Shown here piece after piece: positions 1 to 48,607 of a DNA stretch of 48,607 nt. This DNA comes from Bacteroidetes bacterium GWF2_35_48. GTDB lineage: Bacteria; Bacteroidota; Bacteroidia; Bacteroidales; GWF2-35-48. Position 1 is the first letter of the stretch, and each line of letters begins with the position of its first letter. The stretch is from positions 1 through 48,607 of the forward strand of contig MEOG01000135.1 of assembly GCA_001769125.1 (NCBI GenBank). Direction: 5' to 3'. A program made the translations under genes and the position numbers. Below the pieces are notes generated by a model. That model did not search any database. It had not been told where the DNA came from and saw nothing but the letters and a program-made list of their open reading frames with translations.

Positions 1-34
1 ATTTTGCACTTGAAAATTCAAAAAAAAATTCTGA

Positions 35-70
35 TAAGAAAAAATTTTTACGCCAAATAAAAAATTTGGC
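35..70 (-). terminator. Possible terminator at the distal end of the CRISPR transcript
   Basis: A perfect 7-bp stem (GCCAAAT at 52-58, ATTTGGC at 64-70) encloses a 5-nt loop. Read on the minus strand, the direction of array transcription, the hairpin is followed within a few bases by an A/T tract ending in six T's. It sits 44 bp past the last repeat, so it could end the pre-crRNA. The stem is AT-rich and the T-run is not directly adjacent, so the call is weak. Nothing else is visible in bases 1-114. Confidence 0.3.
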
Positions 71-114
71 TGACTGTATGGACAGACACTAATTAGCACC
101 TGATTTAATACGTG

Positions 115-3100
115 ATTTCAATTCCACTATGGGACGATTAAAAGCTCAATCAGAACCGCTTGTACGAATACAAGGATAATTTCAATTCCACTATGGGACG
201 ATTAAAAGTAATGTTTCCGGTGGGGAATGGGATTGGGAACTGTATTTCAATTCCACTATGGGACGATTAAAAGGGACTTTGACGCGGTTACTGGGTCGCT
301 TTCAAACGTATTTCAATTCCACTATGGGACGATTAAAAGTCTTTTATAATTGCGGGAATGAGTTAAAAATAATTAAATTTCAATTCCACTATGGGACGAT
401 TAAAAGATATTGCAATAATGTTAAATTCGCTTGTTGGCTGATTTCAATTCCACTATGGGACGATTAAAAGTAATATTGACTTTTGCATTGTTCCTCCTTC
501 GGCGATTTCAATTCCACTATGGGACGATTAAAAGAAGCTTGCGCAGCGGTCATAAGACCATTCAGGTTATTTCAATTCCACTATGGGACGATTAAAAGGT
601 CCCTTTTTGTAAATTATATTCAAATTTTCTTTATTTCAATTCCACTATGGGACGATTAAAAGCTGCCTCTGCTTGAGCTGTTCCAAAAAGAACAATATTT
701 CAATTCCACTATGGGACGATTAAAAGCTGCAATAAGTCTTGCGTTTGCTTCCGCTTCTTCGATTTCAATTCCACTATGGGACGATTAAAAGAGTTGGAAA
801 GGTTGTAGTTTATGCAACACCAACAGCGATTTCAATTCCACTATGGGACGATTAAAAGGAGTATCAGAACCGATGGGCTTTAAGTCTATTTTAAATTTCA
901 ATTCCACTATGGGACGATTAAAAGAGATTGCATACATCAATCGTACAAGCCCTGCGCAATTTCAATTCCACTATGGGACGATTAAAAGCTCCTATTAACG
1001 CCGACATAATACCCGAAACAATATTTCAATTCCACTATGGGACGATTAAAAGATACAACCAATTTTATTGATTGTAGCTGCTTTTTTATTTCAATTCCAC
1101 TATGGGACGATTAAAAGTGCAAGTCCTTTTGTCCCCGAAAACCCTGCAACTATTTCAATTCCACTATGGGACGATTAAAAGATTATTCAGTATATGCCAT
1201 TAATGCTGCTCCCGTATTTCAATTCCACTATGGGACGATTAAAAGAATATTTACAATGTTACAAATCATGCACTTGTGTTATTTCAATTCCACTATGGGA
1301 CGATTAAAAGTTGCAGATGGTCAAATAAGACAGTTTCCTAATCTAATTTCAATTCCACTATGGGACGATTAAAAGTTTTATGGCTACCGATACTATCCGA
1401 GCGGAGGGAATTTCAATTCCACTATGGGACGATTAAAAGTCAAAACTCCAAGCGTATTCTTCTTTGTTGACTGATTTCAATTCCACTATGGGACGATTAA
1501 AAGAGAGAATGCTTGGAACCGTGAAGACTATAAATTAATTTCAATTCCACTATGGGACGATTAAAAGAATAATTCTAATAATACCGTTGTTTTTCCACTC
1601 CCATTTCAATTCCACTATGGGACGATTAAAAGCGTGTTGGCAGGGTCTATGTTGTTTGAATAGCATATTTCAATTCCACTATGGGACGATTAAAAGGTAA
1701 TGTGCTTGTTACTATAACAGGTTCTTGTGCAATTTCAATTCCACTATGGGACGATTAAAAGTCTTAATGTCAGCTTCTAATACTGCTTGTTCATCATCAT
1801 TTCAATTCCACTATGGGACGATTAAAAGGAAGGGTGGAATGGGGAGTGGAAGAGTTGGTTCTGTATTTCAATTCCACTATGGGACGATTAAAAGGATTGT
1901 GTTTTTTGAACCATTCTATTGTTTTATTATTTCAATTCCACTATGGGACGATTAAAAGCTAATCTTATTACTGACAACTTATCTATCTTTGCTTTATTTC
2001 AATTCCACTATGGGACGATTAAAAGAACTTTATTCAGAGAGTCCATTAGCTCAAAAAGTAATTTCAATTCCACTATGGGACGATTAAAAGTACAAATGGC
2101 GGAGAAGGTGTAAAGGGTTTAAAAATTTCAATTCCACTATGGGACGATTAAAAGTAAATAGTTGCAGATACATTGTGATAATTAACTCCCATTTCAATTC
2201 CACTATGGGACGATTAAAAGTGCGTGGCAAAACCGAACACATACAACCATACGTTATTTCAATTCCACTATGGGACGATTAAAAGCCATCAACTTCAACA
2301 AATACTTTCTTTATTTGTCTATTTCAATTCCACTATGGGACGATTAAAAGGAGAGGATCTTCCAACATTCCACCCAACTACTTCATTTCAATTCCACTAT
2401 GGGACGATTAAAAGATGCGAAGTCCTCTTCTTTCTCATACTCTTCTCCTGTATTTCAATTCCACTATGGGACGATTAAAAGTCTATCAATGCCTGAAGTT
2501 GATACTGAATAATTAATTTCAATTCCACTATGGGACGATTAAAAGTAAAAAAGAATGTTTAAATGGATTTGATACTACAATTTCAATTCCACTATGGGAC
2601 GATTAAAAGACTGTATTAGATTTTACAATGGGTGCTGGTGCTTGATTTCAATTCCACTATGGGACGATTAAAAGCATCTATGAGAAGTATGCAGTTTGCA
2701 GGAAGAGCAAATTTCAATTCCACTATGGGACGATTAAAAGCATTTGCATCTCTCATTATAAAAGACTTTATTCTATTTCAATTCCACTATGGGACGATTA
2801 AAAGTAAAGTTACAGCATTTAAAAGAAAAGCCTTTGGGTAATTTCAATTCCACTATGGGACGATTAAAAGAGGAAACATCAATACAACAATGTTTAATAC
2901 AGTTATTTCAATTCCACTATGGGACGATTAAAAGCATAAGGTGGGTCACAATAAATAATACTTTCCGTATTTCAATTCCACTATGGGACGATTAAAAGTG
3001 TATCGCTTTTATTATTGCTCCCTGTCCTGCACTATTTCAATTCCACTATGGGACGATTAAAAGGAGAAATTGACAGATTGACAAAATCAGGTTCATCATT

Positions 3101-6100
3101 TCAATTCCACTATGGGACGATTAAAAGGTTTCTTTTCAATCTCATTAACTTCTTTCTTTGCATATTTCAATTCCACTATGGGACGATTAAAAGATTTGTT
3201 AATAGGATTGAGAATACAACTATTGAATGATTTCAATTCCACTATGGGACGATTAAAAGCCTGCTGAAAGAGATGTTGACGATAAGTCACCTCTATTTCA
3301 ATTCCACTATGGGACGATTAAAAGTGTTGAGCCTATTGATTACGAATATGTCTTAACCATTTCAATTCCACTATGGGACGATTAAAAGCAACGTTACAGC
3401 GGTTTGCATACTCATAAAGAGTATTTCAATTCCACTATGGGACGATTAAAAGTAAGACTCCACGAAAGATTAAAGAAGTATGCAACGATATTTCAATTCC
3501 ACTATGGGACGATTAAAAGTTAAAAGAAAAGCTTTTGGATATGGTGCTGATTGATTTCAATTCCACTATGGGACGATTAAAAGCCGGCAGTACCGGCGCT
3601 TTAATCTCCCCAACGTAATTTCAATTCCACTATGGGACGATTAAAAGTCAAAACTCCAAGCGTATTCTTCTTTGTTAGTTGATTTCAATTCCACTATGGG
3701 ACGATTAAAAGTAAATGGATTCTACCCTTCATTTGTCCAAATATACAAATTTCAATTCCACTATGGGACGATTAAAAGTTATAAAACCTATTTAGTAAAT
3801 CATTTCTTTGATAATTTCAATTCCACTATGGGACGATTAAAAGAAAGACAAACACCCTAAAGAACTTGTTGGTTTTTGATTTCAATTCCACTATGGGACG
3901 ATTAAAAGAAATCAACAACAGGAGATCTTCTTGTAGATGGTGATTTCAATTCCACTATGGGACGATTAAAAGGTATCGCTTTTATTATTGCTCCCCGCCC
4001 TGCGCTATTTCAATTCCACTATGGGACGATTAAAAGTTTGCAAACTTTAAAGATGTTAACCAAAATTCTAAATTTCAATTCCACTATGGGACGATTAAAA
4101 GGATCAAACGCTGAGCAACCCTCTTCGATCATTATATTTCAATTCCACTATGGGACGATTAAAAGTTGAAATATATAGCTCCAATAAATAGGTTTATTTT
4201 ATTTCAATTCCACTATGGGACGATTAAAAGTTAGATATTGGCTTTGACCCTGAAAGATATAAAAAAATTTCAATTCCACTATGGGACGATTAAAAGTGCA
4301 CTTTTAGATTCATCTATATCTATACCACCCCCATTTCAATTCCACTATGGGACGATTAAAAGCCTCATCATATACAGTGTAATACGTTACATTCTTTATT
4401 TCAATTCCACTATGGGACGATTAAAAGCTACCATATTACTAAATGCTGTTAATTGTATATGTTATTTCAATTCCACTATGGGACGATTAAAAGTCTTTTG
4501 CCATCATTAAATCAGTATAACCTGCTCCATTTCAATTCCACTATGGGACGATTAAAAGTCTTGAGAGGTTAGTAAGTGGATTAGGTAAAGCTATTTCAAT
4601 TCCACTATGGGACGATTAAAAGCACACATTGCAATTGATGGTGTATCTAATAATGAATTTCAATTCCACTATGGGACGATTAAAAGGGATTTAAGAAAAT
4701 CTGCACCAACAGGTTTTGCATTATTTCAATTCCACTATGGGACGATTAAAAGTGCGAAGTCCTCTTCTTTCTCATACTCCTCTCCCGTATTTCAATTCCA
4801 CTATGGGACGATTAAAAGTATATCTGTAATATCAATACTTCTCCGATCTCCTCTATTTCAATTCCACTATGGGACGATTAAAAGAGTAAGAATCTTCAGA
4901 TGATAGATTTACTTTGTCAATTTCAATTCCACTATGGGACGATTAAAAGAAATGCCTATGCAAGATATATCTGGGAAAAACATAAATTTCAATTCCACTA
5001 TGGGACGATTAAAAGGAAGCAGACAATCTTATATAAAAATATTGAGTTACTGCATTTCAATTCCACTATGGGACGATTAAAAGGAGATAAAAACAGGTAG
5101 GTATGAAGTTTATTTATATTTCAATTCCACTATGGGACGATTAAAAGTGTCAATGTGATCAACAAGAGGCAAAACGCATTTTTCATTTCAATTCCACTAT
5201 GGGACGATTAAAAGAAGTCTTCTATACTGAAAACAGCTTTAGGGTCTGCCATTTCAATTCCACTATGGGACGATTAAAAGAGTTCCGGACCATCGGATGG
5301 AATCAACCTGGTAAGCCATTTCAATTCCACTATGGGACGATTAAAAGAGAGATAAAAACAGGTAGGTATGAAGTTTATTTATATTTCAATTCCACTATGG
5401 GACGATTAAAAGACGAGCCTCAGTACCATTAATAGTTTTAGATTTGCCATTTCAATTCCACTATGGGACGATTAAAAGCTTTTACCTGTTCTCTTAATTG
5501 TTCCAGTGAGAAATTTCAATTCCACTATGGGACGATTAAAAGATTAATTCTATCTGTAGGTATATGTACTGTTGTCCCATTTCAATTCCACTATGGGACG
5601 ATTAAAAGGGAAATCATTTGCGGCTTTTTCTACAATAAAATAATTTCAATTCCACTATGGGACGATTAAAAGAAACTTTGCTAACCCCTAATGAACTTAC
5701 TCCATTATTTCAATTCCACTATGGGACGATTAAAAGTTCTGAAATTTGATATAAATACAATTGATTTATCCATTTCAATTCCACTATGGGACGATTAAAA
5801 GGCGTTGGAAGGGGTTATAAATCTTTTAACGAAAACGCCATTTCAATTCCACTATGGGACGATTAAAAGAGGGTTCAAAAGGGCAATGAAATTCCCTTTT
5901 TTCATTTCAATTCCACTATGGGACGATTAAAAGATGCTCTTACAAGATTATCTGGTCATGTAAATGGATTTCAATTCCACTATGGGACGATTAAAAGTCT
6001 TCTTTTAAAGCTTCCAACATGGCTGACATCTGGAATTTCAATTCCACTATGGGACGATTAAAAGAGTCCCCATCAATAAAACAAACTTTATGACCTGAAT

Positions 6101-9100
6101 TTCAATTCCACTATGGGACGATTAAAAGAAAAGACAAAGGCACTGAAGGGAAAGCTGACCTTAATTTCAATTCCACTATGGGACGATTAAAAGCTTCCAG
6201 CTTACGAACCTTTTCAATGATTTGCTGATTTCAATTCCACTATGGGACGATTAAAAGTTTGGTTCTGGTGATAACTGGACTGCGACAATACCAATTTCAA
6301 TTCCACTATGGGACGATTAAAAGCTGAAATCCGTAAAATTATGGATGCCACTCCGGAATTTCAATTCCACTATGGGACGATTAAAAGTAATTTTAAAAGT
6401 ATTAAGCATATTGTCTAATTTTATTTCAATTCCACTATGGGACGATTAAAAGTACAAACATTCGTTTCAAGATTTTTGTTTTCCTCATTTCAATTCCACT
6501 ATGGGACGATTAAAAGAAAAAAATAAAGAGGCTTGCTTGAACATTTTATCATTTCAATTCCACTATGGGACGATTAAAAGGAAAATTATTATGGACAGCC
6601 CATACTCCCGTTTTAGTATTTCAATTCCACTATGGGACGATTAAAAGACAGCGACTACTGATTCGTAGTTTGTCGGGGTTGATTTCAATTCCACTATGGG
6701 ACGATTAAAAGTTTATTAACTGGTGCTTGTGATTCAGGCGTTCGTCAAATTTCAATTCCACTATGGGACGATTAAAAGACTTCAGCTTTCAAAGTTGCAA
6801 TCTCGCTGTCCTGATTTCAATTCCACTATGGGACGATTAAAAGTCCATTCTACCCATTCTTCTGTATGTCGTTTGTAATTTCAATTCCACTATGGGACGA
6901 TTAAAAGTTTCCATTCTACCCATTCTTCTGTATGTCGTTTGTAATTTCAATTCCACTATGGGACGATTAAAAGATTTCGGAAAAACCAAAACTAAGGTAG
7001 TTATAACTATTTCAATTCCACTATGGGACGATTAAAAGAAATTATCAGGGATCTGTACCTTGCAGCTCCGCTATTTCAATTCCACTATGGGACGATTAAA
7101 AGGGTAATAACCATAAGCACACAATACGGATGCTCAAATTTCAATTCCACTATGGGACGATTAAAAGCCGGAAACGTCTGTATTAAACACTTCCCAAAGG
7201 TTATTTCAATTCCACTATGGGACGATTAAAAGACTTGGTTATAACCTGCCTATAACTTGGTTATAACTATTTCAATTCCACTATGGGACGATTAAAAGCA
7301 GCCTTAAAGAGCCTATAACCTGACCATTTTTATAATTTCAATTCCACTATGGGACGATTAAAAGGAGTTGGTCTGCCATTTCACGGACAGGACTTGGCAA
7401 TTTCAATTCCACTATGGGACGATTAAAAGTTTGCAGTTTTGCGTGCAATAAATTCCTTTTGCGATTTCAATTCCACTATGGGACGATTAAAAGCGTTTTG
7501 TTCGCAAAATACACAGGGAGCGTAATCAATTTCAATTCCACTATGGGACGATTAAAAGTTTATGGAGGCAAAAAGGCAGACGGGACTGTCCTTATTTCAA
7601 TTCCACTATGGGACGATTAAAAGACAGGAAAACAAAACAGTTATGTCGATAAATACACATTTCAATTCCACTATGGGACGATTAAAAGTCCATTCTACCC
7701 ATTCTTCTGTATGTCGTTTGTATATTTCAATTCCACTATGGGACGATTAAAAGAGAATTTGCGGGTAAATGCAAAGAGAAAGCTAAATCATTTCAATTCC
7801 ACTATGGGACGATTAAAAGTAATGAACGCTAACGGTTGCGGGTATGAAAGCGGTATTTCAATTCCACTATGGGACGATTAAAAGACGAGGGAGGTACTAA
7901 TTTTGTCACCAATCTCGCAATTTCAATTCCACTATGGGACGATTAAAAGTGCCCAGTAGGAATGTTATGTTCAAATTTATTATAATTTCAATTCCACTAT
8001 GGGACGATTAAAAGTCCATTTTCTTTCTTCAAACGAAATGTATGAGCCATTTCAATTCCACTATGGGACGATTAAAAGAAGCACCCCATGTGGTAACAAA
8101 GTCGGTAACAGTTATTTCAATTCCACTATGGGACGATTAAAAGAAGACGTACAGCCTTATGCAGCTTGTTTATTTTAATTTCAATTCCACTATGGGACGA
8201 TTAAAAGCGGAAAAAAAGGCGGAGTTTTGGACTTGGTTTTTAATTTCAATTCCACTATGGGACGATTAAAAGAATGTAATGTCAGCAGAATCCGCTGCAC
8301 CAGCAGCAGATTTCAATTCCACTATGGGACGATTAAAAGGCTTTTCTTCCCATCGGGAGCCGCGGCATGCTGCTCCATTTCAATTCCACTATGGGACGAT
8401 TAAAAGTCAGATGCCAGCGCATCAAGAGTTGTTTAATTCTATTTCAATTCCACTATGGGACGATTAAAAGGATGGAGCTTCCGATGTCGCAGCAGCCGGA
8501 CTTGATTTCAATTCCACTATGGGACGATTAAAAGGTATTTATGCAGACTACAACCCGACCCATGAGTTTATTTCAATTCCACTATGGGACGATTAAAAGC
8601 GAGGGAGGTACTAATTTTGTCACCAATCTCGCAATTTCAATTCCACTATGGGACGATTAAAAGACAACGGAGCGGCAACGTTCTATGATGTTCGCACAGA
8701 AATTTCAATTCCACTATGGGACGATTAAAAGCAAAAATAATTATTGCCACCGATAACGACTCGCCATTTCAATTCCACTATGGGACGATTAAAAGTTTGT
8801 GGCGTGGCTTCTGACTGTGATGAGTACGAGATTTCAATTCCACTATGGGACGATTAAAAGATAGACCATGTTTGTGAACGTCTTAATATTATTCAATTTC
8901 AATTCCACTATGGGACGATTAAAAGATATATCATTCAATGTTTTTTCCTACATTTCATTTATTTCAATTCCACTATGGGACGATTAAAAGCCTGAAAAAT
9001 CAGGGTGCGAGTTTAGGGCAGGTGATTTCAATTCCACTATGGGACGATTAAAAGCACGAATGAGGCAACTTGATTTAGACAGGTACAAGTATTTCAATTC

Positions 9101-12100
9101 CACTATGGGACGATTAAAAGAGCCAATAATTGTGTTTACCCCTGAAAATATTACTCAAATTTCAATTCCACTATGGGACGATTAAAAGTCAGATGCCAGC
9201 GCATCAAGAGTTGTTTAATTCTATTTCAATTCCACTATGGGACGATTAAAAGAAGACGTACAGCCTTATGCAGCTTGTTTATTTTAATTTCAATTCCACT
9301 ATGGGACGATTAAAAGCCGGAAGAGATTGAAAAAACATTATTGCAAGTTGCAAATTTCAATTCCACTATGGGACGATTAAAAGTAAGATGATTAATGCTT
9401 TATTTGACAAGTCTGGAATTTCAATTCCACTATGGGACGATTAAAAGTTGAACAATGCTGTATTGTTTCAACAACCGGAATTTAATTTCAATTCCACTAT
9501 GGGACGATTAAAAGAAAGAAAACTTTAAGAGAGCGGTGGCTTTTTTTCTTTATTTCAATTCCACTATGGGACGATTAAAAGGAAACCTGCCTGTAAGTCA
9601 GATTGAGAAACGATTATTTCAATTCCACTATGGGACGATTAAAAGTACCTAAATCAATACCTCTTTGTTGTAACATCCATTATTTCAATTCCACTATGGG
9701 ACGATTAAAAGTTATTTTGTCAATAATTGAATTTGAAATATCTTTATTTCAATTCCACTATGGGACGATTAAAAGTAAAAACAACCGCCTCAATAACTTT
9801 TACATTATTTACATTTCAATTCCACTATGGGACGATTAAAAGCATCGGTTCAATATACACCGTTCGGGTGTTTATATATTTCAATTCCACTATGGGACGA
9901 TTAAAAGGTAAAATCAACTCTCGAAAAAAGGAGATTAGAGCATTTCAATTCCACTATGGGACGATTAAAAGACAGAACCGAAGCCAAGCAAAGCCTCTGA
10001 TAAATCATTTCAATTCCACTATGGGACGATTAAAAGATAATATTTAACTGTAAATTCAGTTTCTTTTTTAATATTTCAATTCCACTATGGGACGATTAAA
10101 AGAATTCCATGAAAGAGGCAGATTCGTTTTTTTATCATTTCAATTCCACTATGGGACGATTAAAAGCAATTCCGTTTATTAAACAGCTCCCATTTGCGTC
10201 ATTTCAATTCCACTATGGGACGATTAAAAGTTAGAACCAAGGCGGAATCGCTGGCAACAACATCATTTCAATTCCACTATGGGACGATTAAAAGGCATAT
10301 CCCTGTAGCTCGTCTCCTCCTGAATCTATGATTTCAATTCCACTATGGGACGATTAAAAGTCTTAAAAATTGTAACTCATCGGGCGTTATTCGGTATTTC
10401 AATTCCACTATGGGACGATTAAAAGTGTCAAGTGGTTTTTGTTCTGAATTTCTTAGATGGTATTTCAATTCCACTATGGGACGATTAAAAGGGCTGTGTT
10501 GGCTGTTGTATGCCTTGCTGTTGTTATTTCAATTCCACTATGGGACGATTAAAAGAGTTATGTGGATTTAATTTGGGAAGTCGCAAGGGAATTTCAATTC
10601 CACTATGGGACGATTAAAAGCGCCCCATTTTGCAATTTCAGTTTTTACTCCTTCCATTTCAATTCCACTATGGGACGATTAAAAGTCGCACGCTGCCTAA
10701 GGGTGTTCGTATTTTTGAAAATTTCAATTCCACTATGGGACGATTAAAAGTTCGACAGCATCAAAAACCGCAAAGCTTTCATAATATTTCAATTCCACTA
10801 TGGGACGATTAAAAGAACAACTAAAATTTATTTATGAAATCTGTTGTTTATTTCAATTCCACTATGGGACGATTAAAAGAGATGATTCTAAAGTTGTTGT
10901 TACGATTGCCGAAATTTCAATTCCACTATGGGACGATTAAAAGTAGGGTCGCAGCTTGGTAAGATAGCAAAAAACACAAATTTCAATTCCACTATGGGAC
11001 GATTAAAAGTTTCTAATTTTTCAGCTTTCAACTGTCTTTTTTGTTATTTCAATTCCACTATGGGACGATTAAAAGAATTGAAACACAAATGTAGCCTTGT
11101 GCCTAACGAAATTTCAATTCCACTATGGGACGATTAAAAGTAAAAAATCATCAATATAAGAGCAACTTTCTTCTGAATTTCAATTCCACTATGGGACGAT
11201 TAAAAGATTTCGGAGCAGAAAAGTAGCAGTTGTGCCTAACGTATTTCAATTCCACTATGGGACGATTAAAAGAGCCTTAAAGAGCCTATAACCTGACCAT
11301 TTTTATAATTTCAATTCCACTATGGGACGATTAAAAGTCGTTTATCGAAAATCTGAATTATCGGGTTGGCGATTTCAATTCCACTATGGGACGATTAAAA
11401 GCAAAATTATCAGGGATCTGTACCTTGCAGCTCAGCCATTTCAATTCCACTATGGGACGATTAAAAGCTACTTTTAAATTCATGCAGTGAGCAGTATTCA
11501 AAATTTCAATTCCACTATGGGACGATTAAAAGTGCACCAGCAGCAGCAGCAACTTCTGCAATCGGGTATTTCAATTCCACTATGGGACGATTAAAAGTCA
11601 TGTTTCAATGGATTATAACGGCACGCCTTACGTATTTCAATTCCACTATGGGACGATTAAAAGAATTCATTAGAGGCTGCATGGCTGTATTTTTTTTTAT
11701 TTCAATTCCACTATGGGACGATTAAAAGTTTCTTTACCATCTTTGTCTTTTACCTCAATCCTAATTTCAATTCCACTATGGGACGATTAAAAGTGTTTTT
11801 CTTTTTCTTTTTCTTCGGTCATAAGCAGTATTTCAATTCCACTATGGGACGATTAAAAGCATCGGCTGTGTATTGAGCATTAACAATCCCTCTATTTCAA
11901 TTCCACTATGGGACGATTAAAAGCGAGGGAGGTACTAATTTTGTCACCAATCTCGCAATTTCAATTCCACTATGGGACGATTAAAAGTTATGGAGGCAAA
12001 AAGGCAGACGGGACTGTCCTTATTTCAATTCCACTATGGGACGATTAAAAGTTGTAAAGGCTTCAAAAGACAGAACAGGTTTATTTAATTTCAATTCCAC

Positions 12101-12181
12101 TATGGGACGATTAAAAGCGAGCGGAGAGATAAGCACCGTAACGGGTGCGCTATTTCAATTCCACTATGGGACGATTAAAAG
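115..12181 (-). CRISPR. Type I-B CRISPR array, 186 repeats / 185 spacers
   Basis: A 30-bp repeat (plus strand begins ATTTCAATTCCACTATGG and ends GACGATTAAAAG) recurs every 64-68 bp from 115-144 to 12152-12181. I counted 186 copies by following start positions, with spacers of 34-38 nt. I noticed no sequence difference between repeats, not even at the end far from the leader. The reverse complement ends in ATTGAAAT, the usual 5' handle of I-B crRNAs, so the array is transcribed on the minus strand from the right. The adjacent minus-strand cas genes and AT-rich leader agree. Many spacers are repeated or nearly repeated. All small ORFs inside are artefacts of repeat periodicity. Confidence 0.99.
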
Positions 12182-12389
12182 TCGTTCGACGACTCAAAAA
12201 AAAAGATTAACTATCAAGTAATTAATTTTACAAATCTATTAAAAAAATGCATGAAAAGTTGTCTGTCTGCATTCATATAAAATACCCCGAGGTTCGACAA
12301 TCCTCTTAAGCTTTTCATTTTCAATACGTCAAAGAACTTGCTGGCACATTTAACAAAAATCAGTATCCAATAAAAGACTCTTCGACAAT
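12182..12389 (-). promoter_or_regulatory. CRISPR leader
   Basis: A 208-bp AT-rich gap lies between the last repeat and the cas2 stop. It is on the side predicted to be leader-proximal from the repeat handle and from cas gene orientation. It contains a promoter match, three TTCGAC motifs (about 12185, 12293, 12381) and an inverted repeat GTCGT-TCG-ACGAC at 12181-12193 that overlaps the first repeat base. These motifs could be docking sites for adaptation factors, but that is inference. No ORF of note is present. Confidence 0.75.
12231..12238 (-). promoter_or_regulatory. Candidate -7 element for pre-crRNA transcription
   Basis: The minus strand reads TAGATTTG, an exact match to the Bacteroidota -7 consensus TAnnTTTG. 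A start about 7 nt downstream (near 12224) would lie some 40 nt before the first repeat, a normal position for a leader promoter. The -33 region has a T-rich stretch but no clear TTG, so the call rests on one box and its position. Confidence 0.45.
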
Positions 12390-12656
12390 TCAAATAATAT
12401 TATCCAATACATTTTTTTCTTTTCCTATTACCATTTTTTCTAACCAATTTTCATTTTGGCTCTTAAATACAATGATACTGTCTCCCTCCTCTTTCTCCAT
12501 CTTTTCCTCTGCCTGATGCAACAATTCCTTTAGCTTTACCTCTGTAATCTCTCCTTCAAAAACAGAATTCTGAATCCAATGCAAATACCTTCTGCATAAT
12601 TTAAGCATTTTACCTACCCTTTTTTCTCCTATGTCGTAAACTAATATTATGTACAT
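12390..12656 (-). CDS. cas2: Cas2, CRISPR adaptation endoribonuclease-fold protein
   Basis: This 88-residue protein has the normal Cas2 length and begins MYIILVYDIG, the first beta strand with the conserved metal-ligand aspartate (D8). It continues with the family's QNSVFEGEIT segment near residues 29-38. Cas2 forms the core dimer of the Cas1-Cas2 integrase that inserts new spacers at the leader. It is the last cas gene before the leader, as is common. It starts 4 bp after the stop of an unrelated four-helix-bundle gene that separates it from cas1, so the two are probably co-transcribed and perhaps translationally coupled. Confidence 0.96.
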   Translation of the reverse strand: MYIILVYDIGEKRVGKMLKLCRRYLHWIQNSVFEGEITEVKLKELLHQAEEKMEKEEGDSIIVFKSQNENWLEKMVIGKEKNVLDNII

Positions 12657-12660
12657 GGTT

Positions 12661-13128
12661 TTAATTATTTGATTGAAGGGGTTGAGGGGATTGAGGGGAT
12701 TGAAGGGATTGAGAGGGTTGAGGGGATTGAGAGGGTTGAGGGGATTGAAGGGAGTCAGGGCTGTGGGTTTTTGAAATATTTTTTCGCATACTTGCCAATA
12801 TTTTCAGCAATTCTAAACTTTCGCAGTGAAGTTTTTGAGTTAAATCATTATTTAAAATATCAGATGTAATAATAAGTTCCAACCACATTTCTGTTTCATC
12901 CACTTCTTCTACCACAATACAAAGCTTGCTGTAAAACTCAGCCTTTGATCTGGCACGCATAGCTGCCCTGTAATTCGCATAAGACGATGTTCCCGATTTT
13001 GTTACCTGATAATTTATAACATTCCCCCTCTTTGTGTCCGGTAGTAATTCTGACAATTTCAAAATATCCAATGCAAAAATTCTCAACCGTTCTCTAACTC
13101 TTACTTTAAACTCAATCCATCCATTCAT
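12661..13128 (-). CDS. Four-helix-bundle protein (23S rRNA IVP family) between cas1 and cas2
   Basis: Residues 1-115 match the four-helix-bundle family named for the protein of 23S rRNA intervening sequences. Typical segments are SGTSSYANYRAAMRARSKAEF (about 45-65) and EEVDETEMWLELI (about 73-85). Function in the family is unknown; structural relatives include the Avd accessory protein of diversity-generating retroelements. The last 35 or so residues are a Ser/Pro/Gln tail (SLQSPQPSQSPQ-like) encoded entirely by a 9-bp tandem repeat at 12671-12760, so the tail is probably recent and unstructured. The gene interrupts the usual cas1-cas2 pair, ending 4 bp before cas2. Minisatellite tracts in opposite orientations flank or enter both ends, suggesting insertion into the cas operon. 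Confidence 0.8.
   Translation of the reverse strand: MNGWIEFKVRVRERLRIFALDILKLSELLPDTKRGNVINYQVTKSGTSSYANYRAAMRARSKAEFYSKLCIVVEEVDETEMWLELIITSDILNNDLTQKLHCESLELLKILASMRKNISKTHSPDSLQSPQPSQSPQPSQSLQSPQSPQPLQSNN
12671..12760. repeat. Minisatellite tract A: ten 9-bp units, coding
   Basis: Ten consecutive 9-bp units of the type GATTGAGGG (variants GATTGAAGG, GGTTGAGGG, GATTGAGAG) fill exactly 90 bp. The unit is three codons long, so copy changes keep the four-helix-bundle frame open. On the plus strand this tract reads GATTGAGGG, the opposite orientation to the three other tracts in the window (CCCTCAATC). Confidence 0.9.
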
Positions 13129-13164
13129 AACTTTAATTTTATTTTTTTACACATTTGTTTATAA

Positions 13165-13425
13165 CCTCATCAATCTCCCCTCAATCTCCCATCAATCTAC
13201 CTCATCAATCTACCCTCAATCTACCCTCAATCTACCTCATCAATCCCATCAATCTATCCCATCAATCTATCTCCTCAATCAATCTCCTCAATCAATCTAT
13301 CTCATCAATCTATCCTCAATCTATCCTCAATCTATCCTCAATCTATCCTCAATCTATCCTCAATCTATCCTCAATCTACTATCAATCTATCTCATCAATC
13401 TATCTCATCAATCTCCTCCCCCCTC
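13165..13425. repeat. Minisatellite tract B between cas1 and the four-helix-bundle gene
   Basis: About 260 bp of degenerate tandem units, mainly CCTCAATCTA (10 bp) mixed with CTCATCAATCTAT variants. The tract is most regular around 13310-13380. It begins about 40 bp upstream of the four-helix-bundle start and ends at the cas1 stop codon. ORFs drawn through it (Ser/Ile/Leu/Pro-rich) are translated repeats and not genes. The unit is clearly related to tracts A, C and D. Confidence 0.9.
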
Positions 13426-14430
13426 CTACCACCACATTTTAAAAGGCTTATACTCCTCAATATTCATAATATGTTTTATCAGCTTGTAACATTCTAATCG
13501 TATCAAATATTTATAGCTGACATTTCTTTTCAAACTCCTGTGCTGAATTGTTTCGTTAAGCCTGTCTTCAAAGGATTGTACAAATATTTTTTTTCCCGAC
13601 TCATTCAACAAACAACTGTTAAGATTTTTGTCAAAATGCTTTTCCTGTATTTCTTTTTTATTCATCACTTTAAAAATTACACGATCTACCAACAAAGGCT
13701 TAAATATCTCAGCAATATCAAGCGCAAGACTGTAACGACGTTCTCCGGGTGCATGCAAAAAACTAATCGTCGGATTCAACTGTGTCTGATGAATCGCCCG
13801 CAAACACTGAGAATAACACATCATGTTTCCAAAAGAAATAAGCGCATTTACTTCGTTTAAAGGCGGCTGTTTTGTTCTGTTGCCCATTTCAAAATCACTC
13901 AGAATTAAATTAAATGCTTCGTAATAATTCATTCTTATATTCCCCTCCAAACCCATTATTTCATCTACTTCTTTCATCTCAGGGAAATGCTCCAGATGCT
14001 TTTCTATATTTTTTATTATATATTCCAAATCCTTCCCGCGATTGTTATAATACTTCAGATTTTTCAGCATGTTAGATGCTGCTCCTTCAATAAATTTTCG
14101 GGCAATTCCTACACGCCTGATCTTGTTTTGATACGTTGAAACCTGTGCTAATAATAATTTACCGGAAAGCAAATGCTCTTTTGGCATAAAAGATCCGGTA
14201 TAGTTTTCAAAATAATCAAAAAAGTTAACTATAATATTGTGCTTCCCTAAAAAATTATACAATGCACTGTTGGCATCAAGGGAGCCAAAAACATAAAGTT
14301 CTTCTATTCCTTCTACAGGAATAAATTTCGGCTGCCCCTCCCCTCCCTTCTCGTCCACGGGTGTAAACTTCAATGTATTATCCTGACGAGATAAACGGCC
14401 TGGGTTAAAAAGATAATACGTCTTTTTCAT
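13426..14430 (-). CDS. cas1: Cas1, CRISPR spacer integrase (type I-B)
   Basis: This 334-residue protein has the family's usual length and two-domain plan. The C-terminal helical domain carries the metal site: E162 in LEGNIRMNYYEAF, H226 in FLHAPGERRYSLALD, and D238/E241 in LDIAEIFKP. Cas1 with Cas2 cuts and joins new spacers into the leader-end repeat. The reading frame is intact and the catalytic residues are present, so adaptation is probably active. The cas1 stop codon abuts minisatellite tract B. Upstream, 128 bp and a FISUMP lipoprotein gene separate it from cas4, so the usual cas4-cas1-cas2 block has been opened twice by cargo genes. Confidence 0.97.
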   Translation of the reverse strand: MKKTYYLFNPGRLSRQDNTLKFTPVDEKGGEGQPKFIPVEGIEELYVFGSLDANSALYNFLGKHNIIVNFFDYFENYTGSFMPKEHLLSGKLLLAQVSTYQNKIRRVGIARKFIEGAASNMLKNLKYYNNRGKDLEYIIKNIEKHLEHFPEMKEVDEIMGLEGNIRMNYYEAFNLILSDFEMGNRTKQPPLNEVNALISFGNMMCYSQCLRAIHQTQLNPTISFLHAPGERRYSLALDIAEIFKPLLVDRVIFKVMNKKEIQEKHFDKNLNSCLLNESGKKIFVQSFEDRLNETIQHRSLKRNVSYKYLIRLECYKLIKHIMNIEEYKPFKMWW

Positions 14431-14558
14431 TCTTAGTCAAGATTAATCGGGTCTAAAATCTTTTATACGCTCTAAACTTTTTTTACATCTACTATATTTT
14501 TCAACCCCATCGGGCTCGCAATAGCTTATGGTTTTGTGCTGTTAGCGTTTTGTTGTAT

Positions 14559-15485
14559 TTATTCATTTTTTAAACATCTTACAGAAAAAGCAATATTTTT
14601 ATAGTAATCTATTATCGTATTTTCATTATTAGTTTTATTTGTTAACAAAGACCAAGCATTTGAACCACTTGATGTCGAACTCCAATATAATCCAATATTA
14701 TCAAGTTCTGAAAAATTATTATCCACTTTTATGCCTCCATAATATTCAAATATGTCAGTATATCTCATGAATTCTTTTTTCTTTATTGTTTCTAATAAAA
14801 TTTCAAAGTCTTTTTTCGATGGTAATTGCCACCCTTGTGGACAAATATTTTGCGCATCATCCCATTTATAAAGCCTACCATAAATTTCACAGTTATGAAT
14901 ATCTTTATTGAAGCAATAAGAATTATTTATTTCATAATTTAAATTTTCAGCCATCCATGTTTGATTTTCAATTTTTATAGTTTTATATATTTTATTGTCT
15001 CTTTCATCTGTGAAATTACCTGTAATTACTGTAATTGGTTTGTTATTTTTCTTAACTTCATTATTCTTATTTTCTAATGTTTTATTCTCTATTATAATCT
15101 GATTTTGATTTTCAGAATAACCCGTTGTATTTGTAATATTGCTATTATACTCAATTATATCAGCTGAAACGGTTACTGTGACTTCAAAATAAATCAATAT
15201 AATAGTGTATTTAAAATCCACACAAATATTTGCTAATACTTGTCCATTTTCTAATTTGTTATTATCAAGTAAATCTTTTTTTGCCTCCGCTACTAAAGCT
15301 TGTCTTCCTAATCCTCCTAATCCCAATAAATATATTGCTTTTGCTGTGCCTTTAGCTGGTCGTAGATATTTAAAATTATTAGAACTAATTGCTGCGCTAC
15401 CATTCAAACCACCAGTATAGAAAGCACAAGATGTCAATAGATACGATGCTATTACAACATATAAAATCAAATATTTTTTTTTCAT
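14559..15485 (-). CDS. Lipoprotein with DUF6567-like and FISUMP domains, inserted in cas operon
   Basis: The 308-residue product starts with a lipoprotein signal (lipobox LLTSC, Cys about 20). Residues 25-95 (GTAKAIYLLGLGGLGRQALV, then a DLL...NGQVLANICVDFK pattern) resemble the DUF6567 lipoproteins of Bacteroidota. Residues about 170-308 form a FISUMP domain: QTWMAENLNY, GRLYKWDDAQNICPQGWQLPS, LYWSSTSSGSNAW and the closing SVRCLKN. FISUMP proteins are surface or secreted proteins of unknown role. Nothing about it suggests a CRISPR function, yet it lies on the same strand between cas4 and cas1. Its upstream side is bounded by minisatellite tract C. It is best read as cargo inserted into the adaptation genes. 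Confidence 0.8.
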   Translation of the reverse strand: MKKKYLILYVVIASYLLTSCAFYTGGLNGSAAISSNNFKYLRPAKGTAKAIYLLGLGGLGRQALVAEAKKDLLDNNKLENGQVLANICVDFKYTIILIYFEVTVTVSADIIEYNSNITNTTGYSENQNQIIIENKTLENKNNEVKKNNKPITVITGNFTDERDNKIYKTIKIENQTWMAENLNYEINNSYCFNKDIHNCEIYGRLYKWDDAQNICPQGWQLPSKKDFEILLETIKKKEFMRYTDIFEYYGGIKVDNNFSELDNIGLYWSSTSSGSNAWSLLTNKTNNENTIIDYYKNIAFSVRCLKNE

Positions 15486-15510
15486 CTTTTTAAGTTTATA
15501 TAATTATTTT

Positions 15511-15678
15511 TCCTCCAACAATCCCATCAACCTCCTTCAATCCCCCTCAACCTCCTTCAATCCCCCTCAATCCCCTCAATCCCCTCAATCTATCTCATCA
15601 ACCCTCATCAATCAATCCCCTCAATCCCCTCAATCCCCTCAATCCCCTCAATCTCCTCAATCCCCTCAATCCCCTCAA
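15511..15678. repeat. Minisatellite tract C downstream of cas4
   Basis: About 168 bp of tandem CCCCTCAAT-type units (9-10 bp, with CCTCCTTCAA and CATCAATC variants), most regular at 15605-15678. The last unit overlaps the end of cas4: the TGA stop of cas4 (15675-15677) is the TCA of a CCCCTCA unit read on the other strand. The tract separates cas4 from the FISUMP lipoprotein gene. Confidence 0.92.
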
Positions 15679-16181
15679 AATTCCGCACTCCAGCAAAAGT
15701 CATGATATGAACATTTATTACAAATTTTTTGATGCGTGGCAACAGGACATATCTCTGAATTTATTATTTCAGTAATTTTTTGTTTTATCGTTTCTATTTC
15801 TTCAATATCAGGGCTGCTTAATACTATTTTATCTGTCTTTCGCAATGCCGGATATTCCAGTATTCCTGTTACTCCCTCCACCCCATTTTTTAGTAAAACA
15901 TAGATGTAATATTTCAACTGCCATTCATGAGCAATTTCTACTTTATCGGATTTTTTTGTTTCATGTATTATTTTGTTCTTTGCATCATAAAAATCTATTT
16001 TTATTCCCTCAATTTCTATCTCTTCGTATTTCTCCGATCGTTGCGGATAGCTTGTCTCGTGAATAAGTTTACCTTCATATACCAAATCACTTGTATGTTC
16101 CATATTTATCCCTGTTGCGAAAAGCCAGAGCTTACGCCTACATAGGAAGTAATAGTGAATATGGGTTCCGGTGATGTTCAT
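15675..16181 (-). CDS. cas4: Cas4, Fe-S exonuclease for prespacer processing
   Basis: This 168-residue RecB-like nuclease has the four-cysteine iron-sulfur site: C14 in YYFLCRRKLWLF, and three C-terminal cysteines in KICNKCSYHDFCW. The nuclease motif is D63 (IDFYDAKNK) followed by the E-x-K of IHETKKS (E74, K76). Cas4 trims prespacers and helps select the PAM-bearing end, which fits the fixed end seen in repeated spacers of this array. Its ATG overlaps the stop of the upstream fic gene as ATGA, so the two are translationally coupled. The stop codon is supplied by a minisatellite unit. Confidence 0.95.
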   Translation of the reverse strand: MNITGTHIHYYFLCRRKLWLFATGINMEHTSDLVYEGKLIHETSYPQRSEKYEEIEIEGIKIDFYDAKNKIIHETKKSDKVEIAHEWQLKYYIYVLLKNGVEGVTGILEYPALRKTDKIVLSSPDIEEIETIKQKITEIINSEICPVATHQKICNKCSYHDFCWSAEF

Positions 16182-17752
16182 TGTTTATTATTCATAAAAA
16201 TTTCCCTGTATGCTTTTTCAATAGTTCGAATTTCATTATCATTAAGACTTTCAAATTCTTTTTCTCTGGCTCTTCTTGATAATAATCCATTGTTCTGTTC
16301 TAAAAATCTTGCCAGCAGCGCAATCAATTTATCCGGCATTTCATATTCGTCCTCAATAAAATTTTTAAAAGTGTCGTACTGGATTAAATATTCTACTTCT
16401 TTTGGAATAATATGCGCTATTGTTTCTTTAACACAATCGTATAAAAACTCAGCCTGCTTTGTTGCATCAAAATATCTGTAAAAATCAATGGTATCATTGG
16501 TTATTTCCACATTATGATCTTTGGTTTCTTTCCATTGAATGAAATCAAGCAAAGGTGTTGCATACGATTCCAGAACTTCTCTGTATTCGTTTATTTTATC
16601 GAGCATGGCTGCTGATACCGGAAATATTATTCCTTGTTGTGAAAATTTTTTCTTTATAAGAATATGATGTATCAAATAACGATGAATACGACCATTTCCA
16701 TCTTCAAAAGGATGTATGAAAACAAAACCAAAAGCAATAGTTGCTGCACTTATTACAGCATCTGTATTATTTTTTAATATAAGTTGATAGGTTTCTAAAA
16801 AACCATTCATCAATTTAACAATATCCTGCCATTTTGCTGAAATGTGTGCAGGAATTGGTTCTCCTGTATTTCGATCATGTTCGCCAACAAAGCCTCCTTT
16901 CTTGCGATACTCCATCTGTATAAATCGCGGGTTTTCAATAACTAATTGCTGCAACCTGAACAGCTCATTATGGGATAGATCTTTCATCCCTGCCTGTCCG
17001 ATAGCCTGCCCCCATCTTGCTGCCCGCTTACTTTTAGGATTTTCCCCCTCTATAGAAAATGAAGCTTTGGAATCTTTTAGCAGTAAAAAAGCAGATGCCC
17101 TTTGTAATATATCTTTGCGAATGCCTTGTAAAAAAATTTCTTGTTTCGTTGCAAGATTTTCTTCAATATATTTCTCCAATTTCGAGGTTTTTGAAACCAA
17201 TGGGCAAAAATCAATAGTTCCGGGAAGATTATTTATTACCAAATGTCGGGGTGATTTTACTCCCTCTACAGCAAATTGTAACGATTCATCAATTAGCTTA
17301 ACATAACTCTTTTTTAATAAATCTTTTTTTGATTTTAATTTAGTTCCACTTAGCCATTCAATTAAAAACCATATTCTTCGGGTATATTGCCCTGTTGGTT
17401 CAATCGCAACTAATTCATTAAGCTGTTTAAGGGTATAATGAGTTGTGATTTTTTTAAACAGCAAAAGGTTAATGCCTTCATATTTCAGTGCAAAAACCAA
17501 TTGCTTGTGCAATGCTTCAATTTCTGATAATTTCTTTGAATCTTCGGGTAAATAAGATTTAGGGAATACCATCCAATTTTCCTGTTGATACTTTTTATTC
17601 TGCTTACTTACTACAGCTATTGTAGCAGGCAAGGGAATTTCAAGCTGTAAGCTTTGAATAATCGCACCATAGCCAACTACAGTAGCTTCTTCCGGTAGCT
17701 GCTTTCCTTGAAAAACAAGCGCAGATTGTGAAAAATGAGTGCTTTTTGTCAT
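16178..17752 (-). CDS. Fic-domain AMP-transferase, coupled to cas4
   Basis: This 524-residue protein contains a perfect Fic active site, HPFEDGNGRIHR, near residues 347-358 (HxFx(D/E)GNGRxxR). Such enzymes transfer AMP or related groups from nucleotides to target proteins. An upstream SFSIEG segment near residue 230 matches the class II autoinhibitory motif (S/T)xxxE(G/N), so the enzyme is probably self-restrained, with no separate antitoxin. The N-terminal and C-terminal extensions probably bind target or DNA but are not recognised. The gene has its own promoter-like region with phased repeats and shares an ATGA overlap with cas4. It lies between the interference genes (cas3 side) and the adaptation genes, so it may be an abortive-infection partner of the CRISPR system or cargo. 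The enzyme call is firm; the target is unknown. Confidence 0.9.
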   Translation of the reverse strand: MTKSTHFSQSALVFQGKQLPEEATVVGYGAIIQSLQLEIPLPATIAVVSKQNKKYQQENWMVFPKSYLPEDSKKLSEIEALHKQLVFALKYEGINLLLFKKITTHYTLKQLNELVAIEPTGQYTRRIWFLIEWLSGTKLKSKKDLLKKSYVKLIDESLQFAVEGVKSPRHLVINNLPGTIDFCPLVSKTSKLEKYIEENLATKQEIFLQGIRKDILQRASAFLLLKDSKASFSIEGENPKSKRAARWGQAIGQAGMKDLSHNELFRLQQLVIENPRFIQMEYRKKGGFVGEHDRNTGEPIPAHISAKWQDIVKLMNGFLETYQLILKNNTDAVISAATIAFGFVFIHPFEDGNGRIHRYLIHHILIKKKFSQQGIIFPVSAAMLDKINEYREVLESYATPLLDFIQWKETKDHNVEITNDTIDFYRYFDATKQAEFLYDCVKETIAHIIPKEVEYLIQYDTFKNFIEDEYEMPDKLIALLARFLEQNNGLLSRRAREKEFESLNDNEIRTIEKAYREIFMNNKQ

Positions 17753-17846
17753 ATTTCAATATTTATGGGCGCAAGATATTAAAAATAAGTGCAAATTGCT
17801 AAAAATGGGCGCAAACTTATATTTTGCATAAAAAACAGGCGCACAT
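17717..17846. promoter_or_regulatory. Phased direct repeats over the fic start: likely operator
   Basis: A motif of the form RGYGCA followed by an A/T-rich half recurs at about 17717, 17738 (partial), 17768, 17788, 17808 and 17837. The successive spacings are about 21, 30, 20, 20 and 29 bp, all close to whole helical turns. Three copies read GGCGCA, one AGTGCA and one AAGCGCAG. The series covers the candidate promoter, the untranslated leader and the first codons of fic. Such an array would let a regulator, perhaps the Fic protein itself, bind one face of the DNA. Confidence 0.55.
17812..17819 (-). promoter_or_regulatory. Candidate -7 element of the fic-cas4 transcript
   Basis: The minus strand reads TAAGTTTG, matching TAnnTTTG, and is embedded in one of the GGCGCA repeats. 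A start near 17805 gives a 5' leader of about 53 nt. The 138-bp gap before fic, larger than other gaps in this cluster, supports a separate promoter for fic and the adaptation genes. Confidence 0.45.
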
Positions 17847-17890
17847 TAATTTCCATTCCATTCTATTGTTTTTACAATTCTGTATTGTGA

Positions 17891-18232
17891 TCATCGGTTA
17901 TCAAACCATTCCTTGTATGCCTCCACATACTTATGGTTGGATGATTTTTTATCCAGCACTTTTAACAAACACAATTCAGTAAAATATTTTTTTCTTCCTT
18001 TTCTTACTTCAACTATAAGTCCGTACATATCCGCATAGCCATCTATTTTTTTTACACTTACCAAATCGCCATCAGAAAAAACTTCGCTGTCTTCCATATT
18101 TTCAATAATGGCATCGAAGGGAAAAATCAAATGCTCTGATAAATATTTATCCCAAGCCAGGCAACACTGTCGTTCATCATCGTGTCGAGTAACTGAATTG
18201 AGGGCGGTTGAGATGATTTGGGTGGTGGACAT
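17891..18232 (-). CDS. CcbP-like (calcium-binding) small protein after cas3
   Basis: A 113-residue soluble protein starts 6 bp after the cas3 stop and is almost certainly co-transcribed with it. The pattern LIFPFDAII (about 35-43), then GDLVSV, MYGLIVEVRKGRKKYFTELCLL and a closing YKEWFDNR resembles the CcbP calcium-binding family of small beta-rich acidic proteins. Acidic residues cluster around 45-55 (ENMEDSEVFSDGD). I assign the family by memory of this pattern and not by a search. No CRISPR role is known. Its tight coupling to cas3 makes it either an accessory of interference or a stable passenger. Confidence 0.5.
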   Translation of the reverse strand: MSTTQIISTALNSVTRHDDERQCCLAWDKYLSEHLIFPFDAIIENMEDSEVFSDGDLVSVKKIDGYADMYGLIVEVRKGRKKYFTELCLLKVLDKKSSNHKYVEAYKEWFDNR

Positions 18233-18238
18233 AAAAAA

Positions 18239-20698
18239 TTAAATTAAACATTCAGCTCCTTGCAAATCAATTCCCTGATTAAATGAATAAGAAATTGGTG
18301 CAATTTTATAAAGGCCGAAATAATTCTTTTCACTACCTTGTAATGGTTTTATTTGGTTGCGATTTAAACGAACCTGAACAATTTGACTAGACATTTTTTT
18401 CAATTGTATTTTAATCGATTTCTTTTTTTGTCGAATGATATTCCTATCTGCATTTTTCTTTATCAAATTAATAAGTTCACCTTGCATCGTTAAAAGATCT
18501 TCGAATTTCACATCATCCAGTTTTCTGGAAACAAAGTACTGAATCTCCTCTCCGAATAATTGCTTATCAATCAACTGAAACTTACCAATTCTATCAAATT
18601 GACATTCTACAATATCTTTTATAAAATCAAAATCTGGCTTAATCCCATTTTGAGAATGCCGTGCAAAGTTTAACTCCGATTGAATACGGTTAAAAAATTC
18701 TTTCTGAACTGCAAGTAGCTCCTTTTCCTGATATTGCTTTTCGGAGAATGATTCTTTGGTAAATCGCAAGATTTCTTTGTCTTTGCCCTGATAAATAAGT
18801 TCTGAACGAATTTTCCCTCTATTCTGTAATTTAAAGAGTTTAACTCTCCCGAATGAATTAAGTTTTCCATTTCGATTACACCTTCCTGCGGATTGAACAA
18901 TACTGGCAACAGTTCCAAAATCTCGGTACAAAACAGGGAAATCAATATCAACTCCAGCTTCGATAAGCTGTGTAGAAACAACTACTATTCGTTTGTCTTG
19001 ACGTAAACTTCGTTTAGCTAAATAAATCTTCAGCTTTCGGTGCTGAGGAGTGAAATGGGTATTTAAAAGTAGTAGCTCATCAGTTTCCAATTTATCTTGA
19101 AGCTTTTTAAAAAGTTCCTTCGTGTCATCAATGGTATTAAGAATGACCAATACGGATTGATTTTCTGAAAGAACAGAATCCTTCAATGTTTCAATATCTA
19201 TCGGTTCTTTTTCGAATTCGATCTGATAACGATTAAACAAGTCATTTTCGAAATAACTTAAAGGCAACAAGGAGATTGGTTTTTCGTAATCGGAAAAGAA
19301 ATTCTTTGCGTCTGAATTGTTTACAGGTAGTTCAAAGTTGGGCTGGGTGGCTGATGAAATAATTGCGTAACTATTGAATTTAGTACAAAATTTTTTGATG
19401 TAGGCCACAAAGAATCCATATAACCTTGGAGGTAATGCCTGTATTTCGTCCAATAAAAATATGCACTTCGAGAAATTCGGCAACTTTAGTAATTCAGCAT
19501 TCCGATTACTTAATAGTGTTTCGAAAAAGCGAACGAAAGTTGTAATGACAAAAGGATAGGCAAAAGTATTCTCCTGAAACTCAAGAATATTTGCTTCTAA
19601 AATCTTTTCTTCGGTTGGGCTATCATCCAATTCTGCCTGAATCGTTTCAAATCGGTGGTTTTCCGATTTTGAATCTATTCGTTGGATAAACTCTTCGTTA
19701 CCTTCAAATATTTTCAAAACCTCAGCCTCAACTTGCTCTGTGATGGAAAGAAAAGGCAATCCGTATATAATTCGTTTAGCTCCCTTTTCTTTGATTATTT
19801 CCGAAGCTAATGAAAGCATCATCAAGGTTTTTCCTGAACCAGTGGGAGCTGTTAGCTCGAACACATGTTCATCGCTCCTTAATCCTTCACGGATATTCAG
19901 AACAGCATTATTTCTGATTGTTGTCCTCAATTTGTTAAGTTCGGAATACTGATTCAGTTTTCCCAAATATAAATCAAGCTGAGGATTAAAGCACTTTGAG
20001 AATGTTTGTATAGTTTCAAGTTGATCATCGATGATATTCCCGATTTTTCCAGCATCGGCTTTGTCTGCCTGTATCACACTTGCAAACGCAAACTGGTTAT
20101 CTAAAAAGAAATCTAAAGCCGACTTATTATTTTCTCCCTTGAAAACAAGTTGTTCAGAATATCCTCGTTGCACATTTTGTGTAGTAAGGAATTGCCGAAA
20201 ATCATTGATACTTATAAAATGATTGATAAATTCATAAACCGGCAGGTTCTTCTCCTGATTAAGGAAATAATACAACGCAGAGTTTTCATCTTTTGATAAA
20301 ATGCTTGCTCCTGTTCCAGTGTGATCGGTAGGTGAAAAATCAGGAAGGTTTCCGTGATGTTTAGCAATTGATACTGTCAATGCAATTAGATCATTTTGAC
20401 TGAAATTGTCAACATCTAAAAACTGCTTCAATGCTTCCATGTTTTGTATGGAACAACCGAAGGTACAGAAAAAAGCATAAGCCGATAAATAAGAATGATT
20501 TGCATAGCCATTTACTGTTTTATCAGGGTCAAGCTTGCTTTGAAAATTAGGATTTATCTTTCCCAGATCATGAAAAAGAGCTACCAACTCCGCTATCTTG
20601 GAGCTGGATAGCTTTTTTGTATTATCTCTTACACCCTGAACATGAGTTAATAATAACTTATCCGGGTGAGATAGGAGTGTGTTTATATCAGACACCAT
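18239..20698 (-). CDS. cas3: Cas3, HD nuclease-helicase
   Basis: The 819-residue protein combines an N-terminal HD nuclease (H19; H43-D44 in ALFHDLGKINPNFQ; a later KHHG near 115) with a superfamily 2 helicase. The helicase shows Walker A APTGSGKT near 283, the DEIQ Walker B near 414, SSATQP after it, and the motif VI segment QSAGRCNRNGK near 601. Cas3 is recruited by Cascade after R-loop formation and degrades target DNA. All key residues are present, so interference looks functional. Its start overlaps the end of cas5 by 16 bp, and the CcbP-like gene follows 6 bp downstream. Confidence 0.97.
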   Translation of the reverse strand: MVSDINTLLSHPDKLLLTHVQGVRDNTKKLSSSKIAELVALFHDLGKINPNFQSKLDPDKTVNGYANHSYLSAYAFFCTFGCSIQNMEALKQFLDVDNFSQNDLIALTVSIAKHHGNLPDFSPTDHTGTGASILSKDENSALYYFLNQEKNLPVYEFINHFISINDFRQFLTTQNVQRGYSEQLVFKGENNKSALDFFLDNQFAFASVIQADKADAGKIGNIIDDQLETIQTFSKCFNPQLDLYLGKLNQYSELNKLRTTIRNNAVLNIREGLRSDEHVFELTAPTGSGKTLMMLSLASEIIKEKGAKRIIYGLPFLSITEQVEAEVLKIFEGNEEFIQRIDSKSENHRFETIQAELDDSPTEEKILEANILEFQENTFAYPFVITTFVRFFETLLSNRNAELLKLPNFSKCIFLLDEIQALPPRLYGFFVAYIKKFCTKFNSYAIISSATQPNFELPVNNSDAKNFFSDYEKPISLLPLSYFENDLFNRYQIEFEKEPIDIETLKDSVLSENQSVLVILNTIDDTKELFKKLQDKLETDELLLLNTHFTPQHRKLKIYLAKRSLRQDKRIVVVSTQLIEAGVDIDFPVLYRDFGTVASIVQSAGRCNRNGKLNSFGRVKLFKLQNRGKIRSELIYQGKDKEILRFTKESFSEKQYQEKELLAVQKEFFNRIQSELNFARHSQNGIKPDFDFIKDIVECQFDRIGKFQLIDKQLFGEEIQYFVSRKLDDVKFEDLLTMQGELINLIKKNADRNIIRQKKKSIKIQLKKMSSQIVQVRLNRNQIKPLQGSEKNYFGLYKIAPISYSFNQGIDLQGAECLI

Positions 20699-21393
20699 TT
20701 TTCTAATTCTTTCGATGATTGATATTCGTAGTACTTTCCTTCAACTGTAATTGAGTGAGGAGAATCAGGATAAATGACATTCTTGTATTTATCCGGCAGA
20801 TTCCAGAAATCATCGTTCTGGAAAGTGGGCATCTTGTCAAAGCCTATACGAAATCCGCCCGAAATATCCTTGGGGGTATGTTCTCCGGCAAGTACAAATC
20901 CTTTGGTTTCAAATGTTCCATTTCTGATTTCCGAAAATTCACCTTCTGATTTCCATTGAAGGTTTGCGGGACAATTATGCCAGCCTAATACCGGTGGATA
21001 AATAGCTTCTTCCTGTTTTATTGCCTTTTTGAAATCTTCGAAATCGGATTTCGAATGCTCATCCTTTAATGCTATTGAAACCAAAAACCTGGGGTCTTTC
21101 AAAAACTCAAAATACTTTGGTGTTCCTTCAGCAGTCGGGCTTATGGCAGTTCGACTGGTAAAGCCCCATGAAATCTTTTTTACCGGATTTAGTAACTGAA
21201 CTCCATAAAGTAAATCTTCCGACAATTGAGGAAATTTGCTCTTCATATCTTCACGTTCAATTCCCAGCACAGCCCCGATTAGTCCAATCAGAGCTGTTTT
21301 AGTAATTAAATCGTGAGACAGAGGGTTATTATTCGTTTCCGGCTTTTTGAAATGCCCCCAATTACCTTCTATGATAAGTTGGAAACCTTTCAT
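20683..21393 (-). CDS. cas5: Cas5, Cascade subunit (type I-B)
   Basis: This 236-residue RAMP protein begins MKGFQLIIEGNWGHFKKPET, the Cas5 first strand with the conserved G-x-x-x-F/H-x-K/R segment. It continues with LITKTALIGLIGAVLGIERE, typical of Cas5 in I-B systems. In Cascade, Cas5 caps the crRNA 5' handle. It overlaps cas7 by 4 bp upstream and cas3 by 16 bp downstream, so the interference genes are tightly coupled. Length is normal and there is no sign of damage. Confidence 0.94.
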   Translation of the reverse strand: MKGFQLIIEGNWGHFKKPETNNNPLSHDLITKTALIGLIGAVLGIEREDMKSKFPQLSEDLLYGVQLLNPVKKISWGFTSRTAISPTAEGTPKYFEFLKDPRFLVSIALKDEHSKSDFEDFKKAIKQEEAIYPPVLGWHNCPANLQWKSEGEFSEIRNGTFETKGFVLAGEHTPKDISGGFRIGFDKMPTFQNDDFWNLPDKYKNVIYPDSPHSITVEGKYYEYQSSKELEKWCLI

Positions 21394-22334
21394 AATTCAA
21401 TCGCTTCAAATTTTGAATTCCCTGAAAGTTTAGATTTTATTGACTCAATCTCTGTGTAGAATTTGATTTTTTCAATTTTTTCTGAACTTGCAGCTTCAAC
21501 TAATTTTGAAAAATCAAGGTTGTAATCATCCATACTGCGAAGTTGCTCCCCTTTTTTTTCGTCTTTTGGTTCTAATTTGATCAAACGATCTACACCATAG
21601 ATTTTTTGATTGGTTTTAGCGTATTCAATTTCAAGTAATAGAACTGAATTCTGACCAACTTTACTGCGAGAGTGAGAACTTCCGTCTCCACTGGTTCCAT
21701 ACCAAAGTCCTTCATACATCAATTTCAAATCAGCTGGCGATAATCCTGTTTTTTCAGCAACTTTGGGATTTACCCAACCATGAATTTGCATTAAGGAATA
21801 TGGGACTAAAGTTGTTGTTCCAATAGAACCCTGTGTATTCTCTGCCTTTGAAGTGAAATGTGTTGTGTTCTGGTGCATTCTCAAATTTACTTCATTAAGC
21901 GACGGGTTTAGCAACGCAAATTGAACCGGCCCAGTAAATTGAGTGTGCCCATTTTTCATTTCTTTTCCATCGACTTTAATTTTTTTCGCATCATCTCCTA
22001 ATGTTGAAATTCCGCCAAATAACTTTACATCAATTTGTTCTTTCAGCAATTCTGCAATGTCCAATAATTTATTAGGATTACGATTTTCTGCAATCCAAGT
22101 AAGGACACCTTTTGAATCACTTTTACCTGCTCCGGTTTTTTCACTTACATAAATTGGTAATCCTTTTTCTTCAAAATAAGTTCGTATGTATCGTTTCATT
22201 CGTACATCACTTACTAATATCTTTTTAGTTTCCTCATCATAGCGCTGTTCCCCTGTAAAAGGATCGCCATTAGGAATATTATACGAGGTCTCGTATAAAA
22301 ACAAAATTTCTGCTTTTTTTAATTCGTTTTTCAT
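21390..22334 (-). CDS. cas7: Cas7 (Csh2-type), Cascade backbone
   Basis: This 314-residue protein starts with SYNIPNGDPFTGEQRYDEETKKILVSD in its first 45 residues, the hallmark of type I-B Cas7/Csh2. It also has VRMKRYIRTYF, then HTQFTGPVQFALLNPSLN and GTTTLVPYSLMQIHGWVNP. Several copies form the Cascade filament along the spacer part of the crRNA. It is encoded 20 bp after cas8b and overlaps cas5 in an ATGA junction, so stoichiometry is probably set by translational coupling. Confidence 0.95.
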   Translation of the reverse strand: MKNELKKAEILFLYETSYNIPNGDPFTGEQRYDEETKKILVSDVRMKRYIRTYFEEKGLPIYVSEKTGAGKSDSKGVLTWIAENRNPNKLLDIAELLKEQIDVKLFGGISTLGDDAKKIKVDGKEMKNGHTQFTGPVQFALLNPSLNEVNLRMHQNTTHFTSKAENTQGSIGTTTLVPYSLMQIHGWVNPKVAEKTGLSPADLKLMYEGLWYGTSGDGSSHSRSKVGQNSVLLLEIEYAKTNQKIYGVDRLIKLEPKDEKKGEQLRSMDDYNLDFSKLVEAASSEKIEKIKFYTEIESIKSKLSGNSKFEAIEL

Positions 22335-22354
22335 TTGATTTTCAATTTAAAAGA

Positions 22355-24499
22355 TTATAAATTCTCAGTTATTTCTTGCACAATTGTTTCCTTTTTAGGG
22401 AAAGGTTTAAAGTAGCTTTCCATAAAGCCAAATGCACATTCTTCTTTATCATACCTTGATTTGAATTCTTTGACTTTCTGTGCCAAGTCATACGAAGCCT
22501 GAAAGGTGTACTTTGTTTTATCGTGCATGATTAGTTTTTGCTCGATTTCATTTTTTAGTTTAATAAAATCTGCCATGTTTCCAATTCTTCGGGTAAGATT
22601 ACCCACGAAGTTTTTCTCGAATGAATTAATTTCTTGGCTTAAATTCTTAGCCAATCCACCAAGTATGAGCCCAACCTGGTAACTTTCGGATGATGTAATT
22701 TCCATAAATTTATCAATTTTTGTGTTTTGTATTTTATAAAGAAATTTCAAATGGTATTTTAAATCGGCGTAATTAAACCAGATCGAATTTTTCTCAATAT
22801 TCCGAACTATGTATTCGGCGACTTGAATAAAAGACGATAGCAATAAATCGTCATGAAAATAGTTCGAATTATAAATCAGTGGCAGAGTTTTCAATAAATG
22901 AGATTCATATTTCGAACTTGTTTTATAATCAATCTTTCCATTACTATTAACAAAAGCATTCCCTAATATATTTCGAAATGAAATTTCAATTTGAAGGTTA
23001 TTGAATCCATTTTCAAAATTGAGAACACTCATTTTCTCTTGATTGATTTCCCTTGATATTGTTTCGATACATTTTTGAATATTCCGGAGTGTACTTTTCT
23101 CTATTCCGGAAATTTCAATTAGATCATTTGTTGTATTCCCACTACTATCAGAAAATACAAAGTCAAATCGAGTGAACCTTTCAGTACCTTCATTTTGAAA
23201 TATGGAAAAAATGGGTTCTGCGACTAATCTTGTCTCATCTTTTTTATCAAAAAAGAATGCATCATAGTCTTTTGCACTAATTTGTTCTCCATTAAAAGCT
23301 ACGGGATAAACAAACATATCAATATCTGTGTATCGCAATCGCCTAAATGATTTGTTAAGAATACTTCCAGTATATAGAAAGTCTTCAAACTGATCGTTAT
23401 TTTTAAATGAAAAAGATCTGAAACTTTTTCCTAAATCAAAAAAAGGAAACTGAATGTCATTTTTATCATTACCAGAACAAAGTGTACGATAAATACTTTT
23501 GCTTGGAACCAATCCATTCTCTGAAGTATTTGTAATTTCTGAATTTAACTTGTCTTTTATGAGTTTAAAAGCTTCATCAAATTGATGCCAACTTACAGTG
23601 TTATCATCCCGAATAAATTCAAAATGAATAAAAACGGTAAAGTCAGCAAATTGCAGCATTTTATTTTTTGTTTCCACTGATAATAAGTCTAAGCTTTCAT
23701 CTTTTTCAAGAAGTCGCTTTAGGATAGTTGGATTCTTCTTTTGAATTACATCTAAATATTTTTCTCGTAATGCCTCAGTGTTTGTTAGAACGGGTTCCAA
23801 TTCTTCCTTCTCATTCATAATAATATATTCGATAGCAGGAGCGAAAAGTAGCAAGCTGTTGAACTTTTCAATTTCTTTTTCAAAAGCAATGTGTAACTGT
23901 ATTAGTTCAAATTCCTTTTCATGCTCTTTTAGCCTTTGGATTGATGCTTCAATAATTGACGAATATTCAGTCAATTTCTTAGGGATATCAATCGTTTTTT
24001 CACTTTTGTGTCCAGATATAATGGTCTTTAAAACAGCTTCTTGATTTTTTTTCACAGTACCTAAAAACGGTAGAATTGTACTCGAATAATAAATGTCAAT
24101 GATCTCTTCGTAAGCTTTTAGACCGTTAATGAATGCATTTCCTTGTCCTTTTTCGAAAGTGAAATTTCCGAAATCCTTGACTCCTTTGATTTTTCCAGTT
24201 TTATCAACTTCACTTTTCCTCGTGTAGCAAATATCACCGAAAAGATATTTTTTTGGACTTGAATCATTGTCAGATGTTGTATACTTTAAATAGTATAACC
24301 TTTCTCTCTCTTTTTCTGGTGTAATCCTAACTTCTTTCCAATTAAAAGTAAAATCTGGATTAACCGGAATCGTAATACAAATTGGCCACTCTCCTGTTTT
24401 ATTATCTTTTGGACAAGGCTCGACATATTTGAAATATTTCAGACTATTCTCCGAACTTCGGAGAACTTTGCCTATTTGAAGTACTGTGTCTAAACTCAT
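22355..24499 (-). CDS. cas8b: Cas8b (TM1802/Csh1-like), Cascade large subunit
   Basis: The protein is about 714 residues. I start it at the ATG at 24499 (MSLDTVLQIGKVLRSSEN); the frame is open 7 codons further but only from a TTG. The N-terminal half has the TM1802-family pattern: LKYFKYVEPCPKDN, ITIPVN, KKYLFGDICYTRKS. The large subunit recognises the PAM and recruits Cas3. It follows a 160-bp gap after an unknown small gene and precedes cas7. Sequence in this family is fast-evolving, so assignment rests on the N-terminal pattern, size and gene order. Confidence 0.9.
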   Translation of the reverse strand: MSLDTVLQIGKVLRSSENSLKYFKYVEPCPKDNKTGEWPICITIPVNPDFTFNWKEVRITPEKERERLYYLKYTTSDNDSSPKKYLFGDICYTRKSEVDKTGKIKGVKDFGNFTFEKGQGNAFINGLKAYEEIIDIYYSSTILPFLGTVKKNQEAVLKTIISGHKSEKTIDIPKKLTEYSSIIEASIQRLKEHEKEFELIQLHIAFEKEIEKFNSLLLFAPAIEYIIMNEKEELEPVLTNTEALREKYLDVIQKKNPTILKRLLEKDESLDLLSVETKNKMLQFADFTVFIHFEFIRDDNTVSWHQFDEAFKLIKDKLNSEITNTSENGLVPSKSIYRTLCSGNDKNDIQFPFFDLGKSFRSFSFKNNDQFEDFLYTGSILNKSFRRLRYTDIDMFVYPVAFNGEQISAKDYDAFFFDKKDETRLVAEPIFSIFQNEGTERFTRFDFVFSDSSGNTTNDLIEISGIEKSTLRNIQKCIETISREINQEKMSVLNFENGFNNLQIEISFRNILGNAFVNSNGKIDYKTSSKYESHLLKTLPLIYNSNYFHDDLLLSSFIQVAEYIVRNIEKNSIWFNYADLKYHLKFLYKIQNTKIDKFMEITSSESYQVGLILGGLAKNLSQEINSFEKNFVGNLTRRIGNMADFIKLKNEIEQKLIMHDKTKYTFQASYDLAQKVKEFKSRYDKEECAFGFMESYFKPFPKKETIVQEITENL

Positions 24500-24661
24500 A
24501 GAATATTTTTTAAATTTCAATATTTTTCACACCTCCCCTTAAAAAGTCGAACTCAACCCACACAAATCCCCAACTATTACAAAGGGTTAAACTTACATAC
24601 GTCTTCCGCACTTTACTTTTCAAATTCTTTTCTTGATTGCGCCATTTTAATCTTTTCTATT

Positions 24662-24976
24662 TTATACTTCAAAATGCAAATAAACAGGATATGCTTCAGT
24701 AAATCCATCAGAAAAAGTAATTTTACGAAGAAAATAATACCTGCTTGTTATTCCGGTAATTTCAAGTTTTATTTTCCGATTTGGGTCAGGAACAATTACC
24801 CCATCCCACAGCATTTGAATAACAAGGGGCTGTGGCATTTTAAGGACAATGCCTGTTTCTGTCCTCTCTTGAACGGTTACACGATGCTTTGGAAACGCAA
24901 TACTGATATTATCAGGCTTGTTAAAACCCTTCATTCGGATTTCATCGGTTGCTTTTCCATTTATTCTTGTTATCAT
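24662..24976 (-). CDS. Unknown 104-residue protein in the cas cluster
   Basis: I do not recognise this protein. It is small, soluble and probably beta-rich (alternating hydrophobic strands such as ETGIVLKMPQPLVIQMLWDGV and RKIKLEITGITSRYYFLRKITF), with no cysteines or membrane segment. Its ATG start is clear and its frame intact. It lies on the cas strand, 141 or more bp upstream of cas8b and 90 bp downstream of a zinc-ribbon gene. Possible readings are a CRISPR accessory gene, an anti-phage passenger or an inserted hypothetical; the sequence does not decide. Confidence 0.7.
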   Translation of the reverse strand: MITRINGKATDEIRMKGFNKPDNISIAFPKHRVTVQERTETGIVLKMPQPLVIQMLWDGVIVPDPNRKIKLEITGITSRYYFLRKITFSDGFTEAYPVYLHFEV

Positions 24977-25066
24977 TCAACTATATTTTTTATGCCTTTA
25001 TTATTTTTTTTTGTAAAAAAGCAAAGTATTTTAATGTTAGGTCAACATGCGAACAAAATAAAAAGA

Positions 25067-25489
25067 CTACTCCTTATACCAACCCGCAGGCCTTATCGTA
25101 AAGGCAAGTTGTTCTTTAAATGGTATGACATAATCAAAAAGATCGCTGGTAAAAAGTTTTGCATTTTTAAATTGCAACCAATGTTTTCGCTCCATAGTTC
25201 CTAAAATCAGAAAATGTTCTTTGCTTACAGTCTTCCCTGTTATAGTGCCGGCTAAGTTACGGAGTTCGCTTTCTTTTGCGATAATCAGATCACAGGCAGG
25301 GCAATATTTAACTTCCTTGTTTATATTTAGAAAATTACCATCTTTTGTTCCTGTGTGCATGACCAGCACTATTTTTTTTACTTTAGTTTTCCCTTCGCAT
25401 TTCGGGCATTTGGTAAATGCATATTCATCATAAGGATTTAACCAGAAATTATGCTTAGGAGGAAGTTTTAGCATTTCATTTTTTCTCAT
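25067..25489 (-). CDS. Zinc-ribbon protein of unknown function between cas6 and cas8b
   Basis: The product is about 140 residues. I choose the ATG at 25489 (MRKNEMLKLPPK); the frame stays open to a GTG at 25531 that lies at the edge of a minisatellite, and an ATG at 25474 is also possible. Two CxxC pairs, CPKC near residue 27 and CPAC near residue 62, form a likely zinc ribbon. The C-terminal half (EHFLILGTMERKHWLQFKN...FTIRPAGWY) is not recognised. It is encoded on the cas strand directly after tract D. Zinc ribbons usually bind nucleic acid or protein, but the role here is unknown. Confidence 0.75.
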   Translation of the reverse strand: MRKNEMLKLPPKHNFWLNPYDEYAFTKCPKCEGKTKVKKIVLVMHTGTKDGNFLNINKEVKYCPACDLIIAKESELRNLAGTITGKTVSKEHFLILGTMERKHWLQFKNAKLFTSDLFDYVIPFKEQLAFTIRPAGWYKE

Positions 25490-25529
25490 AAATATTTTAT
25501 TGCTTTTTATTTCTCTTCTTACAAATTTC

Positions 25530-25675
25530 ACCCCTCAATCCCCTCAATCCCCTCAATCTCTTCAATCCCCTCAATCCCTCAATCCCTCAATCCCTCAATC
25601 CCTCAATCCCCCCAATCCCCTCAATCCCCCCAATCCCCTCAATCCCCCCAATCCCCTCAATCCCCCCAATCCCCC
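25530..25675. repeat. Minisatellite tract D between cas6 and the zinc-ribbon gene
   Basis: About 146 bp of very regular CCCCTCAATC / CCCCCCAATC units (9-10 bp). The tract begins at the open end of the zinc-ribbon frame and ends on the base before the cas6 stop codon (TAA at 25676-25678). It is the purest of the four tracts. Pro/Asn/Leu-rich ORFs through it are artefacts. Confidence 0.93.
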
Positions 25676-26461
25676 TTACCGCTTCTCCACACAACCAAAT
25701 CCCAAACTGTTTTTCTCTCCAAACCCTGTAGCATAGCCAAATTTAATAAGCTCTACCGGTGCTGTAATTTTAAAGTCAAACTCATAACCTCTTACTTTGG
25801 TTTGTTGTTGGGTGTTTGCTTTTATGGTAATTAATTTTGATTTTGCTTCGCTTACTATTTGAATTGCAGGAGGCTTGCCTGATAAATCTATTACCCTTTT
25901 TTCTTCTGTTCCATCTGTTGCTGCGAGGTATTTATTAAGCAGGTTATTTAATACCAACTGACCATATTCTTTTTCATCGGGAGAAACAAATCGTGCACTT
26001 AATTTAGTGCCAGAGCTGACAGGTTCAGAAATACAAATTGGAGAAATACACCGAAAAATGTCATTGCCTGTAAAAACAGGTTCAGGCAAACACTCTACAG
26101 AACTTATCAAAAAATCAACATTGCTCTTTTTATCTCCCAAGCCAAATTTCTGATTTCGAAAAACGCCCTCAATAAAATGCTGTACCGCTTTGTCAATATA
26201 AAAACTTATTACCAGCGAAGCTTTGTCTTCGAGCAGTTGCAGACGATCTTCAATAATTTTAAATTTACTAAAATTCAAACGTGAAAAAGTAAACAGCTTG
26301 AACTTTTTATTCTGAAAAGAATAACCGTGCGTATGCAGCCACTCAGCAAACTCAGCATTGCCAAAATGCAACATCTTGTAAATCCAGGCTGATAACTCAT
26401 ACTGGTAATTTATGGGTAGTGCTGTACCGTTTATTTTTTGTAATTCTAATTTTAATCGCAT
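25676..26461 (-). CDS. cas6: Cas6, pre-crRNA processing endoribonuclease
   Basis: I start the protein at the ATG at 26461 (MRLKLELQKINGTALPINYQYELSAWIYKML), giving about 261 residues. The open frame 49 codons further upstream runs into the kinase gene and is not Cas6-like. The C-terminus carries the glycine-rich loop GYATGFGEKNSLGFGCVEKR typical of Cas6. The histidine in the helix after strand 1 (KMLHFGNAEFAEWLHTHGYSF) is a candidate for catalysis. Cas6 cuts each repeat 8 nt before the spacer, producing the ATTGAAAT handle. It is first in the cas transcription order and 67 bp downstream of the kinase gene. Confidence 0.93.
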   Translation of the reverse strand: MRLKLELQKINGTALPINYQYELSAWIYKMLHFGNAEFAEWLHTHGYSFQNKKFKLFTFSRLNFSKFKIIEDRLQLLEDKASLVISFYIDKAVQHFIEGVFRNQKFGLGDKKSNVDFLISSVECLPEPVFTGNDIFRCISPICISEPVSSGTKLSARFVSPDEKEYGQLVLNNLLNKYLAATDGTEEKRVIDLSGKPPAIQIVSEAKSKLITIKANTQQQTKVRGYEFDFKITAPVELIKFGYATGFGEKNSLGFGCVEKR

Positions 26462-26528
26462 TTCATTTTGATTGTTTTTACTAATACGTAAAATTAAATA
26501 ATTTATAACATACAATCTGTAATTGTTT

Positions 26529-28328
26529 CTATTCTTCCTTTTTACTTTCCCTTTCCATAATAGGAATTTCAAATACGACCGTTGTTCCTTTTCCCAGCTC
26601 GCTTTCAATGCTGATTTCTCCTTTTAAAAGGTCAACACAACGTTTTGTAATTGACAAGCCAAGCCCTGACCCTTTTATATCATTGACATTTCCGGCTCTG
26701 TGAAAAGGAGTAAAAATATATTTAAGATCTTCTTCTGGAATACCTATACCATTATCTTTAATTGAAAATTTAATAAAATCTTCTTTCTTCTTTTCGACTA
26801 ATAAGTCAATAGGATTTCTATCAGAATATTTGACTCCATTTGAAATTAAATTTGTCAAAATATGACGCAATAAACTTTCATCTGTAAAGCCATCTGAAAT
26901 AATATTTTCGAATCGTACACGAATATCAACATTAAAATCATTTACAGCTATTACATCACTTATAACCTGATTACATAATGCTTGAAAATTTATAGGGACA
27001 CGATTTATGGGAATCTTACCTAAATCATCTTTACCAATAAGCGAAACACCATCTATTAATATATTTGCATAACGTAAAGAGCTATGTATTCGATTATACA
27101 TTTCTATTCGTTTTATTTCATCCCATTTACTCCCAAATTTTTGCAAAAGCTGAACACTTGACGAAATACCCGCTAGTGGTGTTCTGAATTCATGAGACAC
27201 AACTGTAATAAATTGTGATTTCACTCTGTTTAATTCTTTTTCTTTCTCAATAACATTTTGCTTATTGGTAATTTCAACTTCTAACAAATAATTTGTTTCT
27301 TTTAATTCCCGGGTACGCATAATTACTTTTCTCTCTAATTCTTCGTTGAGAGCTTGATATTCTTCGTTTAAAGCAAAATATTGCTCGTTTTTTTCTGTTA
27401 ATTTATCGTTAAGTTTTGCATATTCATCATTTTTCGTAATTAGTTTTTTTTCTGCCTGTTCAATTGAAACGCCAAATTTATTTGAAAAACTCAGAATGAT
27501 ATAACTTAATGCGATCATAACAAAAATTAATAGCAATGCTGAAATTAATGTAGGATTACGAAAACTTAAAAAAATATTTGCAGTTAATATCCCATTTAAG
27601 GCAATATATGTAATTACAATGGGTAGAATTGTACACATCAACTGAATACCCACTTTTGTTTTTGTAAAAAGACTAAAAGGGTAAAAATCCAATTTCATCA
27701 AAGAAAAAATGACAATACCTGTTAAAAAGAAAAGGAATGATGCAAGGAATGATACAGGAATAACATTGCTTGCGTATAATAATGGAGCATTATACAAATA
27801 GCCCAGCAATAAAACAAAACCAGAAAGTACAATAATTAAACTCAGATTCCCTAAAAAAAAATTGTGTCTGGGACTTAAACCATTTGAATATAATAATAAA
27901 AATACACATATCAATATAAAAATACCTCCGGTTACAGGAGACATTTTTCCTACAGGCTGGTTATTCAGTACTTCCTTTGTTGAAATCAATAATTTTTCAA
28001 AATCTAAATTAAGTGTAAATACATAATTTGAGACATTTATTGAACAAAATAAAATAATTAAAACTAATATCCCTTTAGCCAAATAATAAACTCCCTTTTT
28101 ATGCAATACCAATCTCAAAAAAATAAGGTATATACAAATCAGAATAAAGAATATTGCCGTCAAAGGAGCCATAGGCATATACGACTGAGAAAGCTCAATG
28201 ATATGAATGGCTGCAAAAAACCATTGAATCAAATTGAATAATGAAATAATAAATACAGTAAAAACAATAATGTAATTCAATTTTGAAAACTTTACTGAAC
28301 AATTATTCTCAGATGCTATAGTATTCAT
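26529..28328 (-). CDS. Membrane sensor histidine kinase
   Basis: This 599-residue kinase has about eight hydrophobic segments in residues 15-280, forming a membrane sensor module. A coiled coil follows at about 280-345 (NDEYAKLNDKLTEKNEQYFALN). The HisKA box is near 376 (VVSHEFRTPLAG), and the ATPase domain shows N (LTNLISNGVKYS), G1 (DNGIGIP), F (FTPFHRAG) and G2 (GSGLGLSITKR near 554). No response regulator is encoded nearby, so the partner is elsewhere. It reads in the same direction as cas6, 67 bp upstream. Read-through into the cas genes is possible, but no functional tie is shown. Confidence 0.9.
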   Translation of the reverse strand: MNTIASENNCSVKFSKLNYIIVFTVFIISLFNLIQWFFAAIHIIELSQSYMPMAPLTAIFFILICIYLIFLRLVLHKKGVYYLAKGILVLIILFCSINVSNYVFTLNLDFEKLLISTKEVLNNQPVGKMSPVTGGIFILICVFLLLYSNGLSPRHNFFLGNLSLIIVLSGFVLLLGYLYNAPLLYASNVIPVSFLASFLFFLTGIVIFSLMKLDFYPFSLFTKTKVGIQLMCTILPIVITYIALNGILTANIFLSFRNPTLISALLLIFVMIALSYIILSFSNKFGVSIEQAEKKLITKNDEYAKLNDKLTEKNEQYFALNEEYQALNEELERKVIMRTRELKETNYLLEVEITNKQNVIEKEKELNRVKSQFITVVSHEFRTPLAGISSSVQLLQKFGSKWDEIKRIEMYNRIHSSLRYANILIDGVSLIGKDDLGKIPINRVPINFQALCNQVISDVIAVNDFNVDIRVRFENIISDGFTDESLLRHILTNLISNGVKYSDRNPIDLLVEKKKEDFIKFSIKDNGIGIPEEDLKYIFTPFHRAGNVNDIKGSGLGLSITKRCVDLLKGEISIESELGKGTTVVFEIPIMERESKKEE

Positions 28329-28516
28329 TTTTTATATTTGTTAATTTTATTTTTATTAAAAAATCTATAAGCTCAATTACAATAATAAAAAATCATTCCT
28401 TTTCATTAAGGAAATAGTACCACATTCTAAATTCTAATTTTTCGATTTTACATCTCCAAATCAAAACAAATAACAAAATTTCACAAGGTTAACAACAATC
28501 CTAAGCTCCTATATTG

Positions 28517-28524
28517 CAAATTTA
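28517..28524 (-). promoter_or_regulatory. Candidate -7 element for the histidine kinase
   Basis: The minus strand reads TAAATTTG, an exact TAnnTTTG match. Transcription would begin near 28510 and leave a leader of about 180 nt before the kinase ATG. No clear -33 TTG is seen. The large hairpin at 28547-28599 ends just upstream. The rest of 28329-28782 is AT-rich with no ORF. Confidence 0.4.
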
Positions 28525-28546
28525 CCTATAATAAAAATGAATGCCA

Positions 28547-28599
28547 TAAAATGTGAAGTAAATTTCTTCAATGTATGAAGAGATTTACTTCACATTTTA
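28547..28599. repeat. 24-bp near-perfect palindromic hairpin
   Basis: The arms 28547-28570 and 28576-28599 (TAAAATGTGAAGTAAAT... and its complement) pair over 24 bp with a single mismatch that would be a G-U pair in RNA, around a 5-nt loop. No T-run follows on either strand, so it is not a standard terminator. It lies downstream of the HTH gene and just upstream of the kinase promoter candidate. It could be an operator, an RNA-processing site or a small mobile-element relic. Confidence 0.85.
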
Positions 28600-28782
28600 G
28601 AAAATCGAATCAAAAAATCTTACAGGAAAAACAAAGAATACACAAACAAAAATATTTGCTTACCTAAGTAAAATGGAGTGTTTTGATGATTGAAGAAAAA
28701 TTAAATTAAATGCATTGCTCTTAAAAAGAATTATCAAATACTTCCTGAAAAATACAACGACAAAATAAAGAATAGTATTTCC

Positions 28783-29037
28783 TTACTTTTTCTTAGGTGT
28801 ATTTTTTACCCAGCCAATATTTAAAACGCCTTTGCGACTATATACATAGGATTTCTTTTCATCGTCCCAAATAATTGGAGATTTCATTTCGTCTTTCATA
28901 AATTTCAGATAATTAAAAATACTTCTTTCTGAAATCTTAAAACGTTTTGCCAATTTAGACGGTGTGCCTGTCTTTTCAGAGCGAATCAGTTCATCAAGTT
29001 TGATGATACGTTTAAAATATAAAGATATTTGATGCAT
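28783..29037 (-). CDS. Small HTH regulator, paralogue A
   Basis: This 84-residue protein has a winged-helix-like N-terminal unit: LDELIRSEKTGTPSKLAKRFKISERSIFNYLKFMKDEM (about 14-52) is a classic helix-turn-helix. The tail SPIIWDDEKKSYVYSRKG would be the wing. A second protein with the same plan is encoded divergently (29482-29751): shared features are RRxATGxPxxLAxxxxxSER, the (L/M)KxPIxxxxxxxxYYYSxKG wing and an R/GW near the end. Small HTH proteins of this type are common in Bacteroidota, and their targets are unknown. The pair may have arisen by duplication. The shared 440-bp intergenic region, with repeated motifs near this gene's start, suggests auto- or cross-regulation. Confidence 0.8.
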   Translation of the reverse strand: MHQISLYFKRIIKLDELIRSEKTGTPSKLAKRFKISERSIFNYLKFMKDEMKSPIIWDDEKKSYVYSRKGVLNIGWVKNTPKKK

Positions 29038-29057
29038 TCGGTTAATAATAAGTATTG

Positions 29058-29115
29058 CAAAAATACTATTTACAATGAGTTAAAATATTAAAAAACTGTT
29101 AAAATAGTTAAAATA
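29058..29115 (-). promoter_or_regulatory. Promoter and GTTAAAATA operator candidates for HTH A
   Basis: The minus strand reads TATTTTTG at 29058-29065, matching TAnnTTTG, with a predicted start about 14 nt before the HTH A ATG. Upstream, the 9-mer GTTAAAATA occurs three times on the plus strand at 29079-29087, 29098-29106 and 29107-29115. The copies cover the -33 region, where a bound repressor would block transcription. The remainder of the divergent gap to 29481 is AT-rich without ORFs, and I see no clear promoter box for the rightward operon (TACCTTTTG near 29386 is one base off). Confidence 0.45.
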
Positions 29116-29481
29116 TGATATAATGCATTATTGCAGCATTTTTGTTGTTAAAAAAATAAAAGACTTAAGTACAAAAAAAAATCAAAACAACCCTTATTTA
29201 TGAAACCGCCCCTAATAGATATTCAGTAAAATAGTAATTTTTCCATCACATAATTTTTCCTGATTGTTCATTTTTATAGAAATTTACACTTCTTTCTGCA
29301 AATTTCGTGATAAATAACCGCCTAATCCTATAAAAATCATATTTTCTTTTTTTCTGATAATCAGTAATTTAGAAAATAATTATATACCTTTTGACCACTT
29401 ATGTTATTAATATAGTGATGGGGGAGGTAAAAAAACCAAACTGTAATTTTATTTCAGTATAAAAATTTTATTTTGAAAATT

Positions 29482-29751
29482 ATGAACATGTTTAAAACTT
29501 ACTTAGAAAAAATTGACCGGTTAAACTTGCTGATTCGGCGTCGTGCAACTGGTAATCCTAAACAATTAGCAGAAAAACTTGATATGTCTGAAAGAAGACT
29601 TTATCAATGCATAGATTTTCTGCGTAAAGAATTGAAGGCTCCAATCAAATACAATGAAATAATACAAACGTATTATTATTCTGAAAAAGGAGAAATAAAA
29701 CTAAGATGGGAAGATTTTGAACCCCCAAAAGATTTAAAAAATAATAAATAG
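29482..29751 (+). CDS. Small HTH regulator, paralogue B, heading the secretion operon
   Basis: I start it at ATG 29482 (MNMFKTYLEKIDRL); the frame opens 3 codons earlier only at a TTG. The roughly 89-residue protein matches paralogue A across its length: a helix-turn-helix in LLIRRRATGNPKQLAEKLDMSERRLYQCIDFLRKEL and a wing in APIKYNEIIQTYYYSEKG. It ends 5 bp before the first pseudopilin gene, so it is probably the first gene of the type II secretion-like operon and may control it. The same regulator family facing the CRISPR-side genes is suggestive but not evidence of a shared regulon. Confidence 0.8.
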   Translation: MNMFKTYLEKIDRLNLLIRRRATGNPKQLAEKLDMSERRLYQCIDFLRKELKAPIKYNEIIQTYYYSEKGEIKLRWEDFEPPKDLKNNK

Positions 29752-29756
29752 CAGCT

Positions 29757-30173
29757 ATGAAAAAAAGAAAATTTCTAATTATGAAAATGAAAGCGTTTTC
29801 ACTGACAGAACTATTAGTTGTTCTTGTAATCATGGGTATTTTAATTCTACTTGCCCTACCCGTCCTAATGCCATTAATTTCTAAGGCTAAAAGCACGGAG
29901 GCACAGGTTCAGTTAAACCATCTCTATACACTTGAAAAATCCTATTTTTATCTGAAATCAAAATATTCTACCAGTTTTGATGAAATAGGATTCGAACACG
30001 CAAAGCTGACTTCAGAAGGAGGAAATGCAAACTATAAAGTTGAAGTGATTGAAGCAAGCGCAACAAGTTTTAAAGCAAGGGCAACTGCTGTTACAGACTT
30101 TGATGGAGATGGCATTTTTAATGTCTGGGAAATTGATCATTCACAAAAACTAACAGAAGTAACCAAAGATTAG
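29757..30173 (+). CDS. Major pseudopilin, GspG-like
   Basis: The 138-residue prepilin has a basic leader of about 13 residues ending at KMKA, then FSLTELLVVLVIMGILILLALP. This is the type IV prepilin cleavage/methylation motif with the conserved E at +5. A second ATG at 29781 would shorten the leader. Residues after the helix (KAKSTEAQVQLNHLYTLEKSYFYLKSKYSTSF) fit a GspG/PilA fold. The C-terminus DFDGDGIFNVWEI is an acidic calcium-loop-like segment as in GspG-type pseudopilins. It is the first structural gene of the operon, and its peptidase is encoded immediately downstream. Confidence 0.88.
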   Translation: MKKRKFLIMKMKAFSLTELLVVLVIMGILILLALPVLMPLISKAKSTEAQVQLNHLYTLEKSYFYLKSKYSTSFDEIGFEHAKLTSEGGNANYKVEVIEASATSFKARATAVTDFDGDGIFNVWEIDHSQKLTEVTKD

Positions 30174-30178
30174 ATACA

Positions 30179-30712
30179 ATGGTAACTACAATTTTATTAT
30201 TATTTGTTTTACTCTTTATATCCTATCAGGATTTCAGAATAAAGGCGATTTCATGGTGGACATGTCCGCTCCTGGTTGCGCTGCTGTTCTTGTATTCCTA
30301 TCACACATTGCCCATTGCATCAATCTTAATTAATTTTGCTTACAATGTCCTTTTTATATGCTTCCTGATTTGTTCCTTGTTCCTGTTTTATTCTTTAAAA
30401 AATAAAAAAAATACCCGAATAATAAACAACAAAATCGGAGCAGGAGATATTTTATTTTTCTTTGCAATTGCTGTTGTTTTTTCTCCTGTTTTGTTCATCG
30501 TTTTTATAACTGGAAGCTCGCTGATAAGCCTGCTTGGATATTTTATTTTTTATTTCTTTAAAAGTCATAAAAATATTCAGATACCACTCGCCGGAATATT
30601 TTCACTGATACTGATTCCCATGATACTGATTGAAAAATTTGTACTGAGTAATGTGTCGCTATTTAATAATACATTTTTAGAAAACATGATTTTACAATTG
30701 TATGGAGGATAA
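30179..30712 (+). CDS. Prepilin peptidase, A24 family, minimal form
   Basis: The 177-residue polytopic membrane protein has about six hydrophobic segments. The aspartyl protease pair is visible: D18 in SYQDFRIKAI and the GxGD motif in KIGAGDILFF near residue 90. The N-terminal methylase domain with its cysteine motif, found in long PilD/GspO proteins, is absent, so this is the short form. It should cleave the leaders of the three prepilins in this operon. Its end overlaps gspE by 11 bp. Confidence 0.85.
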   Translation: MVTTILLLFVLLFISYQDFRIKAISWWTCPLLVALLFLYSYHTLPIASILINFAYNVLFICFLICSLFLFYSLKNKKNTRIINNKIGAGDILFFFAIAVVFSPVLFIVFITGSSLISLLGYFIFYFFKSHKNIQIPLAGIFSLILIPMILIEKFVLSNVSLFNNTFLENMILQLYGG

Positions 30713-32141
30713 AGATTATATTGTTTTAAACGGAGACATACAACAGCTTGTCAGCACGGCACAAGCCTGGCATTATTCTATTATTCCCAAAAACATTATC
30801 AATGGGACAGTTTGCCTGCTTATTGATGAAAATAAAAATCCTGAAGACGTTAAAGAAGAACTCGAAATTCTTCTTGGAAAAAATATTCTTCTGGAAAAAT
30901 GTCCTTCTGCAATTATTCAGAAAACATTGGGAATCTATTATCGAAAAAACAAAACCAATGGAGAAAATCAGAAAAAAACACTTTCAGGTTACAAATCCGA
31001 AGACTTTGTATATAACTTGATTCGTGAAGCTGCTTCGTTTAAAAGCAGTGATATTCACATTGAAATTTACGAAGAAGAATGTCGCGTAAGACTCCGTATT
31101 GATGGGAAGCTGATAGAAAAATATAAATTAAAAAAAGAAGATTATCCTGCGCTTGTAAATAAAATAAAAATTCAAGCTAATCTCGACATTGCAGAAAAAA
31201 GACTACCTCAGGATGGCAGAATATTTTTTGCATCTGAAGATGAAAAATTCGATATCAGAGTTTCTATATTGCCTTCACTATACGGAGAAAAAATAGTATT
31301 GCGCCTGCTCAGCAAAGATGCTACTTCCATTGATATACATGAACTGGGGTTTTCGGAAGAACAACTGGGTGATTATTTTGAGGGTATTAAAAAACCACAT
31401 GGTATTATACTAATCAGCGGACCCACCGGTTCCGGAAAAACAACAAGCTTGTACGCCACACTCAAAATACTTAACAATCCCAACACCAATATTCTCACAA
31501 TTGAAGATCCTATTGAATACACACTTGAAGGGGTTAATCAGGTTCAATTAAAAGAAGCGATCGGACTTACCTTTGCCAGCGCATTACGTACATTTTTAAG
31601 ACAAGACCCCGATATCATTATGCTCGGTGAAATAAGAGACAATGAAACTGCCCGCATGGCTATACGTGCCGCACTCACAGGGCATCTTGTTCTCTCAACA
31701 ATACACACAAATTCTGCCTGGGGTACTGTATCCCGCCTCATAGATATGGAAGTGCCTCCATTCCTGCTTTCAGGCACACTAAATCTTACGGTTGCACAAA
31801 GACTTCTGCGCCTGCTTTGTCCTGCATGTAAAAAAAAGGAAGAACTCAGTAACGATATTTATCCTAAAACGTTTCTTCCTCCTGAATCCTTAACACACCA
31901 CCATACCGCAACAGGCTGCGAAGAATGTTTTTACACAGGATATAAAGGAAGAAAGGCTGTTTACGAGGTCATTCCCATTGATTATACTTTATCTGAAAAA
32001 ATAAAAAATGCAGAAATGGATGTTCAGGAATTATTAAAAAATAAAGGAATAAAACGATTGTCTGACCGGGCTTTTGACTTATTTAAAACAGGAATGACAA
32101 GCATGGATGAAATATACCCGATATTGATTAACACAATTTAA
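30702..32141 (+). CDS. Secretion/pilus assembly ATPase, GspE/PilB-like
   Basis: This 479-residue hexameric ATPase shows Walker A GPTGSGKTT near 239. The Asp and His boxes (LTIEDPIEYTLEGVNQVQ and LVLSTIHTN) and the Walker B IIMLGEIRDNETA are also present. A four-cysteine zinc site, CPAC near 371 and CEEC near 404, marks the GspE/PilB class; retraction ATPases lack it. It powers pseudopilus growth from the inner membrane together with GspF at the end of the operon. No PilT-like gene is present, which favours secretion or non-retracting fibres over twitching pili. Length is within the normal range for the short GspE form. Confidence 0.93.
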   Translation: MEDKDYIVLNGDIQQLVSTAQAWHYSIIPKNIINGTVCLLIDENKNPEDVKEELEILLGKNILLEKCPSAIIQKTLGIYYRKNKTNGENQKKTLSGYKSEDFVYNLIREAASFKSSDIHIEIYEEECRVRLRIDGKLIEKYKLKKEDYPALVNKIKIQANLDIAEKRLPQDGRIFFASEDEKFDIRVSILPSLYGEKIVLRLLSKDATSIDIHELGFSEEQLGDYFEGIKKPHGIILISGPTGSGKTTSLYATLKILNNPNTNILTIEDPIEYTLEGVNQVQLKEAIGLTFASALRTFLRQDPDIIMLGEIRDNETARMAIRAALTGHLVLSTIHTNSAWGTVSRLIDMEVPPFLLSGTLNLTVAQRLLRLLCPACKKKEELSNDIYPKTFLPPESLTHHHTATGCEECFYTGYKGRKAVYEVIPIDYTLSEKIKNAEMDVQELLKNKGIKRLSDRAFDLFKTGMTSMDEIYPILINTI

Positions 32142-32145
32142 AATT

Positions 32146-34071
32146 ATGACAAAATATAAAATAAAAATAATTTTTCTTTTTCTGACTTTCGTGTTTTTAA
32201 TTACAAATGTTGCGTTTACGCAGGATCGCATCATAAAATTAGACAAGGAACTTAAAAATCTGGCAAAAACAAACCCCTCCCTTTTAGAAATGGTTGACGT
32301 CTCTGTTAGCGGCGTTTCAATACAGGAGTTTCTCAGAGGTGTTGCCAGCAATGTGAAAGTGAACATCAGCGTTGATCCATCGCTGCAAATTACAGTAGTG
32401 AACAATTTTTCTGATGTAATGATAATTGATATGCTTCTGTTTCTTGCAAAAGAACACGACCTCGAACTCTCCATCACGGGAAATATTATTTCAGTCAGCA
32501 AATACAATCCTCCTGTAAAAGAAACCCCGATACAAAAACCCCGGGAATTAATTATTAATTATAACAAAGATAAAGACCTTCTCAGCTACGAACTGAACAA
32601 TGATAGCTTATCGAAAGTTACACGGGAAATAACAAAACAGTCTGATAAAAACATTGTATTAGGGACTTCTATAACAGGAAAAACAGTCAATGGTTTTGCG
32701 CAAAATATGAGTTTTGAAAAAGGAATTGAAATGCTTGCCTATTCGAACGACCTGCTTTTTATAAAAAATGAAGAAGGCATATACATGCTTGATAAACCGG
32801 AACCAACAAAAAATAATAATCAGGGAAATAATGCTAATCAAAATTTTAAAACCACAAAAAAAGAAACAAAAAGTAAGGACACTGCTCTGACTGTCATAAT
32901 GCAAGGACCAGACAGCATTTTGGTTAAAGGGCAAAGTGTACAGATAGCAGATGTAGTTAAAGAAGTTTCTGAAAAACAAGGAGTGAATTTTTGTTTAATT
33001 TCTGAAATTAAAGGAAAAACAAATATCAATTTTAGCGGAATAACTTATGAGGATATTCTGAATAATTTGTTTAGCGGAACAGATTATACTTTTAAAAAAC
33101 AAAATGATATTTACCTTATTGGAGAAACAAAAGCTTTCGCACTAAAATCTTTCAAAGTAATACAATTGCAAAACCGTATGGTAGATAAAATAGCAGAAGT
33201 TATACCTGCAGAATACAAAAAAGATGTTGAAGTAAAAGAATTTGTAGAATTAAATAGCCTTCTCGTGACCGGACAGGCAACAAAAATTGCTGGAGTAGAA
33301 GATTTTATCAGAAATATAGACAAGGTTGTTCCTGTAGTCTTAATTGAAGTAATGATTGCAGATGTTACTAAGAAAAAAACTTTTTCAGCAGGTGTTAATT
33401 TCGGCTTGGGTGATAACAGTTCTCAGAAAACACAGGGATCATTATTCCCTACTCTTGATATGAGATTCAGCACAAATACCATCAACAATCTTATAAATTC
33501 TTTTAATGGTTTTGGCTGGTTCAACATAGGCAAAGTAACCCCCGGTTTCTATCTTAGCATAAAAGCACTTGAAGAAAATGGAATTCTCCGATTACGTTCA
33601 ACTCCTAAACTTGCTACATTAAACGGTCACGAAGCAAAACTCACAATTGGGAATACAGAATATTACGTTGAAGAACAAAACAATGTTGTAGGCACTCAAA
33701 ACCCACAAAATATTACTACACGAACATATAAGCCAGTACAGGCTAATCTTTCTGTTACAATAAAACCTTATGTTTCCGGCGATCAGCAGGTAACCCTCGA
33801 CATAAAAGTTACACAATCAAGTTTCACCGCTAGAATATCAGAAAGCGCTCCTCCCGGACAGGTTACACGAAATTTTGAATCACTCATACGGGTAAAAAAT
33901 GAAGAAATGGTTTTGCTCGGCGGACTTGAAGAACAATCCAATTCAGACACAGGATCGGGTGTTCCCTTTTTATCAAGAATTCCTGTAATCAAATGGCTGT
34001 TTAGCAGCAGAACGAAGGAGAAAAAAAATTCAAGACTCAACATTTTTATTAAACCAACCATTATTTATTAA
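32146..34071 (+). CDS. Outer-membrane secretin, GspD/PilQ-like
   Basis: The 641-residue protein begins with a signal peptide (about 1-25, IIFLFLTFVFLITNVAF). It has an STN-like N-domain (VDVSVSGVSIQEFLRGVASNVKVNISVDP, about 45-73) and further small N-domains at about 125-190 and 250-335. The secretin pore domain follows from about 395 (VVPVVLIEVMIADVTKKK, LRLRSTPKLATLNGHEAKLTIG, closing VPFLSRIPVIKWLFSSR). It forms the outer-membrane gate. No pilotin gene is evident, though the FnIII-like lipoprotein in the operon could serve. Spacing to the neighbours is 4 and 10 bp. Confidence 0.93.
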   Translation: MTKYKIKIIFLFLTFVFLITNVAFTQDRIIKLDKELKNLAKTNPSLLEMVDVSVSGVSIQEFLRGVASNVKVNISVDPSLQITVVNNFSDVMIIDMLLFLAKEHDLELSITGNIISVSKYNPPVKETPIQKPRELIINYNKDKDLLSYELNNDSLSKVTREITKQSDKNIVLGTSITGKTVNGFAQNMSFEKGIEMLAYSNDLLFIKNEEGIYMLDKPEPTKNNNQGNNANQNFKTTKKETKSKDTALTVIMQGPDSILVKGQSVQIADVVKEVSEKQGVNFCLISEIKGKTNINFSGITYEDILNNLFSGTDYTFKKQNDIYLIGETKAFALKSFKVIQLQNRMVDKIAEVIPAEYKKDVEVKEFVELNSLLVTGQATKIAGVEDFIRNIDKVVPVVLIEVMIADVTKKKTFSAGVNFGLGDNSSQKTQGSLFPTLDMRFSTNTINNLINSFNGFGWFNIGKVTPGFYLSIKALEENGILRLRSTPKLATLNGHEAKLTIGNTEYYVEEQNNVVGTQNPQNITTRTYKPVQANLSVTIKPYVSGDQQVTLDIKVTQSSFTARISESAPPGQVTRNFESLIRVKNEEMVLLGGLEEQSNSDTGSGVPFLSRIPVIKWLFSSRTKEKKNSRLNIFIKPTIIY

Positions 34072-34081
34072 ATTCTATTCA

Positions 34082-35311
34082 ATGTTTGAAAGTCTGAAAA
34101 ATACAAGATTAATCAGGGGATCACAGATACTGGGATTACAGGCTTATTCATTACCAGATGGTAATTATGAATATGATTTTGTATTGCTTAAAAAGAAAAA
34201 AAACAAATTAATCATTGATAAAAAAGCATCCGGAATTACAGACCTGAAGAATGCCCTTTCACAAATCCCCACAGGTATTCCCGTTTATCTTATCATTGAC
34301 GGAAAAGGAGTAATTCATAAAAAAATAAATTTGCTTAATAAAGAAAATGAAAGCTCTATACTCAGCCAAATTTTACCCAATGCAAACCCTGACGAATTCT
34401 TTCTTCAACTTACACACGCAGGATCGCTCAAATTTGTTTCGCTGGTTCGCATTAAAATTATTTCAGAATTAATAGCATTATTGAAAGAATGTAATTTTCA
34501 AATTGTGGATGTAAGTCTGGGACCATTTGGGATTAACAGGATTTACCTTTTTCTTGAAAATAAAAACCTCATTGATGCCGGTGGATACCAACTATTTTTC
34601 GAGAATGGTTCTGTTTCAGATTTTCTGAAAAAAGAAAACAGAAATACCAATCATGAATATTTAATCGGTAATGAAAAACTCGATGAAAAATATCTTGTTT
34701 CTTTTGCCGGTGGCTTTGCATATCTTTTTCCAGATGAGAACAAACCCGCAACACATCCCCTGCTCCTCGAAACGGCAAATGAATATTATCATAAAAAAAT
34801 ATTTCTGCTCGCCGGAAAAACCATTCTAGCTTTTTTCTTTCTCTTGTTTCTGATTAATTTTTTACTCTACAGCCATTTTGATAAAAAGCACAATGAGTAT
34901 TCTGCCCGCGCTTCACAAAACGCTGAATTACTAAACAGACTTGATACTCTTACCCGGGAACTGAAACAAAAAGAAGCATTTCTCTTGGAAAGCGGCTTAT
35001 TAAGTCCATCCCGGCTTTCATATTTCGCAGACAGAATCGCATTGAACCTTCCGGAAAAAATAATACTTACACAACTTAATATTAACGGTCTTGAAAAAAA
35101 ACTAAAAAATGAAACCGCTCCCGAATTCCTGTTGCAAACAATTCATGTATCAGGCTATTCTTCCAACAGTACTTTGTTAAACGATTGGGTTAAAACGCTG
35201 AATAAAGAAAAATGGGTGCAAAAAATTCTTGTCCTGAATTACAATCAGGAAAATGCAAACAGTCCCGGAAAATTTAAAATAGAAATAAAAACATACCCTG
35301 AAAATGTTTAA
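34082..35311 (+). CDS. Inner-membrane platform protein, PilM-PilN/GspL-like fusion
   Basis: This 409-residue protein has a soluble N-terminal part (about 1-235) resembling a divergent actin-like PilM/GspL cytoplasmic domain. A single membrane helix follows at about 240-262 (ILAFFFLLFLINFLLY), then a coiled coil (about 270-305) and a small PilN-like periplasmic domain (LPEKIILTQLNINGL...FLLQTIHVSGYSSNSTLLNDWV). PilM and PilN are usually separate proteins, and the fused order is that of GspL. It should link the ATPase to the periplasmic complex. It overlaps the PilO-like gene by 8 bp. Confidence 0.75.
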   Translation: MFESLKNTRLIRGSQILGLQAYSLPDGNYEYDFVLLKKKKNKLIIDKKASGITDLKNALSQIPTGIPVYLIIDGKGVIHKKINLLNKENESSILSQILPNANPDEFFLQLTHAGSLKFVSLVRIKIISELIALLKECNFQIVDVSLGPFGINRIYLFLENKNLIDAGGYQLFFENGSVSDFLKKENRNTNHEYLIGNEKLDEKYLVSFAGGFAYLFPDENKPATHPLLLETANEYYHKKIFLLAGKTILAFFFLLFLINFLLYSHFDKKHNEYSARASQNAELLNRLDTLTRELKQKEAFLLESGLLSPSRLSYFADRIALNLPEKIILTQLNINGLEKKLKNETAPEFLLQTIHVSGYSSNSTLLNDWVKTLNKEKWVQKILVLNYNQENANSPGKFKIEIKTYPENV

Positions 35312-35846
35312 AAATCTTACATACAAAAAGAAAATAAAGTACCTTTTGTTCGGGTCTGTATTGTTTCTGTTTCTCAGCTATTTTATTTCGCTGAATAAAA
35401 CTATTGACCTCATGTTCTCCTGTGCTGAAAAAAAAGAAATTCTCATTTCTGTAAGTAATGCTCCTGAAAAAATTCAAAGCATCATGAACCGACTCGGAAC
35501 AATAGAACAATCAATAGGCAGCAATGCAAAAAACGACGCAGGATTTCAGGAAAAACTTCTCGGAAAAATAAGCTCTTACTGCCAGGAACAAAAAATAATT
35601 CTTAGGGAATTTCCGCAAACCCACTGGTACGAACAACAAGACTACACAGTAGAAACATACACCGTGGTTCTGGAAGGAAGCTATATTAAACTACTAAAAC
35701 TTTTAAACATGCTGGAATCTGAACACTATGGAAAAATTACCTCTGTGAAATTCGAATCACAAAAGGATTACATATCCAACATAACAAAACTTACAGCTAC
35801 TATTTATTTACAAAATATTAAAAATAACAAAAAACATGAAAGCTAA
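35304..35846 (+). CDS. PilO/GspM-like platform protein
   Basis: The 180-residue protein has one N-terminal membrane helix (YLLFGSVLFLFLSYFISL, about 12-29), a helical stalk and a C-terminal ferredoxin-like periplasmic domain. The latter shows in YTVETYTVVLEGSYIKLLKLLNMLES, the usual PilO core pattern. It is encoded between the PilM-N fusion and a lipoprotein, where PilO/GspM is expected, and overlaps both neighbours by 8-11 bp. Function is inferred from topology, fold pattern and position; sequence identity in this family is always low. Confidence 0.75.
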   Translation: MFKNLTYKKKIKYLLFGSVLFLFLSYFISLNKTIDLMFSCAEKKEILISVSNAPEKIQSIMNRLGTIEQSIGSNAKNDAGFQEKLLGKISSYCQEQKIILREFPQTHWYEQQDYTVETYTVVLEGSYIKLLKLLNMLESEHYGKITSVKFESQKDYISNITKLTATIYLQNIKNNKKHES

Positions 35847-36816
35847 ATTTATTAATCCGTTACTGGCTGTTACGATTACAGCTTTATCTATTATTGCAGG
35901 TTGCAAAGACATTATCGAAACCGATCTGACGGAGGAACGCATCAACATCATTGTTCCATCAAACAATCTGCACACAAATCTGCTGGCACATACGTTCAGT
36001 TGGGATAAAGTTGATCAAGCTATTAAATATCATTTTCAAATGATAAGCCCTGATTTCAGCAATGCAGAAATTCTGGTGGCAGACAGCAACCTTACAGGAA
36101 CAAAAATTCAACTCACACTAAGCCCCGGAACTTACCAATGGCGTGTAAAAGCTTTCAACAATTCAAGCAGTACAAACTATGTTACATATACTCTTACTAT
36201 TGACAGTACTGCAAGCTTAGCCGGTCAGCAAATAGCACTTGTATCTCCGGCAAATAATTATGCCACAACAACCCAAAAGATATTATTCCATTGGTACAAA
36301 TTGTACAATGCAGATGACTACCGGTTTGAAATTAGAAATCCGGACTGGGCAGGCGGATTAGTTATTAACCCTCAGATTACGCAACACGACACAATCACAT
36401 TTACTCTTGATGAAGGCGTTTACGAATGGGGTGTTCAAGGGCATAATGCTGTATCCAACTCTTCTTTTGTTACAAGAAAATTATACATTGACCTTACTGC
36501 CCCATCTCTTCCTGTGCTGCTTTATCCCTCCGTAAATGCAAGCATTCAGGACTCTGTACTTAGCAACTCAACGCTGATTTTCACCTGGCAAAGAGAAACC
36601 ACTAATGGCTCTCCTGTTAAAGACAGTTTGTATCTGGCAAGCGACTCCCTGTTTACCCCTACCGGTATCAAAACTACTGCATACCTTACGGATACTTCTT
36701 TTTCTTATGTAATGACAACATCGGGAACCTATTATTGGAAAATACGATCCATAGATGCTGCGGGTAATAAAAGCGCATACACAAGCACCAGAAGGTTTAC
36801 CTATGTAAAACCCTGA
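35836..36816 (+). CDS. Lipoprotein with three FnIII/Ig-like repeats in secretion operon
   Basis: The 326-residue protein has a signal peptide with lipobox IIAGC (Cys about 22). Three beta-sandwich repeats of about 95 residues follow. Each has a HTFSWDKV / ILFHWYKL / LIFTWQRE strand and a PGTYQWRVKAFN / EGVYEWGVQGHN / SGTYYWKIRSID strand, in the style of FnIII domains. It is not a standard T2SS or pilus component. It may anchor the machine at the outer membrane, act as pilotin-like partner of the secretin, or bind substrate; none of these is shown. The overlap with the PilO-like gene places it firmly in the operon. Confidence 0.75.
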   Translation: MKAKFINPLLAVTITALSIIAGCKDIIETDLTEERINIIVPSNNLHTNLLAHTFSWDKVDQAIKYHFQMISPDFSNAEILVADSNLTGTKIQLTLSPGTYQWRVKAFNNSSSTNYVTYTLTIDSTASLAGQQIALVSPANNYATTTQKILFHWYKLYNADDYRFEIRNPDWAGGLVINPQITQHDTITFTLDEGVYEWGVQGHNAVSNSSFVTRKLYIDLTAPSLPVLLYPSVNASIQDSVLSNSTLIFTWQRETTNGSPVKDSLYLASDSLFTPTGIKTTAYLTDTSFSYVMTTSGTYYWKIRSIDAAGNKSAYTSTRRFTYVKP

Positions 36817-36821
36817 CAAAA

Positions 36822-37373
36822 ATGAAAAATAAAAAACTTCGGTATATTTTACTACCCTTAGTGCTTATCGTTTGGGGACTCGTATTCTACAAAGTTTATG
36901 AATATGTGAAAGAAGACCCTCTGCCAATAAATGAACAAATAAAAAAAAACAGTAAAAAAACCCATTTGAACACAAGGGACACGATACTTCTTGTTGCTGA
37001 TTACCGGGATCCATTTCTGGGAAAGATAATCCATCAGATTTCTTTCGAAACCAGTAACGAAGTAACAAATAGAATTTATGAAAAAAAATCCTCCTCAGGC
37101 GGAGAAAAAGAAAATCTTAAAATTAAGCAGGAGAATAAAGCGATAACAAAAACAAATAATTGGCCAACGGTTATTTATTCCGGAATCATTATCAATCAAA
37201 AAAATTCAAAGAAAACAGCACTTCTGAAAATAAATAATAAAGAAAAAATGGTTTCCGAAGGTGAAATTATTGATGATATGAAAATCGAAAAAATATATCC
37301 GGATTCCTTAATCCTGAAATTAAATGACGGCTACAGAAATGTCTTGAAAAACTCAGTTAGTCCGAAAAAATAA
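36822..37373 (+). CDS. GspC/PilP-like periplasmic linker
   Basis: The 183-residue protein has one N-terminal membrane helix (LLPLVLIVWGLVFYKVYEYV, about 10-29), a charged linker, and a C-terminal beta domain (about 115-183). That domain shows WPTVIYSGIIINQKNSKKTALLKI, KEKMVSEGEII and IEKIYPDSLILKLNDGYRNVL. This is the plan of the GspC homology region and of PilP, which contact the secretin N-domains. Its location after the PilO-like and lipoprotein genes fits. The assignment is by topology and pattern only. Confidence 0.65.
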   Translation: MKNKKLRYILLPLVLIVWGLVFYKVYEYVKEDPLPINEQIKKNSKKTHLNTRDTILLVADYRDPFLGKIIHQISFETSNEVTNRIYEKKSSSGGEKENLKIKQENKAITKTNNWPTVIYSGIIINQKNSKKTALLKINNKEKMVSEGEIIDDMKIEKIYPDSLILKLNDGYRNVLKNSVSPKK

Positions 37374-37378
37374 TACAA

Positions 37379-38107
37379 ATGAATCAATTAAAATTATATA
37401 TGAGATATACAGCTTTCATTCTGGGAATACTTATCCTGATGAATATAGAGGGAATTGCGCAAAAAAATCTTTTCTCCAAAAACAAAAGAGAGGTTACGGT
37501 TACCTATCCTGATTCAACCGTTAAAGCAGAAATCCGTACTAAGAAAAAAAGAATATCCTGTAAAGATGCTGTTGAATATTACTGGTTTTTTTCAGACCAG
37601 ATTCATAAAAATCTTGGAAGCTATACAGGAAATCTTTTATACGGAAATTATCAGGTTTTTTCATTAGATAAAAAACTAATCACAGAAGGCTGTTTTCATA
37701 AAGGCGTAAAAAACGGAAATTGGAAAAAATGGAATCCAAAAACGGGATACTGTATTTCTGAAAACTGGAAAAACGGAAAAAAAAATGGATACACCACTAC
37801 ATTTTCTAATGAGGGTAAAATCGTAAGTAAGGTTCAATATAAAAACGGACTCAGGCATGGCACAGCAACTTATTTCCAGAATGATTCTATTATTAAAAAA
37901 ATATACCGTCATGACAAAATTTACGAACCTGCTCCAAAACAAAAAAAGACAAATTGTTTCAAAAAACTGATAACTAAAATCAAAACAAAAAAACAAGATG
38001 CTCCGGAAAAAAAAGAAAAAAACAATCCTGGTTTTCTAAAAAAACTGAAAGAAAAACTATTCCGGAAAAAAACTGAAACAGATTCCAAATCAACAAACCA
38101 TTCCTAA
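37379..38107 (+). CDS. Exported MORN-repeat protein with lysine-rich tail
   Basis: The 242-residue protein has a signal peptide (about 1-28). MORN/YwqK-type repeats at about 95-175 each hold a K/G-x-G-x-W/Y core: GCFHKGVKNGNWKKW, ENWKNGKKNGYTTTF and VQYKNGLRHGTATYF. The last 60 residues are very rich in Lys (KKLITKIKTKKQ, KKLKEKLFRKK). MORN repeats mediate protein or lipid contacts. It lies between the GspC-like and PilX-like genes with 5-12 bp gaps and so belongs to the operon, but it is not a known secretion component. Confidence 0.75.
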   Translation: MNQLKLYMRYTAFILGILILMNIEGIAQKNLFSKNKREVTVTYPDSTVKAEIRTKKKRISCKDAVEYYWFFSDQIHKNLGSYTGNLLYGNYQVFSLDKKLITEGCFHKGVKNGNWKKWNPKTGYCISENWKNGKKNGYTTTFSNEGKIVSKVQYKNGLRHGTATYFQNDSIIKKIYRHDKIYEPAPKQKKTNCFKKLITKIKTKKQDAPEKKEKNNPGFLKKLKEKLFRKKTETDSKSTNHS

Positions 38108-38119
38108 AATCGAAAAACA

Positions 38120-39382
38120 ATGCTACGAGCCGGCGCACTCTTATATGCAGTTTTTCTGGTATTCATCATTTCAATGATCAGTGGATTTATGATGCTTTCT
38201 GCTTTCCATTTCAAACGCTATGCAGACGATGCAGAAATTAAAGAAGGCTTAATCAGGGATGTTCATTCTGCTCTTGAACTTGAACTTTGTAGCGCTCAGC
38301 CTTTGGGTGCAGATGGAAAAAAAACGATTGATTTGTATGACGATGGTGTTTCTATTGTTACTATTGATAAGCGTACCTGGGGCCTTTATGAAATTATCCA
38401 TGCTACATCAAATAGAAATTTTTTTAGCTTTTCTAAAACAGCTCTTACAGGAGAACAAATGCCACCTGATGAGAAAACCGCTCTATTTTTGGCAGATCAT
38501 AATAATTACCTGTCACTTTGCGGTAAAACAAAAATCAAAGGCACATGCTATCTGCCTGCTCTTGGTCCTCGCAGAGCTTATATTGAAGGGCAAAGCTTTA
38601 TCGGAAACAAACTGGTTGATGGAGAAATCAAAACAGCGCAAAACAATCTACCTCCTCTCAACAAAAAAATAATAGATGATAACACAGCATACATGAATGG
38701 CAATGTAAACAATAAAGACAGCCTGCGCCTTTTCAGTGATTTTTTAAGAAAAGACAGCATCATTTGTTCCTTCAACGAACGCACACTGATTCTCTTTGCT
38801 CAGGAAGATATCCACATTGACAATAAAATTATCAGCGGAAATATTATCCTGAGGTGTAACGGAAACGTAACACTCCTCCCCCATGCCCGAATAGATAATA
38901 TTCTTATTTATGGTCAGTCTATTTGTGTTAAAAAAGGATTTAATGGAAATGCACAATTGTTTGCGCAGGATTCTCTCATCATAGAAGAAGATTGTAAATT
39001 AAATTTTCCAAGCGCGGTTGTACTTTTTGACAAAAAAAAGGATTCTAAAAAATCATTCATTCGTATTGATAAAGATTCTGAAATATTCGGGCTTGTTCTC
39101 CTGTATAAAGAAACATCCACGCAAAACAGTCGGGCAGTATTGAAGATAGAGACGGATGCTCTTGTTCATGGACAGGTTTACTGCAACGATCTCATGGAAC
39201 ATAAAGGAACTATTCATGGCAGCCTCTTTTGCGAAAAATTTATTCTGTCAACTCCTTCGTCTGTTTATGAAAATCATCTGCTGAATGCCACAATTGATGT
39301 ATCTGAACTATCTCCTTACTACACAGGATCGAGTATTATGAACGAACATAAATCCAAAAACATCATCAAATGGTTGAACTGA
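38120..39382 (+). CDS. PilX/GspK-like membrane protein with bactofilin-like beta repeats
   Basis: The 420-residue protein starts with a long N-terminal hydrophobic helix (LLYAVFLVFIISMISGFMMLSAF, about 7-29), as in minor pilin PilX or GspK, though without a clear prepilin cleavage site. The body is a run of short beta repeats (IHIDNKIISGNIILRCNG, IDNILIYGQSICVKKGFNGNAQLFAQDSLIIEE, ALVHGQVYCNDLMEHKGTIHGSLFCEKFIL) like polymer-forming bactofilin beta-helices. It may cap or scaffold the fibre. The C-terminus overlaps the next prepilin gene by 13 bp. The combination is unusual, so function remains open. Confidence 0.65.
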   Translation: MLRAGALLYAVFLVFIISMISGFMMLSAFHFKRYADDAEIKEGLIRDVHSALELELCSAQPLGADGKKTIDLYDDGVSIVTIDKRTWGLYEIIHATSNRNFFSFSKTALTGEQMPPDEKTALFLADHNNYLSLCGKTKIKGTCYLPALGPRRAYIEGQSFIGNKLVDGEIKTAQNNLPPLNKKIIDDNTAYMNGNVNNKDSLRLFSDFLRKDSIICSFNERTLILFAQEDIHIDNKIISGNIILRCNGNVTLLPHARIDNILIYGQSICVKKGFNGNAQLFAQDSLIIEEDCKLNFPSAVVLFDKKKDSKKSFIRIDKDSEIFGLVLLYKETSTQNSRAVLKIETDALVHGQVYCNDLMEHKGTIHGSLFCEKFILSTPSSVYENHLLNATIDVSELSPYYTGSSIMNEHKSKNIIKWLN

Positions 39383-39747
39383 ATAAAAAGCTGCATGCAT
39401 CCACACTCATTGAAGTGCTTATTGCCATGGTAATTATTGTTGTGGTTTTCGGTATTGCAAACATGATATTTCTGAATATTCAAAAATCAACAAATACCGG
39501 AATTAAAATAGCAGCAAGCCTTGAGCTTGACAAAATAGCAGCAGAAACACACAGGAATTTTACATACATGGATGAAGAATACAAACTGGATCGCTTTACA
39601 ATTATTAAAAAAGTAAGCAATTATAATAAAGCTGAAGAATTACGTCAACTCAACTTTGAGGTACTCGATGCAGAAGGAAAAATAATTCTTGAAAGAAAAG
39701 AACTTATTCGCATAAGATCAATCGCTAATAAACATCGTGTCCCTTAA
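39370..39747 (+). CDS. Minor pseudopilin, GspI/PilV-like
   Basis: The 125-residue prepilin has a basic leader of 10 residues ending KLHA, then STLIEVLIAMVIIVVVFGIANMIF. The glutamate at +5 is conserved; the residue before the cut is Ala where Gly is usual. The body is short, as in GspI. It overlaps the PilX-like gene and is followed by another prepilin gene, giving the I-J order common in T2SS operons. Confidence 0.8.
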   Translation: MVELNKKLHASTLIEVLIAMVIIVVVFGIANMIFLNIQKSTNTGIKIAASLELDKIAAETHRNFTYMDEEYKLDRFTIIKKVSNYNKAEELRQLNFEVLDAEGKIILERKELIRIRSIANKHRVP

Positions 39748-39787
39748 AAAAGAATACACATTAAAAAACATCCGGAAATCTTTCAGA

Positions 39788-40288
39788 ATGGTTAATAATC
39801 TCAAAATAATAACAGGAAAAAAAATAAAAGCTTTTACCATGATGGAGCTGCTTGTTACCATTGTTATCAGCTCCCTTGTTATTGGTTTTGCCCTGGGAGT
39901 GTATTTTCATCTGAATAATTACTATTTAAAAGGTCATTCCAAATTTACTGAAGTGAATGAAGTAATAAGCCTCTATTCTCTTATGAATACGGATATGGAA
40001 AATGCCAGAGAAATGTATGTACTATCAGACAGAATCAATTTTGCAGGAATAAACACTTCTATTTGCTACAAATTTTACAATGAATACATAGTCAGAGAAC
40101 AACAATTTTCAACAGACACATTTTTTATTATTGTTACAAACCTGCAAGATGAAAAGATAGACCCATACTCTGATCTTTCCGGGCAAGTAACATTTATTGC
40201 TGAAAAAGAAAAAGAGCAATATCCTTTTACGCTTAAAAAAAAATACGCAAGCGAGGTATATTTTAATTTATCCCTGAAAAAGAAATGA
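39788..40288 (+). CDS. Minor pseudopilin, GspJ/PilW-like
   Basis: I start at ATG 39788 (MVNNLKIITGKKIKAF), giving about 166 residues. The frame also opens at a GTG at 39737 inside the previous gene, which would make an oddly long leader. The leader ends KKIKA and is followed by FTMMELLVTIVISSLVIGFALGVYF, the prepilin motif with E at +5. The longer body fits GspJ. Its stop overlaps the gspF start as ATGA, so the two are translationally coupled. Confidence 0.78.
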   Translation: MVNNLKIITGKKIKAFTMMELLVTIVISSLVIGFALGVYFHLNNYYLKGHSKFTEVNEVISLYSLMNTDMENAREMYVLSDRINFAGINTSICYKFYNEYIVREQQFSTDTFFIIVTNLQDEKIDPYSDLSGQVTFIAEKEKEQYPFTLKKKYASEVYFNLSLKKK

Positions 40289-41427
40289 GCATAGATATTA
40301 AAAATATTAAAAAAACAAAGAAGAAAGAAAAGGCAAAGCCTGCAGGAAAGTCCGTGCTCGATTTTATGAACCGCGACATTGCTCTTTTTGGTTCCGGTCT
40401 TTCAGATAAAACAAAGGAACGATTGTATTCAGATCTTCATATACTGCTTTCTTCCGGCATAGATATTAAAACGGCTTTGGAGCTGATTGTAGAAGACCAA
40501 AAGAAAAAAAAAGACAAAATTCTTTTTGACACAGTAAGTAAAAAAGTGATAGGAGGCAACAGTCTTTCTGATGCCTTACAAGACACAGGAAAAATAACCG
40601 CTTATGAATATTTCAGCCTTAAAATCGGTGAAGAAAGCGGGAAAATAAATGAGGTACTACTGGAACTTGCTGCATTTTTTACCCGGAAAATAAAACAGAA
40701 ACGACAACTTGTCAATGCCTTCTCCTACCCTGTGCTTGTACTTTTAACAGCAATAACCGCTGTAACCTTCATGATGAAATTTGTGGTTCCCATGTTTAAA
40801 GATGTGTTTGCACGTTTTCAAGGGAAATTGCCATATATAACAGAACTGATTATTCAAATTTCTGAATGGTTCTCTTCTTATTTCTGGTATGCTTTTCTTT
40901 GTTTCGCTGGTATGCTTTTCCTGCTTTACAGTCAGAAAAAAAAACTATGGTTTCGTAAAATTTTTTCTTCACTGCTGATGCGACTCCCTCTGGCCGGACC
41001 AATTGTAAAAAAGGTATATATCGTTCGTTTTTGCCAGGCAATGGCTTTGCTTATTGGCTCGCGCACTCCCATGTTAAAAGCCATTCAGCTTGTAAAAAAT
41101 ATGATTGGATTTTATCCTTTTGAAAAAGCGCTTGAAAAAATAGATCAAGATATACTTCATGGGAAAGACCTGCACCAAAGCATGAAGCAATTTGCACTTT
41201 TTGATAAACGAATGATATCCCTCATTCGTGTGGCAGAAGAAGTAAACCAGCTTGATAAAATTTTTGAACGACTCAACAAACAATACTCCGAAGAACTGGA
41301 GCACCAGATAAGCATTATGGCAAGCCTTCTGGAACCCCTGATGATTATACTTGTAGGCGTGCTTGTAGGCACTATTTTGGTTTCAATGTACCTGCCGCTA
41401 TTCCAGTTGAGTTCTTCGATATATTAA
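40285..41427 (+). CDS. Inner-membrane platform protein, GspF/PilC-like
   Basis: The 380-residue protein has the two-repeat GspF plan. Cytoplasmic helical domains are at about 45-150 (LYSDLHILLSSGIDIKTALELI) and 245-345 (FCQAMALLIGSRTPMLKAIQLV). Membrane helices lie at about 150-175, 195-215 and 355-378. The closing LEPLMIILVGVLVGTILVSMYLPLFQL is nearly diagnostic. It couples GspE to pseudopilus assembly. It is the last gene of the operon; a convergent small gene ends 17 bp downstream, and I see no clear terminator in the gap. Confidence 0.93.
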   Translation: MSIDIKNIKKTKKKEKAKPAGKSVLDFMNRDIALFGSGLSDKTKERLYSDLHILLSSGIDIKTALELIVEDQKKKKDKILFDTVSKKVIGGNSLSDALQDTGKITAYEYFSLKIGEESGKINEVLLELAAFFTRKIKQKRQLVNAFSYPVLVLLTAITAVTFMMKFVVPMFKDVFARFQGKLPYITELIIQISEWFSSYFWYAFLCFAGMLFLLYSQKKKLWFRKIFSSLLMRLPLAGPIVKKVYIVRFCQAMALLIGSRTPMLKAIQLVKNMIGFYPFEKALEKIDQDILHGKDLHQSMKQFALFDKRMISLIRVAEEVNQLDKIFERLNKQYSEELEHQISIMASLLEPLMIILVGVLVGTILVSMYLPLFQLSSSIY

Positions 41428-41444
41428 AGCCTCAATAGGGATAA

Positions 41445-41681
41445 TCAATGAGATTGCTGTGAGATAGTATCATCCCATTCGGTCTTATATTTTTTAAGCA
41501 TTTCCCTTAATTGTATATTCGTATAACATTGTTTAAAAAAAACATCCAATTCCATACTGATCCTTAATTCTCTTGCCAAGTCCTCCTCGACAAGTAAACG
41601 TGCTTCAAATTCTGCCTTTTTCTGAAGCGACATGTCATTGTTAATATATTTTTCTATTAAAATGAAATCGGATTTTTTCAT
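41445..41681 (-). CDS. Small helical protein of anti-sigma-factor N-terminal type
   Basis: The 78-residue protein begins MKKSDFILIEKYINNDMSLQKKAEFEARLLVEEDLARELRI. This opening (IEKYLNNEMSxxExxxFExxLxxDPELAxEV-like) is widespread at the N-terminus of Bacteroidota anti-sigma-like membrane proteins. Here no membrane helix or extension follows, so it is either a stand-alone small protein or a truncated remnant. It is convergent with gspF. Function is unknown. Confidence 0.6.
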   Translation of the reverse strand: MKKSDFILIEKYINNDMSLQKKAEFEARLLVEEDLARELRISMELDVFFKQCYTNIQLREMLKKYKTEWDDTISQQSH

Positions 41682-41738
41682 AGCTATTAATAATTTTTTT
41701 GTTGACCTCTTTTAGCAAATGATCCTCTCGCTTCATAC

Positions 41739-41814
41739 AAAAAAAGCGTGGACTTAACTTATTTGCAACTGAGGTACTGGAACACCCATGAAACAAAATA
41801 AATTAAGCCCACGC
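41739..41814 (-). ncRNA. Candidate hairpin RNA or terminator element
   Basis: Arms GCGTGGACTTAA (41746-41757) and TTAAGCCCACGC (41803-41814) pair over 12 bp with one mismatch around a 45-nt loop that contains GGTACTGGAACACCC. On the minus strand the second arm runs into seven T's (41739-41745), the form of a terminated small RNA. It lies just upstream of the small anti-sigma-like gene. It resembles no RNA family I can name. The flanking stretch to 42013 is AT-rich without genes. Confidence 0.4.
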
Positions 41815-42013
41815 CAATCGTGAGCATTAACTTAATATTCTTTGTTTCACTTAAAATTTCCAGTTTCCAGTTACAAGAATAAAAAGCTATAGCTTTCTAT
41901 TTTTTATATTCTAATGCTTATATATATGCTGAACCCTCCTTTTTTAATGAATACACAAAAATACAGAATAAAATACAATTTGAATGAATTAATGAAAATA
42001 TTTTTTGATTTTT

Positions 42014-42486
42014 AGGCTGGCTGATGGGGGTTTGATTCAATATTTCTCTCAGGTTACCCCCTTGCTTGTCTCCGAATAGACTAAGGTATCCGGGTTTCTA
42101 ATGCTGTCTTTATCATTTCGACACCTCTTCAACAGTTTGCTCCCACACATTCTCGCTTAAATGTCCACCGGACATTTACCGTGTTCAGCTCTTATACGCT
42201 CATCTGATCCTGTCATGCAGAACCTTTCCCCTATTCCGCTCAACACCTTATCCCTTAGGATAAAGCACCGTAGGGCGATTTGACAGGTTTTCCTGATACT
42301 CCCTGTCGGTGGTTCAATTCTTTGATTCCTCCTTACTTACTGATGTCTGTGAGGCTTCCTTATTTGCCCATTTTTATAGGGATAAATCTCGTTTCGTTTC
42401 AATCTCTAAGATACCCTCAAAGCCCACCATCTTGAAAACAGCATGCAAAGTAAAACGCAAGTGTTTCTCTTTGCTTCTTGGTACAC
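42014..42486. other. GC-richer, gene-free, structured segment of unknown nature
   Basis: This 470-bp stretch is clearly richer in G+C than its surroundings. It has several internal hairpins, including AAATGTCC-ACC-GGACATTT near 42160 and TATCC-CTTA-GGATA near 42250. Both strands carry many stops; the only plus-strand ORF (42309-42497) resembles nothing. The composition and hairpins suggest a structured RNA or a remnant of a mobile element such as a group II intron, but I see no domain V or reverse transcriptase. It abuts the 3' end of the FISUMP gene. Confidence 0.35.
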
Positions 42487-44319
42487 TTAGTTCTTAATGC
42501 AACGGACTGTAAAGCCGCATTCTTTATTATAGTATTCCCTGTGTATAGATCCGCCCAGAGAACGCCCCCAGCCATTGGTGCAATCACCGCTATACTCTGT
42601 TGACGACCACATATAACACGAATTTAAATAATAGGACCAGCCTCCACCAGAATCGCGACCACCACTAGGAATAGCGGTAAAACCACTGCTGTTAGTTGCT
42701 TCGGAAAAAAGGTTATCCCAATAGGGGGAACAGGCTTCTCTCATTAATTCACCGGCAGTAGTACTTTCGATTGTAGCCAGTTGCGCGGATGGGTCTAAAG
42801 TCAAAACCAAAGTGTGCCATTCTGTATTACTTGGGACATGCCAGCCTGTAGGACAAATACCCGAAGAGCTGGATGCTGCCCACCAATTATATAACTGGCC
42901 AAAGGTATCAGCATTCGCTGGAATATTTTTTGGGTCACAATATGCAGCAATCGTTAAATAGCTCCATGAATTCTGGTCTGGTACAAAATTTATGCTGCCT
43001 CCCGTGCAATATTTTGTAGTTTTCAGGTTTTCTGCCATCCAGGTTTGTGAGCCTATCTGTACAACCGGGTAACTGTTATTATCTCCATCAATACATGAAA
43101 CAAAGGTAAAGTTAATGTTCTGGTTTGCCGTGGGAATTAATGTGCGTACCGTGCTATGTACACCTGAAAATCCGGTAAACTTAAGTAAATCTCCCATGTT
43201 ATACTGCATATGTATAATTGAAGACGTGCCTTTAACGTCATGCTGCTTTTTAGTATTCCAGATATCTGTGTTACTTTGTTTCTCACTTTTTGTGTTCAAG
43301 GTTTCATACGTAATATCCGCAGTTCCAGGCATCCTGCGGTTGCTAATTATTTTTCCGGTATACGAAAAAGCATCGGAATATACCTGCACAGCATAAGCCC
43401 CGCTGCCTAGCCCTTTAACCTGATATCGGTGATACCCCTGAGACAGGTTATTTCGCGTTTTAATAATTACTTTCCCCGTGATATCAGAAATCACAAGACT
43501 CACCAAGCCCGAAACCTTTGATTCAAATTCAACAAAACAATTTTCTGTTACAGGGTTGGGATAAATTAATAATCTACTATTGCTGCCAGAAGCTATATTA
43601 TTTATTCCTACAATACCATCAAGAACAAGAATATCTCCACCGTTAAGAACCGTGCTGGTACATTGGGTCAAATTATCAACCCTTATACTATCAACAGTTG
43701 TACTTGCTCCTGAACCTGAAAAAGTAAGCTCATTGTTTTGTGCCGGCAAACCGGTAACAACAACGTCATCAATGTGACAATTATAGCCATATTCAGAATT
43801 GAAAAGGAAAGCGATGTAAAGTGTTTCCTGACTTGCTGCACCTGAAGGCAATACAAAAGTTTTGTCTTTCCATCCTGCAGTTGGAGTGTTGCGTTGGTAG
43901 AATGCGGCATTTGTCCATGTAGTACCGTCAGTCGACCATTGAAGAGTAACTCCTTCGCCGGTGTATACGCCCCCTGAGGGACTTTCGTACCACGCAAAAT
44001 TAACAGTAATTGTATAATAATTGATTGTAGAAAAACTTGTGCTTTGTTGTAGCCTTATTTCTGCAAGATTAGCGCAATAATAAGAATTAAAGTTTACAAA
44101 TCGGGTACCTTCATCAGGTGCTGATACTGTTGGGTTAGTGCTACTTGTTACATAGGTGATAGTTGGATCGGTACCAGGATCATTCACAACAGTAGTAGCC
44201 CAACTCGAAGGGTTAGTTGTTCCGTTAAATCCCTGTGTAACCAATGTGGTTTGGGCATTAGTATCAAAGGCAATTAAAATTAAAATCAGAAAGGTTAAGG
44301 ATAGTATCAGATTTTTCAT
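42487..44319 (-). CDS. Secreted multidomain protein: sorting domain plus FISUMP
   Basis: I start at ATG 44319 because a signal peptide (MKNLILSLTFLILILIAFDTNA) begins there; the frame opens 11 codons earlier. The roughly 610-residue protein has an N-terminal jelly-roll 'choice-of-anchor' domain (about 25-200: RFVNFNSYYC, WYESPSGG, HIDDVVVTG). A Por/T9SS-type sorting-like domain lies at about 250-330 (LLIYPNPVTENCFVEF, ISDITGKVI, YHRYQVKGLGSGAYAVQVYS). The C-terminal FISUMP domain spans about 420-610 (QTWMAENLKT, FGQLYNWWAA, GICPTGWHVPS, YMWSSTE, GFTVRCIKN). Sorting domains are normally C-terminal, so an internal one is odd. It is probably a surface or secreted adhesin-like protein. The gene stands alone on the minus strand. 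Confidence 0.85.
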   Translation of the reverse strand: MKNLILSLTFLILILIAFDTNAQTTLVTQGFNGTTNPSSWATTVVNDPGTDPTITYVTSSTNPTVSAPDEGTRFVNFNSYYCANLAEIRLQQSTSFSTINYYTITVNFAWYESPSGGVYTGEGVTLQWSTDGTTWTNAAFYQRNTPTAGWKDKTFVLPSGAASQETLYIAFLFNSEYGYNCHIDDVVVTGLPAQNNELTFSGSGASTTVDSIRVDNLTQCTSTVLNGGDILVLDGIVGINNIASGSNSRLLIYPNPVTENCFVEFESKVSGLVSLVISDITGKVIIKTRNNLSQGYHRYQVKGLGSGAYAVQVYSDAFSYTGKIISNRRMPGTADITYETLNTKSEKQSNTDIWNTKKQHDVKGTSSIIHMQYNMGDLLKFTGFSGVHSTVRTLIPTANQNINFTFVSCIDGDNNSYPVVQIGSQTWMAENLKTTKYCTGGSINFVPDQNSWSYLTIAAYCDPKNIPANADTFGQLYNWWAASSSSGICPTGWHVPSNTEWHTLVLTLDPSAQLATIESTTAGELMREACSPYWDNLFSEATNSSGFTAIPSGGRDSGGGWSYYLNSCYMWSSTEYSGDCTNGWGRSLGGSIHREYYNKECGFTVRCIKN

Positions 44320-44623
44320 AGATTTTGTTATTAGATATACAGAACTAAACAATAAATATTTAAATAAAAAAAATTTAGTGGACTTCTAAAAATTAAAATT
44401 TTGGTTTGTTTTTATTTGTTAAACGAATATTCTATACCGCTGGTTGGTTTTGCACCCTTGCCTGAATATTACGAATACCATATATAAACTACTGATGCTC
44501 CACCAACTAAAATCCAAAGATAAAAAATTATACTGTAATTTCATTGCAGTTTGTTATTTTTTTTCAGTTAAAAATAATTAATTTTTCGCACGCAGAAATA
44601 ATTACTTGTACTTGCAGAAAACT

Positions 44624-44742
44624 AAAAACGCCAAGCTGTAAGACTGGCTTTTATCTTTACGATCTTTCCGGATATCTCCGCTAATGCGGGACAAGCCGGA
44701 AAATCTATCCCGTTTTATCGTGGATGGTGCAGGGCGTTTTTT
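44624..44742 (+). ncRNA. Nested inverted repeat ending in GGCGTTTTTT: RNA or terminator candidate
   Basis: Outer arms AAAAACGCC (44624-44632) and GGCGTTTTT (44733-44741) enclose an inner stem TTTCCGG/CCGGAAA (44665-44671 and 44696-44702), which itself holds a CCGC-TAAT-GCGG hairpin. The plus strand ends in a T-run after the outer arm, as a terminator would; the minus strand also ends in T's, so it could terminate the 44772 gene from the right. The rest of the 44320-44771 gap is AT-rich and shows no gene. Confidence 0.4.
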
Positions 44743-44771
44743 GTTTGTTTTCTTAACTATGCACTTAACTA

Positions 44772-45077
44772 TTATTTCTTTTTTGAAAGCCCTTTTATCA
44801 CCTTTTGAATTAGTTCATTTCCATTATAAACCGTATCTGGATTAACTTGTTTCGTAACTTCAAAACCACCTAAAATTACATAATAACACATGCCTTTTAA
44901 CAATTTACTTAATTTTGTTTGTACTTCTGGCGGAAGACCTTCATGATGAAAAATTAAGGTTGAACCTAAAACTCTTTGTATATTTTTTGCGCCATTTACA
45001 TGAAGTATTTCAATTATTTTTTCAATTGGATCTACTTCTTCTTTAATTCTATCATAAGATAAAACATAATTTGACAT
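44772..45077 (-). CDS. Unknown small protein, possibly of Cas2/VapD-like fold
   Basis: The roughly 101-residue protein begins MSNYVLSYDRIKEEVDPIEKIIEILHVNGAKNIQRVLGSTLIFH (an ATG two codons earlier is also possible). A YVLSYD first strand, a helix, then a G-x-x-x-VLGSTLIF strand is the pattern of small ferredoxin-fold proteins such as SinR-like/Cas2-like families. This is a weak resemblance recalled without a search. The catalytic-type aspartate of YD is present. It is far from the cas genes, has no obvious operon partner, and ends 30 bp after the inverted repeat at 44624-44742. Confidence 0.6.
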   Translation of the reverse strand: MSNYVLSYDRIKEEVDPIEKIIEILHVNGAKNIQRVLGSTLIFHHEGLPPEVQTKLSKLLKGMCYYVILGGFEVTKQVNPDTVYNGNELIQKVIKGLSKKK

Positions 45078-45173
45078 AAGCATTTATTTTAGTTTAACAT
45101 TTATTTTCGTAACACTTTTTGTTTTCGTTAAAGTTTACCTAGCGTTTATGTTTGTTTTTATTTGCAGCTTATC

Positions 45174-45261
45174 GCACGGATTGCAAATCCGCGCTAGCGG
45201 GGAAAGTTTATCCTGGAATGTCGTAGAATGTGCACCGCATTACAAATGAGCGCTAGCTGGG
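45174..45261. repeat. Two copies of a 29-30 bp palindromic motif
   Basis: Copies at 45174-45202 (GCACGGATTGCAAATCCGCG...) and 45232-45261 (GCACCGCATTACAAATGAGCG...) share GCAC-G-ATT-CAAAT--GCGCTAGC-GGG, and each contains a small hairpin (CGGATT-GCA-AATCCG in the first). The pair lies in the 190-bp gap between two minus-strand genes. It looks like a repetitive extragenic palindrome. I see no further copy in the window. Confidence 0.7.
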
Positions 45262-45271
45262 CAAAATATTT

Positions 45272-45907
45272 TCATTGGCCATGAAATTCTTTTTTTAAAT
45301 CCAATGGATTTATATCAGATTCAATTAGCATATAAAATTTTGTACCATCTACTCTAAAAAACAAACTATTAGTTAACAATTTTTTTGGAGTGTCTTCTAT
45401 TACATTATTCATAAATAAATTGGTCAAATTATTATAAATTTTAATTCTTTCACCTGCAATAATATATTTAATTAAATATTCTCTAAGCGTTTTATCAAAT
45501 ACAGCTAAATCTTCACCTGTTTTTTTAATAAAATCATTATTGGTGAAAACCAATTTTTCCTGAATATTATTTGAGTCATTTTTATAGATAAATTCCAAAT
45601 AATATTGGTATTTTAATAATGATTCATCAAAATATTCTTTTAGGTAAATATTTAGAGAATTGTTAATACGATAATAATGCTTTAATAGAAAAAATTCATT
45701 GATAACTTTAGTATATAAACTTAATCCATCTATAATAAATGTCAGACTATCATATTTTGTTGTAATTGCAATAGATATAGGTTTATTTATTACAATTGTA
45801 TTATTTATAGTGTATTTTTTTTTTAGTTTTGAAACAGGAAAACAACCTGAACTAAAAAAGGTAATTGAACTAAATAAAACAATATAGACAATATACTTGC
45901 AATACAT
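45272..45907 (-). CDS. Unknown lipoprotein next to Rhs tip
   Basis: The 211-residue protein has a lipoprotein signal peptide with lipobox FSSGC (Cys about 22) and no recognisable domain. The body is rich in Lys, Asn, Ile and Tyr and seems to alternate strands and helices (ISIAITTKYDSLTFIIDGLSLYTKVINEFFLLKHYYRIN). It begins 31 bp after the stop of the Rhs tip on the same strand, exactly where an immunity protein for an Rhs toxin would lie. Membrane-anchored periplasmic immunity is one possible role; it is not shown. Confidence 0.65.
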   Translation of the reverse strand: MYCKYIVYIVLFSSITFFSSGCFPVSKLKKKYTINNTIVINKPISIAITTKYDSLTFIIDGLSLYTKVINEFFLLKHYYRINNSLNIYLKEYFDESLLKYQYYLEFIYKNDSNNIQEKLVFTNNDFIKKTGEDLAVFDKTLREYLIKYIIAGERIKIYNNLTNLFMNNVIEDTPKKLLTNSLFFRVDGTKFYMLIESDINPLDLKKEFHGQ

Positions 45908-45938
45908 AAAGAGTTAAGTATAATAAATTTATCACTAG

Positions 45939-46895
45939 CTATCTCCCCTCAGTACCCATAATTAGAGGTTTTTCAAAAGTAACTTGCTCTTGTGATTCTG
46001 TTCTTACAGGTGATTTTGAGCGTCCAAAAGATTTAGAATTTAAACCTTTAAATGATGGTTTTGACTCTCCTTTATAGCTTTTTGACTCAAAAGATTCTTT
46101 CCAACTATTAGATTCAATATTTACTTCTCCTTTACTTAACCAAGGTACTAAAGAAGGTAATCCAACTTTTTTACCAAATTTACTTCGATACTCTTCTCTT
46201 GCAGAATAATGGGCATTATATGTCTGCTTCTCTGCAAACCAATAGGTCAAAAATGGATTTTCATCAAGAGCTATTTGCTTCGGGTCAAGATGCCAAGACT
46301 CATGAACTCCGACTGCATTTAAATATTCTTCCTCATTCAAATAACCATCCCCATCGTTAACAGATTTTTTATATGGTGTAAAATTTATTGTTGCTCCGTC
46401 ATAAAAACCATTTTTTCGATTTCCTTTATCACTTGTTTCATCAGTATGACCAGTCGAATTATCATTAAGGTCATTAAATGTAAATTTAATTTTTGTATAC
46501 ATATTGTCCATTGCCATAAAAGCTTCTTCTCCTTGAGACGTTTTCAACATGGCATTCCCTACTCTTTTAACCTCATCTGTCGCATTTGCTGACCAAACAA
46601 TCTTTCCATTTCTTTTCTCAAATGTAATACGATTACCATTCGCATCAACAATTTCCCTACCACCAGCATCTTTAAAAACAATTGGATTATTAGCACAAAA
46701 ATTATACGGGCTTAAACTAGGATATTTACCAGCCAAAGGGTCAATAGCCCACCATCTACCAATTCTGCAATCATATTCTCTAGCACCGAAGTCTAAATTC
46801 GCTCCAGTTACCCCAGCAATCTCATCATCCTTTTCCTGACCATTAAAGCCGAACCTGTACTCTGTAGAGTTGTAATTTCTACCAGGCATCAACAT
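45939..46895 (-). CDS. Orphan Rhs core tip with HESWH metalloprotease-like toxin domain (N-truncated)
   Basis: Residues 1-75 are the Rhs repeat-associated core end: YRFGFNGQEKDDEI, ANLDFGAREYDCRIGRWWAIDPLAGKYPSLSPYNFCANNPI. This signature precedes variable C-terminal toxin domains. The frame is open upstream to 46934 (...SRADYQVFGM, still Rhs-like) and is then closed by TGA at 46935-46937. The thousands of bases of Rhs barrel expected are therefore absent, and the ATG at 46895 is internal. The variable part contains VGVHESWHLDPKQ (near 194), an HExxH zinc-protease motif. It may be a displaced or silent toxin tip, or a remnant. Whether it is translated is uncertain. Confidence 0.75.
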   Translation of the reverse strand: MLMPGRNYNSTEYRFGFNGQEKDDEIAGVTGANLDFGAREYDCRIGRWWAIDPLAGKYPSLSPYNFCANNPIVFKDAGGREIVDANGNRITFEKRNGKIVWSANATDEVKRVGNAMLKTSQGEEAFMAMDNMYTKIKFTFNDLNDNSTGHTDETSDKGNRKNGFYDGATINFTPYKKSVNDGDGYLNEEEYLNAVGVHESWHLDPKQIALDENPFLTYWFAEKQTYNAHYSAREEYRSKFGKKVGLPSLVPWLSKGEVNIESNSWKESFESKSYKGESKPSFKGLNSKSFGRSKSPVRTESQEQVTFEKPLIMGTEGR

Positions 46896-47095
46896 ACCGA
46901 AGACTTGATAATCTGCTCTACTTTTTTTCGCCTCTCACTACATCAATCAGCCTTTTTCAAAGAACATTTTTTTCTTATTTACTGGTGTAAAACTATCAAT
47001 AATATTCTATGTAAACAAATTATTTAGATGTGATTATTTTTCTTTTCAATTGAAAAATTTTCAGATGAAAAAAAAATATTACACCCTTCATGACT

Positions 47096-47231
47096 TTAAC
47101 ATAATGTGGTATTATAGGAGCAATCCACAAGATTTATTTTTTCCCTTTTGTCTTGCTTTTTTCCCAATCCTGCACCCACAAAGCAAGAACAAAAAAAAAG
47201 TGTTTCCTGTCCTATAATGACATTATGTTAA
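47096..47231. repeat. 136-bp imperfect palindrome
   Basis: Outer arms 47096-47119 and 47210-47231 (TTAACATAATGT..TATTATAGGA and its complement TCCTATAATGACATTATGTTAA) pair almost perfectly apart from a 2-4 nt difference in the middle. Inside, TTTTGTCTTGCTTT and AAAGCAAGAACAAAA also pair. The whole element can therefore fold back on itself. It ends in GTTAAGC, a sequence that fits the integron core GTTRRRY. It could be a MITE-like relic, a recombination site or a structured terminator. Confidence 0.6.
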
Positions 47232-47290
47232 GCAAGTTCTCCTTACAGTCCGCTCCTTGCACGCATTCCGGTTGTAATGTTTTTTTAAAG

Positions 47291-47330
47291 ATTTTTTCCC
47301 TTTTAAAATTGAAGACAAAAGGGAAAAAAT
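47291..47330. terminator. Perfect 14-bp inverted repeat, bidirectional terminator candidate
   Basis: Arms ATTTTTTCCCTTTT (47291-47304) and AAAAGGGAAAAAAT (47317-47330) pair perfectly around a 12-nt loop, with T-rich flanks on both strands. It lies in the large gap between the Rhs tip and the recombinase-like gene and could end transcription from either side. Confidence 0.5.
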
Positions 47331-48067
47331 AATTTTATATTTTATGATGATTATGATAATGATGTGCTGTTAAAACGGGCAATAACCATCAAAAGATTTT
47401 TCGTGTGTCGCTTGGTTATTCTCGTTTTAATGGCATTTTTCTTTTTTGTCTTTAGGGGTGGTGGTCGGGGTTTTGTTGGTGGATTTATTAAATTCAGCAA
47501 GTGCAACAATCTTTCTTTGTTGCTCTTGCTACCTTATTCGGCGGTAAACAGTTTTTTGTTTTTTTTCTTTTCAATTGAAAAAAAATAAAATGCTGGTTGC
47601 CTGTGTTGGCGTGTGTTTGGGTGTGGCTATTTAGGTTTATCCCGTAACGAAGTGGAGACATAGGAGCAGTTATAGGACTGCCGAATTAAATTCATTTATA
47701 CCGCTAAAAAGTAGGCTGCTTCTATAACACCGTCTTATGTTAAATAGCTTTGGGCTTAAAATTTTATGGCGTGATTTTTTGCGGTGTGGCGCAATGGATT
47801 TGCAAAAAGCATGACAGAAAATTTTATGCAGAAGGGTTGGGCGTGTTTGCTGTGTGTCTTTATATGTGGGCGTTTGCTGGTGGCGTGTGTCGTGCAAAAA
47901 AAGACAGAGAAAGTTTTGCAGTAGTCATTATTAAACAATTTATTATCATTCTGCAAAACGACTGGATTTTTTTGCGAAGGGTCTGACGTGCCTATATTGC
48001 TCATTTTAACTGCCCTTGTCTGTTGTCGGTGCTTCGTGTGGTGGTGTTACTTTTTTATATTTTCGTG
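47331..48067. other. Gene-poor GT-rich stretch before the recombinase gene
   Basis: I see no convincing gene here. The plus strand is strongly GT-rich (TTGGCGTGTG, TGGGCGTGTTTG, TGGTGGCGTGTG recur at 47605-47895). Overlapping ORFs on both strands have low-complexity products unlike known proteins. Partial inverted motifs GTTATAGG (47675) and CTATAAC (47723), the palindrome GAATTAAATTC (47683-47693) and GTTAAAT (47737) resemble recombination-site debris. The strand skew may reflect unusual use or origin of this DNA. Confidence 0.4.
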
Positions 48068-48607
48068 TTACTTTATTGGATGGTGTAAATTGATTGCTTG
48101 TTTTAATTGTTCTACATTGGTTTGTTTGTATTGTTCTGTAGTGCTTGTGTATTTGTGTCCTGCAAAGCTTTGTACTATTCTTAAATCGTGTCCTTGTTTT
48201 AATAAATTTGATATTACACTTTGTCGGATTGTGGTTGCATTTATTTTTCTACCAGGTAATTTATTTCTATAACTTTTTGTAACGTGTTTTGTTATGTCTT
48301 CCGATTGCATGGGGTTTCCAGTGATGCCAAGTAATAAATTTTGTGGTTCTTCTTTTTTGTTTTTTAGTAGTTTTGGTCTTATTTCATAAATGTATTGATA
48401 AAACAACATTATTTGATTTGGTTTTAATTGTAATTCTCTGCTGTTGCTCTTTGCTGTTGGTTTTATATAGATTGTTCCTTGTTGTAAATTAATATCGTTT
48501 AAAGTAATTTGTTCTATTTCTGTGGGGTGCAATGCCTGATAAATCAATAAACTCATTAATACTTTATTCCTGTATTCTGATTTGTTGTATCTTTCTTTTC
48601 TGTATAA
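48068..48607 (-). CDS. Tyrosine recombinase-like protein, catalytic domain, cut by window edge
   Basis: The minus-strand frame is open from the window edge to a stop at 48068; only the C-terminal 179 codons are visible. The catalytic domain shows RQSVISNLLKQGHDLRIVQSFAGHKYTSTTEQYKQ, which supplies the second arginine, the GH motif and the nucleophilic tyrosine. At the box I position, YQALHPTEIEQI has His where YxGLRxxEL recombinases have the first catalytic Arg, and the HxxR His is Thr (ATTIR). Similar proteins with altered box I residues are, as I recall, frequent in Bacteroidota. It may act as a Xer-like recombinase with altered chemistry or as a DNA-binding derivative. The inverted repeats to its left could be its sites. 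Confidence 0.75.
   Translation of the reverse strand, partial: LYRKERYNKSEYRNKVLMSLLIYQALHPTEIEQITLNDINLQQGTIYIKPTAKSNSRELQLKPNQIMLFYQYIYEIRPKLLKNKKEEPQNLLLGITGNPMQSEDITKHVTKSYRNKLPGRKINATTIRQSVISNLLKQGHDLRIVQSFAGHKYTSTTEQYKQTNVEQLKQAINLHHPIK

What the first reader, a model, noticed from the sequence alone, without database searches (positions are those of the whole stretch)
1440..11437. Near-duplicate spacers differ only in the PAM-proximal seed
Four spacer families have copies that differ in sequence: 1440-1473/3648-3681, 2415-2451/4753-4788, 2999-3033/3973-4006 and 7039-7072/11402-11437. Aligned at the plus-strand right end (crRNA 5' end), differences fall at positions 3,4,5; 3,9; 3,9,11; and 1,4. 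The remaining 23 or more distal bases are identical in every pair, and 8 of the 9 changes are transitions. In type I systems these positions are the seed, where a mutation lets a phage escape. The simplest reading is that escape mutants were re-sampled at the same protospacer, so the array records both parental and escaped seed. I know of the seed and of primed adaptation as established facts; a natural array showing paired seed variants this cleanly would be notable.
Basis: partly seen in the sequence, partly recalled or inferred. Interest (0 to 1): 0.88.

Follow-up and report, generated by a model that had tools for sequence, protein, structure and literature searches.

The report
CRISPR spacer pairs differing in seed
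A bacterial immune memory holds pairs of almost identical virus snippets that differ only at the end where the virus must be recognised first, which most likely records viruses that mutated to escape and were then remembered a second time.

Summary
The window is a whole contig with a complete type I-B CRISPR-Cas operon and one array of 186 identical repeats and 185 spacers. Comparing all spacers finds exactly the four near-duplicate pairs named, at the stated coordinates. A fifth, shifted pair (sp144/sp133) differs at positions 3 and 9 of the older spacer. Exact duplicates also occur, so re-sampling of a protospacer does not need escape. Among 4127 spacers fetched from other genomes I found 16 low-divergence pairs; 13 of their 20 mismatches lie in positions 1-11 (expected 6.2, p 0.0015). 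One genome supplies 5 of the 16; without it p is 0.03, and a genome-level sign test is not significant (p 0.11). Pairs with 5 or more mismatches show no bias. Best reading: seed-escape mutants re-captured at an unchanged PAM, by primed or interference-driven adaptation. No phage carrying either variant was found, so escape is inferred. The machinery is known; the within-array record may be new.

The parts
115..12181 (-). CRISPR array, 186 identical 30-nt repeats, 185 spacers; crRNA strand is minus (repeat ends ATTGAAAT, spacer follows)
   Evidence: this repeat occurs only here in the genome
12182..12389 (-). presumed leader (208 bp, 69% AT) between array and cas2; newest spacers are therefore taken to be at the right end
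   Evidence: stretches of this flank (window 12197-12255 and 12218-12247) match other genomes of the order, not checked whether they adjoin arrays there
1440..1473 (-). sp165, older member of pair 1
3648..3681 (-). sp131, newer member of pair 1; differs at 3,4,5
2415..2451 (-). sp150, older member of pair 2
4753..4788 (-). sp114, newer member of pair 2; differs at 3,9
2999..3033 (-). sp141, older member of pair 3; same peptide motif as a viral gene (SAGQGAIIKAI)
3973..4006 (-). sp126, newer member of pair 3; differs at 3,9,11
7039..7072 (-). sp79, older member of pair 4
11402..11437 (-). sp12, newer member of pair 4; differs at 1,4
2805..2840 (-). sp144, older member of the shifted pair; differences at its positions 3 and 9
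3520..3553 (-). sp133, newer member of the shifted pair, starts 12 nt upstream; differences at its positions 15 and 21; gives CCA as the PAM-side trinucleotide of sp144
12390..12656 (-). cas2 (Cas2b)
13426..14430 (-). cas1 (Cas1b)
15675..16181 (-). cas4 (Cas4b)
18239..20698 (-). cas3 (Cas3b, helicase and HD domains)
20683..21393 (-). cas5 (Cas5b)
21390..22334 (-). cas7 (Cas7b)
22355..24520 (-). cas8b1 (no NCBIfam or Pfam hit; PADLOC Cas8b1 E 1.9e-168)
25676..26608 (-). cas6 (Cas6b)

Best explanation
[quoted passage not shown] After an older spacer was in use, phage variants with changes in its PAM-proximal seed were no longer cut but kept the PAM, so the adaptation machinery could take a second spacer from exactly the same protospacer, now carrying the changed seed. 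Shown: the paired spacers, their positions, the complete cas operon, separate acquisition of 3 of the 4 pairs (different 3' ends), and a like positional bias in other arrays. Inferred: that the changes are escape mutations, that the right end is the newer end, and that acquisition was primed or interference-driven. A corollary is that PAM escapes cannot appear in such a record, because re-capture at the same place needs the PAM.
For: All 10 mismatches in positions 1-11 of 34-36. Complete type I-B operon with cas1, cas2, cas4. Separate acquisition: 13 of the 20 low-divergence pairs (3 of 4 here, 10 of 16 elsewhere) and 6 of the 9 same-start exact duplicates of this window differ in 3' length. 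Shifted pair: the two differences fall at positions 3 and 9 of the older spacer but in the middle of the newer one. Other genomes: 16 low-divergence pairs among 4127 spacers, 13 of 20 mismatches in positions 1-11, expected 6.2, p 0.0015; 11 of 14 in genomes with a Cas3 over the cut-off, p 4e-4, a subset chosen afterwards. Control: 9 pairs with 5 or more mismatches are uniform, 19 of 55 in positions 1-11, expected 17.2. Five viral homologues of the pair-3 site differ from sp141 at 35 places, only 5 of them in positions 1-11 (four of the five were found with a pattern that from position 4 on allowed almost only codon-third changes). Of 25 low-divergence mismatches at positions 1-13 none is at 6 or 12, positions not paired in Cascade (p 0.015; position 6 in PMC4390866; every sixth nucleotide in PMC12871591).
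Against: No protospacer of either variant of any pair was found (rows listed). Exact duplicates (44 same-start pairs in all arrays, 14 with different 3' ends) show re-sampling without escape. Without genome G399 the outside test weakens to p 0.034, and one value per genome gives 8 of 11 (p 0.11). Four of the 16 outside pairs have no mismatch in positions 1-11: [13], [15], [20,27], [26]; a fifth, [4,31], has one distal mismatch. One mutation is usually enough to escape, yet the window pairs carry two or three. The synonymous-change test is inconclusive (9 of 14 pairs, null 7.0, p 0.14). Of four other shifted pairs with differences, taking the leader side as newer, two fit the older-seed pattern but are low-complexity (L088 at 8,11; L206 at 1,3,7) and two do not or only in part (L127 at 17,32; L239 at 11,12,13,15). 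Positions 6 and 12 are hit in some pairs with 5 or more mismatches (L047, L235, L101).
Confidence: 0.66

Rival explanations
1. Standing diversity: two related phage lineages that already differed were each sampled at the same protospacer, with no escape from the older spacer involved.
For: Same-site re-sampling is common here (7 exact families). Pairs with 5 or more mismatches in other arrays are presumably just this, and are uniform. Several differences sit at codon-third positions in a possible reading frame. Multiple differences per pair.
Against: Neutral differences should fall anywhere; all 10 are in positions 1-11 (p about 2e-5, or 1.4e-3 by tract) and the outside set leans the same way. 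Viral homologues of pair 3 vary mainly distally (with the pattern caveat).
Confidence: 0.2
2. Acquisition error: the PAM-proximal end of a prespacer is damaged or copied wrongly while it is trimmed and integrated, so one copy of each pair is simply a faulty copy.
For: Would also put differences at one fixed end, and the shifted pair alone cannot exclude it.
Against: There are 20 low-divergence pairs against 44 same-start exact duplicates, and 13 against 14 if only pairs with different 3' ends are counted, which would need a very high error rate. Differences reach position 11-13 and are mostly transitions (9 of 10 in the window, 17 of 20 outside). One outside pair (L047) has 7 changes in its first 15 nt that are all silent in its only open frame.
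Confidence: 0.08
3. Sequencing or assembly error, or chance.
For: The genome is a draft in 142 contigs and long arrays are hard to assemble.
Against: 186 repeats (5580 bases) carry no mismatch, so fewer than about 0.15 errors are expected in the eight spacers against 10 differences seen (polishing to a consensus repeat could hide some errors). Errors would not choose one end.
Confidence: 0.04

Closest known systems
Type I-B CRISPR-Cas with Cas8b1 (cas6-cas8b-cas7-cas5-cas3-cas4-cas1-cas2)
   Same: All eight genes identified on one strand next to the array.
   Different: Three genes that are not cas genes sit inside the operon (Fic, FISUMP, 23S-IVP). Nothing about the machinery is new.
Phage escape by PAM or seed mutation (as stated in the introduction of PMC10132644; passages)
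   Same: Same positions as the seed; changes mostly transitions.
   Different: Known from phage genomes and laboratory selections; here both the old and the changed seed are kept side by side in one natural array.
Primed and interference-driven adaptation (PMC5059440, passages)
   Same: A matching or mismatched older spacer stimulates new acquisition from the same invader.
   Different: The passages I saw describe new spacers near the primed site, not re-capture of the escaped protospacer itself.
Haloferax volcanii type I-B seed (PMC4390866, passages)
   Same: First 10 nt essential, position 6 free; here positions 1-11 are hit and 6 is not.
   Different: That map came from mutagenesis; this one is read from natural arrays.

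Membership tests
Type I-B CRISPR-Cas | cas3 plus a Cas8b/Cas7/Cas5/Cas6 effector | tested here: met
   Cas3b, Cas8b1, Cas7b, Cas5b, Cas6b by NCBIfam and PADLOC
Type I-B CRISPR-Cas | adaptation module cas1, cas2, cas4 | tested here: met
Type I-B CRISPR-Cas | PAM on the 5' side of the protospacer | tested here: inconclusive
   CCA next to sp144 read from sp133; CCN before 5 homologues of sp141, but that is a conserved Pro codon; sp153 target TAT, self-target of sp86 ACA, sp60/sp10 overlap CTG
Seed-escape record | mismatches between paired spacers confined to the seed | tested here: met
   10 of 10 in positions 1-11
Seed-escape record | bias repeats in independent arrays | tested here: met
   13 of 20, p 0.0015; p 0.034 without G399; genome sign test p 0.11 not significant
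Seed-escape record | phage carrying the escaped seed with an intact PAM | tested here: inconclusive
   none found in 4 viral-contig scans for the pairs or in the rows listed for phages and plasmids
Seed-escape record | older spacer fails against the newer variant | not testable with these tools
   needs an interference assay

The most novel reading that the evidence does not exclude
Near-duplicate spacers inside single type I arrays are a general fossil record of seed escape: low-divergence pairs mark the seed, spare the flipped-out positions 6 and 12, and can be used to read the seed, and the strength of escape selection, of uncharacterised CRISPR systems from genome sequence alone.
Probability: 0.45. 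Interest if true: 0.78.

Novelty: new variant of a known kind. Interest (0 to 1): 0.6.

Why it matters
Seed escape and re-acquisition are known mainly from laboratory work and from mismatches between spacers and phages (recalled; in part PMC10132644, passages). If paired seed variants are escape records, a single genome holds both the attack and the counter-move in order of time, at the same site. That would allow seed maps for unstudied systems and estimates of how often phages escape by changing the seed in nature, using existing genomes. My ten full-text searches (open-licence papers only; searches returned no paper; two searches listed 20 of 92 and 8 of 19) showed no paper that, from its title and the start of its abstract, describes this pattern.

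Tried and rejected
Protospacer search: back-translated or exact cores of the four pairs in viral contigs gave 0, 0, 4 and 0 contigs. The 4 hits for pair 3 are homologues that match sp141 with 6-8 mismatches, not the sampled phages. Patterns for sp153, sp81/82/69, the sp144/sp133 gene and sp4/55/66 gave 6, 0, 0 and 0 contigs. My sp153 pattern fixed position 5 to the base seen in LR756500.1, so it cannot tell how common the spacer's own base is; I draw nothing from it. Phages: 40 of 52 and 29 of 29 records were listed; plasmids 2 of 2 and 2 of 2. The one strong match listed is sp153 in the uncultured 462-kb phage LR756500.1, with one mismatch at position 5.

Synonymous-change test: 9 of 14 pairs can be silent in some open frame, null mean 7.0, p 0.14: not used as evidence.

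What the survey covered: 113 stretches, of which 74 gave arrays; arrays from 10 of the 13 other genomes that matched; from 10 of the 17 that matched; from 18 of the 24 other genomes that matched. One fetched stretch (L220) was left out by my id filter; one search shows that it is the same array as L137 and adds nothing. Three array stretches were held twice (L045/L230, L044/L231, L043/L232; 28 exact cross-matches); they contain no variant pair.

Dropped before the counts: cross-genome low-divergence pairs [8,10,11], [1,2] and [19,22,34]; a low-complexity pair L042/L110; all shifted pairs; divergent pairs with a shift (L101, L093 3282/6333, two L127 rows); and L046/L087, found after the control test. 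The cas type of outside arrays was checked only by Cas3: 9 of 12 genomes over the cut-off, the three without being G404, G400 and G584; G433 was not tested. A search with the window's Cas8b1 found a relative in 1 of 11 genomes.

Considered and rejected: a diversity-generating retroelement (changes are not adenine-specific); duplication within the array for the three window pairs with different 3' ends (pair 1 has equal ends, so for it this is not excluded). Not attempted: a polarity test in type II arrays, where the bias should sit at the other end.
Full report
What is there. The window is an entire contig (G000:C135, 48,607 bases). It carries a type I-B CRISPR-Cas operon on the minus strand: cas6, cas8b1, cas7, cas5, cas3, cas4, cas1, cas2, with a Fic gene, a FISUMP-domain gene and a 23S-IVP gene between them. 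A 208-bp AT-rich stretch separates cas2 from the array. The array has 186 repeats, all identical, and 185 spacers. Leader position, and hence age order, is inferred from the cas side; stretches of this flank also match other genomes of the order, where I did not check for arrays.

The four pairs. Every pair of spacers was compared, ungapped with shifts and by blastn-short. There are 10 differences, 9 of them transitions. All lie in positions 1-11. If mismatches are placed at random the chance is about 2e-5; if each pair is one clustered tract placed at random it is 1.4e-3. The 5580 repeat bases carry no mismatch, which argues against base errors.

Copies and shifted pair. Seven families of exact duplicates (11 pairs) are also present. 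Nine of these pairs start at the same base, 6 of the 9 with a different 3' end; sp69 starts one base earlier than its two partners. Three of the four variant pairs also differ in length. This is what separate capture at one PAM-defined start gives. In the other arrays only 8 of 35 same-start exact pairs have different 3' ends (44 and 14 in all), so many of those may be duplications inside the array. With 17,020 spacer pairs and, as my rough assumption, a dozen recaptures, the effective pool here is only about 1,400 sites. A fifth case is shifted: sp133, the newer, begins 12 nt before sp144, the older; the two differences are at positions 3 and 9 of sp144 and 15 and 21 of sp133. The sequence before sp144, read from sp133, is CCA; CCN is a PAM of the Clostridioides difficile type I-B system (PMC8406132, passages). 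Four shifted pairs with differences in other arrays do not settle this: two fit but are low-complexity (L088, L206), L127 does not and L239 lies at positions 11-15.

Survey of other arrays. A relaxed repeat pattern in the genome collection gave 113 stretches, of which 74 gave arrays with 2096 spacers. Arrays from the same phylum added 452 spacers, a second repeat family, in the class of a Thermovorax genome, 1118, and arrays of the same order 461: 4127 outside the window, 4312 in all. Within-genome, offset-0 pairs with 1-3 mismatches number 16: [4], [9], [13], [20,27], [5], [3], [8], [10], [10], none, [2,4], [15], [4,31], [1], and [3], [10,13], [26] across stretches of one genome. Thirteen of 20 mismatches are in positions 1-11, expected 6.2, p 0.0015; 17 of 20 are transitions and 10 of the 16 pairs have different 3' ends. 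Genome G399 supplies 5 pairs; without it p is 0.034. One value per genome gives 8 of 11 at the seed end, p 0.11. So the replication is present but moderate. Nine pairs with 5 or more mismatches, which should be ordinary phage divergence, are uniform: 19 of 55, expected 17.2, p 0.34. Among the 16, 11 lie in genomes with a Cas3 over the cut-off and have 11 of 14 mismatches in positions 1-11; [20,27] lies in a genome without one, but so do [13], [8] and one [10]. This subset was chosen afterwards.

Fit to known seed rules. In Haloferax type I-B the first 10 nt must pair, position 6 excepted (PMC4390866, passages), and Cascade of E. coli leaves every sixth nucleotide unpaired (PMC12871591, passages). 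Of 25 low-divergence mismatches at positions 1-13 in window and outside pairs, none is at 6 or 12 (p 0.015 for a uniform spread); some pairs with 5 or more mismatches do have changes there. Five viral homologues of the pair-3 site (peptide SAGQGAIIKAI) differ from sp141 at 35 places, 5 of them in positions 1-11; the pattern that found four of them allowed almost only codon-third changes from position 4 on. So the distal part is not inherently frozen.

Mechanism. Most likely: the older crRNA selects phages with changed seeds; these keep the PAM, enter, and are sampled again at the same start, so the array holds both seeds. Acquisition may be primed by the mismatched target or driven by other matching spacers; in Pectobacterium the second route is the stronger (PMC5059440, passages). 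Exact duplicates fit the second route, or weak expression of old spacers deep in a long array (inference). Multiple changes per seed suggest several rounds, or recombination with a relative; outside pair L047 shows 7 changes in its first 15 nt, all silent in its one open frame, and none in the next 19 nt, which looks like a replaced tract.

Limits. No phage with either variant was found. The age order is inferred. The silent-change test is inconclusive. The literature search covered open-licence papers only, in ten searches; five papers were seen in passages, the rest as listings, none in full.

Noticed in passing
window 2221-2255 (sp153); LR756500.1:400360: sp153 matches an uncultured 462-kb phage record and six viral contigs with a mismatch at position 5 (fixed by my pattern for the contigs). 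In the contigs the match begins where the upstream flanks stop resembling each other, as at the end of a mobile element; a genome of the same order matches the same spacer.
   Followed up: partly
window 6581-6617 (sp86); own contig C39:29708-29745: sp86 is a perfect self-match inside a 397-aa ORF without Pfam hit in the host's own genome, with ACA on the PAM side, so probably not cut.
   Followed up: partly
window 12661-13128, 14559-15485, 16178-17752: Three genes that are not cas genes (23S rRNA intervening-sequence protein, FISUMP-domain protein, Fic-domain protein) interrupt the cas operon; tandem arrays of short units such as CCCCTCAAT lie near several of the gene junctions (12671-12753, 13170-13402, 15519-15678, 25531-25674).
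   Followed up: no
L047 4494/4755 and 4884/5145: Spacer pairs with codon-wide changes crowded into the first 4-15 nt, one fully silent (CTC to TTA twice), which suggests replaced tracts rather than point mutations.
   Followed up: partly
window 8273-8309 and 11533-11567 (sp60, sp10): sp60 appears to overlap sp10 by 14 bases, but the sequence is a GCT repeat and may match by chance.
   Followed up: no
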